Shown here: piece after piece, positions 1-64,000 of the stretch | Numbering within the stretch: the stretch's first letter is position 1 | How the letters are laid out: each line of letters starts with the position of its first letter | NCBI RefSeq assembly: GCF_003991875.1 | Contig: NZ_CP031423.1 | Coordinates: 2,542,001-2,606,000 of the forward strand | Origin: Microbacterium lemovicicum | GTDB taxonomy: Bacteria > Actinomycetota > Actinomycetes > Actinomycetales > Microbacteriaceae | Direction of reading: 5' to 3' | Length of the DNA: 64,000 nucleotides | Translations under genes and position numbers: made by a program | The notes under the pieces: generated by a model | Told to the model about the DNA's origin: nothing | The model's database searches: none | Seen by the model: the letters and a program-made list of their open reading frames with translations, nothing else

Positions 1-209
1 CAGATCGATCCGACCCAGATGACCAGCAGCGCGAGGATCGTGAGGAGGAAGGTCGTGAGCGAGCGGCCCACTGCCCGGAGGGCGGCGCGGCGGGTCTCGC
101 GACGCACGTCGGCGGACACGTCGCTCCGCGGAGCCTGGGCGGCGGCCCGGCGGCCAGGGGCCGGCGGGGCGGAGGGGGTGCGCGCGGCGACGCCGGCCTC
201 GGCGGTCAT
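1..209 (-). CDS. ABC transporter permease, N-terminal part (runs off left edge)
   Basis: Only the first 69 codons are in the window. The ATG at 209 overlaps the stop of the upstream permease in an ATGA arrangement, so the two are translationally coupled. The visible part is an Ala/Pro/Arg-rich cytoplasmic N-terminus followed by the first hydrophobic segment (LTTFLLTILALLVIWVGSI). By position it is the second membrane subunit of the importer encoded by the next three genes, making a heterodimeric permease. That it is a permease is inferred from the hydrophobic segment and operon position; no EAA loop is visible because the gene is cut. Confidence 0.7.
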   Translation of the reverse strand, partial: MTAEAGVAARTPSAPPAPGRRAAAQAPRSDVSADVRRETRRAALRAVGRSLTTFLLTILALLVIWVGSI

Positions 210-1042
210 CGCACGCCTCCCTTCGACCAGGGTGCCGCGGCGCGCGCGACGAGGCCGACGAGGGCGTAGCCCACGAGGGCGACCGCGCCGGACGCGAGGG
301 CGATGTCCCAGACCCGCGCGGCGTTGAGTCCCTGCTGGGCGGCGATCATCCCGGGTCCGACGCCGAGCGTCGCCCCGCGGAAGAACTCCCCGAGCACGGC
401 GCCCAGGAAGGCCGCGGGCACGGCGATCTGGAGGGCGTTGAGGGTCGCGGGCAGCGCGGCGATCACGCGCACCAGGCGCAGCTGCGTGAAGCGGCTGCCC
501 CCGTAGACGGTGATCAGGTCGAGGGTCGCCTTGTCGGCAGCCTTCAGCCCGAGCAGCGTGCCGACGACGGTGGTGAAGAAGCAGCTCAGCGCGGCGAGCG
601 CGATCGCCGTCGGAAGCGGCTGACCCGCGCCCGGCACGGGGGCGATGGCGGAGATGAGCAGGCCGATGGCCACGATCGGCACGCAGTACGTGATGATCGC
701 CACCTGCATGACCATGCCCTCGAGGCGCGGCACCACGAGCACGAGCGCCGACAGCGCGAGCGCGAGGCCGTTGCCCCACAGGTACCCGATGCCGGCTTCG
801 GCGAGCGTGACGCTGAAGTTGCGGACGTAGTAGTCGACGCCGGTCTCGGCGTACTCCACGACCACCTGCAGCGGGGTCGGGATCGCCTGCACGCCCCCCG
901 GACCGACGCTCGAGAACACCGTGGCTGCGAGGATCCACCACACCAGCACGATGCCGACGGCTCCGATGAGCCCCGACACCCACGCGGGCAGACGGACGTC
1001 CTCCCACTGGATGCTGCGACCCCGCCGCGCCTCAGTGGTCAT
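206..1042 (-). CDS. ABC transporter permease, nitrate/taurine/pyrimidine type
   Basis: A 278-residue inner-membrane subunit of a SsuC/TauC/ThiX-type importer. It shows about six hydrophobic stretches, beginning with [20 protein letters not shown], and a binding-protein-dependent transport segment around residues 170-215 ([17 protein letters not shown]...[20 protein letters not shown]) that fits the EAA coupling helix. The start overlaps the end of the ATPase gene by 11 bases and the stop overlaps the next permease start by 4. The substrate is not shown by sequence. Its place beside purine-catabolic enzymes suggests a purine, allantoin or related heterocycle, which is inference. Confidence 0.85.
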
Positions 1043-1856
1043 CGGTCGCGGCGCCTCCCGCGCCGAACAGCAGCTCGGACGCGTGGTCGACGTACGCGTG
1101 GAACTCCGGCGTGCGCATCATCTCCGGCGTGCGCGGACGCGGGAGGTCGATGGTCATGACCTCGGTGATGCGCCCGGGCCGCGGGCTCATGACCGCGACC
1201 TGGTCGGAGAGGAAGATCGCCTCGGAGATGCCGTGTGTGACCAGCAGGGTGGTCGCCGGCTTCTCGGTCCAGATGCGCAGGAGCTCGAGGTTGAGGCGCT
1301 GGCGCGTCATGTCGTCGAGGGCTCCGAAGGGCTCGTCGAACAGCAGCACCGAGGGCTTCATGATGAGCGAGCGGGCGATGGACACGCGCTGGCGCATCCC
1401 GCCCGACAGCTGCGCGGGCTTCGCCTTCTCGAATCCGGTGAGCCCGACGAGAGCGATCATCTCGGCGACGTACGCCTTGTCGACGGGCTTCCCGGCGACC
1501 TCGAAGGGGAGCTGGATGTTCGAGGTCACGCTCCGCCACGGCATGAGCGCCGAGTCCTGGAACGCGATGCCCAGCTCGTTGCCGCGCCGCAGCTCCTTCG
1601 GGGTCTTGCCGTCCACGCGCGTCGTTCCGCTGGTCGGCTCCTCGAGCCCGGCGAGGATGCGCAGGATGGTCGACTTGCCGCACCCCGAGGGGCCGAGGAG
1701 GGCGAGGAACGTGCCCTGGTCGGTGTGCAGGTCGGCGTCCTGCAGCGCGACGACGCTCTTGCGCCCCACGCTGAAGACCTTGTTCAGGCCCGTGATCTGC
1801 AGGCCGGTGCCGAGGCTGTCCGCCTGGGCACCGGGTGCGGTGATCGTGTCGGTCAC
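1032..1856 (-). CDS. ABC transporter ATP-binding protein, nitrate/taurine/pyrimidine type
   Basis: A 274-residue cytoplasmic ATPase that powers the adjacent importer. Walker A is GPSGCGKST at residues 55-63, the Q-loop is FQDS near 99, the signature LSGGMRQR is at 150-157 and Walker B LLFDEP is at 171-176, followed by the ALDD D-loop. The length and the signature [15 protein letters not shown] are typical of SsuB/TauB/ThiZ proteins. The start is a GTG at 1856 preceded by a purine-rich GAAGAAG ribosome site. It lies 22 bases after the binding-protein gene and overlaps the following permease. Confidence 0.9.
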
Positions 1857-1878
1857 GATGACTTCTTCCCGCGGACGA

Positions 1879-2958
1879 TCAGCCCGCGTAGTTCTTGAGG
1901 TCGGGGTTCTCCGCGTAGACCTCGTCGAGCAGGCTGAGGTCGAACAGATCGCCCGCCTGGAGCGTGATGCCCGCCCCGGCCAGGCTGTCGACGGTCATCG
2001 ACTGCAGCGTGTCGGAGATGGTGAACAGGCCGTTGGCCTCGGTCTCGTCCGAGGTGACGAGCTTGTTCTGGGCCTCGGAGCCGGCGAGGGTCTTCGCGGG
2101 CTCGAGGTCGAGGTCCTTGCCGTAGACCTCCATGGCGAGGTCCGCGCCGCCCTGGGGGTCCTTGACCGCGTCGGTCCAGCCCTGGATCTCCGCCTTCAGG
2201 AACGCCTTGAGCATGTCGCGCTTGTTCGCGATCGTCTCATCGGTCGTGGCGACCGTCTCGGCGACGAACGGGAGCCCGTTGTCCGCGAACGGCAGGTTCG
2301 TGGTCGAGACGCCCGCCATCTCGACCGAGATGGCCTCGTTCGTCAGGTAGGCGACGAAGCCGTCGACCTCGCCGTTGACCAGGGGCGCCGGGTCGTACTG
2401 CACGGGCACGATGGTGAGCTCCGACGGGTCGATGTCGTTCGCGGCGAGGAGCGCGTTGAACAGCGTCGTGTTGGAGTCCTGCACGCCGATCTTCTTGCCG
2501 ATCAGGTCCTTCGGGCCGGCGATGTCGCCGCCGTCCTTCAGCGACAGGATCGTGAAGGGGTTCTTCTGGAAGGTCGCGCCGATGATCTTCAGCGGTGCGG
2601 ACTCGTTGGCCACCGCGGCGCCGATCGACACCGAGTCGCTGAGCGCGATGTCGGCCGATCCGCTGAGCAGCGGGGCGACGCCCGTCTCGGGTCCGGGCAC
2701 GAGGTTGACCGACGAGAAGCCGGCATCGCTGTAGTAGCCCTTGCTGTCGGCGAAGTACTCGCCCGCGAACTCCTCGTTGAGGATCCAGCTGAGCTGCAGG
2801 GTGATGTCGCCGTAGCCCGCCGCGCCGTCGGCCGACGCCGACGAGCCGCCCGCGGAGGTGGAGCCGGAGGCGCATGCCGAGAGCGCGAGCGCGGACAGGG
2901 CGACGCCGGCGAGGGCCGCGACGAGGCGCGGTGCGCGCCGGGAGGGAAGGAACGTCAT
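1879..2958 (-). CDS. ABC transporter substrate-binding lipoprotein (NMT1/ThiY-like)
   Basis: A 359-residue extracytoplasmic lipoprotein and first gene of the importer operon. The N-terminus has a signal peptide ending in a lipobox ([12 protein letters not shown]), followed by a Ser/Gly/Ala linker. The body contains [19 protein letters not shown], the pattern of NMT1/THI5-like binding proteins used by pyrimidine, riboflavin or taurine importers. The start at 2958 was chosen because GGAG lies 8-10 bases upstream and the signal peptide follows directly. An upstream in-frame start at 3009 would add 17 residues before the signal. The ligand is unknown; a purine-related compound is inferred from neighbours. 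Confidence 0.87.
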
Positions 2959-3102
2959 GGGCTGTGTCTCCAGTGGGGGTGCGTCGGGTGAGGCGGGGCA
3001 CCCTGACACGCGGTGCCCTCGCGTGGCTCGACGCTACGAGACGGAGATTTCGCCGACACCGGCGCGGTGTTTCCGGGCCGTTACACGTTCGCGCCCGGGG
3101 GC

Positions 3103-4470
3103 TCAGCGCGGGTGTCCGTGGCGAGCGGCGATCGCCGGCAGCGCCTCGTGCACGCGGGCCGACGCCTCGTCCCCCAGCGGATTGGTCGACGCGCTCCCGT
3201 CGTGCACGAGCTCACCGCCGACGTACACGCCCCTGAGATTCCGCGGCGTCATCGAGAGGACGTACGAGCGGACGGGGTGCCAGAGCGGTCCGACGTCCGG
3301 ATGCCGCGGGTCGACGACCACGAAGTCGGCGAACTTCCCCACCTCGAGGCTGCCCACGCGGTCGTCCACGCCGAGGATCTCGGCGCCGCCGAGCGTGTGC
3401 AGCCGCAGCACGAGCTCCGGCATCATCGACAGCGGATCCTTCGTGCGCGCGCGCTGCATGGCGATGCCCATGCGCATGTTCTGCCACGGGTCCGAGACGT
3501 CGGTGCACGCCTGGTCGTCGAGCCCGATCCCCACCTTCATGCCCATGGCGAGCATCTCCGGCACGAGCGCGACGCCGGAGGCCAGCCGGCCGTTCGACGC
3601 CGGCTGCCAGGACATCGACGCACCGCCGGCCACCGTCTCCTCGATGATCTCCGGCGTGGTCTGGATGAAGTGGCCGAACATCATGTCGGGACCGAGGGCT
3701 CCGGCATCCCGGTACAGGGCGAACTTCGCCCGCTGCTCGGCGATCTGCTCCGGCGACTCGAGGAAGTGAGCCTGGTTGGTGACGCCGAAGCGGCGCATCG
3801 CCGCGACCTCGAACTCCGCGGCGTCGGCGCGGGGCGACCACTGCACCTGCCCCATGATCGACGCCCCCAGGGCGAGGTCGGGGTCGAGGCCGCGCGTGTG
3901 GGCGACGGCGGCGGCGAACCGCGCGAAGACCTCGTCGTCGGTGCCGGCCGTCACGTCCATCGCGATCGCGTCGACGAAGCGCAGACCGGCATCGCGGCAG
4001 GCGTCGGCCTGGCGCGTGTGATACTCCAGCGGCCGCAGCGGGGCGCGCCCGGCGCGGCTGCCGGCGATCATCGGCTCCCATGCCTGCTGCGGATCGGTGA
4101 AGTTGTACGCCGTGGTCACGCCGTTGCCGAGGAAGTCGAGCGCGCCGTGCAGCGTCGACCAGTACATGTCCTCCGGGCCGAAGTGCGCGGTCGTCCCGAG
4201 CATGGAGTCGCACCAGCCGTACAGCGTCTCGCTGACCCCGAGGCCGCGGAGGCCGCTCGTGAACAGGTGCGAGTGCGACGAGACGAAGCCGGGCGCGACG
4301 AACGCGCCGTCGACGTCGAGCGTCTCGTCGCCCGTCGTCGTGGGCGTGCCCGATCCGACGGCGGCGATGCGCCCGTCGTCGACCAGCATCCATCCGTCCT
4401 CGATGTAGCCGGGATCGTCGGTGCCGGCGGGGACGGTGATGAGGCGGGCGCCTGTCACGAGAAGCGACAC
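3103..4470 (-). CDS. Amidohydrolase, guanine/8-oxoguanine deaminase-like (AtzB/TrzN superfamily)
   Basis: A 455-residue metal-dependent hydrolase with the amidohydrolase HxH metal motif at residues 66-68 (SSHSHL). Later His residues occur in NQAHFLESPEQ and FGHFIQTTPE, and an Asp in GIGLDDQACTD is placed like the last metal ligand. The family deaminates or dechlorinates amino-purines and triazines, producing the keto compound and ammonia. Among purine genes, guanine or 8-oxoguanine deamination is the natural guess, but the substrate-pocket stretch (MSWQPASNGRLASG) differs from classical guanine deaminase, so the substrate is not fixed. GTG start at 4470 with GGAG 5 bases upstream. Confidence 0.82.
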   Translation of the reverse strand: MSLLVTGARLITVPAGTDDPGYIEDGWMLVDDGRIAAVGSGTPTTTGDETLDVDGAFVAPGFVSSHSHLFTSGLRGLGVSETLYGWCDSMLGTTAHFGPEDMYWSTLHGALDFLGNGVTTAYNFTDPQQAWEPMIAGSRAGRAPLRPLEYHTRQADACRDAGLRFVDAIAMDVTAGTDDEVFARFAAAVAHTRGLDPDLALGASIMGQVQWSPRADAAEFEVAAMRRFGVTNQAHFLESPEQIAEQRAKFALYRDAGALGPDMMFGHFIQTTPEIIEETVAGGASMSWQPASNGRLASGVALVPEMLAMGMKVGIGLDDQACTDVSDPWQNMRMGIAMQRARTKDPLSMMPELVLRLHTLGGAEILGVDDRVGSLEVGKFADFVVVDPRHPDVGPLWHPVRSYVLSMTPRNLRGVYVGGELVHDGSASTNPLGDEASARVHEALPAIAARHGHPR

Positions 4471-4492
4471 GGGGACTCCGTTCGAGGGGGGA

Positions 4493-5791
4493 TCAGGGGC
4501 GGGGCTCGGCGGCGAGGTGGGCGACGGCTTCGGCGAGCGCCCGGATGCCGCGCTCGACGTCGTCGCCGCTGACGGCCTCGTCGGGGTGATGGCTGATCCC
4601 GTCGGGATTGCGCAGGAACAGCATCCCGACGTCGGTCACGGCGCCCATCGCCATGCCGTCGTGGCCGGCGCGGCTGAAGATCGTCGCCGGGAGGTCGGAG
4701 CCGTCGGGGAGTGCGGCGACGATGCCCTCGCGGACGACGTCCTGCAGCAGCGGCGCGCACCGGAGGGCGGGGGCGGTGTGCACGCCGCGGGCGTGCCAGC
4801 GCAGCCGACGCCGGCCCATGATGGCGTCGATCTCCGCGGAGATCTCGTGCCACACGCGATCGCGGTCGCCGTCGTGCTCGGCGCGCAGATCGAGGCTGAG
4901 ATGCGCCTCACCGGGCACGACGTTCACGGCACCGGGGAACGCCTCGAGCCTGCCGACGGTGCCGATGACGTGGTGCTCGCCGCGGCAGATGCGCTCGACG
5001 GCGAGGGCCGCCTCGCTGGCGCCGAGCAGGGCGTCGCGGCGCATGTCGTAGGGCGTGCCGCCGGCGTGGCGCGACTCCCCCTCGACGACGAGCTGGAAAC
5101 GGCGCGCGCTGGCGATGGACGACACGACGGCGAGCGACTCGCCGCGGCGGTCGAGCTCGGGTCCCTGCTCGATGTGCGCCTCGAGGTAGGCGACGAGGTC
5201 GTCCGGGCGGCGGGCGGCCTCGCCGACGCGTCCGGGGTCGAGGCCGAACTCCCGGAACGCCTCGCGGAGGGTGATGCCGTCGGCATCCGTCAGGTCCCAC
5301 CACGCGTCGTTCCACGACCCGGCCACGGCGGAGGAGCCGAGCAGCGCCGTGCCGAAGCGGGTGCCCTCCTCGTCGGCGAAGGCGATCACCTCGAGGGCGA
5401 AGGGGAACGGCGAGACGTGGCCGGACGTGGCCGGGACGCGCAGCAGCCGCACGACCTCGAGGGCCATGAGCACCCCCACGATGCCGTCGAACCTGCCCGC
5501 GTCGGGCACCGTGTCCAGGTGCGACCCCAGCAGGATCGCGGGGGCGTCGGGGTCGGCGGCGGCCAAGCGCCCGATCTGGTTGCCCGCGGCATCCTGACTC
5601 GTCATCATGCCGAGCTCGCGCATCCACTCCGCGGCGAGACGGTTCACCCGCGCGTGCTCGGTCGACAGGTACACCCGCTCGATGCGGCCGGGCGCGGCGG
5701 TGACCCGGGCGAGCTCGTCGCACCGGATCATGACGCGGCGCGCCGCGGACGCGGTCACGTCGGGCGGCAGCTCGGGAAGGCGGGTGCGCAT
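4493..5791 (-). CDS. allC: Allantoate amidohydrolase (M20-family)
   Basis: A 432-residue di-metal amidohydrolase that hydrolyses allantoate to ureidoglycine, CO2 and ammonia. The metal-site motifs of the M20/hydantoinase-carbamoylase family are present: GSHLDTVPDAGRFDG, FADEEGTRFG, HIEQGPELD and a C-terminal RAGHDGMAMGAVTDVGML. N-carbamoyl-amino-acid hydrolase is the main alternative reading, but the gene sits directly between allantoinase and ureidoglycine-aminotransferase functions, which favours AllC. The ATG at 5791 lies 4 bases after the upstream stop; longer in-frame versions would start inside the aminotransferase gene and lack homologous character. Confidence 0.88.
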   Translation of the reverse strand: MRTRLPELPPDVTASAARRVMIRCDELARVTAAPGRIERVYLSTEHARVNRLAAEWMRELGMMTSQDAAGNQIGRLAAADPDAPAILLGSHLDTVPDAGRFDGIVGVLMALEVVRLLRVPATSGHVSPFPFALEVIAFADEEGTRFGTALLGSSAVAGSWNDAWWDLTDADGITLREAFREFGLDPGRVGEAARRPDDLVAYLEAHIEQGPELDRRGESLAVVSSIASARRFQLVVEGESRHAGGTPYDMRRDALLGASEAALAVERICRGEHHVIGTVGRLEAFPGAVNVVPGEAHLSLDLRAEHDGDRDRVWHEISAEIDAIMGRRRLRWHARGVHTAPALRCAPLLQDVVREGIVAALPDGSDLPATIFSRAGHDGMAMGAVTDVGMLFLRNPDGISHHPDEAVSGDDVERGIRALAEAVAHLAAEPRP

Positions 5792-5795
5792 GGGC

Positions 5796-7028
5796 TCAGG
5801 CGCCCGCCCCGGCGTAGACGTCGAGCGCGGCGTCGACACCGCCGCCCGACGGCACCGACGCACCGTGGCGGCGGAGCACGGCCTCGAGGCAGGCGAGCGT
5901 CGTGAGCACGGCGTCCTTCCGCGCGTTGTAGCCCATCGTGCCGATACGCCACACCCGCCCGTGCAGCGGCCCGAACGAGGTGCCGATCTCGATGCCGAAG
6001 TCGGCGAGCATCGCGGAGCGCGCGGCATCCCCGTCGACGCCCTCCGGGATCTCCACGGCGACCACGTTAGTCATCTTGTGCGCGACGTCGCCGAAGACGA
6101 CGAGCCCGAGTCCCTGCACCCCGGCCAGCATCGCCTCCCCGTGCAGGCGGTGGCGGGCCATCACGGCGTCGCGGCCCTCGATCAGCATCAGCCGGGCGCA
6201 CTCGCGGGCGCCGTAGAGCATCGAGGTCGCCTCGGTGTGGTGGTTGAGGCGGCGCGGACCCCAGTAGTCCAGGATCATGCCCAGGTCGAAGTAGTTGGAG
6301 CGGATGAAGTCGGGGGCGTCCTCGTCGCCCTCCTCGCGGATGCCCGCCTCGATGCGGCGACGCCCGCCGATCACCTCGACCGCCCGCTCCGACAGCGTGA
6401 CCGGCGCTGAGCCCGACGGGCCGCTCAGGCACTTCTGCAGACCGGCGGTCGCGGCATCCAGCCCCCAGGCGTCGGCCTCGAACGGATTGCCGCCCAGCGA
6501 CGCGGTGGCGTCGCTGTAGAAGAGCACGCCATGACGGGCGCACAGCGCGCCGATGTCCTCGAGCGGCTGGAGCATGGTCGTGGAGGTGTCACCCTGCACC
6601 AGCGCCAGCAGGTGCGGCTTGACGCGGACGACGGCCTCCTCGATCGCCGACACCGGGAAGACCTGCCCCCACGGCACCTCGATCGTGTGCACCTCGCCGA
6701 GCGCGCGCTCGGCGATCTCGGCCAGCAGGTGGCCGAACCGGCCGAACACCGGCACGAGCACCCGGTCGCCGGGCCGGATGAGCGAGATGAGCGCGGCCTC
6801 GATGCCCGCGCGCGACGTGCCGTCGACCAGCAGCGTCGCCTCGTTCGCGGTGCCCCAGACCTGCCGGTACAGCTCCTGCGTCTCGGTCATCGTCGCCGTC
6901 ATGAACGGGTCGTACTGGCCGACGAGCTCGGAGGACATCGCCCGCAACACCGACGGGTACGCCGAGATCGGGCCGGGGCCCATGAGCAGGCGCGGCGGCG
7001 GCGAGACGGGACCGGGGAGGGCGGTCAT
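5796..7028 (-). CDS. pucG: (S)-ureidoglycine--glyoxylate aminotransferase (class V PLP enzyme)
   Basis: A 410-residue cytosolic PLP enzyme. PucG transaminates ureidoglycine with glyoxylate to give oxalurate and glycine. The N-terminus PPRLLMGPGPISAYPSVL and the PLP-lysine region GLQKCLSGPSGSAPVTLSERA match the alanine/ureidoglycine-glyoxylate aminotransferase group. The Asp that holds the pyridine ring is in YSDATASLGG. Start ATG at 7028 overlaps the stop of the upstream amidase by 4 bases. Allantoate amidohydrolase follows 4 bases later, so substrate producer and consumer are made together. Alanine-glyoxylate aminotransferase is the alternative family label; context favours PucG. Confidence 0.9.
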   Translation of the reverse strand: MTALPGPVSPPPRLLMGPGPISAYPSVLRAMSSELVGQYDPFMTATMTETQELYRQVWGTANEATLLVDGTSRAGIEAALISLIRPGDRVLVPVFGRFGHLLAEIAERALGEVHTIEVPWGQVFPVSAIEEAVVRVKPHLLALVQGDTSTTMLQPLEDIGALCARHGVLFYSDATASLGGNPFEADAWGLDAATAGLQKCLSGPSGSAPVTLSERAVEVIGGRRRIEAGIREEGDEDAPDFIRSNYFDLGMILDYWGPRRLNHHTEATSMLYGARECARLMLIEGRDAVMARHRLHGEAMLAGVQGLGLVVFGDVAHKMTNVVAVEIPEGVDGDAARSAMLADFGIEIGTSFGPLHGRVWRIGTMGYNARKDAVLTTLACLEAVLRRHGASVPSGGGVDAALDVYAGAGA

Positions 7029-8632
7029 GGCAGCTCCGATCGGAGGGTCGCGCGGGCGAGGCGGCGCGCGAGGCGGACGAGGGCGATGTCGGTGCCGGCG
7101 CGGGCGGTCACGCAGACGCCCACCGGTGCGCCGTCGACCCGCAGCAGCGGGATCGACAGCGACGGCAGCCCGGCGACGGCAGCCGGGGTGGTGAGGCGCA
7201 GCGTCGCCGCCCGGACGGCGTCGACGCGGTCGCCGGCGGCGGTGCGGCGCGGCGCCGGCCCGGGAACGGCGGGCATGAGGATGACGGCGTCCTCCACGGT
7301 CGCCTGCAGGGCGGCGGCGAGGGGCTCGAGCGCGCGCCGGGCGTCGGACTCCTCGGCGGCGGTGATGACGGATGCTGCGGCGAACCGCTCCGCGACCGCC
7401 GGGCCGAGCGCATCCGGGTGCGCCCGCACCCAGTCGCCGTTGTTGCGCCACGCCTCGGCGCCCTGCACCGTGCGGAACGGGACGAGGTAGCCGTCGAGGT
7501 CGCCGATCGGGCGTCGCACGATCGGCGCGGCATCCGTCTCCTGCAGGCGTGCGAGCAGCTCCTCGAAGGCGACGCGGGTGGCGGGCTCGGCGGCGGCGAG
7601 CGCCTCCGTCGGCACGAGGAAGCGCCACGGCAGGTCGTCGTCGGACTCGCCGTAGACGTTCTCGGTGGAGGCGGAGCCGTCGTAGCTGAGACACCAGTCC
7701 ACGACGCGCTGCATCGTGTCGCCGTCGCGGGTCAGCCAGCCGACCGTGTCGAAGCTCTGCGCGAGGGGCAGCAGGCCCTGGCGCGGCACGAGTCCGTGCG
7801 TCGTCCGCAGACCCCAGAGCCCCTGGTAGGAGGCCGGCACGCGAACAGACCCCGCGGTGTCGGTCGCGAGCCCGATGTCGGCCTGGCCGGTCGCGACCGC
7901 TGACGCCGGGCCGCTGGAGGACCCGCCGGGGAGGGCGCCCGGCACCGCACCGTTGGGCGGAGTGCCGTAATGGGCGTTGTCACCGGCGATGCTGTACGCG
8001 AATTCGTCGGTGCGCGCGATGCCGCGCAGCGACGCACCGGCGCGCAGCAGGTCGGCGACGGCCGCGGCGGTGGTGTGCTCGGCGCGCGCCTCGGCGAGGA
8101 AGGCGGGGTTGCCGGCGCCGATGCGGTAGCCCTTGATCGCGAAGAGGTCTTTCACGGCGACGGTGAGACCCGCCAGCATCCCCTCCCAGGCGCCCTGCCA
8201 GAGCGGGTCGCCGACGGTCCGCCACACCGAGCGGTCGAGGGCCTGCGCACGGGGCGTCACGTGCGCCGCGGTGATGAGCCAGGCGCCGTCGATGCGCTCC
8301 CAGACCTGCGTCTGCAGGCCCGTGCCACCGCCCCCGAAGCGCGACACCGAGACGATGAGGCTCACATCGGGCGCGAGCGCGCGATGCTCGATGCGCTCGA
8401 TCGCCCGCGGCGGCACCCCGCCGCGGAGACCGCGGAACGCGCTGATGGCGTCGTGGCCGACGAGCAGTCCGGCGCCGTCGCCGCGCATCGTGCCGGCGCC
8501 CGGGGCGAAGGCGGCGTCGAGGGCGTCGAGGTCGTTCGCCATGATCGCCCGCTCGTAGGAGGCGAAGGCCGCGAGCAGGTCGGCGGGGACGGATGCCGCG
8601 CCGTCGAGATCCTCGATGCGTGTCTCACCCAC
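7025..8632 (-). CDS. Amidase with N-terminal AtzH/HpxZ-like (DUF3225) domain, candidate oxalurate/oxamate-branch enzyme
   Basis: A 535-residue fusion. Residues about 15-130 form a SnoaL-like small domain of the AtzH/HpxZ type (LLAAFASYERAIMANDLDA...TGLQTQVWERIDGAWLITAAHVT). Residues about 150-535 are an amidase-signature enzyme with catalytic Lys in LTVAVKDLF, the cis-Ser in PGGSSSGPAS and the nucleophile Ser in DTAGSVRVPAS. In cyanuric-acid degraders AtzE (amidase) and AtzH are separate, as are HpxY and HpxZ in the Klebsiella uric-acid pathway; here they are one chain and no AtzG/HpxX partner is visible. A role after PucG, in hydrolysing oxalurate or oxamate, is inferred from this parallel. 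GTG start at 8632 overlaps the preceding gene by 8 bases. Confidence 0.85.
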   Translation of the reverse strand: MGETRIEDLDGAASVPADLLAAFASYERAIMANDLDALDAAFAPGAGTMRGDGAGLLVGHDAISAFRGLRGGVPPRAIERIEHRALAPDVSLIVSVSRFGGGGTGLQTQVWERIDGAWLITAAHVTPRAQALDRSVWRTVGDPLWQGAWEGMLAGLTVAVKDLFAIKGYRIGAGNPAFLAEARAEHTTAAAVADLLRAGASLRGIARTDEFAYSIAGDNAHYGTPPNGAVPGALPGGSSSGPASAVATGQADIGLATDTAGSVRVPASYQGLWGLRTTHGLVPRQGLLPLAQSFDTVGWLTRDGDTMQRVVDWCLSYDGSASTENVYGESDDDLPWRFLVPTEALAAAEPATRVAFEELLARLQETDAAPIVRRPIGDLDGYLVPFRTVQGAEAWRNNGDWVRAHPDALGPAVAERFAAASVITAAEESDARRALEPLAAALQATVEDAVILMPAVPGPAPRRTAAGDRVDAVRAATLRLTTPAAVAGLPSLSIPLLRVDGAPVGVCVTARAGTDIALVRLARRLARATLRSELP

Positions 8633-9848
8633 GGTCGGCCGCTCGTGCGCGACCGGTGGTTCCGGCGGCGACAGTCAGGTCGGCGGCGAAGGGTCCCGTC
8701 CCCGCCGGATCGACTGTCCACGGCCGGCGCCCGCGGGCCGCGTCGATCGCCGCGAAGTCGGACTCCCGGATGCGGGCGTGCACGCCGCACACCATGTCGA
8801 CCACCTGCGAGATGTCGAAGTCGGTGGCGGCGCTGAGGTAGGCGTAGGCGAGGTGCTCCTGCAGCCCCCAGCGGGCCTCGACCAGCGTCAGTGCCGCACG
8901 CACGCAGGCCCGCATCGCCTCGTTCAGGTCGGGGTGCAGTCCCGTCGGCACGAGGTACTCCGCGGTCCGCACCAGCGGCCCCGCCACCTCGCCGAATTCG
9001 GCGAGCGCTTCGGCGCGCGGGATGACCTCGAACCGCAGCGTCGCGCGCAGCGATGCCTCGAGGGCGGTGAGCGCGACCTCGCCGTCGCCCTGGGCGAAGT
9101 GCGGGTCGCCCACGTACGCGAGGGCGCCGGCGACCTGCACCGGCAGGTAGAGCGAGGTGCCCTCGACGAGCAGGTTGATGTCGATGTTGCCGCCGTGCGA
9201 TCCGGGCGGCACCGAGTGCGGCCGCTCGGCACCGGCGACGGCGACGCCCATCGTGCCGAGGAACGGCGCGAGGGGGAAGGCCACGGTGCGCTCTCCGCCG
9301 TCGACGGCGGGCAGGAGCCCGACCAGCCGCCCGTCGCGCTCCTCGACGGGCGTGAACACGCTGACGTGGGAGTCGCCGCGCGGCAGCTCGCCGACGAGCG
9401 CACCTCTGCCGTGACGGTTGGAGATCACGCCGTACGGCACGCGCGGCTGCAGGTCGACCACGACGATCCGCAGCAGGTCGCCGGGCTCGGCCCCCTCGAT
9501 GCGGATCGGCCCGGTGACGACGTGCGGCCCGTCGGCGGCCCGATCGCGGGACAGGCCGCCGGCGATGGCGATCGCATCCTCCAGGATGGCGTCCGGCGCG
9601 ACGCCCTGACCCGTGAAGTACCCCAGCGGATCTTTGCCGTGGTCCTCGAGGATGCCCTCGTGACTCACGGTGTCGATCGTCACGGTCTCACCGGAGCGGA
9701 TGGTCAGCACCGCGGCATCCGCTGCGCACGGCAGCCGTCCCCACAGCACCGTCTCCGGCGACGCGGGCAGGTAGTGGTCGCCCGGCAGTGCGCCGGCGCC
9801 CGGCTGCAGCACCGCGAATGCCGACGTCATGACCCCATCCAACTGCAT
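8625..9848 (-). CDS. Acetamidase/formamidase family protein
   Basis: A 407-residue member of the FmdA/AmdA family, which hydrolyses short amides such as formamide or acetamide. Family features include LTIRSGETVTIDTVSHEG near the N-terminus, TGPIRIEGAEPGDLLRI, and the metal-site region SVPPGSHGGNIDINLLVEG followed by YLPVQVAGALAYVGDPHFAQGDGEV. The start ATG at 9848 shares its A with the TGA of the allantoinase gene (TGATG), so it is coupled; a second ATG six codons in is possible. In a purine cluster the substrate could be an ureido or oxamate-type amide, which is not proven by sequence. Confidence 0.85.
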   Translation of the reverse strand: MQLDGVMTSAFAVLQPGAGALPGDHYLPASPETVLWGRLPCAADAAVLTIRSGETVTIDTVSHEGILEDHGKDPLGYFTGQGVAPDAILEDAIAIAGGLSRDRAADGPHVVTGPIRIEGAEPGDLLRIVVVDLQPRVPYGVISNRHGRGALVGELPRGDSHVSVFTPVEERDGRLVGLLPAVDGGERTVAFPLAPFLGTMGVAVAGAERPHSVPPGSHGGNIDINLLVEGTSLYLPVQVAGALAYVGDPHFAQGDGEVALTALEASLRATLRFEVIPRAEALAEFGEVAGPLVRTAEYLVPTGLHPDLNEAMRACVRAALTLVEARWGLQEHLAYAYLSAATDFDISQVVDMVCGVHARIRESDFAAIDAARGRRPWTVDPAGTGPFAADLTVAAGTTGRARAADRG

Positions 9849-11281
9849 CAGCCCGCTGCCGACGCGACCACGGCCGGCCGTGACGGTCTCGCCGCAGCCG
9901 CGGACAGGAGCCGTCCTCGCGGCGAGCCGCGGAAGCGGGGCGCCTCCCCCGGTCCGCCGTCGGTGGCGTCGAACACCTGCTTGCCGTGCAGCCACGTGCG
10001 GCGGACGCGTCCGCGCAGCTCACGGCGGTCGTAGGCCGTGATCGGGTTCTTGTGCAGCAGGCGGGCCGCGTCGATGACGTACCGGTCGTCCAGGCCGAAC
10101 GCGGCGAGGTGCGCGGGCGCGCCGATCGCGATCCGGCCGACGTCGGTCAGCCCCGCGACGGAGGCGGGTCCGGTGGTGAAGAGCGGCAGGAGCGTCTCGA
10201 GGGGGATGCCGCGGCTCCGCGCCTCGGTCCACACGGCCGACAGCCCGAGCTGGAGTCCGGCGATGCCGCCCCACGCGAGGCCGAAGTCGCCGCCGCCCGA
10301 GCGCTTCAGGTCGATCGTGGACGGCGAGTGGTCGCTGACGATCGCATCGATGGTGCCGTCGACGATGCCGGCCCACAGCAGGTCGCGGTTGGCGGCTCCG
10401 CGGATCGGCGGGCAGCACTTGAACTCGCTCGCGCCGTCGGGGATGTCCTCCGCGACGATCGTGAGATAGTGCGGGCACGTCTCGACGGTGAGGGCGACGC
10501 CCGACGCCTTCGCCGCGCGGATGGCGGGAAGCGACCCCGCGTCGCTGAGGTGCAGGATGTGCGCGCGGGCGCCGGTGCGGCGGGCCTCGGCGATGACGGC
10601 GTCGATCGCGGAGGCCTCGCTCTCGGCGGGCCGAGAGGCGAGGAAGGCGTCGTACCCGCGGCCGAGCTCGGCGTGGTCGTGCAGCAGCGCAGGATCCTCC
10701 GCGTGGACGATGAGGCGTGAGCCGAGATCGGCGACCTCCTCCATCGCGGCGGCGAGCTGCGCGCGGTCGAGGTGCGCGAACTCGTCGACCCCCGACGGCG
10801 AGAGGAAGCACTTGAAGCCGTAGACGCCGGCCTCGTGCAGCGGACGCAGCGATCCGAGGTTCTCGGGCACGGCACCGCCCCAGAAGCCCACGTCGATGAA
10901 GGCCGAGGGGGCCGCGGCATCCCTCTTGATCATCAGCGCCTCGGGCGTGACGGTCGGCGGCAGGGAGTTGAGCGGCATGTCGACGATGGTCGTCACGCCA
11001 CCCGCGGCCGCCGCGAGCGTCGCGGAGCGGAACCCCTCCCACTCCGTGCGCCCCGGCTCGTTGACGTGCACGTGGGAGTCGACGAGCCCGGGCAGCAGCA
11101 CCGCGTCGTCGGGAACGAGCACGGTCGAGCCGATGACCCGGTCGCGCACGCCGACGATGTCGACAATGAGGCCCTTCTCCACGACCACCGTCGCCGGGAA
11201 GAACGCCCCGTCGATCCACGTCCGCGCGGCGCGGATGACCTGCCGCTTCCGGATGCTGCGTGTGCTCCGCTCGTGTGCCAC
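9848..11281 (-). CDS. allB: Allantoinase (cyclic amidohydrolase)
   Basis: A 477-residue zinc amidohydrolase that opens the hydantoin ring of allantoin to allantoate. Metal-site residues are visible in order: HxH at 70 and 72 (GLVDSHVHVNEPGRTEWEGF), the lysine to be carboxylated in YGFKCFLSPSG, His in LIVHAEDP, His in AHILHLSDAG and Asp in DAIVSDHSPST. The GTG at 11281 was chosen because a good ribosome site (GGGAGAGG) lies 7 bases upstream; an ATG at 11332 would add 17 residues but has a poorly spaced site. First gene of the minus-strand catabolic run, divergent from uraD. Dihydropyrimidinase is excluded by the RTEWEGF motif and context. Confidence 0.92.
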   Translation of the reverse strand: MAHERSTRSIRKRQVIRAARTWIDGAFFPATVVVEKGLIVDIVGVRDRVIGSTVLVPDDAVLLPGLVDSHVHVNEPGRTEWEGFRSATLAAAAGGVTTIVDMPLNSLPPTVTPEALMIKRDAAAPSAFIDVGFWGGAVPENLGSLRPLHEAGVYGFKCFLSPSGVDEFAHLDRAQLAAAMEEVADLGSRLIVHAEDPALLHDHAELGRGYDAFLASRPAESEASAIDAVIAEARRTGARAHILHLSDAGSLPAIRAAKASGVALTVETCPHYLTIVAEDIPDGASEFKCCPPIRGAANRDLLWAGIVDGTIDAIVSDHSPSTIDLKRSGGGDFGLAWGGIAGLQLGLSAVWTEARSRGIPLETLLPLFTTGPASVAGLTDVGRIAIGAPAHLAAFGLDDRYVIDAARLLHKNPITAYDRRELRGRVRRTWLHGKQVFDATDGGPGEAPRFRGSPRGRLLSAAAARPSRPAVVASAAG

Positions 11282-11580
11282 GGTCCTGCCTCTCCCGTCC
11301 GCTGCCGGCGTGCCGCGCATCGGCGCCGTCATCGTCCGGGTCTCAGCCTCCCCCACGTGTGTCACGGGCGGGGGCGTCCGCGTTTCCGGCCTGTAAATCC
11401 TGCCCTCGCGAACGATGTGCGGCGCCGATGCGGCAGCCGGGCACGGCACCGCGCGCATGCCGAGCCCGGAGCACGGCACTCGTGCCGCCGGGCGCAGAGC
11501 GACGGGCGTCCGGCGCCCGGCAGCCGAGCACGGCACACGGGCGTAACCCGGGGGAAACGCACCGCGACTAGCGTGACGCC
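11282..11580. promoter_or_regulatory. Divergent control region between allantoinase and uraD
   Basis: This 299-base gap separates the two arms of the purine cluster and must hold both promoters. A TAGCGT -10 box lies at 11569-11574 for uraD. The word GAGCACGGCAC occurs at 11467 and 11526 in direct orientation, and a related GGGCACGGCACC at 11437. These may be binding sites for a purine-responsive regulator, but no regulator gene for the cluster lies in the window. No clear -35/-10 pair was found for the minus direction. Confidence 0.5.
11569..11574 (+). promoter_or_regulatory. -10 box (TAGCGT) of a probable leaderless uraD transcript
   Basis: TAGCGT matches the actinobacterial TANNNT -10 and ends six bases before the uraD ATG at 11581, so transcription should begin at or next to the start codon. 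No ribosome-binding site lies in between. The same spacing is seen before three other genes in the window. Confidence 0.55.
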
Positions 11581-12102
11581 ATGCACCTCGACGAGTTCAA
11601 CGCCGCGGCACCGGAGGCCGCGGCATCCGTCGTCCTCGTCTGGGCCGCCGTGCCCGCCTGGGCCGACGCGATCGTCGCCGGGCGACCGTACGCCTCGCTC
11701 GACGCGCTGACGGCCCGCGCGTCCGCCCTCGCCGACCGGTGGACCGTCGCCGACCTCGACGCCGCGCTCGCCCACCACCCGCGCATCGGCCAGCGTCCCG
11801 TCGGACCGGGCGCGTCGGCGGCGGCGTCCCGGCGGGAGCAGGCGTCGATGGCGGATGCTGCGGCCGAGGTCACCGCCGCCATCGCCGCCGGCAACCAGGC
11901 GTACGAGGAGCGCTTCGGGCGCGTCTTCCTCATCCGCGCCGCCGGCCGAACACCGCAGCAGATCCTCGCCGAGCTGCAGCGCCGCCTCGGCGACGACGAC
12001 GAGACCGAGGCCGCCGAGGCGATCGGTCAGCTCGCCGAGATCGCCATCCTCCGCCTCCGGGGTTCCCTCGCCGACGCGGTCGGCGGGAGGATCGGGCCAT
12101 GA
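11581..12102 (+). CDS. uraD: 2-oxo-4-hydroxy-4-carboxy-5-ureidoimidazoline decarboxylase
   Basis: A 173-residue protein that decarboxylates OHCU, the product of 5-hydroxyisourate hydrolase, to S-allantoin. The catalytic His lies in the family motif HHPRIGQRP at residues 65-73, and ASRREQASM downstream carries the conserved catalytic Glu region. The C-terminal part (FGRVFLIRAAGRTPQQILAELQRRL) is the usual OHCU-decarboxylase helix set. It starts the plus-strand urate operon, probably from a leaderless mRNA. Its stop overlaps the start of the hydrolase gene by 4 bases (ATGA). Confidence 0.93.
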   Translation: MHLDEFNAAAPEAAASVVLVWAAVPAWADAIVAGRPYASLDALTARASALADRWTVADLDAALAHHPRIGQRPVGPGASAAASRREQASMADAAAEVTAAIAAGNQAYEERFGRVFLIRAAGRTPQQILAELQRRLGDDDETEAAEAIGQLAEIAILRLRGSLADAVGGRIGP

Positions 12103-12434
12103 GCCGCCTCACCACGCATGTCCTGGATGCCGATGCCGGCACCCCCGCCGCCGGCATCGCCGTCGAGCTCGCCGGGCCGCGGAGCCTTCCCATCGACGCC
12201 GGGGTCACCGACGCCGACGGCCGGGCCACGCTCGGACCGGAGCAGCTGCCGGCGGGCGAGTACACCCTCGCCTTCCGCACCGGCGCGTACTTCGCCGAGC
12301 GCGACATCCCCACGTTCTATCCCTTCGTCACCGTGACCTTCACCGTCGAGATCGCGCCAGACGGCTCGCAGCGGCACCTGCACGTGCCGCTGCTACTCAG
12401 CCCGTTCGCCTATTCGACCTATCGAGGGAGTTGA
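12099..12434 (+). CDS. uraH: 5-hydroxyisourate hydrolase (transthyretin-like)
   Basis: A 111-residue HIU hydrolase converting 5-hydroxyisourate, the urate oxidase product, to OHCU. The N-terminus SRLTTHVLD supplies the active-site His, RHLHVPLLLSPF carries the second His region, and the chain ends with the family signature Y-R-G-S at residues 108-111. Length matches the transthyretin-related family. The ATG overlaps the uraD stop. The next gene, urate oxidase, starts 2 bases after this stop, and its ribosome site GAGGGAG lies inside the last codons here. Confidence 0.94.
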   Translation: MSRLTTHVLDADAGTPAAGIAVELAGPRSLPIDAGVTDADGRATLGPEQLPAGEYTLAFRTGAYFAERDIPTFYPFVTVTFTVEIAPDGSQRHLHVPLLLSPFAYSTYRGS

Positions 12435-12435
12435 C

Positions 12436-13347
12436 ATGGTCTCCGTGAGCCTGGGTGCCAACAAGTACGGCAAGGCCGAGAACCGCATCGTGCGGATCTA
12501 CCGCGACACTCCGCGGCACGAGATCGTCGACCTGAACGTCACGTCGCAGCTGCGCGGCGCGGCGCTGCGGGACTCCTACCTCACGGGTGACAACGCCCTG
12601 GTCGTGGCCACCGACACGCAGAAGAACACGGCGTTCGCCTTCGCCAAGGAGCACGGCGTCGCCTCCCCCGAGGAGTATCTGCTCGCACTGTCGGCGCACT
12701 TCGTGGACGGCTTCGACTGGATCGAGGGCGGGCTCTGGCAGACCGAGCAGTACGAGTGGGACCGCATCGCCGTCGACGGCCGCCCCCACGATCACGCGTT
12801 CGTGCGCCGCGGGCAGGGAACGCGGCTCGCCACCGTGCAGGTGGTGGACGGCGCGACCCACGTCACGGGCGGCGTCACGGACCTCACCGTGCTGAAGTCC
12901 ACCGGCAGCGAGTTCTCGGGGTTCCCGCGCGACCGCTACACGACCCTCGTCGAGACCGACGACCGCATCATGGCCACCTCCGTCACCGGCCGCTGGCGGT
13001 TCCTGCCGGAGGCGGTCGCGGCCGGCATCGACTACAACGCGCTCTACGCGGAGGTGACGGCGGTGCTGCTGTCGACCTTCGCCACCGTGCACTCGCTCGC
13101 CCTGCAGCAGACGCTGTTCGCCATGGGCACGGCGGCCATCGAGGCGCGTCCCGAGATCGCCGAGGTGCGGTTCGCGATGCCGAACAAGCACCACTTCCTC
13201 TCCGACCTCTCCCCCTTCGGACTCGACAACCCCGGCGAGGTCTTCTACGCCGCCGACCGGCCGTACGGCCTCATCGAGGGCACGGTTACCCGCGACGGCG
13301 TGGATGCCGCACCCGCCGCCTGGCTCGACCTGCCCGGGTTCGTCTGA
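12436..13347 (+). CDS. pucL: Urate oxidase (cofactor-free uricase)
   Basis: A 303-residue cofactor-free uricase that oxidises urate to 5-hydroxyisourate and hydrogen peroxide. Family motifs are present: GANKYGKAENRIVRI with the catalytic Lys, TDTQKNTAFAFAKEHG, LKSTGSEFSGFPRDRYTTL with substrate-binding residues and, near the end, MPNKHHFLSDLSPFG. Length is the normal 290-310. Last gene of the uraD-uraH-uricase operon, so the whole urate-to-allantoin conversion is made from one mRNA. The C-terminus does not show a peroxisomal signal, as expected for a bacterium. Confidence 0.95.
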   Translation: MVSVSLGANKYGKAENRIVRIYRDTPRHEIVDLNVTSQLRGAALRDSYLTGDNALVVATDTQKNTAFAFAKEHGVASPEEYLLALSAHFVDGFDWIEGGLWQTEQYEWDRIAVDGRPHDHAFVRRGQGTRLATVQVVDGATHVTGGVTDLTVLKSTGSEFSGFPRDRYTTLVETDDRIMATSVTGRWRFLPEAVAAGIDYNALYAEVTAVLLSTFATVHSLALQQTLFAMGTAAIEARPEIAEVRFAMPNKHHFLSDLSPFGLDNPGEVFYAADRPYGLIEGTVTRDGVDAAPAAWLDLPGFV

Positions 13348-13386
13348 CTCGTCCGCGGTCCCGGACTCCGGCGGCCGGCGTGTTCG

Positions 13387-13436
13387 TGTCCCACTTTCTG
13401 CACACCTCTACGGCGAGTTGTGCAGAAAGTGGGACA
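13387..13436. terminator. Perfect 18-bp inverted repeat between convergent uricase and permease genes
   Basis: Two perfectly complementary 18-base arms (13387-13404 and 13419-13436, first arm TGTCCCACTTTCTGCACA) enclose a 14-base loop. It lies 39 bases after the uricase stop and 95 bases after the permease stop on the other strand. There is no T-run on either side, so it could be a bidirectional terminator, an mRNA-stabilising hairpin or a palindromic repeat. Its AT content is higher than its surroundings. Confidence 0.6.
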
Positions 13437-13531
13437 TGCTACGGGTCTGTCACGGCAGGTCTCCGCTGCGAGACCCCGCTCCTCCGGGGCGCCGCCGAGA
13501 TTCAGAGCTGTGCCGGGCCGCGGAACCCTGC

Positions 13532-15088
13532 TCAGTCGTGCGGGGGCGTCGCCGCCGCGTCGCGCGACCGTTCCGCCGCGTCGATCGACGGCGCCTCCAC
13601 CGGCATCCCGTCGCCGCCCTGCTCGGCGGCGATCTCGTCCGACAGCGCCTGCGTGGGGATGAGACCCGTGCCCTCCGCCTGCGGGTGGACGAGCGCCGCG
13701 GCAGCGGGGCCGCGCACGGCGTCGTAGGCGCCCATGTGCGCGTCGCCGCCGTGCGTCCGGCGCATCTCATCCGAGTTCAGCACGAGGTTCAGGACGATCG
13801 CCGTGATCGCGCCGGCGCTGATGCCGGAGTCGAAGATCAGCGTGAACCACTGCGGGAACTGGTCGTAGATCGTCGGCGTCACCGTCGGCAGCAGCGCGAC
13901 CCCGACCGAGACCGCCACGATCAGCACGTTCTTGTTGTTGAAGCGCACCTTCGCGAGGGTGCGGATCCCGGATGCCGCGACCATGCCGAACAGCGCGATG
14001 CCGGCGCCGCCGAGCACGGCCCGCGGAACGCCCTCCACGATCGCGGAGATCTTCGGGATGAGGCCCAGCACCACGAGGATGCCGCCGGCCATGGTGGCCA
14101 CCCACCGCGAGCGCACGCCCGTGAGCGAGACGAGCCCGACGTTCTGGGCGAACGCGGTGTACGGGAACGTGTTGAAGATGCCTCCGATGACCGTGCCGAG
14201 TCCGTCGGCGCGCAGTCCATCGGCGAGCTGCCGGCGGTTCACGGGCTTGTCGACGATCTCGCCGACCGCGATCATGTCGCCCGTCGTCTCGGTCATGATG
14301 ACGATCGCGACGATGAGCATCGACACCACGGACGCGATCTGGAAGGTCGGCAGACCGAAGTGGAACGGCGTGACGACCGCGAACCAGTCGGCCTCGCCGA
14401 CGGCCGACCAGTCGACCATCCCCGGCACGAAGAGGGCCGCCACCGTTCCCAGCACGAGGCCGAGCAGCACCGAGACACGCTGCAGGGCGGGCGGCGCGAA
14501 GCGCTCGATCAGCACGATGAGCAGCAGCGTCCCGAACGCGAAGGCGACGTTGATCGGCGGCGCGCCCTCGGTCGAGCCGTCCACGATCCAGCCGGCGGCG
14601 ACCCGCATGAGCGAGAGGCCGATGATGAGGATCACCGTGCCGGTGACGATCGGCGGGAAGAAGCGCAGCAGCTGCGAGAAGAACGGCGCGATGAGGATCA
14701 TGAAGAGCCCGCACGCGATCGTCGCGCCGAACACCGCCTGGATGCCCTCGCTCTGTCCGATCGCGATCATCGGGCCGACCGCGGCGAACGTGACCCCCTG
14801 CATGAGCGGCAGCCGCACGCCGAAGCGCCAGAAGCCCACCGACTGGATGATCGTCGCGATCCCCGCGACGAAGAGGTCGGCGCTGATGAGGAAGGCGAGG
14901 TCCTGGGCCGAGTAGCCCAGCGCGCCGCCCACGATGAGCGGGACCGCCACGGCCCCCGCATACATGGCCAGCACGTGCTGCAGGCCGAGGGGGAACAGGC
15001 GCGCTAGCGGCGGGATGCCGTCGACGGTGTTGCCCTCCCGCCGTGCGGCCTTCGCCGCCCTGCGGTCGGTGACGTCCGGTGCAGCCAT
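13532..15088 (-). CDS. Urate/xanthine permease (NCS2 nucleobase:cation symporter)
   Basis: A 518-residue membrane protein with about 14 hydrophobic segments, starting with LFPLGLQHVLAMYAGAVAVP, the typical first helix of NCS2 transporters (UacT, XanQ, PucJ/PucK). The conserved region MIAIGQSEGI...CGLFMILIAPFF and the motif TVIGGIFNTFPYTAFAQNVG are seen; the latter resembles the NCS2 signature where urate carriers have an NxG after a hydrophobic helix. The ATG at 15088 has GGAGAGGAG 9 bases upstream. It is convergent with the urate oxidase operon and most likely imports urate or xanthine by proton symport. Confidence 0.9.
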   Translation of the reverse strand: MAAPDVTDRRAAKAARREGNTVDGIPPLARLFPLGLQHVLAMYAGAVAVPLIVGGALGYSAQDLAFLISADLFVAGIATIIQSVGFWRFGVRLPLMQGVTFAAVGPMIAIGQSEGIQAVFGATIACGLFMILIAPFFSQLLRFFPPIVTGTVILIIGLSLMRVAAGWIVDGSTEGAPPINVAFAFGTLLLIVLIERFAPPALQRVSVLLGLVLGTVAALFVPGMVDWSAVGEADWFAVVTPFHFGLPTFQIASVVSMLIVAIVIMTETTGDMIAVGEIVDKPVNRRQLADGLRADGLGTVIGGIFNTFPYTAFAQNVGLVSLTGVRSRWVATMAGGILVVLGLIPKISAIVEGVPRAVLGGAGIALFGMVAASGIRTLAKVRFNNKNVLIVAVSVGVALLPTVTPTIYDQFPQWFTLIFDSGISAGAITAIVLNLVLNSDEMRRTHGGDAHMGAYDAVRGPAAAALVHPQAEGTGLIPTQALSDEIAAEQGGDGMPVEAPSIDAAERSRDAAATPPHD

Positions 15089-15243
15089 CGGGTCCACTCC
15101 TCTCCGGGAGCGGGCCGCCGGGACGAACCGCCCCATCGCTTGCGGGCAGACTACGTCCGCCCGCGCGGGGCCGCCGCTCCCGCGGCGAAGTCTTAATCGC
15201 GCTGTTACGCGGCCGCAACGCCGCTCTCGGATGATCGAGCACA

Positions 15244-15281
15244 CGCGCGGGTCGCAGGTCGGGGGGTCTGCGACCCGCGCG
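15244..15281 (-). terminator. Terminator hairpin downstream of the SDR-DUF2867 gene
   Basis: Perfect 14-bp arms (15244-15257 and 15268-15281, core GCGGGTCGCAG) with a 10-base G-rich loop, 27 bases beyond the stop of the gene ending at 15309. No U-tract follows, as is common in high-GC actinobacteria. Confidence 0.6.
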
Positions 15282-15308
15282 CAGGGATCCGACCTCGTCG
15301 GAGCACGC

Positions 15309-16910
15309 TCAGGCGGCGGCTTCGGCCTTCTCCGCCGCGACGGCGGCGGCATCGTCCGGCGCGGCGCCGCCCGCGGCCGCGTCCGTCCGCTGCTCGGCCG
15401 CCGCGGTGATGCGCGCCGCCATGCCGCTGAAGATGAACCCGTGGAAGGGCAGCACCGCCAGCCAGTACAGGCGTCCGGCGAGGCCGAGCGGGAAGAAGAT
15501 GGCGCGCTGGTCGTAGCGGCTTCCGGTGGGCGTCGGCGTCGCGCGCAGCTCGAGCCACGCGGTGCCGGGCACCTTCATCTCGGCCCGCAGCCGCAGGAGG
15601 CTGCCCGGCTCGATGGCCTCCACGCGCCAGAAGTCGAGGGCGTCGCCGACCATCAGCCGACCGCGGCTGCGGCGGCCGCGGGCGAGGCCCACACCGCCGA
15701 CGAGCTTGTCCATCCAGCCGCGGATGGCCCACAGCACCGGCGAGGAATACCAGCCGTTCTCGCCGCCGATCGCCTGGATCACGTGCCACAGCGACTCCGG
15801 AGGTGCGCTCGTCTCGGTCGACCGGGCGTCGGTGTAGACGGTGCGGCCCGCCCACTCCGGGTCGCTCGCCAGGGGATCGCTGGGCGCGCCCAGCACATCG
15901 GCGTCCTGCCAGCTCGTCTCCACCTCGTCTTCGCGGATGCGGCCGAGGGCGAGCTTGACCGCCTGCCGGTACGGCGTGAGTCCCTGCTCCGGCGGCGGGA
16001 TGAGCCCGTCGACGTCGTGGTCCTTCATCACGCAGTCGTTCTGCAGCGACTCCACCAGCGGCCGGGCGAGCGCCGCGGGGATGGGCGTGACCAGGTTGAC
16101 CCAGTGCGAGGCGAGTCGGGGTGTCAGCACGGGCAGCGCCGCGATGCCGCGCTGCTTGAGGCCGGCCTCGACGGCATAGCCGTTCATCATCTGCCCGTAG
16201 CGCAGCACGTCGGGCCCGCCGATGTCGACGGCCGTGTTCACGTCCGCCGGAACGCGCGCGGCCCCCAGCAGGTAGTGCATGACGTCGCGCACCGCGATCG
16301 GCTGGATGTGGTTGCGCACCCACTTCGGCGCGGGCATGTAGGGCAGCACCTCGGTGAGGTGGCGGACCATCTCGAACGACGCGGATCCGGAGCCGATCAC
16401 GACGCCCGCCTGCAGCACCAGCGACGGCACACCCGAGCGCAGGAAGATGTCGCCGACCTCGACCCGTGACCGCAGGTGCGCCGAGAGCGGGGCGTCATCG
16501 GGATGCAGCCCGCCGAGGTAGATGATGCGACCGACGGATGCCGCGGCCGCCGCCGTCGCGACGGTACGGGCCGCGGTCTGGTCGGCCGACTCGAACGCCT
16601 TGCCTGCCGCCATGGAGTGCACGAGGTAGTAGAGCACGTCGACGTCCTCGACCGCGGCGGCCATCGCCTCCGCGTCCTCCGCCACGCCCTCGGTCACCTC
16701 GACGCGATTCCCCCACTCGTGGTTCGCCACGCGCGAGGCGTCGCGCGCCAGCACGCGCACCCGGTACCCGGCGGCCAGCAGGCGCGGGACGAGCCTGCCG
16801 CCGATGTAGCCGGTGGCTCCGAGCACGAGCGCGCGGGGTGACGTGCCGTCCGGGCGGGGCACCGCCCGCAGAGTCTCTTCCCGACCGGTGGGCGCACTGG
16901 TATCGACCAT
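15309..16910 (-). CDS. NAD(P)-binding SDR-like protein with C-terminal DUF2867
   Basis: A 533-residue protein of the atypical short-chain dehydrogenase (NmrA/epimerase-like) fold. The nucleotide-binding motif LVLGATGYIGGRLV lies at residues 28-41, and a YYLVHSM segment around 100 takes the place of a classical active site. Residues about 330-480 fit DUF2867 (ENGWYSSPVLWAIRGWMDKLVGG, GDALDFWRVEAIEPGSLL). The C-terminus has a hydrophobic stretch and an Ala/Glu-rich tail. Such proteins are widespread in actinobacteria, and a ubiquinone-biosynthesis-like or oxidoreductase role is only presumed. Single-gene unit with a terminator after it. Confidence 0.8.
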   Translation of the reverse strand: MVDTSAPTGREETLRAVPRPDGTSPRALVLGATGYIGGRLVPRLLAAGYRVRVLARDASRVANHEWGNRVEVTEGVAEDAEAMAAAVEDVDVLYYLVHSMAAGKAFESADQTAARTVATAAAAASVGRIIYLGGLHPDDAPLSAHLRSRVEVGDIFLRSGVPSLVLQAGVVIGSGSASFEMVRHLTEVLPYMPAPKWVRNHIQPIAVRDVMHYLLGAARVPADVNTAVDIGGPDVLRYGQMMNGYAVEAGLKQRGIAALPVLTPRLASHWVNLVTPIPAALARPLVESLQNDCVMKDHDVDGLIPPPEQGLTPYRQAVKLALGRIREDEVETSWQDADVLGAPSDPLASDPEWAGRTVYTDARSTETSAPPESLWHVIQAIGGENGWYSSPVLWAIRGWMDKLVGGVGLARGRRSRGRLMVGDALDFWRVEAIEPGSLLRLRAEMKVPGTAWLELRATPTPTGSRYDQRAIFFPLGLAGRLYWLAVLPFHGFIFSGMAARITAAAEQRTDAAAGGAAPDDAAAVAAEKAEAAA

Positions 16911-16975
16911 GCTCGGAGCCTAGGTCGCAGCATCCGCCTCGACGAGGGCTTGACGCCGGGCACGCACGTGCCTCG

Positions 16976-19006
16976 CTAGCGGCGTCCGTTGCCGAAGAGC
17001 CCCCGGATCACGCCGCTGAGGATCGTCTGGGTCGACCGCGACCCCAGCACCTGCTCGATGGTGGACTTCTGCGGGCGCGACGACGTGCGCGTCGTCCCCT
17101 GCGTGCGCTTGAGCAGCCGCTCGTACTCCGCCTGCGCCTTCTTGTCGGCCGCGGCCTTCGCCTTGTCGGCGGCGGCCTGCTGCTTGGCGAGCTCCGCCGC
17201 GGCCTTGGCCTGCTCGACGGCGGCCTGTTCGGCGGCGTGCTTCTGCTCGGCGGCGTTCATCCGCTCCGTCAGGATCTCGCGGGCCGACTCGGGATCGATC
17301 GCCGTGCCGTACTTCGGCAGCAGGGGCGATGCCGACACCGCGGCATCGATGCGGTCGTCGGGCGTCGGCGACATCAGCCCCTGCGGGGCGCGCAGCCGCG
17401 TCCAGGCGACGGGCGTGGGCGAGCCCTTCTCGCTCATCACGGTGACGATCGCCTCGCCGGTTCCGAGCTCCTGCAGCACGCGCTCCAGGTCGTAGCCCGA
17501 CTTCGGGTAGGTGCCCACCGTCGCGCGCAGCGCCTTGGCGTCGTCGGGGGTGAACGCGCGCAGGGCGTGCTGCACGCGCGAGCCGAGCTGCGCGAGCACG
17601 TCGGAGGGGACGTCCTTCGGGGTCTGGGTGACGAAGAAGACGCCGACGCCCTTCGAGCGGATCAGCCGCACCGTCTGCACGATCGCGGCGGTGAAGTCCT
17701 TCGACGCGTCGCGGAAGAGGAGGTGCGCCTCGTCGAAGAAGAAGACCAGCTTCGGCTTGTCGAGGTCGCCGACCTCCGGCAGCAGCTCGTACAGCTCCGC
17801 GAGCAGGTACATCAGGAAGGTCGAGAACAGCGCGGGCTTGTCGGCGACCCCCGGCACCTCGAGCAGGCTGATGATGCCCCGCCCGTCGGCGGCGGTGCGC
17901 AGGAACTCCGTGACCTCGAACTCCGGCGCTCCGAAGAACACGTCGGCTCCCCCGTCGGCGAAGGTGATCAGCTCGCGCAGGATGACCCCCGCCGTGGCGG
18001 ACGACAGCCCGCCCAGGTTCTTCAGCTCGCCCTTGCCGTCGTCGCTCGTCAGGTAGCTGAGCACCGCGCGCAGGTCGGACAGGTCGACCAGCGGCAGCGC
18101 GTTCGCGTCGGCGTAGTGGAACACCAGCCCGAGGCTCGACTCCTGCGTCTCGTTGAGACCCAGCACCTTGCTCAGCAGCAGCGGCCCGAAGCCCGAGACG
18201 GTCGCCCGCACCGGAACGCCCTTGCCGACGCCGCCGAGGGCGAAGTACTCGGTGGCGGATGCCGCGGGCGCCCAGTCCTGTCCGATCGCCCGCGTGCGCG
18301 CCAGCAGCTTCTCGCTGGACTCCCCCGGCGTGGCAACGCCCGACAGGTCGCCCTTGATGTCGGCGGCGAACACCGGCACGCCCTTGGCGGCGAGCTGCTC
18401 GGCGAGACCCTGCAGCGTGCGGGTCTTGCCCGTGCCGGTCGCCCCGGCTACCAGCCCGTGGCGGTTCATCATGCCCAGCGGGATGCGCACCTGAACGTCG
18501 GCCCGCGGCTCGCCGTTCACCAGCGCGCCGAGGTCGAGCGTGGCGGCCTCGAACGTGTATCCCTTCGTGACGGCCGCGACCTGCGTCTCGTCCAGCGGCC
18601 CCTCAGCGGGTGCGGCCTGGGCGACGGCGGTTGCGGCGTCCGGCGCCGGCGCTGCCGGCGCGGGCGCTGCCGGCGCCGGCGCTGCCGGCGCGGGCGCTGC
18701 CGGCGCGGCGGCCGGCGCCTCCCCGGCCGCTGCGGCCGCGGCATCCGTTCCGGCGACAGGTGAGGCGTCGGCGACAGGAAGGTTTCCGGCGGATTCCCCT
18801 GTCGCAGGCCGAGCACCTGTCGCGGCCGGCGCCGGAGCGGCGCCCGCCTGCGCCCGGGCGGCGGCGGCCTCCGCGGCGGCGAGCGCTGCACGGGCCTGCG
18901 CGGCCTTGAGCTGCGCCTCGGCGGCCTCGGCCTCGGCGCGCAGCCGGGCGAGCTCGGCCTCGGCGGCGGCGACGGCGGGATCGGTCGGGGACGAGGGGTC
19001 GCTCAT
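16976..19006 (-). CDS. HerA-like helicase/ATPase (DUF853)
   Basis: A 676-residue P-loop ATPase of the HerA/FtsK superfamily, YjgR/DUF853 branch. An N-terminal helical Ala/Glu-rich region (1-55) and an Ala-Pro repeat linker (about 100-125, units of PAPAA) precede the ATPase. Walker A is GATGTGKT in LVAGATGTGKTRTL, and Walker B is KLVFFFDEAHLLF; VFFVTQTPKDVPSDVLAQLG is the sensor region. The C-terminus is a Lys/Ala/Gln-rich coiled coil followed by a short conserved tail (ILSGVIRGLFG). Its exact role is unknown; family members are taken as DNA-translocating or repair ATPases. The linker is encoded by a GC-rich tandem repeat. Confidence 0.85.
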   Translation of the reverse strand: MSDPSSPTDPAVAAAEAELARLRAEAEAAEAQLKAAQARAALAAAEAAAARAQAGAAPAPAATGARPATGESAGNLPVADASPVAGTDAAAAAAGEAPAAAPAAPAPAAPAPAAPAPAAPAPDAATAVAQAAPAEGPLDETQVAAVTKGYTFEAATLDLGALVNGEPRADVQVRIPLGMMNRHGLVAGATGTGKTRTLQGLAEQLAAKGVPVFAADIKGDLSGVATPGESSEKLLARTRAIGQDWAPAASATEYFALGGVGKGVPVRATVSGFGPLLLSKVLGLNETQESSLGLVFHYADANALPLVDLSDLRAVLSYLTSDDGKGELKNLGGLSSATAGVILRELITFADGGADVFFGAPEFEVTEFLRTAADGRGIISLLEVPGVADKPALFSTFLMYLLAELYELLPEVGDLDKPKLVFFFDEAHLLFRDASKDFTAAIVQTVRLIRSKGVGVFFVTQTPKDVPSDVLAQLGSRVQHALRAFTPDDAKALRATVGTYPKSGYDLERVLQELGTGEAIVTVMSEKGSPTPVAWTRLRAPQGLMSPTPDDRIDAAVSASPLLPKYGTAIDPESAREILTERMNAAEQKHAAEQAAVEQAKAAAELAKQQAAADKAKAAADKKAQAEYERLLKRTQGTTRTSSRPQKSTIEQVLGSRSTQTILSGVIRGLFGNGRR
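18642..18716. repeat. GC-rich 15-bp tandem repeat encoding an Ala-Pro linker
   Basis: Four to five copies of a 15-base unit resembling GCCGGCGCGGGCGCT lie in tandem inside the HerA-like gene and encode the PAPAA linker. The unit is a whole number of codons, so copy changes would keep the reading frame. Confidence 0.7.
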
Positions 19007-19069
19007 GCGCTCAGCCTAGTGAGCGGGGCATGCGGCGGCGCGGCCGGATCCGGCCGGCAGCGGCAGGAC

Positions 19070-19753
19070 TCAGACGGGGGCGCGGCGGAGAGTCGCGGCA
19101 TCCGCTCGTCTGTCCGCCTCCGCGGTGAGCCGGGGCGCCAGGACGGCCACCAGCACGAGCACGGCGCCCGTGCCGACGAGCGCGCCGCCGATGGTGTCGG
19201 TGAGCCAGTGCGCGCCGAGGTAGGTGCGCGAGAAGGCCATGAGCAGCACCCACGCGATGCCGACGATGCGCACCCACAGTCGGGGGAAGAGCACCATCAG
19301 CGCCACCGCGATCGTGGTGGCGTTCGCGACGTGGCCCGAGGGGAACGACCCGAAGTCGGAGACGACGATGATGTCCTCCGGGCGCGCCCGGCCGAACGTG
19401 TGCTTGAGGATCTGCACGAGGCCGGCGCTGAGCACCTCCGCCGCGAGGAAGAACACCAGGGCCCACGGCCGTCGCGCGATCGCGAGCGCCGCCGCGATGA
19501 TCAGCGGCAGTCCGAAGATGCCGAACCACCCGCCGCCGAGCCAGTTCATCGCGAACGACACCCACAGCAGGCTCTCGGTGCGGCTCTGGGCGAGGAGGGT
19601 GTTCCACCAGACGTCCACGGCGAACGGGGCGTCGCCGCGCGCATACAGGATGACCGCGCCGAGCGAGGTCGCAGCCGCGCACAGCGCGAGGGCGATCCAG
19701 AGGTACGTCAGTCGGCTCCACCGGAAGGGGCGCACGCTCGACGACGGGGACAT
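19070..19753 (-). CDS. PAP2-family membrane phosphatase
   Basis: A 227-residue integral membrane protein with about five to six helices. The three acid-phosphatase motifs are in order: KHTFGRARP (KX6RP), PSGH in FGSFPSGHVAN, and SRTYLGAHWLTD (SRX5HX3D). The family removes phosphate from lipid phosphates such as undecaprenyl pyrophosphate or phosphatidic acid on the outer face of the membrane. The ATG at 19753 is preferred; an in-frame GTG at 19798 would add 15 residues. A GGCCGGATCCGGCC palindrome lies 15 bases after the stop. Confidence 0.88.
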   Translation of the reverse strand: MSPSSSVRPFRWSRLTYLWIALALCAAATSLGAVILYARGDAPFAVDVWWNTLLAQSRTESLLWVSFAMNWLGGGWFGIFGLPLIIAAALAIARRPWALVFFLAAEVLSAGLVQILKHTFGRARPEDIIVVSDFGSFPSGHVANATTIAVALMVLFPRLWVRIVGIAWVLLMAFSRTYLGAHWLTDTIGGALVGTGAVLVLVAVLAPRLTAEADRRADAATLRRAPV

Positions 19754-19825
19754 CGCCCCATCATGCCAGCCGTCACCGCTCGTGGGACGCGGCTGCACGC
19801 CGGGCCCGTCCGCGCTTCCCGCCGG

Positions 19826-21211
19826 TCAGGGAGCGAGCTGGCCGACGGTGCGCGGCCGCACGAGCAGCCACAGCGAGAGCAGGCCGATGACCGCGCAGCC
19901 CGCCATGACCGAGGCCATCGTGGTCGCGGTGATGCCGGCGTCGTGGGCGACCCAGCCGACGACGGGCGAGATGAGGCCCGCGACGCCGAAGTTCACGGCT
20001 CCGATGAGGGATGCCGCGGTGCCGGCCGCGCTGCCGTGACGGTCCAGCGCCAGCACCTGCACGCAGGGGAAGGTGAAGCCGCAGGCGGTCATGAACAGGA
20101 ACAGCGGCACCATGATGCCCCACAGGCCGGCGCCGGCCTGATCCAGCACGATGATCGCGATCGAGGCGACGACGAGGACGCCGGTGGAGAACGCCATGAC
20201 CCACTGGGGGCCGAAGCGCGCCGCCAGACGCGACGCGAACTGCACGCCGGCGACCACGCCGAGCGAGTTGACGGCGAAGAGCAGCCCGTACTCCTGCGCC
20301 GAGAAGGCGTAGGTGACCTGGAAGAGGAACGACGAGCTCGACAGGTAGGAGAACAGCCCGCTGAAGGTCATGCCGCCGATGACGAGCACGCCGATGAAGA
20401 CGCGGTCCGACAGCACCGACTTGTAGCGCTGCAGCACGGTGGTGGTCTCGCGGTCCTGGCGGCGGGAGCGCGGCAGCGTCTCGGGCACGAGGAACAGCGC
20501 GCACACCAGCATCACGAGGCCGTAGATCGCGAGGACGACGAAGATGCCGCGCCACGACATGACCAGCAGCAGCGCGGAGCCGACGAGCGGGGCCGCGACG
20601 GGCGCGACGCCCGAGACGAGCGCGAGGCGCGACAGCATGACGACGAGACGGCGGCCCCCGAACAGGTCGCGCACGATCGCCATGGCCACCACGCCGCCGG
20701 CGGCGGCGCCCATGCCCATGAGCACGCGGGCACCGCCGAGCAGGAGCAGCGTCGGCGCGAGGGCGGCCGCGACGCTCGCGAGCACATGGAGCGCCGTGAC
20801 CGCCAGCAGCGGGATGCGACGCCCCACCTTGTCGCTGAGCGGACCGACGATGAGCTGCCCCAGCGCGAAGCCGAGCATCGTGCCGGTGAGGGTGAGCTGG
20901 ATGGCGGTCGCCGAGGTCTGGAAGTCGGCCTCGAGCACCGGGAACGCCGGCAGGTAGAGGTCGATCGTGAACGGGCCGAGGGCCGTCAGAGCACCGAGCA
21001 GGATGATGTAGACGATGCGGCGCGGCGTGGAGATCGAGTCGCCGGGGTGCACGGTCGTCCCGGACGCACCCGCGGTGCGGACGGCGCCGGTCATGGGCGT
21101 GCCGCCCACGGTCACGATGGTGCCGGTGGGCGTGGCGTCGGATGCGCGTCGATCGACGCTCTTCTCCGGGGTGGAGGGACGGACGGCGGGCGTGGAGGAA
21201 GTGTCGAGCAC
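19826..21211 (-). CDS. Multidrug efflux MFS transporter (Bcr/CflA family)
   Basis: A 461-residue exporter with 12 hydrophobic segments. The first helix region LGALTALGPFTIDLYLPAFP and the loop QLIVGPLSDKVGRRIPLL are diagnostic of Bcr/CflA drug-resistance transporters (DHA1). The motif-C region LMGMGAAAGGVVAMAIVRDLFGG is also present. The N-terminus has an unusual polar stretch of about 60 residues before the first helix. The GTG at 21211 has a purine-rich GAAGAAGAAG site, but an ATG at 21094 (MTGAVRTAG) could be the true start. It probably expels small hydrophobic drugs by proton antiport. Confidence 0.87.
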   Translation of the reverse strand: MLDTSSTPAVRPSTPEKSVDRRASDATPTGTIVTVGGTPMTGAVRTAGASGTTVHPGDSISTPRRIVYIILLGALTALGPFTIDLYLPAFPVLEADFQTSATAIQLTLTGTMLGFALGQLIVGPLSDKVGRRIPLLAVTALHVLASVAAALAPTLLLLGGARVLMGMGAAAGGVVAMAIVRDLFGGRRLVVMLSRLALVSGVAPVAAPLVGSALLLVMSWRGIFVVLAIYGLVMLVCALFLVPETLPRSRRQDRETTTVLQRYKSVLSDRVFIGVLVIGGMTFSGLFSYLSSSSFLFQVTYAFSAQEYGLLFAVNSLGVVAGVQFASRLAARFGPQWVMAFSTGVLVVASIAIIVLDQAGAGLWGIMVPLFLFMTACGFTFPCVQVLALDRHGSAAGTAASLIGAVNFGVAGLISPVVGWVAHDAGITATTMASVMAGCAVIGLLSLWLLVRPRTVGQLAP

Positions 21212-21573
21212 GGCTTCTTCTTCGGGAACGAGGACACGTCGTGACGCCGACGGAGTCGGGCACGGCGGAACAGTGACGGATGGGAGTGGCGAAGAGCGGG
21301 AGCGGTCACCGGCGAGAGAGGAAAAGAGCCGATGGGACGCATCGAATCGATTCGACCTTCATCGTAGCAAAGGCGGCCCGGCGCCGCGATATTCCTTCCC
21401 GGCCAGCGGGACGCCCCGCCGGCCCGCTGCGTCGCGACCGAGACAGCGCCCGTTCCCGGGCCGCCGGCATCCTGAGCACCTTCTCAGACCCAGGACCATG
21501 CGCCCGCATAGGCTGGACGAGCACCTTCCGAGACCGCCCAGCCCGCACGGGCTGCCCAGCCGAGAGCCCGCAC
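21212..21573. promoter_or_regulatory. Divergent intergenic region between MFS exporter and DUF3105 gene
   Basis: These 362 bases contain no convincing gene. A perfect 14-bp palindrome TCGAATCGATTCGA lies at 21342-21355 and could be an operator for either direction. A TAGGCT -10-like box at 21509-21514 would start the DUF3105 mRNA near 21521, giving a leader of about 50 bases. No other structure was recognised. Confidence 0.45.
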
Positions 21574-22284
21574 ATGGCCCCGACTCCCCCTGAGAAGCGC
21601 ACGAGCGGCAATCCGGCGACACGCGCCGACATCGCCCTGACCACGAAGCAGCAGCGCGAGCAGAAGCGGCAGGAGAAGCTCGCCGAATACCAGAAGCAGC
21701 TCGCCGCCCGCCGGCGCAGCAAGCTGGCCTGGTGGACCATCGGATCGGCGGCCGCCGTCATCGTGGTCGGCGTGGTCGTGGCATCCTTCGTCTTCGCTCC
21801 GAAGCCGGCGGTGACCTACGGCGCGCTCGACAGCACGGGCGCGGAGATCGAGGGCGTCCAGACCTTCACCAACACCTCGCGCCACGTCGACGGTGCCGTC
21901 GACTATCCGCAGACGCCGCCCGCCGGCGGCGACCACAACGCCGTCTGGCTGAACTGCGGCATCTACACCGAGCCCCAGGTCAACGAGAACGCCGTGCACG
22001 CCCTCGAGCACGGTGCCGTCTGGGTGACCTACGACGCCGCCGCCCTGAGCGACGGCGACCTCGCCACGCTGAAGACGAAGCTGCCGTCGAGCTATGTGGT
22101 CCTCTCGCCCTACGAGGGGCTCGACTCCCCCCTCGTGCTCAGCGCCTGGGACCACCAGCTCGCCCTCGACTCCGTCGACGACCCGCGCATCGGCGACTTC
22201 TTCGAGGAGTACTGGCGCAGCCAGAACGCCCCCGAGCCCAACGCCGCGTGCTCGGGCGCGATTAACGGCCCCGGCAAGCAGTAG
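21574..22284 (+). CDS. DUF3105 membrane-anchored protein
   Basis: A 236-residue protein with a charged Lys/Gln-rich N-terminus (about 20-50), one transmembrane helix (LAWWTIGSAAAVIVVGVVVA, about 53-72) and an extracytoplasmic DUF3105 domain. The domain motifs are YPQTPPAGGDHNAVWLNCG, VHALEHGAVWVTY and the final DFFEEYWRSQNAPEP. The several His and paired Cys (NCG, AACSG) suggest metal or disulfide chemistry, but no function is established. It is followed 9 bases later by a DUF305 gene, a frequent pairing in actinobacteria. The ATG at 21574 places the helix near residue 55; upstream in-frame starts would add a low-complexity stretch. Confidence 0.85.
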   Translation: MAPTPPEKRTSGNPATRADIALTTKQQREQKRQEKLAEYQKQLAARRRSKLAWWTIGSAAAVIVVGVVVASFVFAPKPAVTYGALDSTGAEIEGVQTFTNTSRHVDGAVDYPQTPPAGGDHNAVWLNCGIYTEPQVNENAVHALEHGAVWVTYDAAALSDGDLATLKTKLPSSYVVLSPYEGLDSPLVLSAWDHQLALDSVDDPRIGDFFEEYWRSQNAPEPNAACSGAINGPGKQ

Positions 22285-22293
22285 CTCCCGCTG

Positions 22294-22977
22294 ATGACCG
22301 ACGCGACCGACGACGAGCAGGACGGGCCGACCCTTCCGCCTGCCCGCCGGTCGTGGGCGCTGATCGTGCTGGGCATCGTGGCGGTCGCCGCGCTCGCGTT
22401 CGCCATCGGGCGGTTCACCGCGTTCGGCACGGTCGCCGAGCCCGCCCCCAACGCCGCCGACATCGGCTTCGCGCGCGACATGCAGGTGCACCATGCGCAG
22501 GCCGTGGAGATGGCGATGGACATCTACCGCGCCACCGACGACGACGAGCTGCGCATCCTGTCCTATGACATCGCGACGGGACAGTCCGCCCAGAAGGGCG
22601 AGATGTACGACTGGCTCGCCCAGTGGGGTGAGCCGCAGAGCGGCGGTCCGCTCATGCAGTGGATGTCGGCGGCCGACGGCCACGCGCACGGCGGCGACGA
22701 CGGCGCGCAGCAGACCGACGCCGAGCTGCAGGAGGCGATGGGGATGGCCACCCCGGCGCAGCTCGACGACCTGCGCGCCGCGACGGGCACGGCCGGCGAC
22801 TGCCTGTTCCTGTCGCTGATGACCCGCCACCACCAGGGTGCCGTGCAGATGGTGGATGCCGTGCTCGAGCTCGGCTCGAAGCAGAACGTGCAGCACACGG
22901 CCGCGGCGATGAAGCAGACGCAGACCGCGGAGATCGACGCGATGGCGTCGCTGCAGGCGCGCCTCCGGTGCGGGTGA
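22294..22977 (+). CDS. DUF305 membrane-anchored protein
   Basis: A 227-residue protein with one N-terminal helix (WALIVLGIVAVAALAFAIG) and an exported DUF305 (ferritin-like four-helix) domain. The two hallmark His pairs are FARDMQVHHAQAVEMA and SLMTRHHQGAVQM. A Met/His-rich middle part (LMQWMSAADGHAHGG) could bind copper or silver, as proposed for some family members; this is inference. It forms an operon with the DUF3105 gene 9 bases upstream. Confidence 0.87.
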   Translation: MTDATDDEQDGPTLPPARRSWALIVLGIVAVAALAFAIGRFTAFGTVAEPAPNAADIGFARDMQVHHAQAVEMAMDIYRATDDDELRILSYDIATGQSAQKGEMYDWLAQWGEPQSGGPLMQWMSAADGHAHGGDDGAQQTDAELQEAMGMATPAQLDDLRAATGTAGDCLFLSLMTRHHQGAVQMVDAVLELGSKQNVQHTAAAMKQTQTAEIDAMASLQARLRCG

Positions 22978-22987
22978 GCCCGGCCGC

Positions 22988-22993
22988 TACAGT
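22988..22993 (+). promoter_or_regulatory. -10 box (TACAGT) of a probable leaderless transcript
   Basis: TACAGT ends six bases before the GTG at 23000, the same geometry as at uraD. No ribosome site is present between the box and the start codon. It gives the following small membrane-protein gene its own promoter. Confidence 0.5.
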
Positions 22994-22999
22994 GGTCGC

Positions 23000-23440
23000 G
23001 TGAGCGCCGAGACCCCGCCCGTCCTCCGCCGCCCCGTGGTGGTCACGGTCGCGGTCGTCCTGGTCTACCTCTCCGGCATCCTGAACGTCATCGTCGGCAC
23101 CTTCGTCCTGCTCAGCCGCTACGACGTCGCACCGGACGACGTGCTGCCGGTGTCGCTGCTGGGTGCCGGGCTCATCCTGTTCGGCCTGCTCACCCTCGCC
23201 GTCGCCTCCGGGCTCTCGCGCGGAAGCCGCCTGTCGCGCATCCTCGTCACGCTCTACCTGGTCGCACAGCTCGTGCTCCATGTCATCACGATCGCGGTGG
23301 CCGACGCGTGGGACTGGACGGAGGCCGCGCAGATCCTGCTCGAGCTGCTCATCCTCGCCGCCGTCTGGGCGCCGCCGGGCGCTCGTTTCTTCGTGCGGCG
23401 CACCGCTGCCGTCGATTCCCCCGTGCCGATGGCGGCCTGA
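23000..23440 (+). CDS. Small four-helix membrane protein of unknown function
   Basis: A 146-residue protein with four predicted membrane segments (VVVTVAVVLVYLSGILNVIV, VSLLGAGLILFGLLTLAVA, ILVTLYLVAQLVLHVITIAVA and ILLELLILAAVWAPP). It resembles the unnamed actinobacterial DUF-type membrane proteins of this length, but no catalytic residue or motif is recognisable. It has its own probable leaderless promoter and is convergent with the P-type ATPase gene, with a 30-base gap. Confidence 0.75.
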   Translation: MSAETPPVLRRPVVVTVAVVLVYLSGILNVIVGTFVLLSRYDVAPDDVLPVSLLGAGLILFGLLTLAVASGLSRGSRLSRILVTLYLVAQLVLHVITIAVADAWDWTEAAQILLELLILAAVWAPPGARFFVRRTAAVDSPVPMAA

Positions 23441-23470
23441 GCGGGTCGGATCGATCGGCGCGGCTGCGCG

Positions 23471-25900
23471 TCAGGCGGTGCGCCCGGCTCTCGCGATCAC
23501 GCGGCGGTGCACGAAGCGCACGACCTCGATCCCGCCGATGGTGAGCGCCGTGACGAGGGCGACGAGGTAGGCCGCCTCCTTGCCCGGGTCGACGAGCTGG
23601 AAGAACTGCGTCGCCGGCGGCACGGTGAACACCACGACCAGGGCGATGAACATGGCGCCGATCACCAGCGTCTTGAGCCGCGTGATCGGCCGCGCGAGCA
23701 CGGTGAGCACCCATATGCCGACGATGGCGAGGATGATCGTGGCGCCGGTGCGCAGCTCGGGCTCCGGCACCTCGAGTGCCATCGCGCCGCGCGTGTAGAG
23801 GGTCAGCGCGACCGCGATGATCAGCCCTGCCGGAACGGCGAAGGTCAGCGACCGCCGGAGGAAGCCGGGCACGTAGCGCTGGGTGTTGGGCATCAGGGCG
23901 AGGAAGAACGCCGGGATGCCGATCGTCAGCCCGTCGGTGATGGAGAGCTGCCGCGGCAGGAACGGGAATTCCAGGACCATCACCCCGAACAGGATCGCGA
24001 GGCCCGTGGCGTAGACCGTCTTGGTGAGGAACAGCATCGAGACGCGCTCGATGTTGGCGATCACCTGGCGCCCCTCCGCCACGACGTCCGGCAGGTGCGA
24101 GAACTGGCCATCGAGCAGCACCAGGCGCGCCACCGCCTTGGTCGCGGCCGCGCCCGAGTTCATCGCGATGCCGATGTCGGCGGTCTTGATCGCCAGGGCG
24201 TCGTTGACGCCGTCGCCGGTCATGGCCACCGTGTGACCCCGCGACTGCAGCGCGACCACCATGCGCTTCTTCTGATCGGGCGTCACCCGGCCGAAGACGT
24301 GCTCCCGCTCCAGCACGTCGGCGAGGGCCTCGTCGTCCTCCGGCAGCCGGCGCGCATCGAACCCCTCCGCCACGTCCAGGCCCACCTCCCGCGCGATGGC
24401 GGCCACGGTGCGCGGGTTGTCGCCCGAGATGATGCGGATGCCGACGCTCTGCCGCCGGAAGTACGCGAGGGTGTGCGCGGCATCCGGTCGCACCTTCTCG
24501 CGGAAGGTGAGCACGGAGACCGCCCGGACGCCGGCGGGCAGCGTCTCGTCCTCGGCCTGCTGCGCGGTGAGGGGCACGGGCGCGTGCCCGAGCACGAGCG
24601 TGCGCCGGCCGGTGGCGGCAAGCTCCGTGACCACGGATCCCAGCTCCGTGGAGGGGTCGGCTGCGGCATCCCCGAACACCATCTCCGGCGCCCCGAAGAC
24701 CCAGGCGCCCGCGGCCGGTCCCCCGGCGAACGAGACGGCGCTCCACTTCCGCGCCGACGAGAACGGGATGGTCTCATCCGGCACGAGCGGCTCGCCGACG
24801 GGGTAGGGCTCCTGCAGGCAGCGGGCGGTCGCGTTCGCGCCGGGGGCCGCGCCGTACCACGCCAGCACCTGCTCCCAGCCGGGCGCCGGCGACGGGAGCC
24901 CGTGCGCGCCGTCGAAGCGGATCTCGCCGAGCGTGAGGGTGCCCGTCTTGTCGAGGCAGATGACGTCGACGCGGGCCAGACCCTCGACGGCGGGCAGCTC
25001 GTTGACCAGCACCTGCCGCGCCGCGAGCCGCGAGGCGCCGACCGCGAAGGCGATGGAGCACATCAGCACCAGCCCGAGCGGGATCATGGCCGTGAGCGAC
25101 GCGATGGTGTTGACGACGGCCTGCACCCAGCTGCCGGTGCGCCACGCCTCGGCGTAGCCGCCGGCGACCAGGACCTGCGCGTTGAAGACGAGCAGGCCGA
25201 TGGGGCCGATGCCCCAGCTCACCCACGTGAGCACGCGGTTGACGGAGGTGCGCAGCTCGCTCGCGACGAGCGAGAACCGCTTCGCCTCCGCGGCGAAGGT
25301 GTTGGCGTACGAGTCCGCCCCGACGCGGATGACCTGCGCCGCGCCGTCGCCCGCCACCACGAGCGAGCCGGAGAGCACCTCCGTGCCGGGCGCCTTGTCG
25401 ACGGCATCCGATTCGCCGGTGAGCATGGACTCGTCGACCTGGAGGCCGCGCGCCTCGAGGATGCGGGCGTCGGCGGGGATCTGGTCGCCCGCACGCAGCA
25501 CCAGGACGTCGTCCAGCACCACCTCCGGCGGGCGGATCTCCGCCTCGGCTCCGTCCCGCCGCACGCGCGCCAGCGGCGCGTTGAGCAGCGCGAGCCGATC
25601 GAGCGCGGCTTTGGCGCGGAACTCCTGCACGCAGCCGATGATGGCGTTCGCCGTCGCGGCCAGGCCGAACAGCGCATCCTGCCAGCGCCCGAGCACGAAC
25701 AGCAGGAAGAAGCATCCGAAGACGATCCCGTTGAAGAGCGTGAAGACGTTGGCGCGGATGATGTTCCACGCGCTGCGACTCGAGTCGGCCGTGAATGCGT
25801 TCGATCGACCGGACGCCGCGCGCTCGGCCACCTCCGTGGCCGACAGTCCCCTGCCCGCATCGACGACGGTCAGGTCGGGCGACGCGGGCGAGGCTGTCAT
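23471..25900 (-). CDS. Cation-transporting P-type ATPase (CtpE-like)
   Basis: An 809-residue P-type ATPase without an N-terminal heavy-metal domain. Actuator motif TGES is at 161-164, the phosphorylation site CLDKTGTLT has Asp317, and the hinge motif is MTGDGVNDALAIKTADIGIAM. About ten helices are visible, with a long C-terminal membrane part. Length and overall order fit CtpE, a calcium pump in mycobacteria. The helix-4 motif reads I-P-L-G-L where calcium-type pumps usually have P-E-G-L, so ion specificity is uncertain. It stands alone between terminators. Confidence 0.85.
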   Translation of the reverse strand: MTASPASPDLTVVDAGRGLSATEVAERAASGRSNAFTADSSRSAWNIIRANVFTLFNGIVFGCFFLLFVLGRWQDALFGLAATANAIIGCVQEFRAKAALDRLALLNAPLARVRRDGAEAEIRPPEVVLDDVLVLRAGDQIPADARILEARGLQVDESMLTGESDAVDKAPGTEVLSGSLVVAGDGAAQVIRVGADSYANTFAAEAKRFSLVASELRTSVNRVLTWVSWGIGPIGLLVFNAQVLVAGGYAEAWRTGSWVQAVVNTIASLTAMIPLGLVLMCSIAFAVGASRLAARQVLVNELPAVEGLARVDVICLDKTGTLTLGEIRFDGAHGLPSPAPGWEQVLAWYGAAPGANATARCLQEPYPVGEPLVPDETIPFSSARKWSAVSFAGGPAAGAWVFGAPEMVFGDAAADPSTELGSVVTELAATGRRTLVLGHAPVPLTAQQAEDETLPAGVRAVSVLTFREKVRPDAAHTLAYFRRQSVGIRIISGDNPRTVAAIAREVGLDVAEGFDARRLPEDDEALADVLEREHVFGRVTPDQKKRMVVALQSRGHTVAMTGDGVNDALAIKTADIGIAMNSGAAATKAVARLVLLDGQFSHLPDVVAEGRQVIANIERVSMLFLTKTVYATGLAILFGVMVLEFPFLPRQLSITDGLTIGIPAFFLALMPNTQRYVPGFLRRSLTFAVPAGLIIAVALTLYTRGAMALEVPEPELRTGATIILAIVGIWVLTVLARPITRLKTLVIGAMFIALVVVFTVPPATQFFQLVDPGKEAAYLVALVTALTIGGIEVVRFVHRRVIARAGRTA

Positions 25901-25973
25901 GCGATCACCATAGCGGGGCGACGATGCCCGCCCGGGCGGCGCAGGCGGGCATACTCCGCCCGGACGGACGAGA

Positions 25974-26009
25974 GGGGCCGGTGCGGATCTCTCGATCCGC
26001 TCCGGCCCC
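25974..26009 (-). terminator. Terminator of the alpha-glucoside transporter operon
   Basis: Arms GGGGCCGG-T-GCGGAT and ATCCGC-T-CCGGCCCC with a CTCTCG loop form a 14-bp stem with one T-T mismatch, 17 bases after the last permease stop. It separates the sugar operon from the P-type ATPase gene on the same strand. Confidence 0.75.
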
Positions 26010-26026
26010 GCTCGCTCCGTGAGGGA

Positions 26027-27004
26027 CTACCCCTTCGTGGCCCCGGCGAGGAGTCCTCGGACGAAGAACCGCTGCAGGGCGAAGAACACGATCAGCGGAA
26101 CCAGGATGGAGATGAACGTTCCCGCGGACTGCAGGAACCACTGGTCGCCCCACGTGCCCGACAGGGAGTTGAGCGACTGCGTCAACGGCAGAGATGACGA
26201 TGGTGCGAAGATCGTCGCCACCAGCAGGTCGTTCCACACCCAGATGAACTCGAGCACCGCGAACGACGCCAGGGCCGGCGCGGCGAGCGGGAGGATGAGC
26301 CGGAAGAAGATCTGGCCGTGTCCTGCGCCGTCCACCCGCGCCGCCTCGATGACCTCGTGGGGGATCTCGGCGATGAAGTTGTGCAGCAGGAAGATCGCCA
26401 GCGGCATCGCGAAGATCACGTGCGCGATCCACACCGTGGCGAAGCTGTGCTCCACCCCGCGCAGGTCGAAGCCCGGGAAGATGGTGACCTCGTTGATGGT
26501 GAGCCCTCGGGAGAAGAGGCTCAGCAGCGGGACGAGGGCCATCTGCAGCGGCACGATCTGCAGCGCGAAGATGAAGATGAAGAAGAAGTTCCGGCCCTTG
26601 AACTCGATCCAGGCGAACGCGTACGCGATGAGCGAGGCGATCGCCAGGGCGAACACCACGACGGGGATCGTGATGGCCAGCGAGTTCAGGAACGACGCAC
26701 CCAGGGTGAGCGCGGTGCCTCCCGACGTCAGGGCGAGGCGGTAGTTCTCGAGCGTGAAGCCCGGGTCGGTGAAGATCGTCCACCAGCCGGTCGACTGCGT
26801 GTCGGCACCTGGACGGAACGAGGTGACGAACAGGCCGAACGTCGGGATGGTCCACACGAAGGCGATCGCGACGGCCGCGATCGTGGCTCCCTTGGAGGTG
26901 AGGCGCTTCTGCGCCGAGTTCTCGCTCCGGCGGGTGTCGCGCGCCACCTGACGGGCGGTGCGGGTGTCTGTCGTCGGCTCGAGGACGACTGTCGAGGTGG
27001 TCAT
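26027..27004 (-). CDS. Carbohydrate ABC transporter permease (MalG/AglG-like)
   Basis: A 325-residue membrane subunit with six main helices after a polar N-terminus. The EAA loop is visible as IAEIPHEVIEAARVDGAGHGQIFFRLILP around residues 225-250, and the chain ends in IVFFALQRFFVRGLLAGATKG, as in MalG-type permeases. The ATG at 27004 overlaps the upstream stop by 4 bases. Similarity of the whole operon to AglEFG makes an alpha-glucoside (trehalose, sucrose, maltose) the likely substrate. No ATPase gene is present, so a shared MsmK/MalK-type ATPase elsewhere is presumably used. Confidence 0.9.
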   Translation of the reverse strand: MTTSTVVLEPTTDTRTARQVARDTRRSENSAQKRLTSKGATIAAVAIAFVWTIPTFGLFVTSFRPGADTQSTGWWTIFTDPGFTLENYRLALTSGGTALTLGASFLNSLAITIPVVVFALAIASLIAYAFAWIEFKGRNFFFIFIFALQIVPLQMALVPLLSLFSRGLTINEVTIFPGFDLRGVEHSFATVWIAHVIFAMPLAIFLLHNFIAEIPHEVIEAARVDGAGHGQIFFRLILPLAAPALASFAVLEFIWVWNDLLVATIFAPSSSLPLTQSLNSLSGTWGDQWFLQSAGTFISILVPLIVFFALQRFFVRGLLAGATKG

Positions 27005-28350
27005 CGGATCTCCCTCTGCTTCCGGATCTGGCGGACGTTGAAGATGATCAACGGCAGCACGAAGATGAACAGCACGACCGCCAGGGCCGCGGAGTGCCCG
27101 TAGCTCTGGAAGCGCTGCTGCTGGTTCACCATCTCGAAGGCGAGGACGGTGGAGTCGTTGCGGCCACCGGTCATGACGGCGACGATGTCGTACACCTTCA
27201 GGGCGCCGATGGCGATGGTCGTCAGGACGACGATGAGGGAGGAGCGGATGCCGGGGATCGTCACGTTGACGAAACGCTCCCAGGCGTTGGCCCCGTCGAG
27301 CTCGGCGGCCTCCATCTGCTCCGGCGGCACGGCCTTGATGGCCGCGGACAGGATGACCATGGCCAGACCCGTCTGCGACCAGATGAACACCACGACCAGG
27401 AGGAGGGTGTTCACCAGCGGGGCGGCGGCGAGCCACGACACCGGCTCTCCCCCGAACGCGGTGACGATGGCGTTGAGCGCACCGATCTGCTGGCCCTGGC
27501 GGAAGTCGTACACGAACTTCCAGATGATGCCGGCGCCGACGAACGAGATGGCGAACGGCATGAAGATGAGGATCTTCAGCACGCGCTCGCCCTTGGCCCG
27601 GTCGATGAAGACCGCGTAGGCGAGGCCCACCGCCGTCGCGATGGTCGGAGCCAGCAGCACCCAGATGATCGTGTTGATGACCGACCAGAATCCCTCGGGG
27701 TTCGTGAAGGTCCAGACGTAGTTGTCGAGGCCCACGAACTCCGACCCGGTCTTGTCCATGAAGGACTGCACCAGGGTCGACAGCGCCGGGTAGATGAGGC
27801 CGATGAGGAGGAGGATCGCGGCCGGGGCGGCGAAGAGGACGAGCTGGAACAGGTAGCCGGCACCCTCACGCGAGCGGTAGTCGGCGTAGAACAGCACGCC
27901 GCCCAGGATCACCGCGATCGCGAGGACGTAGATGACCGCGTTCTGGTACGGACGCAGCAGCATGAACGCGATGACCGGGATCAGGAAGCAGGACGCCAGG
28001 CGCAGCCAGAAGTAGAAGCGGCCGGCTCGGGGCGCGTACTCGATGAGCAGCAGCAGCAGGCCGACGACGACGCCGAACACCAGCACGATGATCGGGATCT
28101 GGACGATCGGGCCGAGCTCGCCCAGCCACTTGAAGAAGCTGTTCAGCGAGAAGCCGAGCGTTGTCGGCTTCGTCTCCGCGGGCGCCCGCGTGATCATGAA
28201 GATGAAGAGTGCGACCGCGAGGATCAGCGCGATGGCGATGACGAGGCCGGTCGTGCGTCGGGTGCGCGCCACCCGCTCGTCTTTGCGCTCGACGCGTCCG
28301 GGGTCCGGCGGTGGAGCCGCCGTGGCTGGAGCCTGCCTGATATCGGTCAT
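27001..28350 (-). CDS. Carbohydrate ABC transporter permease (MalF/AglF-like)
   Basis: A 449-residue inner-membrane subunit, longer than usual because extra N-terminal helices (about 30-190) precede the six-helix permease core. The EAA region is MEAAELDGANAWERFVNVTIPGIRSSL near residue 355. Periplasmic loop sequence TGSEFVGLDNYVWTFTNPEGFW is typical of the AglF branch. Start ATG at 28350 with AAGGG upstream. The gene is 149 bases after the binding-protein gene; the gap holds three hairpins that may lower expression of the permeases. Confidence 0.88.
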   Translation of the reverse strand: MTDIRQAPATAAPPPDPGRVERKDERVARTRRTTGLVIAIALILAVALFIFMITRAPAETKPTTLGFSLNSFFKWLGELGPIVQIPIIVLVFGVVVGLLLLLIEYAPRAGRFYFWLRLASCFLIPVIAFMLLRPYQNAVIYVLAIAVILGGVLFYADYRSREGAGYLFQLVLFAAPAAILLLIGLIYPALSTLVQSFMDKTGSEFVGLDNYVWTFTNPEGFWSVINTIIWVLLAPTIATAVGLAYAVFIDRAKGERVLKILIFMPFAISFVGAGIIWKFVYDFRQGQQIGALNAIVTAFGGEPVSWLAAAPLVNTLLLVVVFIWSQTGLAMVILSAAIKAVPPEQMEAAELDGANAWERFVNVTIPGIRSSLIVVLTTIAIGALKVYDIVAVMTGGRNDSTVLAFEMVNQQQRFQSYGHSAALAVVLFIFVLPLIIFNVRQIRKQREIR

Positions 28351-28393
28351 GATTACCCTTCCGAGCACGTCGTCGGACTCATGGATGGATCTC

Positions 28394-28486
28394 GCCGGCG
28401 GTCGACGAATTACCGCCGGCTGTCCCGTCTGCCTCGGGACGTATCCGTCCGATGGGCCGCCCGCGGAAGCGAACGGCCCATCGGAC
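28394..28486 (-). promoter_or_regulatory. Three consecutive hairpins between binding-protein and permease genes
   Basis: On the mRNA of the sugar operon the order is: 13-bp hairpin 28447-28486 (arm GTCCGATGGGCCG, 14-base loop), 6-bp hairpin 28422-28440 (GTCCCG/CGGGAC), and 9-bp hairpin 28394-28420 (GCCGGCGGT/ACCGCCGGC). The first sits 14 bases after the stop of the binding-protein gene. Such intercistronic structures in sugar ABC operons commonly act as partial terminators or protect the upstream mRNA; that role is inferred here. Confidence 0.6.
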
Positions 28487-28499
28487 GTGCAGTGTCAGA

Positions 28500-29846
28500 T
28501 CAGTTGTCGTAACCGGCCTGGATGTCGCTCAGCACGGTGTCGGTCGGCGTGCCGTCGATCCAGCTGACCATGCCCTTCCAGAACGAGCCCGAACCCACCG
28601 TCGCCGGCATCAGGTCGGACGCGTCGAAGCGCAGCGTGGTGCTCGGGTCCTGGAGGACCTTCATGGCCTCCTGGAGGAACTCGCTGGAGGCGAGGGACGG
28701 GTCGGCACCCTTGTTGGCCGAGACGACGCCGCCGAGCTTGACGCGGGCGTCAGCGAACTCGGGGGTCGACATGAACTCCGTGACCTTCTGGACGGCCTCG
28801 TCCTCGGAGAAGGCGGCGACGAACTCTCCACCACCCTCGACGGCGAGCTCACCCTCCTTCACACCGGGGAGGATGAAGGCGTAGACGTCACCGTCGGGGG
28901 CGATCGTCGGGGTCTCGCCCGCCGCGTTCTTCACGGTGAGGAAGTTCGCCGAGAGGAACGACGCCTGGTGCGTCATCGGGCAGGTGCCGTCGGCGACCTT
29001 GGCCGCGACATCCGCGAACGCCACCGAGTTGATGCTCTGCACGTCGCCGAAGCCGGCGTTGACGTAGTTCGGGTCGAGGAGGATCTTGCCGACGGCGTCG
29101 AACGCTTCCTTGATCTCGGGGTCGGTGAACTTGACCTCGTTGGCGACCCACTTGTCGTAGACGTCGGCGCCCGACTGACGCAGGACCATGTCCTCGATCC
29201 AGTCGGTGCCGGGCCAGCCCGAGGCGGCCTCGGACGCAAAGCCGGCGCACCACGAGGGGCCACCCGACTTCTGCGCGATGGTCTGCGTGAGGGTCATCAG
29301 CTCGTCGAACGTCTTGGGAACCTCGACGCCCCACTCCGCGAACTTCGCCGGGGAGTACCAGACGTAGCCCTTGAGGTTGGCGAGCATCGGCGCGGCGTAG
29401 AACGTGTCGTCGAACGTGCCGTACGACTTCCAGCCGGCGTCCCAGTACTCGTCGACGTTCGCGGAGACCTTGTCGTTGCCGGGCTTGACCTCGCCGGTTT
29501 CGACGAGGGTCTTGAGCAGACCGGGCTGCGGCACGATCGCGATGTCGGGGGCGTCGCCGCCGCTGACCTTCGTGACGATGTTGCCCTCGAAGCCCTTGTC
29601 GCCCGTGTAGACGACCTTGATGCCGGTGTCGGCGGTGAACTGCTCGAACGACTGGTTCAGCGCGTCGGCCTCGGTGCCGGTGATGCCGCCCGAGACGCGG
29701 ACCGTGGCACCTTCCGTGCCGCCGGAGGCGGTGCCGCCGCCCGAGTCGCCGCCTTCAGCGCAGCCCGCGAGGGTCAGGGCGCCGATGGCGACCAGACCCA
29801 ATCCCACCGTCATGCGGCGGTGCAGGGTTGACCGCATTCCATTCAT
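28500..29846 (-). CDS. Carbohydrate ABC transporter substrate-binding lipoprotein (AglE-like)
   Basis: A 448-residue exported lipoprotein. The signal peptide runs to the lipobox LTLAGCAEG, followed by a Gly/Ser linker. The body has ATVRVSGGITGTEADALNQS and the ligand-lobe segment GWPGTDWIEDMVLRQSG, which resembles alpha-glucoside-binding AglE. The ATG at 29846 was chosen for the GAGGAGG site 6 bases upstream and because the signal peptide follows. It is the first gene of the operon and faces the LacI-type regulator across an operator-rich region. Confidence 0.9.
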   Translation of the reverse strand: MNGMRSTLHRRMTVGLGLVAIGALTLAGCAEGGDSGGGTASGGTEGATVRVSGGITGTEADALNQSFEQFTADTGIKVVYTGDKGFEGNIVTKVSGGDAPDIAIVPQPGLLKTLVETGEVKPGNDKVSANVDEYWDAGWKSYGTFDDTFYAAPMLANLKGYVWYSPAKFAEWGVEVPKTFDELMTLTQTIAQKSGGPSWCAGFASEAASGWPGTDWIEDMVLRQSGADVYDKWVANEVKFTDPEIKEAFDAVGKILLDPNYVNAGFGDVQSINSVAFADVAAKVADGTCPMTHQASFLSANFLTVKNAAGETPTIAPDGDVYAFILPGVKEGELAVEGGGEFVAAFSEDEAVQKVTEFMSTPEFADARVKLGGVVSANKGADPSLASSEFLQEAMKVLQDPSTTLRFDASDLMPATVGSGSFWKGMVSWIDGTPTDTVLSDIQAGYDN

Positions 29847-29915
29847 GTACTGCCTCCTCGTCGAGTTCGTGCGCGCCAGCGCGCACGAAGCTGTTGCCCC
29901 TGGATCGATGCTTAG

Positions 29916-29927
29916 GGAACCGATTCC
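29916..29927. promoter_or_regulatory. LacI-type operator site (GGAACCGATTCC)
   Basis: GGAACCGATTCC is an imperfect palindrome and the exact reverse complement of the site at 30040-30051. It lies 70 bases upstream of the binding-protein start. The paired, identical sites in the divergent region beside a LacI-family gene are good candidates for its operators. Confidence 0.6.
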
Positions 29928-30003
29928 ATGCACACGCTAGGCGATCACCGACCACGGGTGCAACACCCGTTCATCACAACTCGATAACCCCCGGAATGAC
30001 AAC

Positions 30004-30019
30004 GTGGTAGCGCTCCCAC
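30004..30019. promoter_or_regulatory. CelR/LacI-type operator (GTGGTAGCGCTCCCAC)
   Basis: GTGGTAGCGCTCCCAC is a palindrome with one mismatched pair. Its core TGGTAGCGCTCCCA differs by one base from TGGGAGCGCTCCCA, the operator known for actinobacterial CelR-type LacI proteins. It sits between the two GGAATCGGTTCC sites in the divergent promoter region. Confidence 0.65.
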
Positions 30020-30039
30020 GGCGTCACCGAATCGTGACT

Positions 30040-30051
30040 GGAATCGGTTCC
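30040..30051. promoter_or_regulatory. LacI-type operator site (GGAATCGGTTCC)
   Basis: Exact reverse complement of the site at 29916-29927, with 124 bases between their left ends. It lies 73 bases before the regulator start, so it could mediate autorepression or DNA looping with the other site. Confidence 0.6.
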
Positions 30052-30123
30052 ATTCCTGCGCGCCCGAAGCTATCCTCGAAGCGGTCGCGCAGCAGGCGTC
30101 ACCGCCCGATGGAGGGAGGGATC

Positions 30124-31164
30124 GTGAGCGGGATCTCCGATGTCGCCCGCCGCGCCGGCGTCTCCAAAGCCACCGCCAGCCGGGCCCTCACCGGTCACGG
30201 CTACGTCTCCCCCGACACCCGCGCCCGGGTGCAGGACGCCGCCCGCGCGCTGGGCTACGTCGCATCCAGCAACGCCGCGAGCCTCGTCACGGGGCGCACG
30301 CGCACCATCGGCGTGATCATGCCGTACCTGAACCGCTGGTTCTTCGCGGAGGTGCTGGAGGGCATTCAGGACGCGCTGCTCGAACACGGCCTTGATCTGA
30401 CCCTGTACGACGCGCGTCCGGGCTCGCACGGACGGCGGCTCATCTTCGAGGACTTCCTGGCGCGCAAGCGGTTCGACGGACTCATCGCCGTGGGCCTCGA
30501 GCCGGAGGACCGCGAGCTCGAGAGGCTCGTCGCCGTCGGCCGCCCGACCGTCAGCGTCGTGGGCGTGGGGGCCGACTCCAGCGCCATCACGCTCGATGAC
30601 GACGCGGCCGCGCGCCGCGCCGCAGAGCACCTGCTGGCGCTCGGCCACCGGCGCATCGCCTTCCTCGGCGGCGACCCGCACGATCACTGGGCCGATGTCG
30701 ACCGGAGACGGCTCGACGGCTACATGCGGGCGATGACCGACGCCGGGCTCGCGCACGAGGTGTGCCACATCCCCTCGGCTGTCACGATGCCGGGCGGCTA
30801 CGCCGCGGCCGTCGACCTGCTGAGCGACGCGAGCCGGCGGCCGACCGGGCTCGTCGGCGTGTGCGACGAGGTGGCCATCGGCGCGATCATCGCGGCGCGC
30901 CGCCTGGGCATCCTGGTGCCCGGCGACCTCAGCGTCGTCGGCATCGACGACCACGAGTTCGCGGAGATGTTCGCCCTCACCACGCTGGCGCAGGATCCGC
31001 GCGCCCAGGGTGCCGAGGCCGTGCGGGTGCTGCTGGACCACATCACCGATCCCGGCGCGGCGCCCGTCGAGCTCCAGCTGCAGGCGCGGCTCATCGTGCG
31101 CAGCTCCACCGCTCCGGTCGACCGGGCGTCCTCCGCGATCGAGGCGAACACCGGCCGTCGCTGA
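30124..31164 (+). CDS. LacI-family transcriptional regulator of the sugar ABC operon
   Basis: A 346-residue repressor. The N-terminal helix-turn-helix is GISDVARRAGVSKATASRAL at residues 2-21, with the hinge region ending in ALGYVASSNAASLVTGRT. A periplasmic-binding-protein-like effector domain follows (TIGVIMPYLNRWFFAEVLEG, HRRIAFLGGDPHDHW, VVGIDDHEFAEMFALTTL). The GTG at 30124 is supported by GGAGGGAGGG 3-4 bases upstream; an ATG at 30109 is possible but has no site. Divergent from the AglE-like operon with three operator-like palindromes between, so it probably represses that operon in the absence of sugar. Confidence 0.9.
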   Translation: MSGISDVARRAGVSKATASRALTGHGYVSPDTRARVQDAARALGYVASSNAASLVTGRTRTIGVIMPYLNRWFFAEVLEGIQDALLEHGLDLTLYDARPGSHGRRLIFEDFLARKRFDGLIAVGLEPEDRELERLVAVGRPTVSVVGVGADSSAITLDDDAAARRAAEHLLALGHRRIAFLGGDPHDHWADVDRRRLDGYMRAMTDAGLAHEVCHIPSAVTMPGGYAAAVDLLSDASRRPTGLVGVCDEVAIGAIIAARRLGILVPGDLSVVGIDDHEFAEMFALTTLAQDPRAQGAEAVRVLLDHITDPGAAPVELQLQARLIVRSSTAPVDRASSAIEANTGRR

Positions 31165-31180
31165 CCCGTCACACGAGAAA

Positions 31181-31208
31181 GGCCCCGGATGCTTCCGCAT
31201 CCGGGGCC
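31181..31208. terminator. Bidirectional terminator between lacI-type gene and rplL
   Basis: Perfect 12-bp stem GGCCCCGGATGC / GCATCCGGGGCC with a TTCC loop, preceded by AAA and followed by TT. It lies 16 bases after the regulator stop and 20 bases beyond the rplL stop, so it can end both converging transcripts. It contains the GGATGC/GCATCC pair seen in other terminators here. Confidence 0.85.
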
Positions 31209-31228
31209 TTCGTTCGACGTGAGTCGAA

Positions 31229-31615
31229 TTACTTCAGGGTGACCGTAGCGCCGGCCTCCTGCAGAGCGGCCTGAGCCTTCTCCGCGGCCTCCTTGGTCGC
31301 GCCCTCGAGCACAGCCTTGGGGGCACCGTCGACGACGGCCTTGGCCTCGCCGAGGCCGAGCGAGGTGAGCTCGCGGACGACCTTGATGACCTGGATCTTC
31401 TTCTCGCCGGCAGCCTCGAGGATGACGTCGAATGCCGTCTGCTCCTCGACCTCTTCGGCGGCGGCGCCACCGGCGGCGGCGGGGCCGGCAACGGCGACCG
31501 GAGCAGCGGCGGTGACGTCGAAGGTCTCCTCGAAGGCCTTGACGAACTCGCTGAGCTCGATGAGCGTGAGCTCCTTGAAGGCGTCGAGAAGCTCGTCAGT
31601 GGTGAGCTTTGCCAT
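31229..31615 (-). CDS. rplL: 50S ribosomal protein L7/L12
   Basis: A 128-residue acidic stalk protein that recruits translation factors to the ribosome. It has the N-terminal dimerisation helices ([27 protein letters not shown]), an Ala/Pro/Gly hinge (about 36-55), and the conserved C-terminal domain [39 protein letters not shown]. The ribosome site AAGGAG lies 7 bases upstream of the ATG. It is co-transcribed with rplJ and ended by a strong hairpin. Confidence 0.98.
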
Positions 31616-31664
31616 GATGTTTCTCCTTGTTGGTGTGTCGAATCAACCGCGGTGAGGCCGGAAC

Positions 31665-32180
31665 CTACGCCGCGGACTCCTGCTTCTCGCGCAGTGCGTC
31701 GACCGTGCGAACGGCCTTCGACGGCAGTGCGTTGAAGACATAAGCGGCCTTCGTCATCGTCGCCTTCATCGCACCGGCGAGCTTCGCCAGCAGGACGTCA
31801 CGGGACTCGAGGTCGGCGAGCTTGTTGACCTCATCCGCGGTCAGCGGGTTGCCATCGAAATAGCCGCCCTTGATCACGAGAAGAGGGTGTGCCTTGGCGA
31901 AGGCACGCAGACCCTTGGCGACGGAGACGGGGTCTCCGTGCACGAAGGCGATGGCCGAGGGGCCCTTGAGACCCTCATCCAGCGCCGTGATCCCCGCGTT
32001 GTTCGCGGCGATCTTGGTCAGCGTGTTCTTCACCACGGCGTATTCCGCGTCCTGACGGATGTCGCTGCGGAGCTGCTTGAGCTCCGCAACCGTCAGACCG
32101 CGGTACTCGGTCAGCAGAACGGCGGTCGAGTTCTCGAAGTTCTTCGTGAGCTCGGCGACCGATGCATCCTTCTGCGCCAT
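31665..32180 (-). CDS. rplJ: 50S ribosomal protein L10
   Basis: A 171-residue protein of the ribosomal stalk base that carries the L7/L12 dimers. The N-terminal rRNA-binding domain shows FENSTAVLLTEYRGLTVAELKQLRSDIR and VVKNTLTKIAANNAG; the C-terminal helix (KQESAA end) is where L12 docks. The ATG at 32180 has AAGGAG 6 bases upstream. A long structured leader with an internal terminator precedes it, fitting L10-mediated autoregulation. Unlike the usual actinobacterial order, it is not next to rplA. Confidence 0.97.
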   Translation of the reverse strand: MAQKDASVAELTKNFENSTAVLLTEYRGLTVAELKQLRSDIRQDAEYAVVKNTLTKIAANNAGITALDEGLKGPSAIAFVHGDPVSVAKGLRAFAKAHPLLVIKGGYFDGNPLTADEVNKLADLESRDVLLAKLAGAMKATMTKAAYVFNALPSKAVRTVDALREKQESAA

Positions 32181-32392
32181 GGCCACTCCTTGTATGTACG
32201 AGACGCTCCGCGGTGGCGGGCGTCGGCCGCGGCATCCGGTCTTCTCGGCACACATGCAAAAAGCTCCGGCGCAAGCGCACGGAGCTGGATTCCCGAAGGA
32301 GATTCGTTCGTGACACCTGCGCGGGCCTCTGCGATGCAGTGCTTCGATCCTCATGCGCGTGAGCGCACTCCGATGACCGGCGGTCTTTGGCT
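32181..32392 (-). ncRNA. L10 leader with attenuator upstream of rplJ
   Basis: The untranslated leader of rplJ is about 210 bases. It contains an intrinsic-terminator hairpin at 32262-32286 (stem AGCTCCG plus GCG, one bulged T, CTTG loop) followed directly by five T residues on the minus strand, the only U-tract terminator seen in the window. An upstream alternative pairing is likely because the leader is rich in inverted segments. In other bacteria the L10(L12)4 complex binds such leaders to repress its own operon; that mechanism is inferred here. Confidence 0.7.
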
Positions 32393-32398
32393 TCGTTC

Positions 32399-32427
32399 AG
32401 AGTACGCGACGTCGGCGCCACGGCAAA
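32399..32427 (-). promoter_or_regulatory. Promoter of the rplJ-rplL operon
   Basis: On the minus strand a -35-like TTTGCC (32422-32427) is followed after 17 bases by a -10 TACTCT (32399-32404), giving a start near 32392. It places the whole L10 leader within the transcript. Confidence 0.5.
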
Positions 32428-32492
32428 ATCGCCGCCGACCGCCCGGGATGGGCGACACGGCCGTCGCTGCGGACTTCGTCGGCGGCCGGGGT

Positions 32493-32498
32493 TAGCCT
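32493..32498 (+). promoter_or_regulatory. -10 box (TAGCCT) of a probable leaderless transcript
   Basis: TAGCCT ends six bases before the GTG at 32505. The same fixed spacing occurs at three other genes in the window. It helps choose 32505 over the adjacent GTG at 32502 as the start of the YqaJ-like gene. Confidence 0.5.
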
Positions 32499-32504
32499 CG
32501 AGTG

Positions 32505-33161
32505 GTGACTCCCGAGCTCGCTGCCCGCATCGTCGCGGACTCCCGCGATCGAGTGGCGTGGGTGCGCGCACGCTCGCGCGGGATCACGGCGACCGATGTG
32601 GCGGCGCTCACCAGCGAACGGGTCATCCCCCGCGCGGCGGACGCCAAGCTGATGGGCTCGAACTTCTCCGGCAACGCCTACACGGCCCACGGTCGACGGC
32701 GCGAGCCCGAGATCGCCGGCTGGGTCGCGGCGACCCACGGCATCCTCCCCTCCAGCGCGCTCTTCCACGCGGAGGTGGAGAAGCGGCACCTGGCGACGCC
32801 CGACGGCATCGCCGTCGATCGCGACGGTCGCGTGACGCTCTGCGAGATCAAGACGACCAACAAGGCGTGGCGCAGCATCCCCCGCTCCTATCTGCGCCAG
32901 GTGTGGTGGCAGCAGCACGTGCTCGGGGCGGAGCGCACGCTCGTCGCGTGGGAGCAGCACGCGGAGTTCGTTCCGATCCGCGACGAGCCGCACTGCGCGT
33001 GGGTGGAGCGCGACGAGGTCGAGATCGCCTCGCTGGTGCGCCTCGCCACGGCGCTCATCGACGAGCTGCACCGTCGTCATCTGCGGGGCCGGCAGGACGA
33101 GCGGATGCCGCAGCCGACCGCTCCGCGGGAGCCCTTCCGCGCGCTGGCGCTGGCTGACTGA
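32505..33161 (+). CDS. YqaJ-like viral-recombinase family nuclease
   Basis: A 218-residue lambda-exonuclease/YqaJ-fold protein. Residues 23-31 (RGITATDVA) fit the N-terminal GITAS-type motif, LCEIKTTNKAW carries the catalytic Glu-X-Lys core, and SYLRQVWWQQHVLGAERTLVAW is the Gln-containing helix that completes the PD-(D/E)XK site. Such proteins digest or process DNA ends in phage recombination. Here it stands in a housekeeping region without other phage genes. A barstar-like gene begins 18 bases after its stop. A GTG three bases upstream (32502) is the alternative start. Confidence 0.75.
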   Translation: MTPELAARIVADSRDRVAWVRARSRGITATDVAALTSERVIPRAADAKLMGSNFSGNAYTAHGRRREPEIAGWVAATHGILPSSALFHAEVEKRHLATPDGIAVDRDGRVTLCEIKTTNKAWRSIPRSYLRQVWWQQHVLGAERTLVAWEQHAEFVPIRDEPHCAWVERDEVEIASLVRLATALIDELHRRHLRGRQDERMPQPTAPREPFRALALAD

Positions 33162-33179
33162 GGCGTACCGGTTCGCTCC

Positions 33180-33572
33180 GTGACCACCTTCACCGTCGAA
33201 GGAGCAGCCGTCCGCGGCATCCCCTCGTTCTACGACGAGATCAACCGCGTCTTCATGGGCGGCGAGGACTGGCGGCTCGGCGACAGCCTGGACGCGCTCG
33301 ACGACCTGCTCTACGGCGGCTTCGGCGCCCTCGCGGTCGCGACCGACCCGGTGCGCGTCGTGTGGCGCGACGCCGAGGCGAGCCGCCAGGCGCTCGGCCG
33401 CAGCGAGACCGTCGCGTACTACCGCCGGAAGCTCGAGCAGCCCGAGCTGTTCGACCAGGAGCGCTTCCGCCGCCGGCTGGCCGAAGCGGAGTCGGGAACG
33501 GGGCCCACGTACTTCGACATCGTGCTCGACGTGTTCGCGGGGCACCCGGAGGTCGACCTCGTTCTGGAATGA
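33180..33572 (+). CDS. Barstar-family ribonuclease inhibitor-like protein
   Basis: A 130-residue protein with barstar-family features: an N-terminal VRGIPSFYDEINRVFM, the helix-2 motif GDSLDALDDLLYGGFG that normally supplies the acidic residues blocking barnase, and a C-terminal EVDLVLE strand. No secreted ribonuclease gene lies next to it. Barstar fits by pattern; its target is unknown. GTG start at 33180, 18 bases after the YqaJ-like gene, so they probably share an mRNA. Confidence 0.7.
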   Translation: MTTFTVEGAAVRGIPSFYDEINRVFMGGEDWRLGDSLDALDDLLYGGFGALAVATDPVRVVWRDAEASRQALGRSETVAYYRRKLEQPELFDQERFRRRLAEAESGTGPTYFDIVLDVFAGHPEVDLVLE

Positions 33573-33584
33573 CGCGATCGCATA

Positions 33585-33628
33585 GTTGACACGTGTCAAC
33601 CATCGGCCTATCGTTGATACGAGTCAAC
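33585..33628 (+). promoter_or_regulatory. Promoter overlapped by two MarR-type operators
   Basis: A perfect 16-bp palindrome GTTGACACGTGTCAAC lies at 33585-33600 and a near copy GTTGATACGAGTCAAC at 33613-33628, centres 28 bases apart. A perfect -35 TTGACA (33586-33591) lies in the first palindrome, and after 17 bases a -10-like TATCGT (33609-33614) overlaps the start of the second. Bound regulator would block RNA polymerase. The MarR-family product encoded two genes downstream is the obvious regulator. Confidence 0.75.
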
Positions 33629-33680
33629 TAACGCGCCATCGTCGTCGCGGAGTCATCCCCGTTCAGAAGAAAGCCGCGTC

Positions 33681-35528
33681 ATGGCCACCACAGCCCCCAC
33701 GCCGTCCCGAGCCGCCGCGCTCGACGACGACCGCCCGAAGATGTCGCACCGGCAGGTGCTCGAGGCCCTCTCCGGCCTGCTGCTGGGCATGTTCGTCTCG
33801 ATGCTCGCCTCGACCGTCGTCTCGACGTCGCTGCCCGTGATCATCCACGATCTCAACGGCACCCAGACCTCCTACACGTGGGTCGTCACCGCGACCCTGC
33901 TCACCACGGCCATCTCCACCCCGATCTGGGGCAAGCTCGCCGACCTCACCAACCGCAAAGTGCTGTTCCAGCTCGCGATCGTCATCTTCGTGCTGGCCAC
34001 CGCCGCCGCCGGCTTCTCGCAGAACCCCGAGACGCTGATCGCCTTCCGCGCCGTGCAGGGCCTCGGCGCCGGCGGCCTGGCCGCCCTCAGCCAGGTGCTG
34101 ATGGCCGACATCATCAGCCCCCGCGAGCGCGGCCGCTACATGGGCCTGTTCGGTGCCGTCATGGCCGTGGCCACCGTCGGCGGCCCGCTCCTCGGCGGTG
34201 TGATCACCGACGCCTGGGGATGGCGCTGGAACTTCTACGTCGCGCTCCCCTTCGCCATCGCCGCGCTCCTCATCGTGCAGCGCACGCTGCACATCCTGCC
34301 CCGCGCCCGCCGCAAGGTCTCGATCGACTACCTCGGCATCGTCCTGCTGTCGGCCGCGGTCTCGCTGCTGCTCATCTGGGTGACGCTGGCCGGCGACTCC
34401 TTCGAGTGGTGGAGCCTCAGCACCGCCCTCATGGTCGGCGGCGCGCTGCTGGCCGCCGTGCTGTTCATCATGAACGAGCTGCGCGCGCCCGAGCCGCTGG
34501 TGCCGTTGTCGCTGTTCCGCAACCGCACCTTCACCCTCGCGGTCGTGGCCTCCATCGCCACCGGCATCGCGATGTTCGGCGCATCGGTCTTCCTGAGCCA
34601 GTACATGCAGCTGGCCCGCGGCGCGACCCCCACCGAGGCCGGCCTCATGACCATCCCGATGATCGCCGGACTGCTGCTGTCCTCCGTCGGCGTCGGCGCC
34701 CTCATCACCCGCTACGGACAGTGGAAGCCGTACCTCATCACCGGAGCCGTGCTGCTGACCGCGGGCGCGTTCCTGCTGTCGACCATCCACTACGACACGA
34801 ACTTCGCCCTCGTCTCGGTCTACATGTTCCTGCTCGGCGCCGGCGTCGGCATGACGATGCAGAACCTCGTGCTCGTCGTGCAGAACACCTCGTCGCCCTC
34901 CGAGATCGGCGTCGCCAGCTCCGGCGTCACGTTCTTCCGCAGCCTCGGCGGCACCATCGGCGTCTCGGTCATGGGGGCGGCCCTGGCCACCAGCGTCACG
35001 ACCCAGCTCGGCGACCGGCGCGACGAGCTCCAGACCGCGCTGATGAGCCTCGGCGCGCAGGCCCAGGAGTGGGCGGCGCAGCTGCAGTCGGGCACCCTCC
35101 CTCAGGTGCGCGACATGCCCGCCGCGCTCCAGGTCATCTTCGAGGACGTCTACGCCACCGGCATCTCGCACTCCTTCCTGATCGCGGTGCCCTTCGCCGT
35201 GGTGAGCCTGATCGCCGTCCTCTTCCTGCCGAACAAGCCGCTCACCACGATGACCACCAGCGAGCGCCTGCAGGCGGCCGAAGCCGACGTCGCCACCGTC
35301 TCGGTCCCCGAGGCGATGGGCACCCTCACCGCGACCGGCACCGTGCGGACCGTGGCGGCCGACGACGCCGCCGCGGAGACGGCTCAGCCCGCCACCCGCA
35401 CCGACGGCTCGCTGCGCGCCGACAAGAGACTGCGCGCCGACAGCCCCGTTCGCGCCGACGGCCCGCTGCGCACCCGGCGCGGCAATCCGGTCCGCACCCC
35501 GTCCGAGACCCGTCTCAGCCGCCGGTAA
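33681..35528 (+). CDS. MFS drug exporter, DHA2 family (EmrB/QacA-like)
   Basis: A 615-residue exporter with 14 predicted helices. Helix 1 region LSGLLLGMFVSMLASTVVSTSLPVI, motif A GKLADLTNRKVLFQ and motif C LFGAVMAVATVGGPLLGGVI are those of DHA2 transporters. A large extracytoplasmic loop precedes the last helix, and the cytoplasmic tail of about 85 residues ends in an unusual run of Arg-Ala-Asp units (LRADKRLRADSPVRADGPLR). It is transcribed from a MarR-type operator/promoter and its stop overlaps the MarR start (TAATG), so pump and regulator are co-expressed. Confidence 0.92.
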   Translation: MATTAPTPSRAAALDDDRPKMSHRQVLEALSGLLLGMFVSMLASTVVSTSLPVIIHDLNGTQTSYTWVVTATLLTTAISTPIWGKLADLTNRKVLFQLAIVIFVLATAAAGFSQNPETLIAFRAVQGLGAGGLAALSQVLMADIISPRERGRYMGLFGAVMAVATVGGPLLGGVITDAWGWRWNFYVALPFAIAALLIVQRTLHILPRARRKVSIDYLGIVLLSAAVSLLLIWVTLAGDSFEWWSLSTALMVGGALLAAVLFIMNELRAPEPLVPLSLFRNRTFTLAVVASIATGIAMFGASVFLSQYMQLARGATPTEAGLMTIPMIAGLLLSSVGVGALITRYGQWKPYLITGAVLLTAGAFLLSTIHYDTNFALVSVYMFLLGAGVGMTMQNLVLVVQNTSSPSEIGVASSGVTFFRSLGGTIGVSVMGAALATSVTTQLGDRRDELQTALMSLGAQAQEWAAQLQSGTLPQVRDMPAALQVIFEDVYATGISHSFLIAVPFAVVSLIAVLFLPNKPLTTMTTSERLQAAEADVATVSVPEAMGTLTATGTVRTVAADDAAAETAQPATRTDGSLRADKRLRADSPVRADGPLRTRRGNPVRTPSETRLSRR

Positions 35529-36016
35529 TGTCGAGGACGATGACCACTCCCGAGAGCCTCGAGGCGCGCACCGCTGCGGTGCGCGCCCTCGAGGCGGAGT
35601 TCGGGGAGCTGCTCAACCGCGTTCGCCGCATCATCTCCGCCAACGCCGAGCGCGTCAGCCCCGGCATGCTGCCCGGCGCCTACAAGGTGTTCACCACCAT
35701 CGTGAACCGCGGCGCGGTCACGCAGTCCTCCCTCTCCGAGACGCTCATGGCCGACAAGGGGCAGATCAGCCGGACGGTGCGCGAGCTGGAGAGCCTCGGG
35801 CTCGTGGAGCGCACGCCCGATCCGGCCGACGGTCGCTCCAGCATCCTGTCTCCGACCGAGCTCGGCCGGCAGCGGCTGGCCGCCGCGCGCGAGCCGCAGG
35901 AGGACACGCTGATGAAGACGCTCGACGCCTGGCGGATCGATGACATCGGCAACCTCACGCGCCTGCTGCACGCCCTGACCGCGGGCATCACCCCGTCGTC
36001 GACCGAGGGCTCCTGA
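35528..36016 (+). CDS. MarR-family transcriptional regulator
   Basis: A 162-residue winged-helix regulator. The recognition region is AVTQSSLSETLMADKGQISRTVRELESLGLVERTPDPADGRSSIL, with the wing Asp-Gly-Arg typical of MarR proteins. Long helices at both ends form the dimer interface. The ATG at 35528 shares its A with the exporter stop; a second ATG at 35540 is preceded by GAGG but too closely. It probably represses the exporter operon by binding the paired palindromes at 33585-33628 and is released by a drug or phenolic ligand. Confidence 0.88.
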   Translation: MSRTMTTPESLEARTAAVRALEAEFGELLNRVRRIISANAERVSPGMLPGAYKVFTTIVNRGAVTQSSLSETLMADKGQISRTVRELESLGLVERTPDPADGRSSILSPTELGRQRLAAAREPQEDTLMKTLDAWRIDDIGNLTRLLHALTAGITPSSTEGS

Positions 36017-36199
36017 CCTCTTTCCGAGGCTCCTGACGCCGGCTCAGGGCTTCCGACGTCCGCCCGACACACGCGGGCCGCAGGATTAGTGCGCCGGTAG
36101 CACCGGCGTAACACCGCGGAGACACAGCGACGTTTGACTGGAACTCCTCTCGATGAGGAGTGCGGCCGACGTCGGCGCGCACGCGGAAGGAGCCGTGCG

Positions 36200-37231
36200 A
36201 TGAAGACCCGCCCGCTGCGCACCACCGTCAGTCGCCCTGACGCACTCGCCACCGTGGAGACGCCGCCCGAGACGATGCGCGCCGCCGTCATCGACGGCCC
36301 CGGACCCGCGTCCGCGCTCCACCCCGCCACCCTGCCGACCCCCACGCCGGTGCTCAGCGAGCTGCTCGTGCGCGTCGTGGCCGCCGGGGTGAATCCGATC
36401 GACGCCGAGACGCGGGCGGGCGCCGGCGTCTCCTCCGCGATCGACGCCTACCCGGCGGCGCTGGGCTTCGACTTCAGCGGCGTCGTGGTGAGCTCCGCCT
36501 ACGAGTCGCACCCCCTGCCGGTCGGCACCTCGGTCTTCGGCATGGCGCCGTTCCCCCGCTCCGGCGGCAGCTACGCCGAGTACGTCGTCGTGCCGGCGCT
36601 GTCCGTCGCCCGCAAGCCCGCCGCGCTCTCGCATGTCGAGGCCGCCGGCGTGCCGCTCGCGGCCCTGACCGCATGGGGCATCGTCGTGGAGACCGCCCAT
36701 GCCCACGAAGGCCAGCGGATGCTGATCCACGCCGGCAGCGGAGGCGTCGGGCACTTCGCGGTGCAGTTCGCGGCGTACCTGGGGGCGTCGGTCACGACGA
36801 CGGCGTCGGCGCGCAACGCCGCCTGGCTGCGGGAGCTGGGCGCCACCGTGGTCATCGATCACACCACGACCCGGTTCGAGGACGTGGTGTCGGGAATGGA
36901 TGTCGTCATCGATCTCGTGGGCGACCTGCACGATGCCACGAGCACCCGCTCCCTCTCGGTGCTGCGACCCGGCGGCCTGCTGGTCGTGGTGCCCTCGGGC
37001 TCCTCCCCCGGGTTCGCGGAGGCGGCCCGGGCCGCCGGGGTGCGCGCGACCGGCTACCGCGTCATCCCCGACGGCAGCGCCCTGGCCACGATCGCGCGGC
37101 TGCTGGACAGCGGCGCGGTGCAGGTCTACGTCGACCGGGTGTTCGGCCTCGACGATGCCGCGGCCGCGCACGCGCAGCTCGAGGACGGCCACACGCGCGG
37201 CAAGATCGTGCTGCGCATCACCGACGACTGA
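36200..37231 (+). CDS. NADP-dependent zinc-type alcohol dehydrogenase-like oxidoreductase (quinone oxidoreductase family)
   Basis: A 343-residue medium-chain dehydrogenase/reductase. The catalytic-domain N-terminus has RVVAAGVNPIDAETRAG and LGFDFSGVVV, typical of the zinc-free quinone-oxidoreductase branch. The cofactor motif AGSGGVGHFAVQFA lies about residue 190. No cysteine/histidine zinc ligands are seen. ATG at 36200 with AAGGAG 7 bases upstream; longer in-frame starts add only a basic, low-complexity stretch. Its 3' end overlaps the convergent LysR gene by 14 bases. It probably reduces quinones or enones with NADPH. Confidence 0.85.
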   Translation: MKTRPLRTTVSRPDALATVETPPETMRAAVIDGPGPASALHPATLPTPTPVLSELLVRVVAAGVNPIDAETRAGAGVSSAIDAYPAALGFDFSGVVVSSAYESHPLPVGTSVFGMAPFPRSGGSYAEYVVVPALSVARKPAALSHVEAAGVPLAALTAWGIVVETAHAHEGQRMLIHAGSGGVGHFAVQFAAYLGASVTTTASARNAAWLRELGATVVIDHTTTRFEDVVSGMDVVIDLVGDLHDATSTRSLSVLRPGGLLVVVPSGSSPGFAEAARAAGVRATGYRVIPDGSALATIARLLDSGAVQVYVDRVFGLDDAAAAHAQLEDGHTRGKIVLRITDD

Positions 37232-38117
37232 CCGGGTCGAGCACCCGGCGTCCCTCGGTGATGACCGCGTCGGCGACGGCGTCGAGCAGCTCGGACCGCA
37301 GGTTCCACTGCTGCCAGTAGAGCGGCACGTCGACCGGATCGCCCGGCAGGGCGATGAGCCGCCCCGCCCGCACGGCGTCGGCCGACTGGAAGGGAGGGAG
37401 GAGTCCCCACCCGAGCCCCGCCGACACCGCGGCGGCGAAGTCGGCGGAGGCGGGGATGCGGTGCCGTGGAGGAACCGCCGCGTCCACGCCTCGCGCGCGC
37501 AGCCACCGGGTCTGCAGGTCGTCGCGCCGGTCGAAGTCGACCACCGGTGCCGCCTGCAGCTCGTCTGCGGTGACGCCCTGGCCGAACCACCGCGCCGCGA
37601 AGGCCGGCGTCGCCACCGCCTCGTAGCGCATCGATCCCAGCGCACTCACCCGACAGCCCGCGACCGGGATCTCGCGGGAGGTCACGGCCCCCATCACGGT
37701 GCCCGACTCCAGCAGCTCCGAGGTGAACTCCTGGTCGTCGCGGTGGATGTCGAAGACGACCGCGCGCTCCTCCGACAGGCGGGCGAGAGGCGGCAGGAAC
37801 CATGTCGCGAGCGAGTCCGCGTTCACCCCCAGCGGGATGCTGACCCGTGCGCCCTCGTCTCCCACGCCGAGCTCCGAGACGGTGTCGTGCGCGAGGAGCG
37901 CGACCTGGCGCGCCAGCCGCACCACGGCCTCGCCGTCCGGCGTCGCGCGCGCCGGCCGGGAGCGCACGAGCACGACCTTCCCGATGATCTCCTCGAGCGA
38001 CTTGATGCGCTGGCTCACGGCGGACGGGGTGATGTGCAGCGTGCGCGCGGCGGCGTCGAGCGTGCCCTCGTCCACGACGACGGCGAGCGTCTCTGCCAGC
38101 TCGAGGGGGATCCTCAT
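37218..38117 (-). CDS. lysG: LysR-family regulator LysG/ArgP type
   Basis: A 299-residue LysR regulator. The helix-turn-helix is LAVVVDEGTLDAAARTLHITPSAVSQRIKSLE at residues about 9-40, followed by the linker helix and a two-lobe effector domain. It is divergent from lysE with a 71-base gap, exactly the arrangement of LysG-LysE in Corynebacterium, where LysG with lysine or arginine activates the exporter. The ATG at 38117 was chosen because the family start (MRIPLELAETLAVV) begins there; an upstream start would lie in the divergent promoter. Confidence 0.87.
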   Translation of the reverse strand: MRIPLELAETLAVVVDEGTLDAAARTLHITPSAVSQRIKSLEEIIGKVVLVRSRPARATPDGEAVVRLARQVALLAHDTVSELGVGDEGARVSIPLGVNADSLATWFLPPLARLSEERAVVFDIHRDDQEFTSELLESGTVMGAVTSREIPVAGCRVSALGSMRYEAVATPAFAARWFGQGVTADELQAAPVVDFDRRDDLQTRWLRARGVDAAVPPRHRIPASADFAAAVSAGLGWGLLPPFQSADAVRAGRLIALPGDPVDVPLYWQQWNLRSELLDAVADAVITEGRRVLDPVSRR

Positions 38118-38188
38118 CGTAAGACAGGCTAATGCAGCGGAAGTCACGTGAGCTGTACTGAACACGCTCTTCGCTCTAGCGTCGAATC
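38118..38188. promoter_or_regulatory. lysG-lysE divergent promoter region
   Basis: A TAGCGT -10 box at 38177-38182 ends six bases before the lysE GTG, so lysE is probably leaderless. A weak -35-like CTGTAC lies 18 bases upstream of it. The AT-richer stretch between is where LysG should bind by analogy with the family; no perfect T-N11-A dyad stood out. Confidence 0.5.
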
Positions 38189-38866
38189 GTGTTCACCTCC
38201 GTCCTCGCCGGCCTCGGCCTCGGCTTCTCGCTCATCGTCGCCATCGGAGCGCAGAACCTCTTCGTGCTGCGCCAGGGCCTCCGCCGCGAGAACGTGGTCG
38301 TCATCGCCGCGATCTGCGCGGTGTCGGATGCTGCGCTCATCATCCTCGGAGTCTCGGGCATCGGGCTGGTCCTGCAGGCCGTGCCGTGGCTGATCGACGT
38401 CGTCAGATGGGCCGGGGCCGCCTTCCTGCTCGTCTACGGGCTGCTCGCCGCCCGCCGGGCCTGGCGCCCCTCGGGTCAGGCGCTCGAGGTCGCCGAGACG
38501 GAGCGCATCGCCGACGGCGTAGCCCCGGCGACGGGCGGCGCAACCGCGACGCGCACGATCTCCACACGCGCCCGCACCGGTCTCGTCCCCGCGGTCCTGA
38601 CGTGCCTCGCCCTCACCTGGCTGAATCCCCACGTCTACCTCGACACGGTGTTCCTCCTGGGCACCGTGGCCAACACGCACGGCGCGGACCGCTGGTGGTT
38701 CGCCGCGGGCGCGGTGACCGCCAGCATCCTGTGGTTCTTCGGTCTCGCCTTCGGCGCCCGCTTCCTCGGGCGCTGGCTGTCCACGCCGCGCGCGTGGCGC
38801 ATCCTCGACGGCGTCATCGCGATCGTCATGATCGCTCTGGCCGTCAGCCTGGTGCTGCCGCACTGA
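38189..38866 (+). CDS. lysE: Basic amino-acid exporter LysE
   Basis: A 225-residue inner-membrane exporter with about six helices. The N-terminus LAGLGLGFSLIVAIGAQNLFVLRQGLRR is the diagnostic LysE/ArgO motif (IGAQNxFVLRQG), and a second signature LTWLNPHVYLDTVFLLG lies near residue 150. It exports lysine and arginine when intracellular levels rise. GTG start with a -10 box at the leaderless distance; divergent from lysG. Confidence 0.93.
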   Translation: MFTSVLAGLGLGFSLIVAIGAQNLFVLRQGLRRENVVVIAAICAVSDAALIILGVSGIGLVLQAVPWLIDVVRWAGAAFLLVYGLLAARRAWRPSGQALEVAETERIADGVAPATGGATATRTISTRARTGLVPAVLTCLALTWLNPHVYLDTVFLLGTVANTHGADRWWFAAGAVTASILWFFGLAFGARFLGRWLSTPRAWRILDGVIAIVMIALAVSLVLPH

Positions 38867-38900
38867 AACGAAAGGCCGCGGCATCCGGCACGATGAGGGG

Positions 38901-39176
38901 ATGAAGCGCGTGCACGTCCTCGTCCGCGGCGAGGTCCAGGGGGTCGGCTACCGGTACACCGCGAAGATGACCGCCGACGAGGCGGGCGTCACCGGCTGGG
39001 TGCGCAACCGCCGCGACGGATCGGTCGAGGCCGAGGTGCAGGGCAGCGCCGCCGCCGTCGACGAGATGCTGGCCTGGATGGCTCAAGGTCCGCCGGGTGG
39101 CCGTGTGGACGCTGCGCAGGTCGACGACCGCGACGCCGTCGACGAATCCGGTTTCGAGGTCCGCGCGACGGCCTAG
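38901..39176 (+). CDS. acyP: Acylphosphatase
   Basis: A 91-residue enzyme that hydrolyses carboxyl-phosphate bonds. The active-site Arg lies in VQGVGYRYTAKM and the catalytic Asn in GWVRNRRDGSVEAEVQG, both at standard positions. Length is normal. The upstream CACGAT six bases before the ATG may serve a leaderless start, as GAGGGG abuts the ATG too closely to be a ribosome site. Its stop codon overlaps that of the convergent nitronate-monooxygenase-like gene. Confidence 0.92.
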   Translation: MKRVHVLVRGEVQGVGYRYTAKMTADEAGVTGWVRNRRDGSVEAEVQGSAAAVDEMLAWMAQGPPGGRVDAAQVDDRDAVDESGFEVRATA

Positions 39177-40216
39177 GGCAGCCCGGCCGCCAGCTCGGCG
39201 AACACCTCGGCCGCGTCGTCGCGGTCGCCGATCGCGGCCGATTGGCCCGCCCACAGCGACAGCAGATCCTCGTCGCCGCGGGCCGAGGCCGCGGCCCGGA
39301 AGACCCCGGTGAGCCAGTTCTGCGCCGGGAACGGCGCGATCATGCCGCTCGCCTCGATATCGCGCACGGCGCGGTTCGGGATGCCGCGGGCCAGCCTTCC
39401 GCTCATCGCGCGGGTCAGCACGGTGCCGGTGTCGGAGGACGCCGCCAGCGCCCGCCGGTGCGCCTCGGTCGCGGCCGACTGCCGGGTGCGCAGGAAGGCG
39501 GACCCCACCTGCACGCCGGACGCGCCCAGCGCGAACGCCGCCGACACCCCGCGACGATCGGCGATGCCGCCGGCGGCGATGACGGGCACCCGCACGGCGT
39601 CGACGACCTGCGGTACCAGCGACATCGTGCCGACCAGCGACTCCTCGGCGCGCGCGAGGAACGAGACGCGGTGTCCGCCGGCCTCGCTGCCGCTGGCCAC
39701 GACGGCGTCCACGCCGCCCTCCTCCAGCGCGACCGCCTCGGCGACGGTCGTGGCGGTGCCGATGAGACGGATGCCGCGGCTCCGCGCCTCCTCGACCTGG
39801 TGCGGCGCCGGCACCCCGAACACGACGCTGACGGCGGCGGGTGCAGCATCCCTCACCGCCTCCCACTGCTCATCGACGGACGGCAGGAAGGCGGCGGGCG
39901 TCTCGGGGACGTCGACGCCCGCGGCCGCGAAGAGCGGGGCGAGGGCGTCGAGGAACGGCGCCAGCGGCGGATCGCCGGGGAGCACCTCCTCGCCGGTCGG
40001 CAGCCAGAGGTTGAGCGCGAACGGGCGGCCGGTCCGCGCTCGGAGCTCGGCCGCGGTCTGCGCGATGCGCTCCGCGGCGTATCCGTACAGTCCGTAGCCG
40101 CCCAGTCCCCCGAGCTCGCTGACCGCAGCCGTCAGGGCGACGCTCGAGAGCCCGCCGAACGGTCCGAGCAGGATGGGCGTCTCGATGCCGAGCAGATCGG
40201 CGAGCGTGCGGGTCAT
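39173..40216 (-). CDS. Nitronate monooxygenase/NPD-like FMN enzyme
   Basis: A 347-residue TIM-barrel flavoprotein. The N-terminal IETPILLGPFGG, the central GSEAGGHR (family motif with catalytic-region His) and the phosphate-binding PVIAAGGIADRRGVSAAFALGASGVQVGSAFL are those of 2-nitropropane dioxygenase/enoyl reductase-like proteins. Family members oxidise propionate 3-nitronate or reduce enoyl groups, so the substrate here is open. ATG at 40216; 3' end overlaps acyP by 4 bases. Confidence 0.87.
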   Translation of the reverse strand: MTRTLADLLGIETPILLGPFGGLSSVALTAAVSELGGLGGYGLYGYAAERIAQTAAELRARTGRPFALNLWLPTGEEVLPGDPPLAPFLDALAPLFAAAGVDVPETPAAFLPSVDEQWEAVRDAAPAAVSVVFGVPAPHQVEEARSRGIRLIGTATTVAEAVALEEGGVDAVVASGSEAGGHRVSFLARAEESLVGTMSLVPQVVDAVRVPVIAAGGIADRRGVSAAFALGASGVQVGSAFLRTRQSAATEAHRRALAASSDTGTVLTRAMSGRLARGIPNRAVRDIEASGMIAPFPAQNWLTGVFRAAASARGDEDLLSLWAGQSAAIGDRDDAAEVFAELAAGLP

Positions 40217-40303
40217 CCCCGTGACGCTACCGGGCGAGCCGAGCGGAGGGATGCATCCCGCACCGGGGCGACGCCAGCACCCCATCCGCGGCCGGGAACG
40301 GCA

Positions 40304-40331
40304 AAGGGCCCCACCCGGAGGTGAGGCCCTT
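40304..40331. terminator. Terminator hairpin downstream of rplA
   Basis: Arms AAGGGCC-C-CACC and GGTG-A-GGCCCTT with a CGGA loop form an 11-bp stem with one C-A mismatch, 19 bases beyond the rplA stop. The A/T ends on both sides allow it to act in either direction. Confidence 0.75.
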
Positions 40332-40349
40332 CGTGCGATGCGTGTCGGC

Positions 40350-41039
40350 TCAGAGAGCGTTGACGTCCAGCGGGATGCCGGGGCCGAACGTGGTCGACAC
40401 CGCACCCTTCTGGATGTAACGGCCCTTGGAGCTGGACGGCTTGAGGCGGACGATCTCCTCGAGCGCGGCGGCGAAGTTCTCGTCGAGCTGCTCGTGCGAG
40501 AACGAGGCCTTGCCGACGACGAAGTGCACGTTGGCGTGCTTGTCGACGCGGAACTCGATCTTTCCGCCCTTGATCTCCTCGACGGCCTTGGCCGGGTTCG
40601 GGGTGACCGTGCCGGTCTTCGGGTTCGGCATCAGACCGCGGGGTCCGAGCACCTTTCCGAGACGGCCGACCTGGCCCATGAGCTCGGGGGTGGAGACGGC
40701 GGCGTCGAAGGCGGTGTAGCCCCCGGCGACCTTCTCGATGAGCTCGGCGCCGCCGACCTCATCGGCACCCGCGGCGATGGCGGCCTCGGCGGCCGGACCG
40801 GTCGCGAAGACGATGACGCGGGCGGTCTTGCCGGTGCCGTGGGGCAGCATGACGGTGCCGCGCACCATCTGGTCCGCCTTGCGGGGGTCGACGGCGAGCT
40901 TGAGCGCGACCTCGACGGTCGAGTCGAACTTCGCCGATCCGGTGTCCTTCGCGATCGCGACGGCCTCGGTGGGCGAGTAGAACGTGTCCGGCGCGATCTT
41001 CGCGGCGGCGGCCTTGTAAGCCTTGGACTTGGTTGCCAT
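40350..41039 (-). CDS. rplA: 50S ribosomal protein L1
   Basis: A 229-residue protein of the mobile L1 stalk. Family sequence is clear: [35 protein letters not shown], the signature region [19 protein letters not shown], and the C-terminal [21 protein letters not shown]. It follows rplK by 14 bases as in other bacteria. In many bacteria L1 represses the L11-L1 operon by binding its mRNA; no L1-binding element was identified here. Confidence 0.98.
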
Positions 41040-41053
41040 GATCCTTATTCCCC

Positions 41054-41485
41054 TCAGCCCTCGACCGTGATGCCCATGGAGCGGGCGGTACCGGCGATGA
41101 TCTTCGCCGCGGCGTCGATGTCGTTCGCGTTCAGGTCGGGCTGCTTCGTCTCGGCGATCTCGCGGACCTGAGCCTGCGTGAGCTTGCCCACCTTGGTGGT
41201 GTGCGGCGTCGCGGAGCCCTTCGACAGGCCGGCGGCCTTCTTGATGAGCTCGGCTGCCGGGGGCGTCTTCAGGATGAACGTGAAGCTGCGGTCCTCGTAG
41301 ACGGTGATCTCGACGGGGATGACGTTGCCGCGCTGGGCCTCGGTCGCCGCGTTGTACGCCTTGCAGAACTCCATGATGTTGACGCCGTGCTGACCGAGCG
41401 CGGGCCCGATCGGGGGCGCCGGGTTGGCGGCTCCTGCCTTGATCTGGAGCTTGATCAGGCCGGTCACCTTCTTCTTGGGTGCCAT
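41054..41485 (-). CDS. rplK: 50S ribosomal protein L11
   Basis: A 143-residue protein of the GTPase-associated centre. The N-terminal Pro-rich segment [34 protein letters not shown] and the rRNA-binding domain [14 protein letters not shown]...[21 protein letters not shown] are unmistakable. Its ATG at 41485 has GAAAGGAAGAG about 5 bases upstream. It heads the rplK-rplA operon; the usual upstream partner nusG is 2 kb away behind a terminator and repeats. A TAAGCT -10-like box at 41594-41599 could start this operon. Confidence 0.98.
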
Positions 41486-42004
41486 GTCTCTTCCTTTCGT
41501 TCGAACCGGATGCCGTGGCATCCTGTTCTCCCGCGTGCCCGGCATCTCCGGACCGCGGTCGTCCGCGCACGCCGAAGCGACGCAAACCACCCAAGCTTAC
41601 CTCATGCGGGGCGGACCCTCTCCCGCGGGGCAGCCCGACTGTGGCCCGCTCCCCGGCTGGCTGCCGGTGGCCCCGTCCTCCCCCGGGTGGCTGCCGGTGG
41701 CCTCGTCCTCCCCGGGTTACCCGCTCCGGCCCGCCTCTCGCGTGCACGATCGCGGAGATGTGCAGGATGACGGATGCTGGGGGCTGCAGCATCCGTCCTC
41801 ATCCTGCACATCTCCGTCGCCACGCCCGCCGGGTGGCTGCCGGCGGCCCCGTCCTCCCCCGGCCTACCCGCTTCACCCGGACCCGCCTGACCTCCCCTCA
41901 CCCCGGCGCGCCTCTCGCAAGCACGATCGCGGAGTTGTGCAGGATGACGGATGCTGGGGGGCTGCAGCATCCGTCATCCTGCACATCTCCGTCGCCACGC
42001 CCGA
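41486..42004. repeat. Two tandem ~177-bp repeats, each with a long palindrome
   Basis: About 350 bases from near 41650 to 42004 consist of two copies of a 177-base unit. Each contains a GGCTGCCGGYGGCC module (three copies, starting near 41659, 41689 and 41835) and a long hairpin: 41753-41816 (27 paired bases, 3-base bulge) and 41930-41991 (27 pairs, one mismatch). The arms read CGGAGATGTGCAGGATGA then CGGATGCTG. No gene was found in the 519-base gap; the part next to rplK (41486-41650) holds its promoter and leader. Confidence 0.75.
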
Positions 42005-42853
42005 TCACGCGGCGCGGTGAAGCCCCTGCGCGACGGCGAGCACGATCACGTCATGCACCTCGGCCCATCGCGTCATGATCTGCACGTAGTCCAGGCGGAT
42101 GACGTGGAAACCCAGCAGCATCAGCCGCGCGTCATGGGCGATGTCGCTGCGGCGCTGAGCCCCGACGTGGTGTCCGCCATCGACCTGCAGGACAAGACGA
42201 TCGCCGATCAAGAAGTCGACGCGATGACCACCGAGCCATACCTGCTGGCGGATCGGCAGCCGGAGGAACCGCAGCCGCACGGGGATGAACGTCTCGAGCC
42301 CAGAGTCGGAGTGCACGGAGCACGCCTCGAGGAGCGAGCGCGCGGCGGTCGACAGTGGCAGGAGACGGACGGCCTCACGCGTCACGTGCCCGTGCCGGAG
42401 CGCCGACTCCCACACAGCGAGGGCGCGCTCGTGCGGCTGGCAGCTCACGACTGCGGCAAGCGCGTTCTCGACGCGGTCCACCAGGACATCCGGATGCCGC
42501 GGCACCAACGGTCGCGCCCAGTGGACGCGGGTGCCCTCCCGGACTTCGCCGATGTGCCGATGCGGATCCGCCGCCACGTGGACTGCGCCGTCGTCGAAGA
42601 CCCAGAGTCCGAGACGTTCCGCCTGAGTGAGGCAGGTGAGCACCACGCCCGCGCGAGCCGCGGCCATCAGCGCAGGATCGGCCTCCGGGAGCGCGACCCA
42701 GCCGTTTCGCGGACGCAGCAGCACGCGCGCCGCGACCGCCTGCTCGATCGCCCGGCGAGGCACACCCGCGTGCCGAAGGGCGGCCACCCGCATGACGCCG
42801 CCGGCCACGGCGACCGCCTCAGTGAGAATCACCATCCCGGCAGGCTCGCGCAT
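42005..42853 (-). CDS. DUF559 (Vsr-like endonuclease-fold) protein with N-terminal AbiEi-like winged helix
   Basis: A 282-residue protein. Residues about 10-60 (GGVMRVAALRHAGVPRRAIEQAV) fit the winged-helix of AbiEi-type antitoxins. The C-terminal 110 residues form a DUF559 domain of the very-short-patch-repair endonuclease fold, with GGHRVDFLIGDRLVLQVDGGHH holding the putative catalytic Asp and the Q-X-D-G motif, and LLGFHVIRLDYVQIM following. These proteins are common single genes in actinobacteria without known function; no toxin AbiEii partner is adjacent. The start is uncertain (42853 or 42835) and lacks a good ribosome site. It lies between two arrays of palindromic repeats. Confidence 0.7.
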   Translation of the reverse strand: MREPAGMVILTEAVAVAGGVMRVAALRHAGVPRRAIEQAVAARVLLRPRNGWVALPEADPALMAAARAGVVLTCLTQAERLGLWVFDDGAVHVAADPHRHIGEVREGTRVHWARPLVPRHPDVLVDRVENALAAVVSCQPHERALAVWESALRHGHVTREAVRLLPLSTAARSLLEACSVHSDSGLETFIPVRLRFLRLPIRQQVWLGGHRVDFLIGDRLVLQVDGGHHVGAQRRSDIAHDARLMLLGFHVIRLDYVQIMTRWAEVHDVIVLAVAQGLHRAA

Positions 42854-42934
42854 GACGGTGGAGGCAGGCCCAGTTCCCGTCACGATCGGAGAGTATGCGC
42901 GCCGGCCGCCTAGATGGGGAGGGATCGGTCCCCA

Positions 42935-43272
42935 CGCAAGAGTGCGGAAATGTGCAGGATGCCGGACCACTCGGGCCCGAAGCATCCGCCATCTCGCACA
43001 TCTCCCCCGTCCTGCACACCCACTCGAAATCCCTCCCGGCGCCGCACATCTCCGCGCACTGCGCAAGAGTGCGGAAATGTGCAGGATGCCGGACCACTCG
43101 GGCCCGAAGCACCCGTCATCTCGCACATCTCCGCCGTCCTGCACACCCGCTCGGAAACCCGCCCGGCGCCGCACATCTCCGCGCACTGCGCAGAAGTGCG
43201 GAAATGTGCAGGATGCCGGACCAGTCGGGCGCGAAGCATCCGCCATCTCGCACATCTCCGTCATTCTGCACA
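42935..43272. repeat. 127-bp tandem direct repeat, about 2.7 copies
   Basis: Units begin at 42935, 43062 and 43189, each with GCGGAAATGTGCAGGATGCC and an oppositely oriented partner segment CATCTCGCACATCTCC, so every unit can form an imperfect hairpin. The third unit is truncated at about 43272. Copies differ by a few bases. The unit core GATGTGCAGGATG-like is shared with the palindromes on the other side of the DUF559 gene. No start codon and ribosome site make a credible gene here. Confidence 0.8.
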
Positions 43273-43290
43273 GATGGGGGACGAAGGGAC

Positions 43291-43448
43291 CGAGGAACCG
43301 AGGAACCGAGGAACCGAGGAACCGAGGAACCGAGGAACCGAGGAACCGAGGAACCGAGGAACCGAGGAACCGAGGAACCGAGGAACCGAGGGACGGAGCG
43401 ACGGGGGCCGAGGGAGCGAGGAACCGAGGAACCGAGGAACCGAGGAAC
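43291..43448. repeat. 8-bp microsatellite (CGAGGAAC)n
   Basis: Twelve perfect tandem copies of CGAGGAAC occupy 43291-43386, followed by about 30 degenerate bases and four more copies at 43417-43448. Eight is not a multiple of three, and the open frames through it encode only a repetitive Arg/Gly/Glu/Pro octapeptide, so it is not taken as coding. It lies downstream of nusG, beyond its terminator. Confidence 0.9.
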
Positions 43449-43494
43449 CGATCAGAACCGTCCACGTAGATCAGAGACACCCCCGAAACGCCGA

Positions 43495-43521
43495 AAGCGC
43501 CCCGTCTCAGACGGGGCGCTT
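43495..43521 (-). terminator. Terminator of the secE-nusG operon
   Basis: Perfect 12-bp stem AAGCGCCCCGTC / GACGGGGCGCTT with a 3-base loop, 18 bases beyond the nusG stop. It ends transcription before the repeats and so uncouples nusG from rplK. Confidence 0.85.
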
Positions 43522-43538
43522 CCGGTGACAGAGATGGG

Positions 43539-44756
43539 TCAGAGCTTGGTGACCTGGTCGAACGAGAGCTCGACGGGCGTCTCGCGCTCGAACAGCGAGA
43601 CGAGCACGGTGAGCTTGCCGCTCTCGGGCTTGATCTCGGAGATCGTGCCGGGGAGCCCGGCGAACGAGCCCTCCTTGATCGTGATGGTCTCGCCGACCTC
43701 GAAGTCGACCTCGGCCGGGATCGAGCGCGCGACCGGCTGACCACCCTTGCCGGAACCCGCCTTGGCCGGAGCGACCTCCTTGACCTCGACGAGGCTCTTC
43801 AGCATGTTGAAGGCCTCCTCGAAGCGCAGCGGCGTCGGGTTGTGCGCGTTGCCGACGAAGCCGGTGACGCCGGGCGTGTGGCGCACGACCGACCAGGTGT
43901 CCTCGTTGAGGTCCATGCGGACGAGCACGTAGCCGGGGATCCGGACGCGCGTGACCATCTTGCGCTGGCCGTTCTTGATCTCGACGACGTCCTCCATCGG
44001 GACCTCGACCTGGTAGATGTCGTCCTCGACCTCGAGCGTCGACTTGCGCTGCTCGATGTTGGCCTTCACCTTGCGCTCAAAGCCGGCGTAGGAGTGGATG
44101 ACGAACCACTTGCCGGGAAGCGACCGCAGCTCGGCGCGGAACGCCTCGTACGGGTCGACGTCCTCGTCATCCTCGTCACCGTCGACCGGCGACTCGTCAC
44201 CGTCGGCCGGCGACTCGTCACCGTCGAGCGGCGCCAGATCGTCGACCGCTTCGGCGTCGGCGACGTCGACGTCCACGGGGGCCTCGGCGGCGTCCGCCGG
44301 GTCGACGGAGGCTTCGACCTCGTCGACGACGGATGCCGCGGCATCCACCTCCTGGACGAAGTCGGCGTCGAGCACCGGCTCGTCCTCGTCGCCGTTGACG
44401 TCGGGTCCGTCGTACGGCGTGACGTCGTCGGCGTGGGCGGCGACGTACTCCGCCTCCTCCTCGGCGAGCGAGTCGGTGAGGACCTCCGCTGCGGCCTCGG
44501 CCTCGGCGGCCTCGTCGATGTGCAGGGCGTCGTTCACGATGGCGTCGGCCTCCGGGTCTTCGATGTCGATCTCATCCAGGTCGGAGTCGTCCGTCTCGTC
44601 GTCGGAGTCGTCCACGACGTGCAGAGCGGCGTGCTCGGCGGGCTCGACGGAACGCTCGTCGGCCGCGAGCTGGTTGCCCTCCTGGGCCTCGTCGTCCTCC
44701 GAGGACTGCTCCGCAGCGGTCGCCCAGTCGGCGTCGTCGACATATCTTTCAGTCAC
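43539..44756 (-). CDS. nusG: Transcription termination/antitermination protein NusG with acidic N-terminal extension
   Basis: A 405-residue NusG, more than twice the length of E. coli NusG. Residues 1-205 are an extremely acidic, low-complexity extension with near-repeats such as [19 protein letters not shown]. The NGN domain starts near residue 215 ([23 protein letters not shown]) and includes [27 protein letters not shown]; the KOW domain is [19 protein letters not shown]. It binds RNA polymerase and couples it to ribosomes or Rho. GTG start at 44756. It follows secE as usual, but a terminator and 2 kb of repeats separate it from rplK. Confidence 0.96.
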
Positions 44757-44815
44757 AAGAAATCACTTCCGTTGGTGGTGCGGATCGGTCGTGCCGTTCC
44801 GCCCGCGTCGTGGGC

Positions 44816-45091
44816 TCAGGGGGTCGCGCCGCCCGGAACGCCGAACACGACGGTCGTGATCCAGACGAACAGCACGTCGAGGCCGTAGACGACCGCCATC
44901 ATGACGACGACGAATCCGAGCACGACCGCCGTGAACTTCAGCAGCTCCTGGCGCGTCGGCGTGACGACCTTGCGGAGCTCTGCGAAGACCTGGCGGATGA
45001 AGATGGCGATGCGCTGGAAGAAGTTGGGCTTCTTCTCGCGCGGGGCATCGCTCTTGGCGACGACCTCGCCCTTCGGCTCGTCTTGGACCAT
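44816..45091 (-). CDS. secE: Preprotein translocase subunit SecE
   Basis: A 91-residue single-helix membrane protein of the SecYEG channel. The conserved amphipathic stretch FIRQVFAELRKVVTPTRQEL precedes the C-terminal membrane helix (FTAVVLGFVVVMMAVVYGLD). The N-terminus is a charged extension of about 25 residues, common in actinobacteria. ATG at 45091 with AGGTGGG 5 bases upstream. Between tRNA-Trp and nusG, the standard neighbourhood. Confidence 0.96.
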   Translation of the reverse strand: MVQDEPKGEVVAKSDAPREKKPNFFQRIAIFIRQVFAELRKVVTPTRQELLKFTAVVLGFVVVMMAVVYGLDVLFVWITTVVFGVPGGATP

Positions 45092-45163
45092 CGATCCCAC
45101 CTGATTACCTTTCGTGTCAGCTTCAGCTGACGCATCGTGCACCGGCGCACGCGCCGATACGCG

Positions 45164-45236
<73 letters not shown>

Positions 45237-45346
45237 AGAGACCTGGGCCTCGGGCGTCTGCGTTTCGACCGCCGTGCCGGACCTTCGTGAGAAGCCCCGA
45301 GAACGGGGGGCATGGCGAAAGAATGCAGACTTCTACTGCACTCGCC

Positions 45347-45376
45347 AGTGTACGGCATGCCCCCGGCCGGGTCGAA
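45347..45376 (-). promoter_or_regulatory. Promoter of tRNA-Trp-secE
   Basis: On the minus strand TTCGAC (45371-45376) and TACACT (45347-45352) are separated by 18 bases, a good housekeeping-sigma pattern. The expected start near 45340 lies about 100 bases before the tRNA. Confidence 0.55.
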
Positions 45377-45415
45377 CTCGCACCGGGGTCCGTCGCACCG
45401 CGGGCGGCACGGCCG

Positions 45416-45443
45416 GAGACCGGATGCCGCGGCATCCGGTCTC
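45416..45443 (-). terminator. Perfect 28-bp palindrome after the GcvPB-like gene
   Basis: GAGACCGGATGCCG and its exact complement abut without a loop, starting 3 bases beyond the stop at 45446. It should end the four-gene operon to its right. The core is GGATGCCGCGGCATCC, as in the terminator at 54594. Confidence 0.75.
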
Positions 45444-45445
45444 TC

Positions 45446-46969
45446 TCACACGCCCTGGTGCTTGCGGCGATAGGCCGCCCACGTGACGGCCCACGTCGCG
45501 GGATCGTCGAGGCCGGAGCCGTCGATCTGGGCGACGACCTGGTTGTGCGGGGCGCTGCGCACCATCTCGGGGTCGCGCCGCCCCTCCTCGAGCACGTGCG
45601 CGAGCACGTCGATCCACTCGTCCAGGTCCTCCTTCGACCACATCTCCCCCGCCTCGGGGGTGAAGGGCTCCGGCGTCAGCCACGGCTCGTGCGCCAGCCA
45701 GTAGGCGTCGATCCCGAAGTCGGTCATGCGGTTCTGCACGTCGACGGTGGTGAGCCCCGTCTCGGCGGCGTACTCCTCGAGCGAGTAGCGCGTCATCTCC
45801 AGCCGCGGCAGCGCCTTGCCGGCGAAGGCCATCGTGACGCCGTCGAGCGCCATCAGGCGCGTCTCCATGTAGTTGTTGGCCAGCACCGACAGGTCGGCCG
45901 CCTCGCGGAGGCCGTCGGTGCCCATCGCCCGCGTCCACGAGTAGGCCTTGATGACCTGCGGCACGTTGCCGAGGAACTCCCGCACCCGCCCGATGCTCTG
46001 CTCCGGCTCGATGAGGTCGTACACGTCGCCGTTCTTGACGATGCGCGGACCGGGGAGGAACGGCGCGAGCGCCTCGGAGCAGCCGTAGGCGCCGACGGAG
46101 GGACCGTTGCCGCCCTTGTTCGCGCCGAAGCTCTTGTGGAGCATGTACATGCAGGCGTCGAAGCCGAGATCGTGGGCGCGCAGGCGGGTCATGACGCCGT
46201 TGAAGTTGGCGTTGTCGTAGAAGGCGAGCCCGCCGACCTCGTGCACCGCATCGATGAACTCGCGGATCCGCGGGTTGTAGATGCCCATGTCGTCGGGGTT
46301 GTTGAGCACGAGCGCCGCCGTGTCGGGGCCGATGACGGCCTTGAGCGCCTCGAGCGAGGGATACCCCTCCTCCTCCACGGGGAGCGTGATGACCTCGAAG
46401 CCGGCGGCCTTGGCCGTCGCGGGGTTGCACGGGTGCGCCTGGGCGGTCGTGATCACCTGCGTGCGCTGCGCGAGCTCGCCCCGGGAGGCGTGGTACGCCC
46501 GCGTGATGACGGCGTTCAGGTATGCGGCATCCGCCCCTCCCCCGGGCTGGAAGCTGAAGGCCGCCATCCCCGACAGGTTGCGCAGCTCGTCCTCCATGTC
46601 GTGGACGAGTCCGAGCACCCCCTGGTAGGTCGCGGGGTCCTGCCGGGGGTGCACCGCGGCGATCTCCGACCGGGCGGCGACGGCGTCGTTCACCGTCGGG
46701 TTGTGCTTCATCGTGCACGTGCCGAACAGGCTGATGCCCATCATCCCCATCGTCTGCTGCGACAGATGGGTGAAGTGGCGACGCACCTCGTACTCGGCGA
46801 GCTCCGGCAGGTCGGAGTCGCGCTCGCGACGGAGATCCTCGGGCAGAGCGGACGTGCCCTCCGGCGCCCACGAGGCCGGCGGGACGAATCCCCGGCGGCC
46901 GGGGGCGCCGAGCTCGTAGACGACCTTCTCGTCCCACGAGGCGGCGTGGAAGCGGCGGACGGCGCTCAT
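45446..46969 (-). CDS. Divergent glycine dehydrogenase (decarboxylating) subunit 2-like PLP enzyme
   Basis: A 507-residue PLP protein of the GcvPB type. Family landmarks are FTHLSQQTMGMMGISLFGTCTMKHNP, FSFQPGGGADAAYLNAV, GLAFYDNANFNGVM with the pyridine-binding Asp, and the PLP lysine in YMLHKSFGANKGGNGPSVG. The Gly-rich loop after the lysine is usually close to HKTFSTPHGGGGPG in true GcvPB, so here the Thr, His and two Gly are changed. No GcvH or GcvT gene is nearby. It probably acts with the adjacent GcvPA-like subunit on a glycine-related amino acid, but the reaction is not known. Start overlaps the GcvPA-like stop by 4 bases. Confidence 0.82.
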   Translation of the reverse strand: MSAVRRFHAASWDEKVVYELGAPGRRGFVPPASWAPEGTSALPEDLRRERDSDLPELAEYEVRRHFTHLSQQTMGMMGISLFGTCTMKHNPTVNDAVAARSEIAAVHPRQDPATYQGVLGLVHDMEDELRNLSGMAAFSFQPGGGADAAYLNAVITRAYHASRGELAQRTQVITTAQAHPCNPATAKAAGFEVITLPVEEEGYPSLEALKAVIGPDTAALVLNNPDDMGIYNPRIREFIDAVHEVGGLAFYDNANFNGVMTRLRAHDLGFDACMYMLHKSFGANKGGNGPSVGAYGCSEALAPFLPGPRIVKNGDVYDLIEPEQSIGRVREFLGNVPQVIKAYSWTRAMGTDGLREAADLSVLANNYMETRLMALDGVTMAFAGKALPRLEMTRYSLEEYAAETGLTTVDVQNRMTDFGIDAYWLAHEPWLTPEPFTPEAGEMWSKEDLDEWIDVLAHVLEEGRRDPEMVRSAPHNQVVAQIDGSGLDDPATWAVTWAAYRRKHQGV

Positions 46970-48369
46970 CGGGCCGTCACCTCCTCCAGCGCGGTGATCA
47001 GGGCTCTCACATCGGCCTCCGTGGTGAGTTCGGTGACGCAGTACAGGGCGCAGCCGTCGAGCCCGTCGTGGCTGCCGGTGAGGTCGTGTCCGCCCAGGAT
47101 GCCGCGGGTCAGCAGTGCGGCGTTGATGTCGGCGACCGGCATCCCGGTGCCGCGGAAGTCGACGACGAACTCCTTGAAGACGCGGTCGAGATGCGGCACG
47201 GACACCCCGGGGAGCGCATCGAGCAGCTCCGCCGTCGCGCGGGCGTTGGCCGCGTTCGTCTCCGCGAGCTCCCGCATGCCCGCCGGACCGAGGAGCGAGA
47301 GGTACACGGCCGCGCGGACCGCCCAGAGGTAGACGGAGTTGCCGGTCCAGTCGTTGCCGAGCTCCCGCGAGCCGTAAGAGCTCTGCGCGAAGAGCGTCAT
47401 CCCGAACGCCCGCTCCCCCTCGCGCAGCGTCGGGGCGATGCTCACCTGAAGCGTGGGGAACTCGCGGGCGTAGCGCTCCTCGTCGCGCGAGGCGATGAAG
47501 CCGCCGACGCCTCCGCCGGCGTAGAGGTGGATGCCCAGCGGCTGGATGGAGCCGACCAGGATGTCGGCGCCTGCGGCCGCCGGTGAGGCCAGGGCGCCGA
47601 GCGCGATCGGGTCGACGCCGACGACGGCCTCCGCGCCCACGGCATGGGTCGCCTCGATCAGCGCGGCCATCTCGAGCTCGATGACCCCCCAGGAGTTCGG
47701 GGTCTCGAGGTAGACCGCGGCGACGTCGTCGTCGAGCACGGCGGTGAGCGCGGCCGGGGAGACGGTGCCCGTCGCCGGGTCGACGGCGACCTCGCGGACG
47801 GTGAGGGCGCCGTCCAGCTCGCGGGAGCCGCAGTAGGTGTCGATGACGAGGCGGCGCTCACGGTCGACGTTCGAGGGGATGACGACCACCGAGCGACCCG
47901 TGAGGCGCGCCGCCATGCGCAGGGCGTGGCCCGCCGCGCAGCCCCAGCTGTAGACGGGCAGCCCGACGAACTCGAGGTCGAGCAGCGCGCCGAGCTGCGA
48001 GGTGAACTCGAACCAGGCCTGGTTGCGCCCGTGGTCGGAGCTCGGCGTGCCCCACACCGACGTGGAGATCTCGGGACGGGCGGCGATCTCGTCGCAGAGC
48101 GCCGGCACGTAGTGCTTCCAGTAGCCGCCGCCGAGGAACGAGATGTGCGAGTCCGTCGAGATGCCGCCGCGGAGGCGGCCCTCCAGCATCCGTCGCAGCT
48201 CCAGCTCGGAGCGGATGCCCGGCCGCGCGGCGATGGCGTCATCGGCCCGGTCGCGCTCCGGGATCTGCGCGAACAGCTCTTCGGCCGACGCGACGCCGAC
48301 CGCCTCGAGGAGGGCCTGGCCGCTCTGGGCGGCGGAGTTCGCCATATAAGGGTGCGCGGATGGTGTCAT
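46966..48369 (-). CDS. Divergent glycine dehydrogenase (decarboxylating) subunit 1-like protein
   Basis: A 467-residue GcvPA-type subunit. SHISFLGGGYWKHYVPALCDEIAARPE corresponds to the FLGxGxYxHYIP motif of GcvPA, but the following YQPEISQGxLQ motif reads TPSSDHGRNQAWFEF. Further family segments are YSWGCAAGHALRMAARLTG, VDPIALGALASPAAAGADI and GIHLYAGGGVGGFIAS. In the true enzyme subunits 1 and 2 decarboxylate glycine and load aminomethyl onto lipoyl-GcvH. ATG at 48369 with AGGAG 7 bases upstream; co-transcribed with the AcoX-like and aminotransferase genes. Confidence 0.82.
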   Translation of the reverse strand: MTPSAHPYMANSAAQSGQALLEAVGVASAEELFAQIPERDRADDAIAARPGIRSELELRRMLEGRLRGGISTDSHISFLGGGYWKHYVPALCDEIAARPEISTSVWGTPSSDHGRNQAWFEFTSQLGALLDLEFVGLPVYSWGCAAGHALRMAARLTGRSVVVIPSNVDRERRLVIDTYCGSRELDGALTVREVAVDPATGTVSPAALTAVLDDDVAAVYLETPNSWGVIELEMAALIEATHAVGAEAVVGVDPIALGALASPAAAGADILVGSIQPLGIHLYAGGGVGGFIASRDEERYAREFPTLQVSIAPTLREGERAFGMTLFAQSSYGSRELGNDWTGNSVYLWAVRAAVYLSLLGPAGMRELAETNAANARATAELLDALPGVSVPHLDRVFKEFVVDFRGTGMPVADINAALLTRGILGGHDLTGSHDGLDGCALYCVTELTTEADVRALITALEEVTAR

Positions 48370-48407
48370 CGTGCTTCTCCTGATCGGGTGTTCCGGTCGA
48401 TGCGCGG

Positions 48408-49538
48408 TCAGGCCGCGGCGTCGACGACGTTGAGGACGGTGGTCTGCCGGGCGCCGGTGCGCACGCGACGATAGCCGAGCAGCGGATGCCGCGACCCGGC
48501 CGGTTCGCCGCCGAGACCGTCGTCGGCGTCGATGTAGAGGACGGGCGGGACGAGCGTGGCGACCTTAGACGACGTCGCGACGATCGACACCCGGTCGGCG
48601 CCCAGTGCCGACAGCACCCGCGGGCTCAGCTCGTGGTTGCCGCGGCCCAGGAGGAAGCCCTGACCGCCCACGACGCCGAGTACGAGGCGGGGATCGGCGG
48701 CAGCGCTCACGACCGCCAGCAGGCGCTCCTCGTCGACGTCGAGCTCGACGGCGCCGGACGGATGCCGCACATCCACCCCGCGGAGGGTGCCGGCGACGCC
48801 GAGGGCGTCGGCCAGCGCGGCCGCGGTGGTGCCGGGGCCGATGATCCAGGTTGTCGCCGGTCCGCTCGCGCGCAGCAGCTCCGCCGCGATCGCGCGGCGC
48901 TCGCCCGCATCGGACGGTGCCGAGGAGCCGCCCTTCGCGCCCTGCAGGGGCTCGCCCGCGCGCGCGGCGCGCAGAGCGGCGATCACTCCCGGGGAGCCGT
49001 CGGCCGCGGCATCCAGGACGTCGGCGGTCTCGTCCCACGCCCGCCCGGCCGTCAGCTCGGCGAGCAGCCGCCCCGCGGCCTCCGGCGAACGGGAGAAGAC
49101 CTGCGAGTGCATCTTCACGCCCGAGGGCACGCCGATCACCGGCACCGCCAGGCCGATCGCCTCGGCGATGTCGGTGGCCGTGCCGTCTCCGCCGGAGAAG
49201 AGGAGCGCGTCGATGCCGTCGGCGATCAGCCTCCGAGCCGCCGCCAGGGTGTCGCGGCGGGTGGTGGGGCCGGTCGCCTCCTCGACGACATCGACCCGCG
49301 CGTCGAACCCGGCGGAGCGCAGCGCGTCCGCGCCGAGCAGCCCGGGGGCCGACACGAGACGCGCCGCGCCGCCGCGCGCCTGCCAGGTCTCGAGCGCACG
49401 CACGAGGCGCCGGCTCGAGCGCCCGGCCGCGACCGCGTCGGCGAACCGATCGGCAGCGAGCAGGTCGGTGCCGTGCATCGCCAACGTGCCGCCGAACCCG
49501 GCGATCGGGTTCAGCAGCACGCCGACGCGCATGGTCAT
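48408..49538 (-). CDS. AcoX/ATP-NAD kinase-like protein
   Basis: A 376-residue protein with the NAD/diacylglycerol-kinase fold: VGVLLNPIAGFGG at the N-terminus, the nucleotide motif LLFSGGDGTATDIAEA around residue 117, and GVPSGVKMHSQVFS. A C-terminal domain (LVLGVVGGQGFLLGRGNHELSPRVL) is typical of the AcoX group found beside acetoin dehydrogenase genes, whose function is still unclear. Two ATGs (49538, 49532) are both possible. It lies 2 bases after the aminotransferase stop and 38 bases before the GcvPA-like gene, so it belongs to that operon. Confidence 0.82.
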   Translation of the reverse strand: MTMRVGVLLNPIAGFGGTLAMHGTDLLAADRFADAVAAGRSSRRLVRALETWQARGGAARLVSAPGLLGADALRSAGFDARVDVVEEATGPTTRRDTLAAARRLIADGIDALLFSGGDGTATDIAEAIGLAVPVIGVPSGVKMHSQVFSRSPEAAGRLLAELTAGRAWDETADVLDAAADGSPGVIAALRAARAGEPLQGAKGGSSAPSDAGERRAIAAELLRASGPATTWIIGPGTTAAALADALGVAGTLRGVDVRHPSGAVELDVDEERLLAVVSAAADPRLVLGVVGGQGFLLGRGNHELSPRVLSALGADRVSIVATSSKVATLVPPVLYIDADDGLGGEPAGSRHPLLGYRRVRTGARQTTVLNVVDAAA

Positions 49539-49540
49539 CG

Positions 49541-50914
49541 TCAGGACGCGCTCCGCCGGGCCTCGACGGCGCGATCGAGTCCGGCGCGGACGCCCACGAC
49601 CATGCGCTCGAGCTCATCGCGGGTGGTCACGAACGGCGGGGAGAACGACACGGTGTCGGCCTCGGGCAGCGCGCGCGTGATGACGCCCGCCTCGCGGGAG
49701 TGGAGCGTGACCGCCGTCGCGAACGCGCCCTGCGCCGCGAACGGCCGCAGCGGCTCGCGGGACTCGACGAACTCCAGCGCGGCCATCAGGCCCTTGCCGC
49801 GGATCTCGCCGACGTTCGGGTGGTCGCCGAACTCCGCGCGCAGCAGCTCGTGCAGGTAGGCGCCGTTCTCGGCCACCTGCGCGATCAGGCCGTCGCGCTC
49901 GATGATGTCGAGGTTGGCCATGGCCGCGGCCGCCGCCAGGGGGTGCGCGGAGTAGGTGTAGCCGTGACCGAAGCTGCCGTACTTCGCCGACCCCTCCAGC
50001 AGCACCTGCCAGACCTTCTCACTGACGAGGACGGCCGAGAGCGGCACGTAGGCCGAGGTGATGCCCTTCGCGACCGTCATCAGGTCGGGACGCATCCCGA
50101 CGGCGTCACTGCCGAACGGCACGCCCAGGCGCCCGAAGCCGTTGACGACCTCGTCGGCGATGAGCAGCACGTCGTAGCGGTCGAGCACCTCCTGGATCTT
50201 CGGGAAGTACGTGTCGGGCGGCACGATGACACCGCCGGCGGCCATGACCGGCTCGGCGATCATCGCGGCGACGGTCTCGGGACCCTCGTCGAGGATGAGG
50301 GTCTCGAGCTCCGCGGCGAGCGCGGTGGAGAACTCCTCGTCGCTCTGGCCCGGCGCCCGCTCCCACAGGCGGTGCGGCGGGCGGACGTGGCGGATCATCG
50401 GCAGCGGCAGGTCGAAGCCGTCGTGCAGGTTCTTGAGCCCGGTCAGCCCGCCGGACAGCACCGTCACGCCGTGATAGCCGCGGCGGCGGGAGATGATCTT
50501 CTTCTTCTCCGGCCGGCCGAGCACGTTGTTGTAGTACCAGACGAGCTTCGCCTGCGTGTCGTTCGCGTCGGAGCCGGAGTTGCCGAAGAACACCTTGCTC
50601 ATCGGCACCGGCGCCATGCGGATCAGCCGCTCCGACAGCAGCGCCGGCAGCTCCGTCCCCATCGAGGAGAACGCGTGGAAGTAGGGCAGCTTCGACGCCT
50701 GCGCGTGGAGCGCGTCGGCCATCTCGGGGTGGGAGTAGCCGACGTTCACGCACCACAGCCCCGCCATGGCGTCGAGATAGTCCCGGCCGTTGCTGTCGGT
50801 GACGGTGGCGCCATGACCCTCGACGATCGTCAGCGGCGGCCCGTTCTGCTCGTGGGCCGCGAGGTTGGTCATGGGGTGGAACAGGTAGGCCCTGTCCAGC
50901 TCCTCGATCTGCAT
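49541..50914 (-). CDS. Class III omega-aminotransferase
   Basis: A 457-residue PLP enzyme that moves a terminal amino group to pyruvate or a 2-oxo acid. Seen are GHGATVTDSNGRDYLDAMAGLWCVNVGY, the phosphate-binding SGSDANDTQAKLVWYYNN, IADEVVNGFGRLG with the PLP Asp, and the PLP lysine in TVAKGITSAYVPL. It resembles omega-amino acid:pyruvate aminotransferases. ATG at 50914 with GAAGG upstream; a GTG at 50923 is the alternative. It heads the operon with AcoX- and GcvP-like genes and is divergent from a semialdehyde dehydrogenase that could oxidise its product. Confidence 0.88.
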   Translation of the reverse strand: MQIEELDRAYLFHPMTNLAAHEQNGPPLTIVEGHGATVTDSNGRDYLDAMAGLWCVNVGYSHPEMADALHAQASKLPYFHAFSSMGTELPALLSERLIRMAPVPMSKVFFGNSGSDANDTQAKLVWYYNNVLGRPEKKKIISRRRGYHGVTVLSGGLTGLKNLHDGFDLPLPMIRHVRPPHRLWERAPGQSDEEFSTALAAELETLILDEGPETVAAMIAEPVMAAGGVIVPPDTYFPKIQEVLDRYDVLLIADEVVNGFGRLGVPFGSDAVGMRPDLMTVAKGITSAYVPLSAVLVSEKVWQVLLEGSAKYGSFGHGYTYSAHPLAAAAAMANLDIIERDGLIAQVAENGAYLHELLRAEFGDHPNVGEIRGKGLMAALEFVESREPLRPFAAQGAFATAVTLHSREAGVITRALPEADTVSFSPPFVTTRDELERMVVGVRAGLDRAVEARRSAS

Positions 50915-51028
50915 TCGGTACACCTTCGTTCGTTCGCTTTACGCACTACTGGTCGCATTTCGCACATTACCCGTATGCTGGACGCGGTTCAAACGATTTT
51001 CGATGTTCACAGAAAGCAGTAGGTGATC
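50915..51028. promoter_or_regulatory. Divergent promoter region with candidate IclR-type site
   Basis: The AT-richer stretch 50954-50978 (CGCATTTCGCACATTAC, then CCGTATGC) resembles CGCAATACGCACACTAT ... CGTATTGC at 62210-62238, the other divergent promoter of this island; 13 of the first 17 bases agree. A further CGCACTA lies at 50942. These may be binding sites for the IclR-type regulator encoded at 52529. No strong -35/-10 pair was found. Confidence 0.5.
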
Positions 51029-52498
51029 ATGTCCTCCACCCGTCGCGCACTCCTCGAAGGCGATCTCCTGCGCACGCAGCTCCATTACGGGGGGCAGTGG
51101 CGCGACGGCTCCGCCGGCGAGCGCCGCCCGGTCACGGATCCGTCGACCGGCGAGGAGATCGTTCAGGTCGCCGTGGCCACGGCCGAGGACGTCGAGGCGG
51201 CCGTCCAGGCGGCGCACGAGGCGTTCCTGTCGTGGTCGAAGGTGCCCGCGCCCACCCGCGCCCGCACACTGCGCCGGTGGTACGACCTGGTGGTCGAGAA
51301 CGCCGACGACCTCGCGCAGATCCTCACGTGGGAGCAGGGCAAGCCGCTGGCGGAGGCCCGCGCCGAGGTGCTCTACGGCGCCTCCTTCATCGAGTGGTTC
51401 GCCGAGGAGTCCAAGCGCCTCTACGGCGAGGTCATCCCCACGAACAACCCCGACCGCCGCATGATGACGACGCGCAACGCGGTCGGCGTCACCGCCGCGA
51501 TCACCCCGTGGAACTTCCCCGCCGCGATGATCCTCCGCAAGGCCGCGCCCGCGCTGGCCGCGGGCTGCTCCATGATCATCAAGCCGGCCGGTGAGACGCC
51601 GCTGTCGGCCTTCGCGCTCGTCGCCCTCGCCGAGAAGGCGGGTCTCCCCGCCGGCGTGCTCAGCGTCGTGAACGGCTCCGGAGCGCTCATCGGCGAGGTG
51701 CTCACGAGCCACGACCTGGTGCGCACGATCAGCTTCACCGGCTCCACCGAGGTCGGGCGCACGCTCATGGCCCAGTCGGCCGGCACCCTCAAGCGGCTCG
51801 CCCTCGAGCTCGGCGGCAACGCGCCGCTCATCGTCTTCGACGACGCCGACCTCGCCAACGCGGTGAAGGGCACGATCGACTCGAAGTTCCGCAACGCCGG
51901 GCAGACGTGCGTGTGCGCCAACCGCATCTACGTCCAGGCCGGCATCCACGACCGCTTCGTCGACGCCCTCGCCGAGGCCATCGACAGGCTGCGGGTCGGC
52001 GACGGCCTCGAGCCCGACACCACCCAGGGCCCCCTCATCTCGCAGGCGGCCGTCGACAAGGTGGCCTCCCACATCGCGGATGCCACGGCCAAGGGTGCCT
52101 CGGTGGTGCGCGGTGGCGGCGTGAACGAGCGGGGCGGCACGTTCTTCGACCCCACGCTGCTCGTCGGCGCGACCCAGGACATGGTCGTCGCCCGCGAGGA
52201 GACCTTCGGGCCGCTCGCACCCGTCTTCAAGTTCGAGACGGAGGAGGAGGCCATCGCGATGGCCAACGACACCGAGTTCGGGCTGGCCGGCTACTTCTTC
52301 AGCCGCGACATCGGCCGGGTCACCCGTGTCGCCGAGGCGCTCGAGGTGGGCGTCGTCGGTGTGAACACCGGCCTCATCTCCTACGAGGGCGCGCCTTTCG
52401 GCGGCATCAAGCAGTCCGGCATCGGCCGCGAAGGGTCGCTGCACGGCATCGACGAGTACACCGAGCTCAAGTACATCTGCATCGAGGGCGTCTCGTGA
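51029..52498 (+). CDS. NAD(P)-dependent aldehyde dehydrogenase, succinate-semialdehyde type
   Basis: A 489-residue aldehyde dehydrogenase. Landmarks are ITPWNFPAAMILRKAAPALAAG, FTGSTEVGRTLMAQ with the cofactor turn, the catalytic Glu in LELGGNAPLIVFDDADL and the catalytic Cys in FRNAGQTCVCANRIYV. The pattern LYGEVIPTNNPDRRMMTTRNAVGVTAAITPWNF fits GabD-like enzymes for succinate or alpha-ketoglutarate semialdehyde. ATG at 51029 with AGGTGATC upstream. Divergent from the aminotransferase and likely its next step; it could also take alpha-ketoglutarate semialdehyde from a hydroxyproline-like route. Confidence 0.9.
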   Translation: MSSTRRALLEGDLLRTQLHYGGQWRDGSAGERRPVTDPSTGEEIVQVAVATAEDVEAAVQAAHEAFLSWSKVPAPTRARTLRRWYDLVVENADDLAQILTWEQGKPLAEARAEVLYGASFIEWFAEESKRLYGEVIPTNNPDRRMMTTRNAVGVTAAITPWNFPAAMILRKAAPALAAGCSMIIKPAGETPLSAFALVALAEKAGLPAGVLSVVNGSGALIGEVLTSHDLVRTISFTGSTEVGRTLMAQSAGTLKRLALELGGNAPLIVFDDADLANAVKGTIDSKFRNAGQTCVCANRIYVQAGIHDRFVDALAEAIDRLRVGDGLEPDTTQGPLISQAAVDKVASHIADATAKGASVVRGGGVNERGGTFFDPTLLVGATQDMVVAREETFGPLAPVFKFETEEEAIAMANDTEFGLAGYFFSRDIGRVTRVAEALEVGVVGVNTGLISYEGAPFGGIKQSGIGREGSLHGIDEYTELKYICIEGVS

Positions 52499-52528
52499 CA
52501 GATCCCACCCGCATCTGAGGAGCACGCC

Positions 52529-53332
52529 ATGGTGATCACCGCGCCGGAGACGGACCGGGCCTCCGGAGAGTTCGTCCAGTCGCTCGATCGCGGACTGGCC
52601 GTCATCCGGGCGTTCTCGAACGACCACGACATGCTGTCGCTCGCCGACGTGGCGAAGATCACGAACCTCAGCAGGGCAGCGGTGCGGCGCGCCCTTCTGA
52701 CCCTCGAGACACTCGGGTACGTCGGGAGCCGTCAGAGCCGCTTCTACCTCCGGCCGCGGGTGCTCGACCTGGGCTACGCGTTCCTGTCGTCCTCGTCGAG
52801 CATCGACATCACGCAGGACGCCCTGCGACGGCTGTCGGCGCAGATCGGCGAGTCGGTGTCGGCCTGCGAGTACGACGACGGCGACGTGGTCTACGTGGCG
52901 CGCGCCGCGACCGAGACGATCATGCCCATCCGGCTCGGGATCGGGCGGCGCCTGCCGGCGTTCTGCACCTCGACGGGCCGGGTGCTGCTGTCGCAGATGT
53001 CTCCCGGCGAGCTCGACGCGTACTTCGCGATGTACCCGCGCGAGAAGGTCTCACCCGTGACGGTGACCGACGAGCAGGCGCTCCGCGACATCCTCGCGCA
53101 GGTCCGGGAGCAGGGGTGGTCGCTGAACGACCGCGAGGTCGACCTCGGTGCGCGCTCGATCGCCGCACCGATCGTGGGCGCCGACGGCCGCTACGTCAGC
53201 GCCGTGAACATCTCCGTCTCGACCTCGCGCGTCTCTGTGGAGCAGCTGATGTCGGACCACCTCCCGCAGCTGCTCAGCGCGACCGCCAAGATCAGCGCGG
53301 ACCTCGCGATGATCCAGCGCCGCGACACCTGA
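52529..53332 (+). CDS. IclR-family transcriptional regulator
   Basis: A 267-residue regulator. The winged helix is QSLDRGLAVIRAFSNDHDMLSLADVAKITNLSRAAVRRALLTLETLGYV; the effector domain includes VSACEYDDGDVVYVARA, the CTSTGRVLL motif around residue 152 and LGARSIAAPIVGADGRYVSAVNIS. The PcaR/PobR subgroup usually responds to aromatic acids or small organic acids and can activate or repress. It is 30 bases after the aldehyde dehydrogenase gene and probably controls the island through the sites near 50954 and 62197. Confidence 0.9.
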   Translation: MVITAPETDRASGEFVQSLDRGLAVIRAFSNDHDMLSLADVAKITNLSRAAVRRALLTLETLGYVGSRQSRFYLRPRVLDLGYAFLSSSSSIDITQDALRRLSAQIGESVSACEYDDGDVVYVARAATETIMPIRLGIGRRLPAFCTSTGRVLLSQMSPGELDAYFAMYPREKVSPVTVTDEQALRDILAQVREQGWSLNDREVDLGARSIAAPIVGADGRYVSAVNISVSTSRVSVEQLMSDHLPQLLSATAKISADLAMIQRRDT

Positions 53333-53410
53333 TCCCGCCGGGGAGACCGGTGCGGCGCCGCCGCGCCGGTCGTCCCGCGCGACCGTTCCCGACCGAAAGA
53401 GAGACACCCC

Positions 53411-54493
53411 GTGGCACGTCCCGCCTCCCGTCTGTTCAGCCCCATCACCGTCAACGGGCTGACCATCCCGCACCGCCTCTGGGTGGCGCCGATGTGCCAG
53501 TACTCGTCGGTGGACGGGATGCCGGCCGAGTGGCACCTCGTGCACCTCGGATCCTTCGCCATCGGCCGGGCGGGCATGATCATGACCGAGGCGGCCGCCG
53601 TCTCGCCCGAGGGCCGGATCAGCCCGGACGACGTCGGCATCTGGAACGACGAGCACACGGCGGGCTGGCGGCGCGTGGTGGACTTCGTCCACGGCATGGA
53701 CAGCCTCATCGGCATCCAGCTCTCCCACGCCGGCCGCAAGGCGTCGACCTACCCGCCGACCCGCGGCCGGGGGTCCGTCCCCGCCGAGGAGGGCGGCTGG
53801 ACGACGCTGGGCCCGTCCGACACCCCCTACGGAACCTTCACCGTCCCCGTCGCCATGGGCACCGACGACATCGCGAAGGTCGTGCGCGACTACGCCGACG
53901 CCGCGACGCGCGCGGTGGAGGCCGGCTTCGACCTCGTGGAGATCCACGCGGCCCACGGCTATCTGCTCGGACAGTTCCTCTCCCCCACCTCGAACCGTCG
54001 CACCGACGCGTACGGCGGCGACGCCGCCGGCCGGGAGAAGCTGCTGCACGAGGTGATCGCGGCGGTGCGCGAGCGCATCCCGGCCGCCATGCCGCTCGTC
54101 CTGCGCGTCTCGGCCACCGAGTGGGTGCCCGACGGCGTGACCGTCGAGGACACCATCGAGACGCTGCGGCGCATCGACGGCGTGGATCTCGTCAGCGTCT
54201 CGTCCGGCGGCAACGACCCGCGCCAGGCCATCCCCTCCGGCCCCGGCTACCAGCAGCCCCTGTCCCGGGCCGTGCGCGCGGCCGTCGATCTGCCGGTCGG
54301 CGTCGCGGGTCTCATCACCACGCCCGAGCAGGCCGAGGCCGCGCTCGGCGCCGGTGACGCCGACGTGGTCTACGTCGCCCGCCAGTTCCTCCGCGAGCCG
54401 ACCTTCCCGCTGCGCGCGGCGGCCGCCCTCGGAGGCGAGCTCGAATGGGCGTGGCAGTACAACCGCGCCAAGTACGTCGAGTCGATCCCCTGA
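53411..54493 (+). CDS. Old Yellow Enzyme-family NADH:flavin oxidoreductase (YqjM-like)
   Basis: A 360-residue FMN TIM-barrel enzyme. The N-terminal APMCQYSSVDG with Cys29 and Tyr31 is the YqjM signature; QLSHAGRKAS and HAAHGYLLGQFLSPTSNRRTDAYGG give the substrate-binding His pair and FMN loops. Such enzymes reduce activated C=C bonds with NADPH; related members act on dienoyl-CoA or N-methyl amines. GTG at 53411 with AAAGAGAG upstream. It follows the IclR gene by 78 bases and ends in a clear terminator. Confidence 0.88.
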   Translation: MARPASRLFSPITVNGLTIPHRLWVAPMCQYSSVDGMPAEWHLVHLGSFAIGRAGMIMTEAAAVSPEGRISPDDVGIWNDEHTAGWRRVVDFVHGMDSLIGIQLSHAGRKASTYPPTRGRGSVPAEEGGWTTLGPSDTPYGTFTVPVAMGTDDIAKVVRDYADAATRAVEAGFDLVEIHAAHGYLLGQFLSPTSNRRTDAYGGDAAGREKLLHEVIAAVRERIPAAMPLVLRVSATEWVPDGVTVEDTIETLRRIDGVDLVSVSSGGNDPRQAIPSGPGYQQPLSRAVRAAVDLPVGVAGLITTPEQAEAALGAGDADVVYVARQFLREPTFPLRAAAALGGELEWAWQYNRAKYVESIP

Positions 54494-54527
54494 TCGGCGC
54501 GCGGGCGCCACGCCCCCGCACACGCGC

Positions 54528-54557
54528 AACGGCCGTCCGGATCACCGGGCGGCCGTT
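54528..54557. terminator. Terminator after the OYE gene
   Basis: AACGGCCGTCCGG and CCGGGCGGCCGTT pair with one G-U wobble around an ATCA loop, 35 bases after the OYE stop, followed by TTCC. It may also act on converging transcription from the right. Confidence 0.75.
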
Positions 54558-54593
54558 CCGCGTTCCGAGGCCGGACCGCAGGCCACGGACGAG

Positions 54594-54627
54594 CGGGAGA
54601 GCGGATGCCGCGGCATCCGCTCTCCCG
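54594..54627 (-). terminator. Perfect 34-bp palindrome after the ferredoxin-like gene
   Basis: Two exact 17-base complementary arms (first arm CGGGAGAGCGGATGCCG) abut without a loop, 2 bases beyond the stop at 54629. It should end the long minus-strand operon. The central GGATGCCGCGGCATCC is shared with the terminator at 45416. Confidence 0.75.
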
Positions 54628-54628
54628 A

Positions 54629-54976
54629 TCAGTGCGTGTGGGGATCTCCCGCCGTGTCCGCGACGGCCGAGGCCGGGGAGGCGGCGATCTGGTGCTCCAC
54701 CGTCATCCCCTCGCGCACCCACGTCACGCAGGTGCGGGTGTTCGGCACGCCGTCGACCACCATCACGCAGTCGAAGCAGACGCCCATCCCGCAGTAGTAC
54801 CCACGGGGAGCGCGGCGCTCGGTCTCACGCAGGGCGAGGTCGCGATCGGCCATGACGGCCGCCGCGACGCTCTCGCCCTCGTAGGCGACGGCGGGACGCC
54901 CGTCGAGCACGATGCCCACCCGCGGGCCGCGCTCGAGGCCGTGCCCCGGCACACGTCCGGAGCGTGCGCCGCTCAT
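54629..54976 (-). CDS. [2Fe-2S] ferredoxin-like subunit (HcnA/SoxA-type)
   Basis: A 115-residue protein with a plant-type [2Fe-2S] cluster motif: Cys62-X4-Cys67-X2-Cys70-X12-Cys83 in GYYCGMGVCFDCVMVVDG. The preceding part (VGIVLDGRPAVAYEGESVAAAVMA) is the beta-grasp fold. Small subunits like this belong to hydrogen cyanide synthase (HcnA), D-hydroxyproline dehydrogenase (gamma) and octopine/nopaline oxidases, where they pass electrons between two flavin subunits. Start overlaps the DapA-family stop by 4 bases. Its partner is the fused flavoprotein two genes upstream. Confidence 0.88.
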   Translation of the reverse strand: MSGARSGRVPGHGLERGPRVGIVLDGRPAVAYEGESVAAAVMADRDLALRETERRAPRGYYCGMGVCFDCVMVVDGVPNTRTCVTWVREGMTVEHQIAASPASAVADTAGDPHTH

Positions 54977-55914
54977 ACCGCCGCCTTCTCCGTGAGCATG
55001 CCCTCCTCCAGGAGGATGGCCCGCATCGCCTCGAGCTTGGCCGGATCGGTGACCGGGAGCCTCGGGCTGCGCACATGCCCGGCGGGCTGGTCGAGCATGT
55101 GCATGAGCGCCTTGAGCTGAGCCTGGTACGAGCCGAAGTGGCCGGCCCACCCGCCCGGCAGCCAGAGCCGGGGGAACAGCCGGTCGGCACGCTCGGCGTA
55201 CTCCTCCATCGGAGCGAAGTCGCCGCGCCAGTAGTCCTCCCAGAACGCCGGGTCGGGCGAGCCGTTGAGCGAGCCTCCGCCGACGAACCCGTCGCCGCCC
55301 TCGGTGCGCAGCACCTCGACGCCGCGGGCCGACATGTACGGGCCGAAGACGCGCACGCGGTCGCGCACGCGACGCGCGGTCTCGAAGAACTGGTCGGCGT
55401 CGGGCGTGCTGTCCTTGATCGCGACGACCGACTCGATGTCGGCGAGGCGGTCGGCCAGGTCGCTGCCGATGTCGACGCCGGTGCCGTGCGGCCAGTTGTA
55501 GACCACCAGGGGCGCCTTCACCCGGTCGCTGATGTCCTCGTACCAGGCGATGACCTCGTCGGGGAACAGCTTGATGTACGGCGGCGGCGAGGCCAGCACG
55601 CCGTCGGCACCGGCGGCGAGCGCGTGGGAGGCCAGGTCCTGCACGTTCTCCGCGCGATTCGAGGTGCAGCCCACCAGCACGCGCAGCCGGCCGGCCGCAG
55701 CGGAAACCGCCGTCTCGGCGACGGCCTTGCGCTCGTCGGTGCTCTGGGAGAACCACTCGCCGCACGTGCCGTTGATGACGGCGCCGTGCATCCCGCGCTC
55801 GGCGTACTGGTCGATCAGCGCGGCCAGGGTGTCGAGGTCGAGGTCGCCCGACTCGGTGAAGGGGGTGACCACCGCCGGGAAGTAGCCGGCCCAGTCGACG
55901 TCGTCGCGGTTCAT
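54973..55914 (-). CDS. DapA/NAL-family lyase or deaminase
   Basis: A 313-residue class I aldolase-fold protein. The Schiff-base Lys167 is in VVAIKDST, the catalytic Tyr139 in VYNWPHGTG and the carboxylate-binding loop is INGTCGEW (49-54). Dihydrodipicolinate synthase is unlikely because the gene lies among catabolic oxidoreductases. Family alternatives are pyrroline-4-hydroxy-2-carboxylate deaminase, which yields alpha-ketoglutarate semialdehyde, or an aldolase. The nearby HcnABC-like enzyme and semialdehyde dehydrogenase fit the deaminase idea, which is inference. Confidence 0.83.
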   Translation of the reverse strand: MNRDDVDWAGYFPAVVTPFTESGDLDLDTLAALIDQYAERGMHGAVINGTCGEWFSQSTDERKAVAETAVSAAAGRLRVLVGCTSNRAENVQDLASHALAAGADGVLASPPPYIKLFPDEVIAWYEDISDRVKAPLVVYNWPHGTGVDIGSDLADRLADIESVVAIKDSTPDADQFFETARRVRDRVRVFGPYMSARGVEVLRTEGGDGFVGGGSLNGSPDPAFWEDYWRGDFAPMEEYAERADRLFPRLWLPGGWAGHFGSYQAQLKALMHMLDQPAGHVRSPRLPVTDPAKLEAMRAILLEEGMLTEKAAV

Positions 55915-55956
55915 GCGTGTGCGCTCCTCAGATGTGCGGGGAAGGGATGCGGCGGC

Positions 55957-58653
55957 TCAGACCAGCGCGGCGTTGCCGCGATCCAGCGAGAACCGTTCGG
56001 GGAAGGGGGAGACCGTGCCGGGGCGGTCGAGGATGCTCTCGGCCACCTGACGGGCGTAGATCGGGGAGAACGTGAAGCCGGTCGTGGCGACGCAGGCGTA
56101 GTAGCCCGGGACGAGGGCGGACTCGCCGACGATGGGCGAGAGGTCGTCGGTGAACGCGATGACGCCCGACCAGGTGCGCACGACGCGCACGTCCTCCAGC
56201 GCGGGCACGACGTCGAGGGCGACCCGGAGGTTGCCGGCGGCGCTGCGCCACTGCGTCGGGTAGCGCCGCGGATAGCCGGTCGACCCCGTCGGCCAGCCGC
56301 CGCCGATGATGAACGAGCCGTGCGTGCTCTGCTTCAGCGTGAGTCGACGGCCGATGTGCTGCACCATCGAGGGCAGGAGGGGGCTCCGCGACTCCGTCAC
56401 GTTCACGTGCAGGCCCTCGCGGCGGATCGGGAAGCGCAGGCCGACCATCGCCGCCTGCTCCCCCGCCCAGCCGCCGGCGCAGTTGACCACGCGGCGCGCG
56501 CGGATCGTCCCGCGCGTGGTGTGCACGGTGAAGCGGTGGGCGGCGGAGGCGTCGTCGACGTCGATCGCCAGCACCTCGCTGTGCGTGCGGACGCGGGCGC
56601 CGTGCTCAGCCGCGCGCCGCGCGTAGAGCAGCGCGGTGACGAGCGGGTTGGCGTGCCCCTCGAGGCCGCAGTAGGTCGCGCCGAGCACACGGTCGGAGAA
56701 GTAGGGCGCACGATCCCGCAGCGCTGCTCCGGTGAGCACCTCGGTCTCGATGCCCGCCTCCTCCTCGAGGACGTGCTTCTCGTGCAGCAGCGCGAGCTGC
56801 TCCGGCGTCTCCGCCACCATCCACCCGCCGGTCTGGTGCAGGCCGAGGTCGGCGTCGAGCTCCGCGCCGAGTCTCGTCCAGAGGCCGTACGCCTCGACGC
56901 TCGAGCGCGCGTCGCTCAGCAGCCGTGCGCGGTCGGCCTCGGCGCCGCGGCCGGAGAGCTGGTGGATGGCGAGCTGGAAGTGGAAGCTGCCGGCGTTGGT
57001 GCCGGATGCCTCGCGGTTCAGCTCGGCGCGCTCGAGCAGCTCGACCTCCACGCCCTCCTTCGCGAGGTAGTAGGCCACGGCGGCCCCGGCGATGCCGCCG
57101 CCGATCACGAGGACGTCGGTCTCCGTGACCGGACCGCGGGCGCTGCGCACGATCTCCTCGGCGACGAGGTCGGTGCGCGCCGGTTCGACCGGAGCGCCCT
57201 CCTTGGCCTCGAACAGCCCGGGGTCGGTCACCTCGGCGTCGGCGATCGCGCCGATGGCAGTCGGTCGCAGCGGCATGCGCGGTGTCGCGGGCGGAATCTC
57301 GGCGATCGGCACGTCGCGGGCGGCGGCGATCATGGCGGCGATGTGGCGGCCGCACATGCGCCCCTGGCACGGGCCCATGCCCGCGCGGGTCGCGCCCTTG
57401 ACCGCGCTGACCTCCGGCGCCTCGGCGATGGCCTCGGCGATCGCCCCGGCGGTGACGCTCTCGCACCGGCAGACCACGGTCTCGGGGGTGGCCAGCTCGA
57501 AGATGCCGTCTCCGACGCGGTACATGCGATGGGTGGCGTCGGTGAGGGCACGGCGGCGGCCGACGCGTGTCAGCAGCGGGGCGGCGGACGCCGCGGCATC
57601 CGCTGCGCTCATCCGTCCGGCGTCCTGCGCCACGGCGAGGGCGGCGATGCGCCCCTCGTCCACGGCGACCGCGGAGCCCTCGACACCGGCTCCGTCGCCG
57701 ACGGCGTAGACGCCGGCGACGTCGGTGCGGCGCCAGTCGTCCGTGCGGATGACGGGACCGCCGAGGTCCTCCCGGCTGTCGAACGAGCAGCCGACGAGGC
57801 GCAGCAGCTCCGTCGACGGAGTGAAGCCGTAGCCGACGCACAGCACGTCGGCCTCGACGGTGGTCTCGGTGCCCGGGATGACGCGCCAGTCGGCGTCGAC
57901 GCGGGCGTGCACGACGCGCTCGACCCGGCCGTCGCCCTCGGCGCGCACGACGATGCGGCCGTACTTCAGGGGGATCCGGTGGCGGAGCAGGGCCGCCTGG
58001 TAGGCCGCGGCGTCGCGGAGCAGGCCGACGTTGCCGGGAGCCGCCCGCGCGATGCGGATCAGATCGCCCGGAGAGGGAGCGGGTCCGGCCTCGAGCGCGG
58101 CGACGATGTTCGCGCCGTAGCCGGCGAGCTGCGCGGGGAACGCGAGGGCGACGGGACCGGAGCCGGCGAACACGATGCGCTCGCCGGGGATGACCGACTG
58201 CGTCTTGGCCAGGGTCTGCAGGCCGCCGGCGGTGATCACCCCGGGGAGCGTCCAGCCGGGGAAGACGACGGGACGGTCGTTCGCGCCCGTCGCGACGATC
58301 ACCCGCGCCGCGCGGACCGGCGCGACGGGGCCGCCGTCGGTCTGCACCATGGCCGTCCAGCCCTCGTCCGCCGGGGCGAGATCCACCACGGTCGTGCGCA
58401 GGAGGAGGTCGGCGCCGGAGGCCTCCGCCTCCTCGATGAGAGCGCGACCGGCCCGGTACTGCGCTCCCATCTCTCGGGCGTCGGTGACCCGCATGCCCGG
58501 TCCGGGCTGCTTGTAGACCTGCCCGCCCAGGGTGGGGCGCTCGTCGATGAGCGCGGCACGCAGCCCCGATGCGGCGGCGGTGGAGGCCGCCGCCATGCCG
58601 GCGGGGCCTCCCCCGACGATCAGGACGTCGTAACCGCGCTCATCGACCGCCAT
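55957..58653 (-). CDS. Fused two-flavoprotein oxidoreductase (HcnB-HcnC / D-hydroxyproline dehydrogenase alpha-beta type)
   Basis: An 898-residue fusion. Residues 1-385 are a pyridine-nucleotide-disulfide-type FAD domain (GGGPAGM at 14-20, second dinucleotide fold near 163, AVGDGAGVEG near 317). Residues 390-440 form a BFD-like [2Fe-2S] domain with Cys395-X-Cys397 and Cys429-X4-Cys434. Residues about 510-898 are a glycine/D-amino-acid-oxidase-type FAD domain (VIGGGIAGAAVAYYL). In HCN synthase, D-hydroxyproline dehydrogenase and opine oxidases these are separate subunits; here they are one chain, with the ferredoxin subunit encoded nearby. It should oxidise a C-N bond of an amino or imino acid at the membrane side of respiration. 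Substrate unknown. Confidence 0.87.
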   Translation of the reverse strand: MAVDERGYDVLIVGGGPAGMAAASTAAASGLRAALIDERPTLGGQVYKQPGPGMRVTDAREMGAQYRAGRALIEEAEASGADLLLRTTVVDLAPADEGWTAMVQTDGGPVAPVRAARVIVATGANDRPVVFPGWTLPGVITAGGLQTLAKTQSVIPGERIVFAGSGPVALAFPAQLAGYGANIVAALEAGPAPSPGDLIRIARAAPGNVGLLRDAAAYQAALLRHRIPLKYGRIVVRAEGDGRVERVVHARVDADWRVIPGTETTVEADVLCVGYGFTPSTELLRLVGCSFDSREDLGGPVIRTDDWRRTDVAGVYAVGDGAGVEGSAVAVDEGRIAALAVAQDAGRMSAADAAASAAPLLTRVGRRRALTDATHRMYRVGDGIFELATPETVVCRCESVTAGAIAEAIAEAPEVSAVKGATRAGMGPCQGRMCGRHIAAMIAAARDVPIAEIPPATPRMPLRPTAIGAIADAEVTDPGLFEAKEGAPVEPARTDLVAEEIVRSARGPVTETDVLVIGGGIAGAAVAYYLAKEGVEVELLERAELNREASGTNAGSFHFQLAIHQLSGRGAEADRARLLSDARSSVEAYGLWTRLGAELDADLGLHQTGGWMVAETPEQLALLHEKHVLEEEAGIETEVLTGAALRDRAPYFSDRVLGATYCGLEGHANPLVTALLYARRAAEHGARVRTHSEVLAIDVDDASAAHRFTVHTTRGTIRARRVVNCAGGWAGEQAAMVGLRFPIRREGLHVNVTESRSPLLPSMVQHIGRRLTLKQSTHGSFIIGGGWPTGSTGYPRRYPTQWRSAAGNLRVALDVVPALEDVRVVRTWSGVIAFTDDLSPIVGESALVPGYYACVATTGFTFSPIYARQVAESILDRPGTVSPFPERFSLDRGNAALV

Positions 58654-58656
58654 CGA

Positions 58657-59535
58657 TCAGCAGCCGTCCGGCATGGCGGGCATGGTCGGGGCCATCCACG
58701 TGGTGTACAGCTTCTCGAGCGTGCCGTCGTCCTGCGCCTTGCACAGGAAGGCGTCGAGCTTCTCGGTCAGGGCGGAGTTGTCCTTCTGGACGCCCCACGC
58801 GCCGTAGTACAGGCTCAGCGGCTCGTCGAGGTCGAGGACCTCGAGCTGCCCGGAGTTGGAGCGGTCGAACTCGGCCAGGATGTAATCCTCGACCACCGTC
58901 GCGTCGGCGCGACCGGAGGCGACCTCCAGCAGGGCGGCGTTCTGGTCGGGGAAGGACGAGACCGTCGCGTTCGGGAAGGTGTCCTTGACGAGGGTCTCCG
59001 ACGTGGAGCCCTGGAGCGCCGTGATGACGACGCCCGCCTGGTTGTAGTCGTCGATGCTGGTGCCGCGCGTCGAGCCCGGCTTGACGCCGAGGATCGTGGC
59101 GTAGGGCACGTATCCGCGGCTGAAGTCGATGACCTTCTTGCGCTCGTCCGTGGCTCCGAGTCCGACCGAGACCATGTCGAACTGCTTCGCCTGCAGGCCG
59201 GGGATGAGCCCGTTGAAGTCGAGGTTCTGGATCTGGAGCTCGACGCCCATGTCGTCGGCGAGCGCGTTGAGCACGTCGACGTCGTAGCCGCTGGGCTTGT
59301 CGCCATCGAGGAACATCTGCGGCTTGTACTGCAGGTTCATGCCGACCACGAGCGTACCCGGGGTCATGAGCCCGTCGCCGCCGGAGGCCGCGTCGCCTCC
59401 GGCCGCAGCCGAGCCCTCCGGTGCCGCGGTCGCCCCGCCGCCGCAGGCGGTGAGGGCCAGCGCGGCCGCGGCGACGGCCGCGATGAGCGGCAGCCGCAGC
59501 TTCTTGCTGAATCGTGCGTTCACGGTGATCTCCAT
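58657..59535 (-). CDS. Amino-acid ABC transporter substrate-binding lipoprotein
   Basis: A 292-residue exported lipoprotein with lipobox LALTACGGG and an Ala/Gly-rich linker. The binding domain shows GTLVVGMNLQYKPQMFLDGDKPSGYDVDVLNALADDMG and FDMVSVGLGATDERKKVIDFSRGY, typical of polar-amino-acid and opine binding proteins (family 3). The gene is 3 bases after the start side of the flavoprotein fusion in operon order and 46 bases after the permease start side, so import and oxidation are linked. It probably binds the compound oxidised by the fused flavoprotein. Confidence 0.88.
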   Translation of the reverse strand: MEITVNARFSKKLRLPLIAAVAAAALALTACGGGATAAPEGSAAAGGDAASGGDGLMTPGTLVVGMNLQYKPQMFLDGDKPSGYDVDVLNALADDMGVELQIQNLDFNGLIPGLQAKQFDMVSVGLGATDERKKVIDFSRGYVPYATILGVKPGSTRGTSIDDYNQAGVVITALQGSTSETLVKDTFPNATVSSFPDQNAALLEVASGRADATVVEDYILAEFDRSNSGQLEVLDLDEPLSLYYGAWGVQKDNSALTEKLDAFLCKAQDDGTLEKLYTTWMAPTMPAMPDGC

Positions 59536-59581
59536 TCGTGTGATTTCGGGATGCGGAGGTGGTGCAGAGTCGGAAGCCGTG

Positions 59582-60358
59582 TCACTTCACGGCGGGCATG
59601 GGCGTGGTGAGCGGCGACGCGGTGCGCAGGCGGTCCACCACGCGGGCGATCTCGCGCTGCTGCCGCGAGCGGAGCCACCGGCCGATGAAGCCGAGCGGGG
59701 GCCGCACGTAAGCGCCCTCGATGAGACGGAAGATGAGGTCGATCGCGAAGGCCGCCAGCACGTAGATGATCGCCGCGGCGGTGTAGAGGACGAACGGCTG
59801 GAAGGTCGTGGCCACCAGGTTCTGGGTGACGCGCACGACCTCGAGCAGGCCGATGACGGTGAAGGTCGAGGTGTCCTTGACCATGCCGATGAACATGCTG
59901 CCGATGTTGGGCAGGGCGATCTTGATCGCCTGCGGCAGGGTGACCGAGAAGAAGATCTGCACCGTGCGCATCCCGAGCGCCCAGCCGGCCTCGGTGTGCC
60001 CGGGAGGCACGGCCTGCAGGGCCGAGCGGAAGATCTCGGCGAAGAACGCGCTGTACAGCAGCGAGAGGGCGATCACGCCCGCCTGGAAGACCGTGAAGCG
60101 CACGCCGAGCAGCAGGGCCAGGCCGAAGTAGACCCAGATGACGCTGACGAGGGCGGGCACGCCGCGGAAGATGTTGATGTAGGCCAGCGCGATCCAGGCG
60201 ACGGGCTTCGGACCCGAGCGCAGCACGGCCAGGAGCAGTCCGAAGACGAGCGAGATGAGCAGGCCGACGATGGCGACGGATGCCGCGGTCCACAGTCCGC
60301 CCAGGAGGGCGTCCCGGTTGTCCCAGATGAGACTCCAGTCGTAGTCGAGGATCGACAT
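59582..60358 (-). CDS. Amino-acid ABC transporter permease (HisM/GlnP-type)
   Basis: A 258-residue membrane subunit with about five helices. The motif region INIFRGVPALVSVIWVYFGLALLLG near residue 70 and the EAA loop SALQAVPPGHTEAGWALGMRTVQIFFSVTLPQAIKIALPNIGS are diagnostic of polar-amino-acid permeases. A single permease gene suggests a homodimer. The ATG at 60358 shares its A with the stop of the ATPase gene (TGATG). The C-terminus extends about 35 residues beyond the last helix with a basic stretch. Confidence 0.9.
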   Translation of the reverse strand: MSILDYDWSLIWDNRDALLGGLWTAASVAIVGLLISLVFGLLLAVLRSGPKPVAWIALAYINIFRGVPALVSVIWVYFGLALLLGVRFTVFQAGVIALSLLYSAFFAEIFRSALQAVPPGHTEAGWALGMRTVQIFFSVTLPQAIKIALPNIGSMFIGMVKDTSTFTVIGLLEVVRVTQNLVATTFQPFVLYTAAAIIYVLAAFAIDLIFRLIEGAYVRPPLGFIGRWLRSRQQREIARVVDRLRTASPLTTPMPAVK

Positions 60359-61158
60359 CACATCACCGCCCGGAGGAACTCGCGAGCGCGGTCGCTCGAG
60401 CAGTTCTCGTAGAAGCCTCGGGGTCCGGTCTCGACGATGCGGCCGTCCTCCATGAACACGTTGAGATCGCCGATCTCCTTGGCGAAGCCGATCTCGTGGG
60501 TGACGACGACCATCGTCATCCCCGTCTCGGCGACGAGGCGCATGGTCTTGAGCACCTCTCCCACGAGCTCGGGGTCGAGCGCCGACGTCGGCTCGTCGAA
60601 CAGGATGACCTCCGGCTCGAGGGCCAGCGCGCGGGCGATGGCGACGCGCTGCTGCTGACCGCCCGACAGCTCGGCGGGGTAGTTGCCCGCCCTGTCGAGG
60701 AGCCCGACCTGCCGCAGGGCGACAGCCGCAGCATCCCGCGCCTGCTGCCGGCCCATGCCGTGCACCTTGCGCAGCGGCAGACCGACGTTGTCGAGGGCGC
60801 ACAGGTGCGGGAACAGGTTGAACTGCTGGAACACCATGCCTACCTTGCGGCGGAGGGCCAGTCGTCCGCCGCGGCGCACGCCCGCCTCGCCGGGCAGGCC
60901 GGGTCCGTACTCGACGCCGTCGACCTGCAGCGAGCCCGAGTCGGGCTCGGCGAGGAGGTTGATGCTGCGCAGCACCGTGGACTTGCCCGAGCCCGAGGGT
61001 CCGAAGAGCACCACGTGCTGGCCGCGCTCGATCTCCAGGTCGATGCCGTGGAGCACCTGCGTCTTCCCGAAGGACTTGTTCACCCCCCGCAGCCGGATGA
61101 TGGGGGTGTCCACGAGGGCATCCGTGGGGGATGCCGCTGCCGATGACCTCGTCCTCAT
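60358..61158 (-). CDS. Amino-acid ABC transporter ATP-binding protein (HisP/GlnQ-type)
   Basis: A 266-residue ATPase. Walker A is GPSGSGKST near residue 53, the Q-loop is VFQQFNLFPH, the signature LSGGQQQRVAIARAL and Walker B VILFDEPTSALDPE follow, and the switch His is in MVVVTHEIGFAKEI. The FQQFNLFPH motif is characteristic of amino-acid importers. ATG at 61158 overlaps the VOC-gene stop by 4 bases, and the stop overlaps the permease start, so the VOC protein, ATPase and permease are translationally chained. Confidence 0.93.
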   Translation of the reverse strand: MRTRSSAAASPTDALVDTPIIRLRGVNKSFGKTQVLHGIDLEIERGQHVVLFGPSGSGKSTVLRSINLLAEPDSGSLQVDGVEYGPGLPGEAGVRRGGRLALRRKVGMVFQQFNLFPHLCALDNVGLPLRKVHGMGRQQARDAAAVALRQVGLLDRAGNYPAELSGGQQQRVAIARALALEPEVILFDEPTSALDPELVGEVLKTMRLVAETGMTMVVVTHEIGFAKEIGDLNVFMEDGRIVETGPRGFYENCSSDRAREFLRAVM

Positions 61159-62117
61159 GCCCTGACCTCCGTCACACTCACGTACAGCTCGTCCGGATCG
61201 CGGAAGTAGGCGTACCGCCAGCTCCGGCCGCCGCCGAGGTCGATGTCGACCGGCTCTCCGACGAGCTCCACGCCGAGCTCCCCGAGGTGCGCGACGGCGA
61301 GGTCGAGGTTGCGGGCGCCGAGGGAGAACTCGAAGGTGCCGAGGTGGCCCCACTCCCCGCGCATGTCGGGTCCGGCCGGGTCCTGCTGCACGGGCTCGAG
61401 CGAGCCGCCGTGCGGGCTCATCAGCAGCATCATGCGCTGGCTGGGAGGCGTGCGTCCGACGGCCTCGAACCACGGGTTCATGGGCTCGTTGACGCCCTCC
61501 ATGTCGAAGAGCTTCGAGGTGAAGCCGAGCGAGCGGTAGAACTCCTCCGTCCGCGCGGAGCTGCCGACGCCGAAGGCCACGTGGTTCACGCCCTGCGGGC
61601 CACTGGGGTGCGGCCAGCCGGACTCCAGCGAGCGCCACTCGATGAACTCGATCTTCGCCCCGTCGGGATCCTCCACATAGGAGAGGCCGCAGTGGGTGTC
61701 GTAGGGCTCGAGGATCTGGTCGTTGGGGTCCATCAGGACCGTGTGGCCCGAGCGGACGAGCCCCTCGTGGAAATCCTCGTAGTCCTTCACGTGGATGCAG
61801 ACCTCGCACACCCCGGGCTCGCCGTAGGCGAAGCCGTCGGGAAGGGGCGGCTGCGGGCGGTCGAGGATCTGCACGAGCTTGATGCCCGAGCGACCCAGCA
61901 CGGTGGGCGTCGCGCTGCGCAGATACACGACGCGCGCGCGGGTGGAGGCGTGGCCCGTGACCTCCGCGAGGCCGCCCAGGTCGCCGGTGTGGTCGAACAC
62001 CACGTCGATGAAGCCCAGTCCTGCGTAGAAGCGGACGGACCCGTCCATGTCGGACACCCCGACCCCGATGTGGTCGAGGCCCAGCAGGGTGCCGAACTGG
62101 TGGTGCGGTCGGCTCAT
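61155..62117 (-). CDS. Two-domain VOC-superfamily (glyoxalase/dioxygenase-fold) protein
   Basis: A 320-residue protein made of four beta-alpha-beta-beta-beta modules, that is two VOC domains. Modules begin at LDHIGVGVSDMDGSVRFYAG, VCEVCIHVKDYEDFHEGL, VNHVAFGVGSSARTEEFYRS and TFEFSLGARNLDLAVAHLGE. His in LDHIG and VNHVAF and Glu in GAKIEFIEW and the terminal YVSVTEV positions could bind metal. Extradiol dioxygenases, 4-hydroxyphenylpyruvate-type enzymes and racemases share this fold, so the reaction is open. It heads the minus-strand operon, with GGGAGATGG before its ATG. Confidence 0.78.
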   Translation of the reverse strand: MSRPHHQFGTLLGLDHIGVGVSDMDGSVRFYAGLGFIDVVFDHTGDLGGLAEVTGHASTRARVVYLRSATPTVLGRSGIKLVQILDRPQPPLPDGFAYGEPGVCEVCIHVKDYEDFHEGLVRSGHTVLMDPNDQILEPYDTHCGLSYVEDPDGAKIEFIEWRSLESGWPHPSGPQGVNHVAFGVGSSARTEEFYRSLGFTSKLFDMEGVNEPMNPWFEAVGRTPPSQRMMLLMSPHGGSLEPVQQDPAGPDMRGEWGHLGTFEFSLGARNLDLAVAHLGELGVELVGEPVDIDLGGGRSWRYAYFRDPDELYVSVTEVRA

Positions 62118-62290
62118 TCCATCTCCCGTCGAGCTGCGACGCATGCACGTCGCTGACGTCGGCAGGGGCCGATCGCGTTGAAGCGATGTTTGCACAACGA
62201 ACAATTGTCCGCAATACGCACACTATCGTTCGTATTGCGATTGTTCGTTCGCATATCGTACAGTTTGACGAATCCGAGGAGGGAGCCATC
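62118..62290. promoter_or_regulatory. Divergent promoter with nested inverted repeats
   Basis: Outer arms ACGAACAAT (62197-62205) and ATTGTTCGT (62240-62248) enclose inner arms GCAATACG (62211-62218) and CGTATTGC (62231-62238). For the plus strand TTGCGA (62235-62240) and TACAGT (62259-62264) with 18 bases between could be the promoter, so the repeats overlap its -35. The stretch is much AT-richer than its surroundings. It resembles the divergent region at 50954 and probably binds the same regulator. Confidence 0.6.
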
Positions 62291-63076
62291 GTGATCGACG
62301 GCGCAGAGATGACGGGCCGCGAGCCCGTCCGAGCGGTGGGTCTTCTGACCGGCCGGCGCTTCCTCGTCACGGGCGGCGCACGCGGCATCGGCGCGGCGGT
62401 CGTGCACCTGCTCTCCGAGCACGGTGCGCACGGCGCCGTCATCGACCTGGGCGAGCCGGAGACGGCCGGCCCCTGGCCGGCACGGTCCGCCGACGTCGCC
62501 GACGAGCACGCCATGCGCGCGGCGGTCGCCGACCTGGTCGCGCAGAACGGGCCGTTCGACGGCCTCGTGGCCGCCGCGGGCGTCGTGCCGTCCTGGCACT
62601 CCCCCGAGGACATCGACCTCGACGACTTCGACCGCGTCCAGCGCGTGAACACCCGGGGGATCGTCGTGTCGCTCAAGACGGTCGTACCCGGCATGCCCGA
62701 CGGCTCCACGGTCGTCGCCATCGGGTCGCTCAACTCGTGGAAGGGCGACGCGCACCTCCTCTCCTACGTCGCGAGCAAGCACGCGGTGCTCGGCATCGTC
62801 CGCTCCGCGGCTCTAGCCCTGGGCTCCCGCGGCATCCGGGTCAACGCCGTCGCCCCCGGCCCGGTGGCGACCGAGGCGCTCCTCTCGCGCATCGACAGCC
62901 GAGTGGATGCCACGGGCCGCACCCGCGACGAAGCGCTGGCCTCGTCCGCCTCGGCGACGGCCCTGCAGCGACTCGCCACTCCCGACGACGTCGCGGGCGC
63001 GGTGCTCTTCCTCTCCAGCCCCCTGGCGGCGGCGATCACCGGACATCTGCTGCCCGTCGACGGCGGCCTGTCGTGA
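62291..63076 (+). CDS. SDR-family NAD(P)-dependent oxidoreductase
   Basis: A 261-residue classical short-chain dehydrogenase. Cofactor motif TGGARGIG is at 27-34, the Asn-Ala-Gly equivalent reads AAAGVVPSW, and the catalytic Ser, Tyr and Lys appear in GSLNSWKG and LSYVASKHAVLG. The C-terminus ends with LFLSSPLAAAITGHLLPVDGGLS, the usual last strand. GTG at 62291 chosen for GGAGGGAG 5 bases upstream; an ATG at 62309 is possible. First gene of the plus-strand arm, followed 13 bases later by another SDR. Confidence 0.9.
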   Translation: MIDGAEMTGREPVRAVGLLTGRRFLVTGGARGIGAAVVHLLSEHGAHGAVIDLGEPETAGPWPARSADVADEHAMRAAVADLVAQNGPFDGLVAAAGVVPSWHSPEDIDLDDFDRVQRVNTRGIVVSLKTVVPGMPDGSTVVAIGSLNSWKGDAHLLSYVASKHAVLGIVRSAALALGSRGIRVNAVAPGPVATEALLSRIDSRVDATGRTRDEALASSASATALQRLATPDDVAGAVLFLSSPLAAAITGHLLPVDGGLS

Positions 63077-63089
63077 GGAGGGCGGAGGG

Positions 63090-63839
63090 ATGACCTCGCT
63101 CGACGGGCGCACCGCGCTCATCACCGGCGTCTCGGGCGGCATCGGCACGGCGCTGGCCGCGACCTTCGCCCGCGAGGGCGCGGCCGTCATCGGGACCTAC
63201 CGGCAGCGCCGCGCCGAAGCCGAGACGGCGGTCCCCGGAGGGCTCGCCCAGCTGCTCGACGCCGACCTGTCCGATGCCGGCGCGGCGCGCGATCTCTGGC
63301 GGCGCGCGCGGGCCGCGGCATCCATCGACACCCTCGTGGTCAACGCGGCCACCCTCGTCCCCACGGCTCTCGACGCCGACGACGAGGACTGGGACGACGG
63401 CTGGCAGCGGTCGCTGCAGACCAACGTCGTCGCCGCCTCCACCCTGATGCGCGCCGCGGCCGCCGACTTCGCCGAGCGGGGGTCGGGGTCCATCATCGCG
63501 ATCTCGAGCTGGGCCGCCCAGCAGGGGTCGCGCCTGCCCGACCTGGGCGCCTACGCCGCCTCGAAGGCCGCCCTCCGCAACTTCGCCCAGACGCTCGCCC
63601 GCGCGACGGCACGCGACGGCGTGCGCGTGTACACCCTCGCCCCCGGCCCCGTCGGCACCGGCATGGGGACGGTCGACCGCGACGACGACGAGATCCGCGC
63701 GGTCGCCGACGGCCTCGCGATGGGCCGCCACGTGGACGCGCAGGAGATCGCCGAGCTCGCCGCCTTCCTCGCGAGCGATCGCTGCCCCAGCCTGACCGGA
63801 TCCACCCTCGACCTGAACGGCGCGAGCTACATCCGCTGA
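63090..63839 (+). CDS. SDR-family oxidoreductase
   Basis: A 249-residue classical short-chain dehydrogenase. The cofactor motif is TGVSGGIGTALA (residues 14-25), the NNAG-equivalent is VVNAATLVPT, and the catalytic set is Ser in IAISSWAAQQG and Tyr-X3-Lys in GAYAASKAALRNF. PGPVGTGMGTVDRDDDE follows the catalytic helix. Ribosome site GGAGGG lies just before the ATG at 63090. It may reduce or oxidise a hydroxyl on the same substrate series as the preceding SDR; the pair are not close copies. Confidence 0.9.
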   Translation: MTSLDGRTALITGVSGGIGTALAATFAREGAAVIGTYRQRRAEAETAVPGGLAQLLDADLSDAGAARDLWRRARAAASIDTLVVNAATLVPTALDADDEDWDDGWQRSLQTNVVAASTLMRAAAADFAERGSGSIIAISSWAAQQGSRLPDLGAYAASKAALRNFAQTLARATARDGVRVYTLAPGPVGTGMGTVDRDDDEIRAVADGLAMGRHVDAQEIAELAAFLASDRCPSLTGSTLDLNGASYIR

Positions 63840-63883
63840 CGCGGTGCCGCCGCCACGAGCACGACCTGCGAATCGGACGTCCC

Positions 63884-64000
63884 ATGACCTCACCCTCCCG
63901 CCCCGCGTCACCCGACCCGACGGTCGACGCCGACACCGTCGCCGTCATCGGCGCCGGAGGGATCGGCGTCGCCTGGGCCGTGCTCTTCTCCGCCGCCGGC
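63884..64000 (+). CDS. 3-hydroxyacyl-CoA dehydrogenase-like NAD-binding protein (runs off right edge)
   Basis: The first 39 codons are visible. After a short polar N-terminus comes the Rossmann motif TVAVIGAGGIGVAWAVLFSAAG, the start of 3-hydroxyacyl-CoA dehydrogenase, L-carnitine dehydrogenase or L-gulonate dehydrogenase-type proteins. It follows the second SDR by 44 bases on the same strand and probably belongs to that operon. The gene is cut by the window edge, so its exact family cannot be fixed. Confidence 0.7.
   Translation, partial: MTSPSRPASPDPTVDADTVAVIGAGGIGVAWAVLFSAAG

Follow-up and report, generated by a model that had tools for sequence, protein, structure and literature searches.

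An AcoX-type kinase and a non-canonical GcvPA/GcvPB-like pair as a conserved gene unit that is very probably distinct from glycine cleavage

The operon of Microbacterium lemovicicum

Within the 64-kb window (the whole stretch of M. lemovicicum DNA that was analysed), the ORF coordinates reveal four tightly packed genes on the minus strand, encoding a class III aminotransferase, an AcoX-like protein, a GcvPA-like subunit (PA), and a GcvPB-like subunit (PB) (Table 1). A gap of 2 bp separates the aminotransferase gene from that of AcoX, 38 bp lie between the AcoX and PA genes, and the genes for PA and PB overlap by 4 bp. This packing confirms a preliminary description of the locus, which placed the pair in one operon with an AcoX-type gene and an aminotransferase; the earlier coordinate for the aminotransferase, 50914, corresponds to an alternative internal ATG. 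The same description had reported neither GcvT nor GcvH at the locus, and this was also borne out: a profile search found neither within the window, and across the whole genome the single GCV_H match and the six GCV_T matches are all located beyond its limits. A complete gcvP-H-T cluster is present elsewhere in this genome. The 99-bp spacer upstream of the operon is likely to be a control region common to both sides.

Table 1. Features of the operon and of its surroundings, in window positions
Feature	Position	Strand	Detail
GcvPB-like subunit with PLP lysine K279	45446..46969	-	NCBIfam GcvPB 484.4 bits
GcvPA-like subunit, non-canonical clade	46966..48369	-	PF02347 129.1 bits
AcoX-type kinase (NAD kinase / DAG kinase / sphingosine kinase superfamily)	48408..49538	-	
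Class III (omega) aminotransferase	49541..50923	-	operon's first gene; PF00202 289.4 bits
Likely shared control region, divergent intergenic, 99 bp	50924..51022	.	between gene starts 50923 (-) and 51023 (+)
Succinate-semialdehyde-dehydrogenase-like (SSADH-like) aldehyde dehydrogenase, divergent partner	51023..52498	+	TIGR01780 686.8 bits, cut-off 646.35
IclR-type regulator, PcaR/PcaU/PobR subfamily	52529..53332	+	TIGR02431 282.9 bits, slightly below cut-off 284.75
Old Yellow Enzyme family oxidoreductase, recurrent neighbour	53411..54493	+	PF00724
Dihydrodipicolinate-synthase-family lyase, recurrent neighbour	54973..55914	-	PF00701
Fused FAD amine dehydrogenase, recurrent neighbour	55957..58653	-	Pyr_redox_2 + Fer2_BFD + DAO domains
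Short-chain dehydrogenase (SDR)	63096..63839	+	longer ORF 62907-63839; sequence grouping and family scan

Recurrence of AcoX with the PLP pair

Relatives were sought by scoring the candidates that shared the most words with the query, at least 120 matches being listed, and the PA family was found in Actinomycetota, Pseudomonadota, Bacillota, and the haloarchaea. The best 80 of 318 relatives were kept. The locus comparison covered 87 family loci; the controls were 20 canonical loci on long contigs, hand-picked from 142 genomes with a match and restricted to Actinomycetota. The HMMs used for locus counts, neighbour counts, and layouts were built from family loci, so that their scores favour the family; with these, AcoX was found at 81/87 family loci versus 0/20 canonical loci, while GcvH showed the reverse pattern (0/87 versus 20/20). 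PB lies immediately downstream of PA in all 87 cases, and AcoX lies no more than 2.2 kb away in 77 (49 upstream on the same strand, 22 divergent, 6 downstream). Mirror-tree correlations, which are partly due to the shared ancestry of the genomes, were 0.90 for PB, 0.80 for AcoX, and 0.735 for the aminotransferase, with permutation maxima of 0.145, 0.14, and 0.162, respectively. In addition, AcoX is present in all eight plasmid records that match the PA family, one of which is an unannotated record. Thus, the possibility raised in the preliminary description, that the genes are never conserved together, does not apply.

The co-conserved set of four genes that had been proposed holds only in part. 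The core of AcoX, PA, and PB recurs, but the class III aminotransferase occurs at 48/87 family loci and is absent from the other 39; a stricter layout count gives 47/87, one weak match falling below its threshold. One plasmid without the aminotransferase carries a primary-amine oxidase instead. Consequently, the conserved unit is AcoX+PA+PB, and the aminotransferase is accessory. An apparent fusion of the aminotransferase with GcvPA at one locus (L069) proved to be an artefact, since the matching part of the long ORF is confined to residues 497-957 and corresponds to PA only. Even the kinase appears dispensable in one branch, because four Paenibacillaceae genomes carrying the PA/PB pair yielded no AcoX match at E<=1e-5.

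Several neighbours in the window also recur: the IclR-type regulator (38/87 family loci), the dihydrodipicolinate-synthase-family lyase (37/87), the fused FAD amine dehydrogenase (26/87), which we take from its domain make-up to be HcnB/HcnC-like, and the Old Yellow Enzyme family gene (18/87) were each found at 0/20 controls, and SSADH HMM matches were obtained at 33/87 family loci versus 2/20 control loci. The IclR-type protein is a probable regulator of the pathway. The SDR belongs to a group of 20 members that includes proteins from Pseudomonas, Caballeronia, and other family loci. Taken together, these findings indicate that AcoX+PA+PB is almost certainly a separate conserved module, whose gene neighbours are typical of the catabolism of amino compounds.

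The AcoX protein itself matches PF01513 (60.1 bits) and PF20143 (30.7 bits), each above its cut-off, and no NCBIfam model at E<=0.001; its GGDGTA motif is invariant in 48 rows. A sequence search of the PDB found nothing up to E 1, and Foldseek alone found nothing at E<=0.001. The protein has the NADK/DAGK superfamily fold, and structurally NAD kinase is about as near to it as DAG kinase. AcoX genes are linked to acetoin dehydrogenase operons, and the preliminary description had taken this as their setting outside the present locus. That generalization found no support in the records read: AcoX homologues were present in 12 plasmid records, eight of which carry the PA family, and in three of the remaining four (3.7 to 8.5 kb each, two unannotated there) no acetoin genes were seen, the neighbours having been read by eye except for epmC. 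In one of these three, from Peptoclostridium, the AcoX gene overlaps a HisC/CobD-like PLP gene (HisC 230.5, CobD 144.4, both under cut-off); another has epmC near AcoX, and the third has genes that look, by eye, like those for DAHP synthase and TerC. Acetoin dehydrogenase genes are likewise not found beside AcoX in the window, where its neighbours are the aminotransferase, PA, and PB, followed by the aldehyde dehydrogenase and IclR genes. To our knowledge, the role of AcoX is not established.

The active site of the pair and glycine cleavage

Alignments, limited to rows of at least 85% of the query length, agree with the earlier statement that the pair keeps the PLP fold and has changed motifs by the catalytic lysine and in the YQPE loop. 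In PB, the PLP lysine K279 is kept in family and canonical rows, as are H278, D252, and H179, and we presume that this histidine, D252, and H179 have PLP-binding roles. Beside the lysine, the H of the canonical PHGGGG motif is K in 75/85 family rows and H in 10/85. Among the family-specific residues of PB (W345, E391, R394, H427), E391 and R394 are present in 85/85 rows, and PA has gained conserved charges at D112 (88/88) and R115 (85/88). None of the 88 family rows has the PA loop YTPYQPExSQG intact; in M. lemovicicum it reads WG-TPSSDHGR. Y95, T96, P97, Y98, Q99, E101, S103, and Q104 are invariant across 29 canonical rows; three of these, P97, Y98, and S103, are changed in all 88 family rows. 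Both tyrosines of YTPY are kept in 29/29 canonical rows, whereas in the family the second is deleted in 88/88 and the first is kept in 10/88. In a study of human GLDC, these tyrosines (Y161/Y164) are listed as active site residues (PMC7259800), and the alignment register with the human protein was checked. The same 10 rows, nine from Bacillota and one from locus L105, keep both the first tyrosine and the H beside the lysine; six of these loci have AcoX, and four are the Paenibacillaceae. In a tree of PA made by a quick method, a single branch (SH-aLRT 100) separates 88 family rows from 28 canonical rows, the latter all from Actinomycetota.

Given that the loop is altered in every row and that one tyrosine is deleted in all, PA/PB very probably does not serve as a P-protein of glycine cleavage. 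The alternative, that the pair is a second, divergent P-protein using a GcvH encoded elsewhere, would agree with the scores of both subunits, which exceed the NCBI equivalog cut-offs for glycine dehydrogenase (PB 484.4 bits versus 441; PA 375.3 bits versus 364), and with the presence of GcvH elsewhere in 46 of the 49 genomes tested (hand-picked out of 80). The two H-protein contacts predicted in the same source, Arg373 and Lys376 (PMC7259800), give a mixed picture: K persists at the Lys376 position in 20/88 family rows, but Arg373, which is Arg in 28/29 canonical rows, is Arg in only 2/88 family rows and so is the only clean loss of the two. The residues changed throughout the family and the lack of GcvH at all 87 family loci also argue against this alternative. 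Furthermore, GcvH was not found in 3/49 genomes, all draft; two of these come from isolates that retain PA/PB, and in both the sole PF02347 match is the family PA, leaving neither GcvH nor a canonical P-protein. In one of the two, Cohnella, GCV_T matches are lacking as well. A role for a distant carrier is excluded only in genomes without GcvH, since the other 46 genomes have one elsewhere. Overall, a divergent P-protein is very improbable, and it is highly likely that PA/PB works without a lipoyl carrier. The preliminary proposal that the pair acts on some other amino compound, outside glycine cleavage and with no lipoyl carrier, thus gains support from these results.

A proposed pathway and its relation to known systems

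These observations have led to a model, based on gene content and residue conservation, in which a lipoate-free PA/PB decarboxylase-type module would operate with AcoX, the aminotransferase, and the aldehyde dehydrogenase; the probability of the model as a whole is put at roughly 0.5. The decarboxylation of a novel amino acid and the phosphorylation suggested in the preliminary description enter this model as inferences. PA/PB would be a PLP enzyme of alpha-beta type whose amino substrate is larger and carries negative charge, probably a hydroxylated amino acid. Activation would take place at the alpha carbon of this substrate, most likely through decarboxylation, and no lipoyl carrier would serve as acceptor. 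AcoX would phosphorylate a hydroxyl on the substrate or an intermediate. The resulting amine would be converted to an aldehyde by the class III aminotransferase with pyruvate, or by an amine oxidase, and the SSADH-like dehydrogenase would then yield the acid; SDR and 3HCDH-family dehydrogenases would handle hydroxyls, and the IclR regulator would control the set. Alanine dehydrogenase genes at 5/87 family loci fit pyruvate as the amino acceptor, and the aminotransferase is predicted to transaminate an amine of the pathway. Among the parts of the model, a reaction at the alpha carbon of a larger, anionic substrate seems reasonably probable, whereas phosphorylation of a pathway metabolite by AcoX is given even odds, and decarboxylation by PA/PB is a balanced choice over C-C lysis.

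A more specific scheme, in which AcoX would phosphorylate a hydroxy amino acid at its beta-hydroxyl and the alpha carbanion formed on decarboxylation would expel the phosphate as an internal acceptor, is distinctly unlikely. If it were true, a P-protein would have been rebuilt by exchanging its protein-bound acceptor for a leaving group made by a kinase, and AcoX would have the general task of phosphorylating compounds with vicinal hydroxy/amino or hydroxy/keto groups. Neighbour scans fixed no substrate, as transporters and hydrolases vary between branches. The transporters near family loci include polar amino acid ABC, sugar-type ABC, and APC types, and so substrates may differ among loci. 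Catabolism of hydroxyproline, ectoine, hydroxylysine, carnitine, or mycosporine was considered as well; each seems to fit some neighbours, and none fits all of them.

Two other explanations accept the module and assign different functions to its members. PA/PB could be a C-C lyase or thiolase that cleaves an amino-ketone, with CoA or water as the acceptor, after SDR/3HCDH enzymes have oxidised a beta- or gamma-hydroxyl. Amino-ketone cleavage has precedents in 2-amino-3-ketobutyrate CoA ligase and 2-amino-4-oxopentanoate thiolase, and the neighbourhoods supply candidates: 3HCDH genes at 34/87 family loci versus 0/20 controls, SDR-cluster genes at 37/81 loci (a large family, hence partly chance), three Bacillota loci (L104, L107, L112) where the set has two flanking SDRs, and AMP-binding or CoA-transferase genes at some loci. 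However, ScoB-like CoA-transferases occur at 8/87 loci, AcoX would be left without a role, and the members of the fold family known to us decarboxylate at the alpha carbon; this explanation is considered unlikely. It is also unlikely that AcoX acts in an accessory way as a kinase of NAD(H), feeding NADP(H) to the dehydrogenases of the pathway while the PLP pair acts alone, and the separate NAD kinase-like gene of M. lemovicicum is counted in favor of the decarboxylase-type model.

The widespread unit of PA/PB and a kinase seems to serve the breakdown of an amino compound other than glycine. Nevertheless, curated models and public records name PA/PB glycine dehydrogenase in three bacterial phyla and the haloarchaea, and metabolic reconstructions could be misled into assigning glycine cleavage to such organisms, Histidinibacterium aquaticum and Cohnella endophytica being examples. 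The conserved partner gives AcoX a function that can be tested; and if the pair is free of a lipoyl carrier, it would represent a new answer to the fate of the carbanion in P-protein-type decarboxylation. We know of no biochemistry for the AcoX+PA+PB module, and a search of the open-licence PMC literature for the module, acoX, and COG3199 found no apparent description.

Among known systems, the GcvPA/GcvPB P-protein of Thermus thermophilus (PDB 1wyt) shares with the pair its family, the PA-PB gene order, the PLP lysine and histidine, D252, and H179. In contrast, the family PA forms its own clade with an altered loop, 86/88 rows have lost the Arg predicted to contact the H-protein, and the loci have AcoX as a partner with no adjoining GcvH. 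The AcoX, or predicted ATP-NAD kinase, family has in common with the present protein the GGDGT motif, PF01513 and PF20143, and the kinase fold; the difference lies in the linkage, which is to a PLP pair rather than to acetoin dehydrogenase. The aminotransferase resembles the class III omega-aminotransferases of the PRK06105/PRK07482 type, passing the NCBIfam cut-off for PRK06105 (580.9 bits, cut-off 517) and not reaching that for PRK07482, and its sequence matches in the PDB are class III/omega transaminases; here, however, it is accessory to the module. Finally, in the synthesis of the cobalamin side chain, L-threonine kinase acts before the threonine-phosphate decarboxylase CobD. Although AcoX and PA/PB belong to different kinase and PLP families, that system offers a conceptual precedent for a kinase that feeds a PLP decarboxylase with a phosphorylated hydroxy amino acid.

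Operon layout and surroundings

The host genome is one contig of 3.56 Mb, of which the window covers bases 2542001-2606000. The operon runs from the aminotransferase through AcoX to the GcvPA-like (PA) and GcvPB-like (PB) subunits; its genes are 2 bp and 38 bp apart at the first two junctions and overlap by 4 bp at the last. A gene for a succinate-semialdehyde-dehydrogenase-like aldehyde dehydrogenase (SSADH) is divergent from it, starting 99 bp away, and an IclR regulator gene is next; farther along lie genes for an Old Yellow Enzyme, a DHDPS-family lyase and a fused FAD amine dehydrogenase.

Operon members in the window
Gene	Position	Strand
Class III aminotransferase	49541-50923	-
AcoX-like	48408-49538	-
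GcvPA-like	46966-48369	-
GcvPB-like	45446-46969	-

The fused FAD amine dehydrogenase is encoded by one 898-residue ORF (55957-58653) that joins two FAD subunits, which appear as separate genes in several relatives. At about 42900-43500, close to genes read by eye as nusG and ribosomal proteins, ORFs on both strands encode short repeated peptides (EEPRNRGT-like), which by eye suggest a tandem DNA repeat.

A separate clade and its gene partners

A genome scan with PA found 318 relatives, the best 80 of which were used as loci; seven more, from eight plasmid records, brought the set of family loci to 87. Family members score at least 383 bits to the window PA and canonical GcvPA proteins at most 197 bits. 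A tree was built by a quick method from 88 family rows and 28 canonical ones, the latter all from Actinomycetota; one branch divides the two groups (SH-aLRT 100). The family occurs in Actinomycetota, Pseudomonadota, Bacillota and two haloarchaea, sometimes on plasmids. Within the phylum of the host it is seldom seen: among 296 sampled genomes, only the host's gave a family-level PA match, and AcoX was found at E<=1e-15 in two. The PA of an Enemella evansiae locus (L100, Actinomycetota) is Roseobacter-type in the tree, which suggests horizontal transfer, and the contig recorded under the name Planococcus sp. APC 4015 (L039) falls within Microbacterium there; this record looks mislabelled or contaminated.

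PB lies immediately downstream of PA in all 87 family loci, and AcoX is present in 81. In 77 loci it is no more than 2.2 kb away, and three layouts occur. All eight plasmid records with a family PA carry AcoX (12 plasmid records have AcoX in total). Conversely, the 20 canonical loci, each of 18 to 20 kb, have GcvH in every case and AcoX in none. Of six family loci lacking AcoX, one (L082) sits at a contig end and a haloarchaeal one has AcoX 56 kb off on the same plasmid; the other four are Paenibacillaceae whose genomes gave no AcoX match at E<=1e-5, and these are genuine exceptions. In these four (L106, L108, L113, L114), genes for a LacZ-type beta-galactosidase and a sugar-type ABC transporter lie directly upstream of SDR-PA-PB, the beta-galactosidase being called by scanning in L108 and by cluster in the others.

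The four-gene set of the preliminary description recurs as far as PB and AcoX are concerned, while the class III aminotransferase is found in only 48/87 family loci (1/20 controls). Other neighbors are IclR (38/87), a DHDPS-family gene (37/87), 3HCDH (34/87), FAD amine dehydrogenase (26/87) and Old Yellow Enzyme (18/87), each in 0/20 controls, together with SSADH (33/87 versus 2/20). Alanine dehydrogenase, in five family loci, would fit an aminotransferase using pyruvate. One plasmid has a primary-amine oxidase and no aminotransferase within the stretch read. The pathway probably includes an amine-to-aldehyde step.

Outside the family, AcoX and epmC (PF04315, elongation factor P hydroxylase) overlap on a Pseudoalteromonas piscicida plasmid record (L150, 8448-10122), possibly tying AcoX-type kinases to hydroxylysine chemistry; by eye, no epmC-like ORF was seen next to AcoX in an Aeromonas locus (L152). 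On a Peptoclostridium acidaminophilum megaplasmid (L149, 9992-12068), AcoX overlaps a gene for a HisC/CobD-like PLP enzyme.

Loss of glycine cleavage features

As had been noted for the window, GcvH is absent beside the pair: it is present in 0/87 family loci versus 20/20 canonical ones. Elsewhere in 49 family-bearing genomes, GcvH was present in 46 and absent from three. In two of these three, the draft assemblies of Histidinibacterium aquaticum and Cohnella endophytica, the family PA is the sole PF02347 match, and it is unlikely that assembly gaps hide both P and H in the two of them. A GCV_T search found no match in the C. endophytica genome and seven in H. aquaticum: four within open frames of at least 801 residues, one possible GcvT of 127 bits (482-residue frame) and two weak. 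It is very unlikely that PA/PB acts in glycine cleavage.

PB keeps the PLP lysine, its adjoining histidine, D252 and H179. In PA, the canonical loop YTPYQPExSQG becomes approximately [V/Y][W/F]G-xxxxDxGR, and the change first seen in the window holds throughout: the second YTPY tyrosine is deleted in 88/88 family rows and the first retained in 10/88. PMC7259800 places human GLDC Y161 and Y164 in the active site and gives Arg373 and Lys376 as H-protein contacts predicted by docking; by alignment count (offset 43, matched to Arg373/Lys376 in PDB 6i33), Y161/Y164 are the YTPY pair. The Arg373 position has Arg in 2/88 family versus 28/29 canonical rows, and the Lys376 position is mixed, with K in 20/88 family rows and K or R in 29/29 canonical rows. 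Newly conserved charges are D112 (88/88) and R115 (85/88) in PA and E391 and R394 (each 85/85) in PB; K285 is conserved save in locus L105 and, L039 aside, the nine Bacillota rows. These charges and the altered loop, at pocket positions predicted by homology, would fit a larger anionic substrate.

A candidate catabolic module

Taken together, the best-supported reading is that AcoX, PA/PB, an aminotransferase or amine oxidase, and an aldehyde dehydrogenase form a catabolic module for an amino compound. In this model, AcoX would phosphorylate a hydroxyl on the compound, and PA/PB would use PLP to act on its alpha carbon, in a reaction that involves no lipoyl acceptor and is probably a decarboxylation; the aminotransferase or amine oxidase and then the aldehyde dehydrogenase would follow. 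The comparisons show that the genes stay linked, that glycine cleavage features are lost and that the PLP residues are kept, while the phosphorylation, the substrate and the reaction are inferred. Alternatively, PA/PB may be a C-C lyase or thiolase, or AcoX may supply NADP. The host has both a canonical gcvP-gcvH-gcvT cluster (1981475-1985240) and an NAD kinase-like gene separate from AcoX; consequently, the window operon is an addition to its own set.

Searches of open-licence PMC papers turned up no description of the gene set. The window's PB and PA subunits score above the cut-offs of the GcvPB and GcvPA equivalog models (NCBIfam NF003346 and NF001696), respectively, and such acceptance by curated models would lead genome annotation astray. 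At the centre of the candidate module is an enzyme derived from the P-protein that has a new partner and has lost glycine cleavage features: it shares its PLP residues with the canonical P-protein but differs in its loop and in having mostly lost Arg373, and its loci, unlike canonical GcvPA loci, mostly carry AcoX and in no case GcvH.
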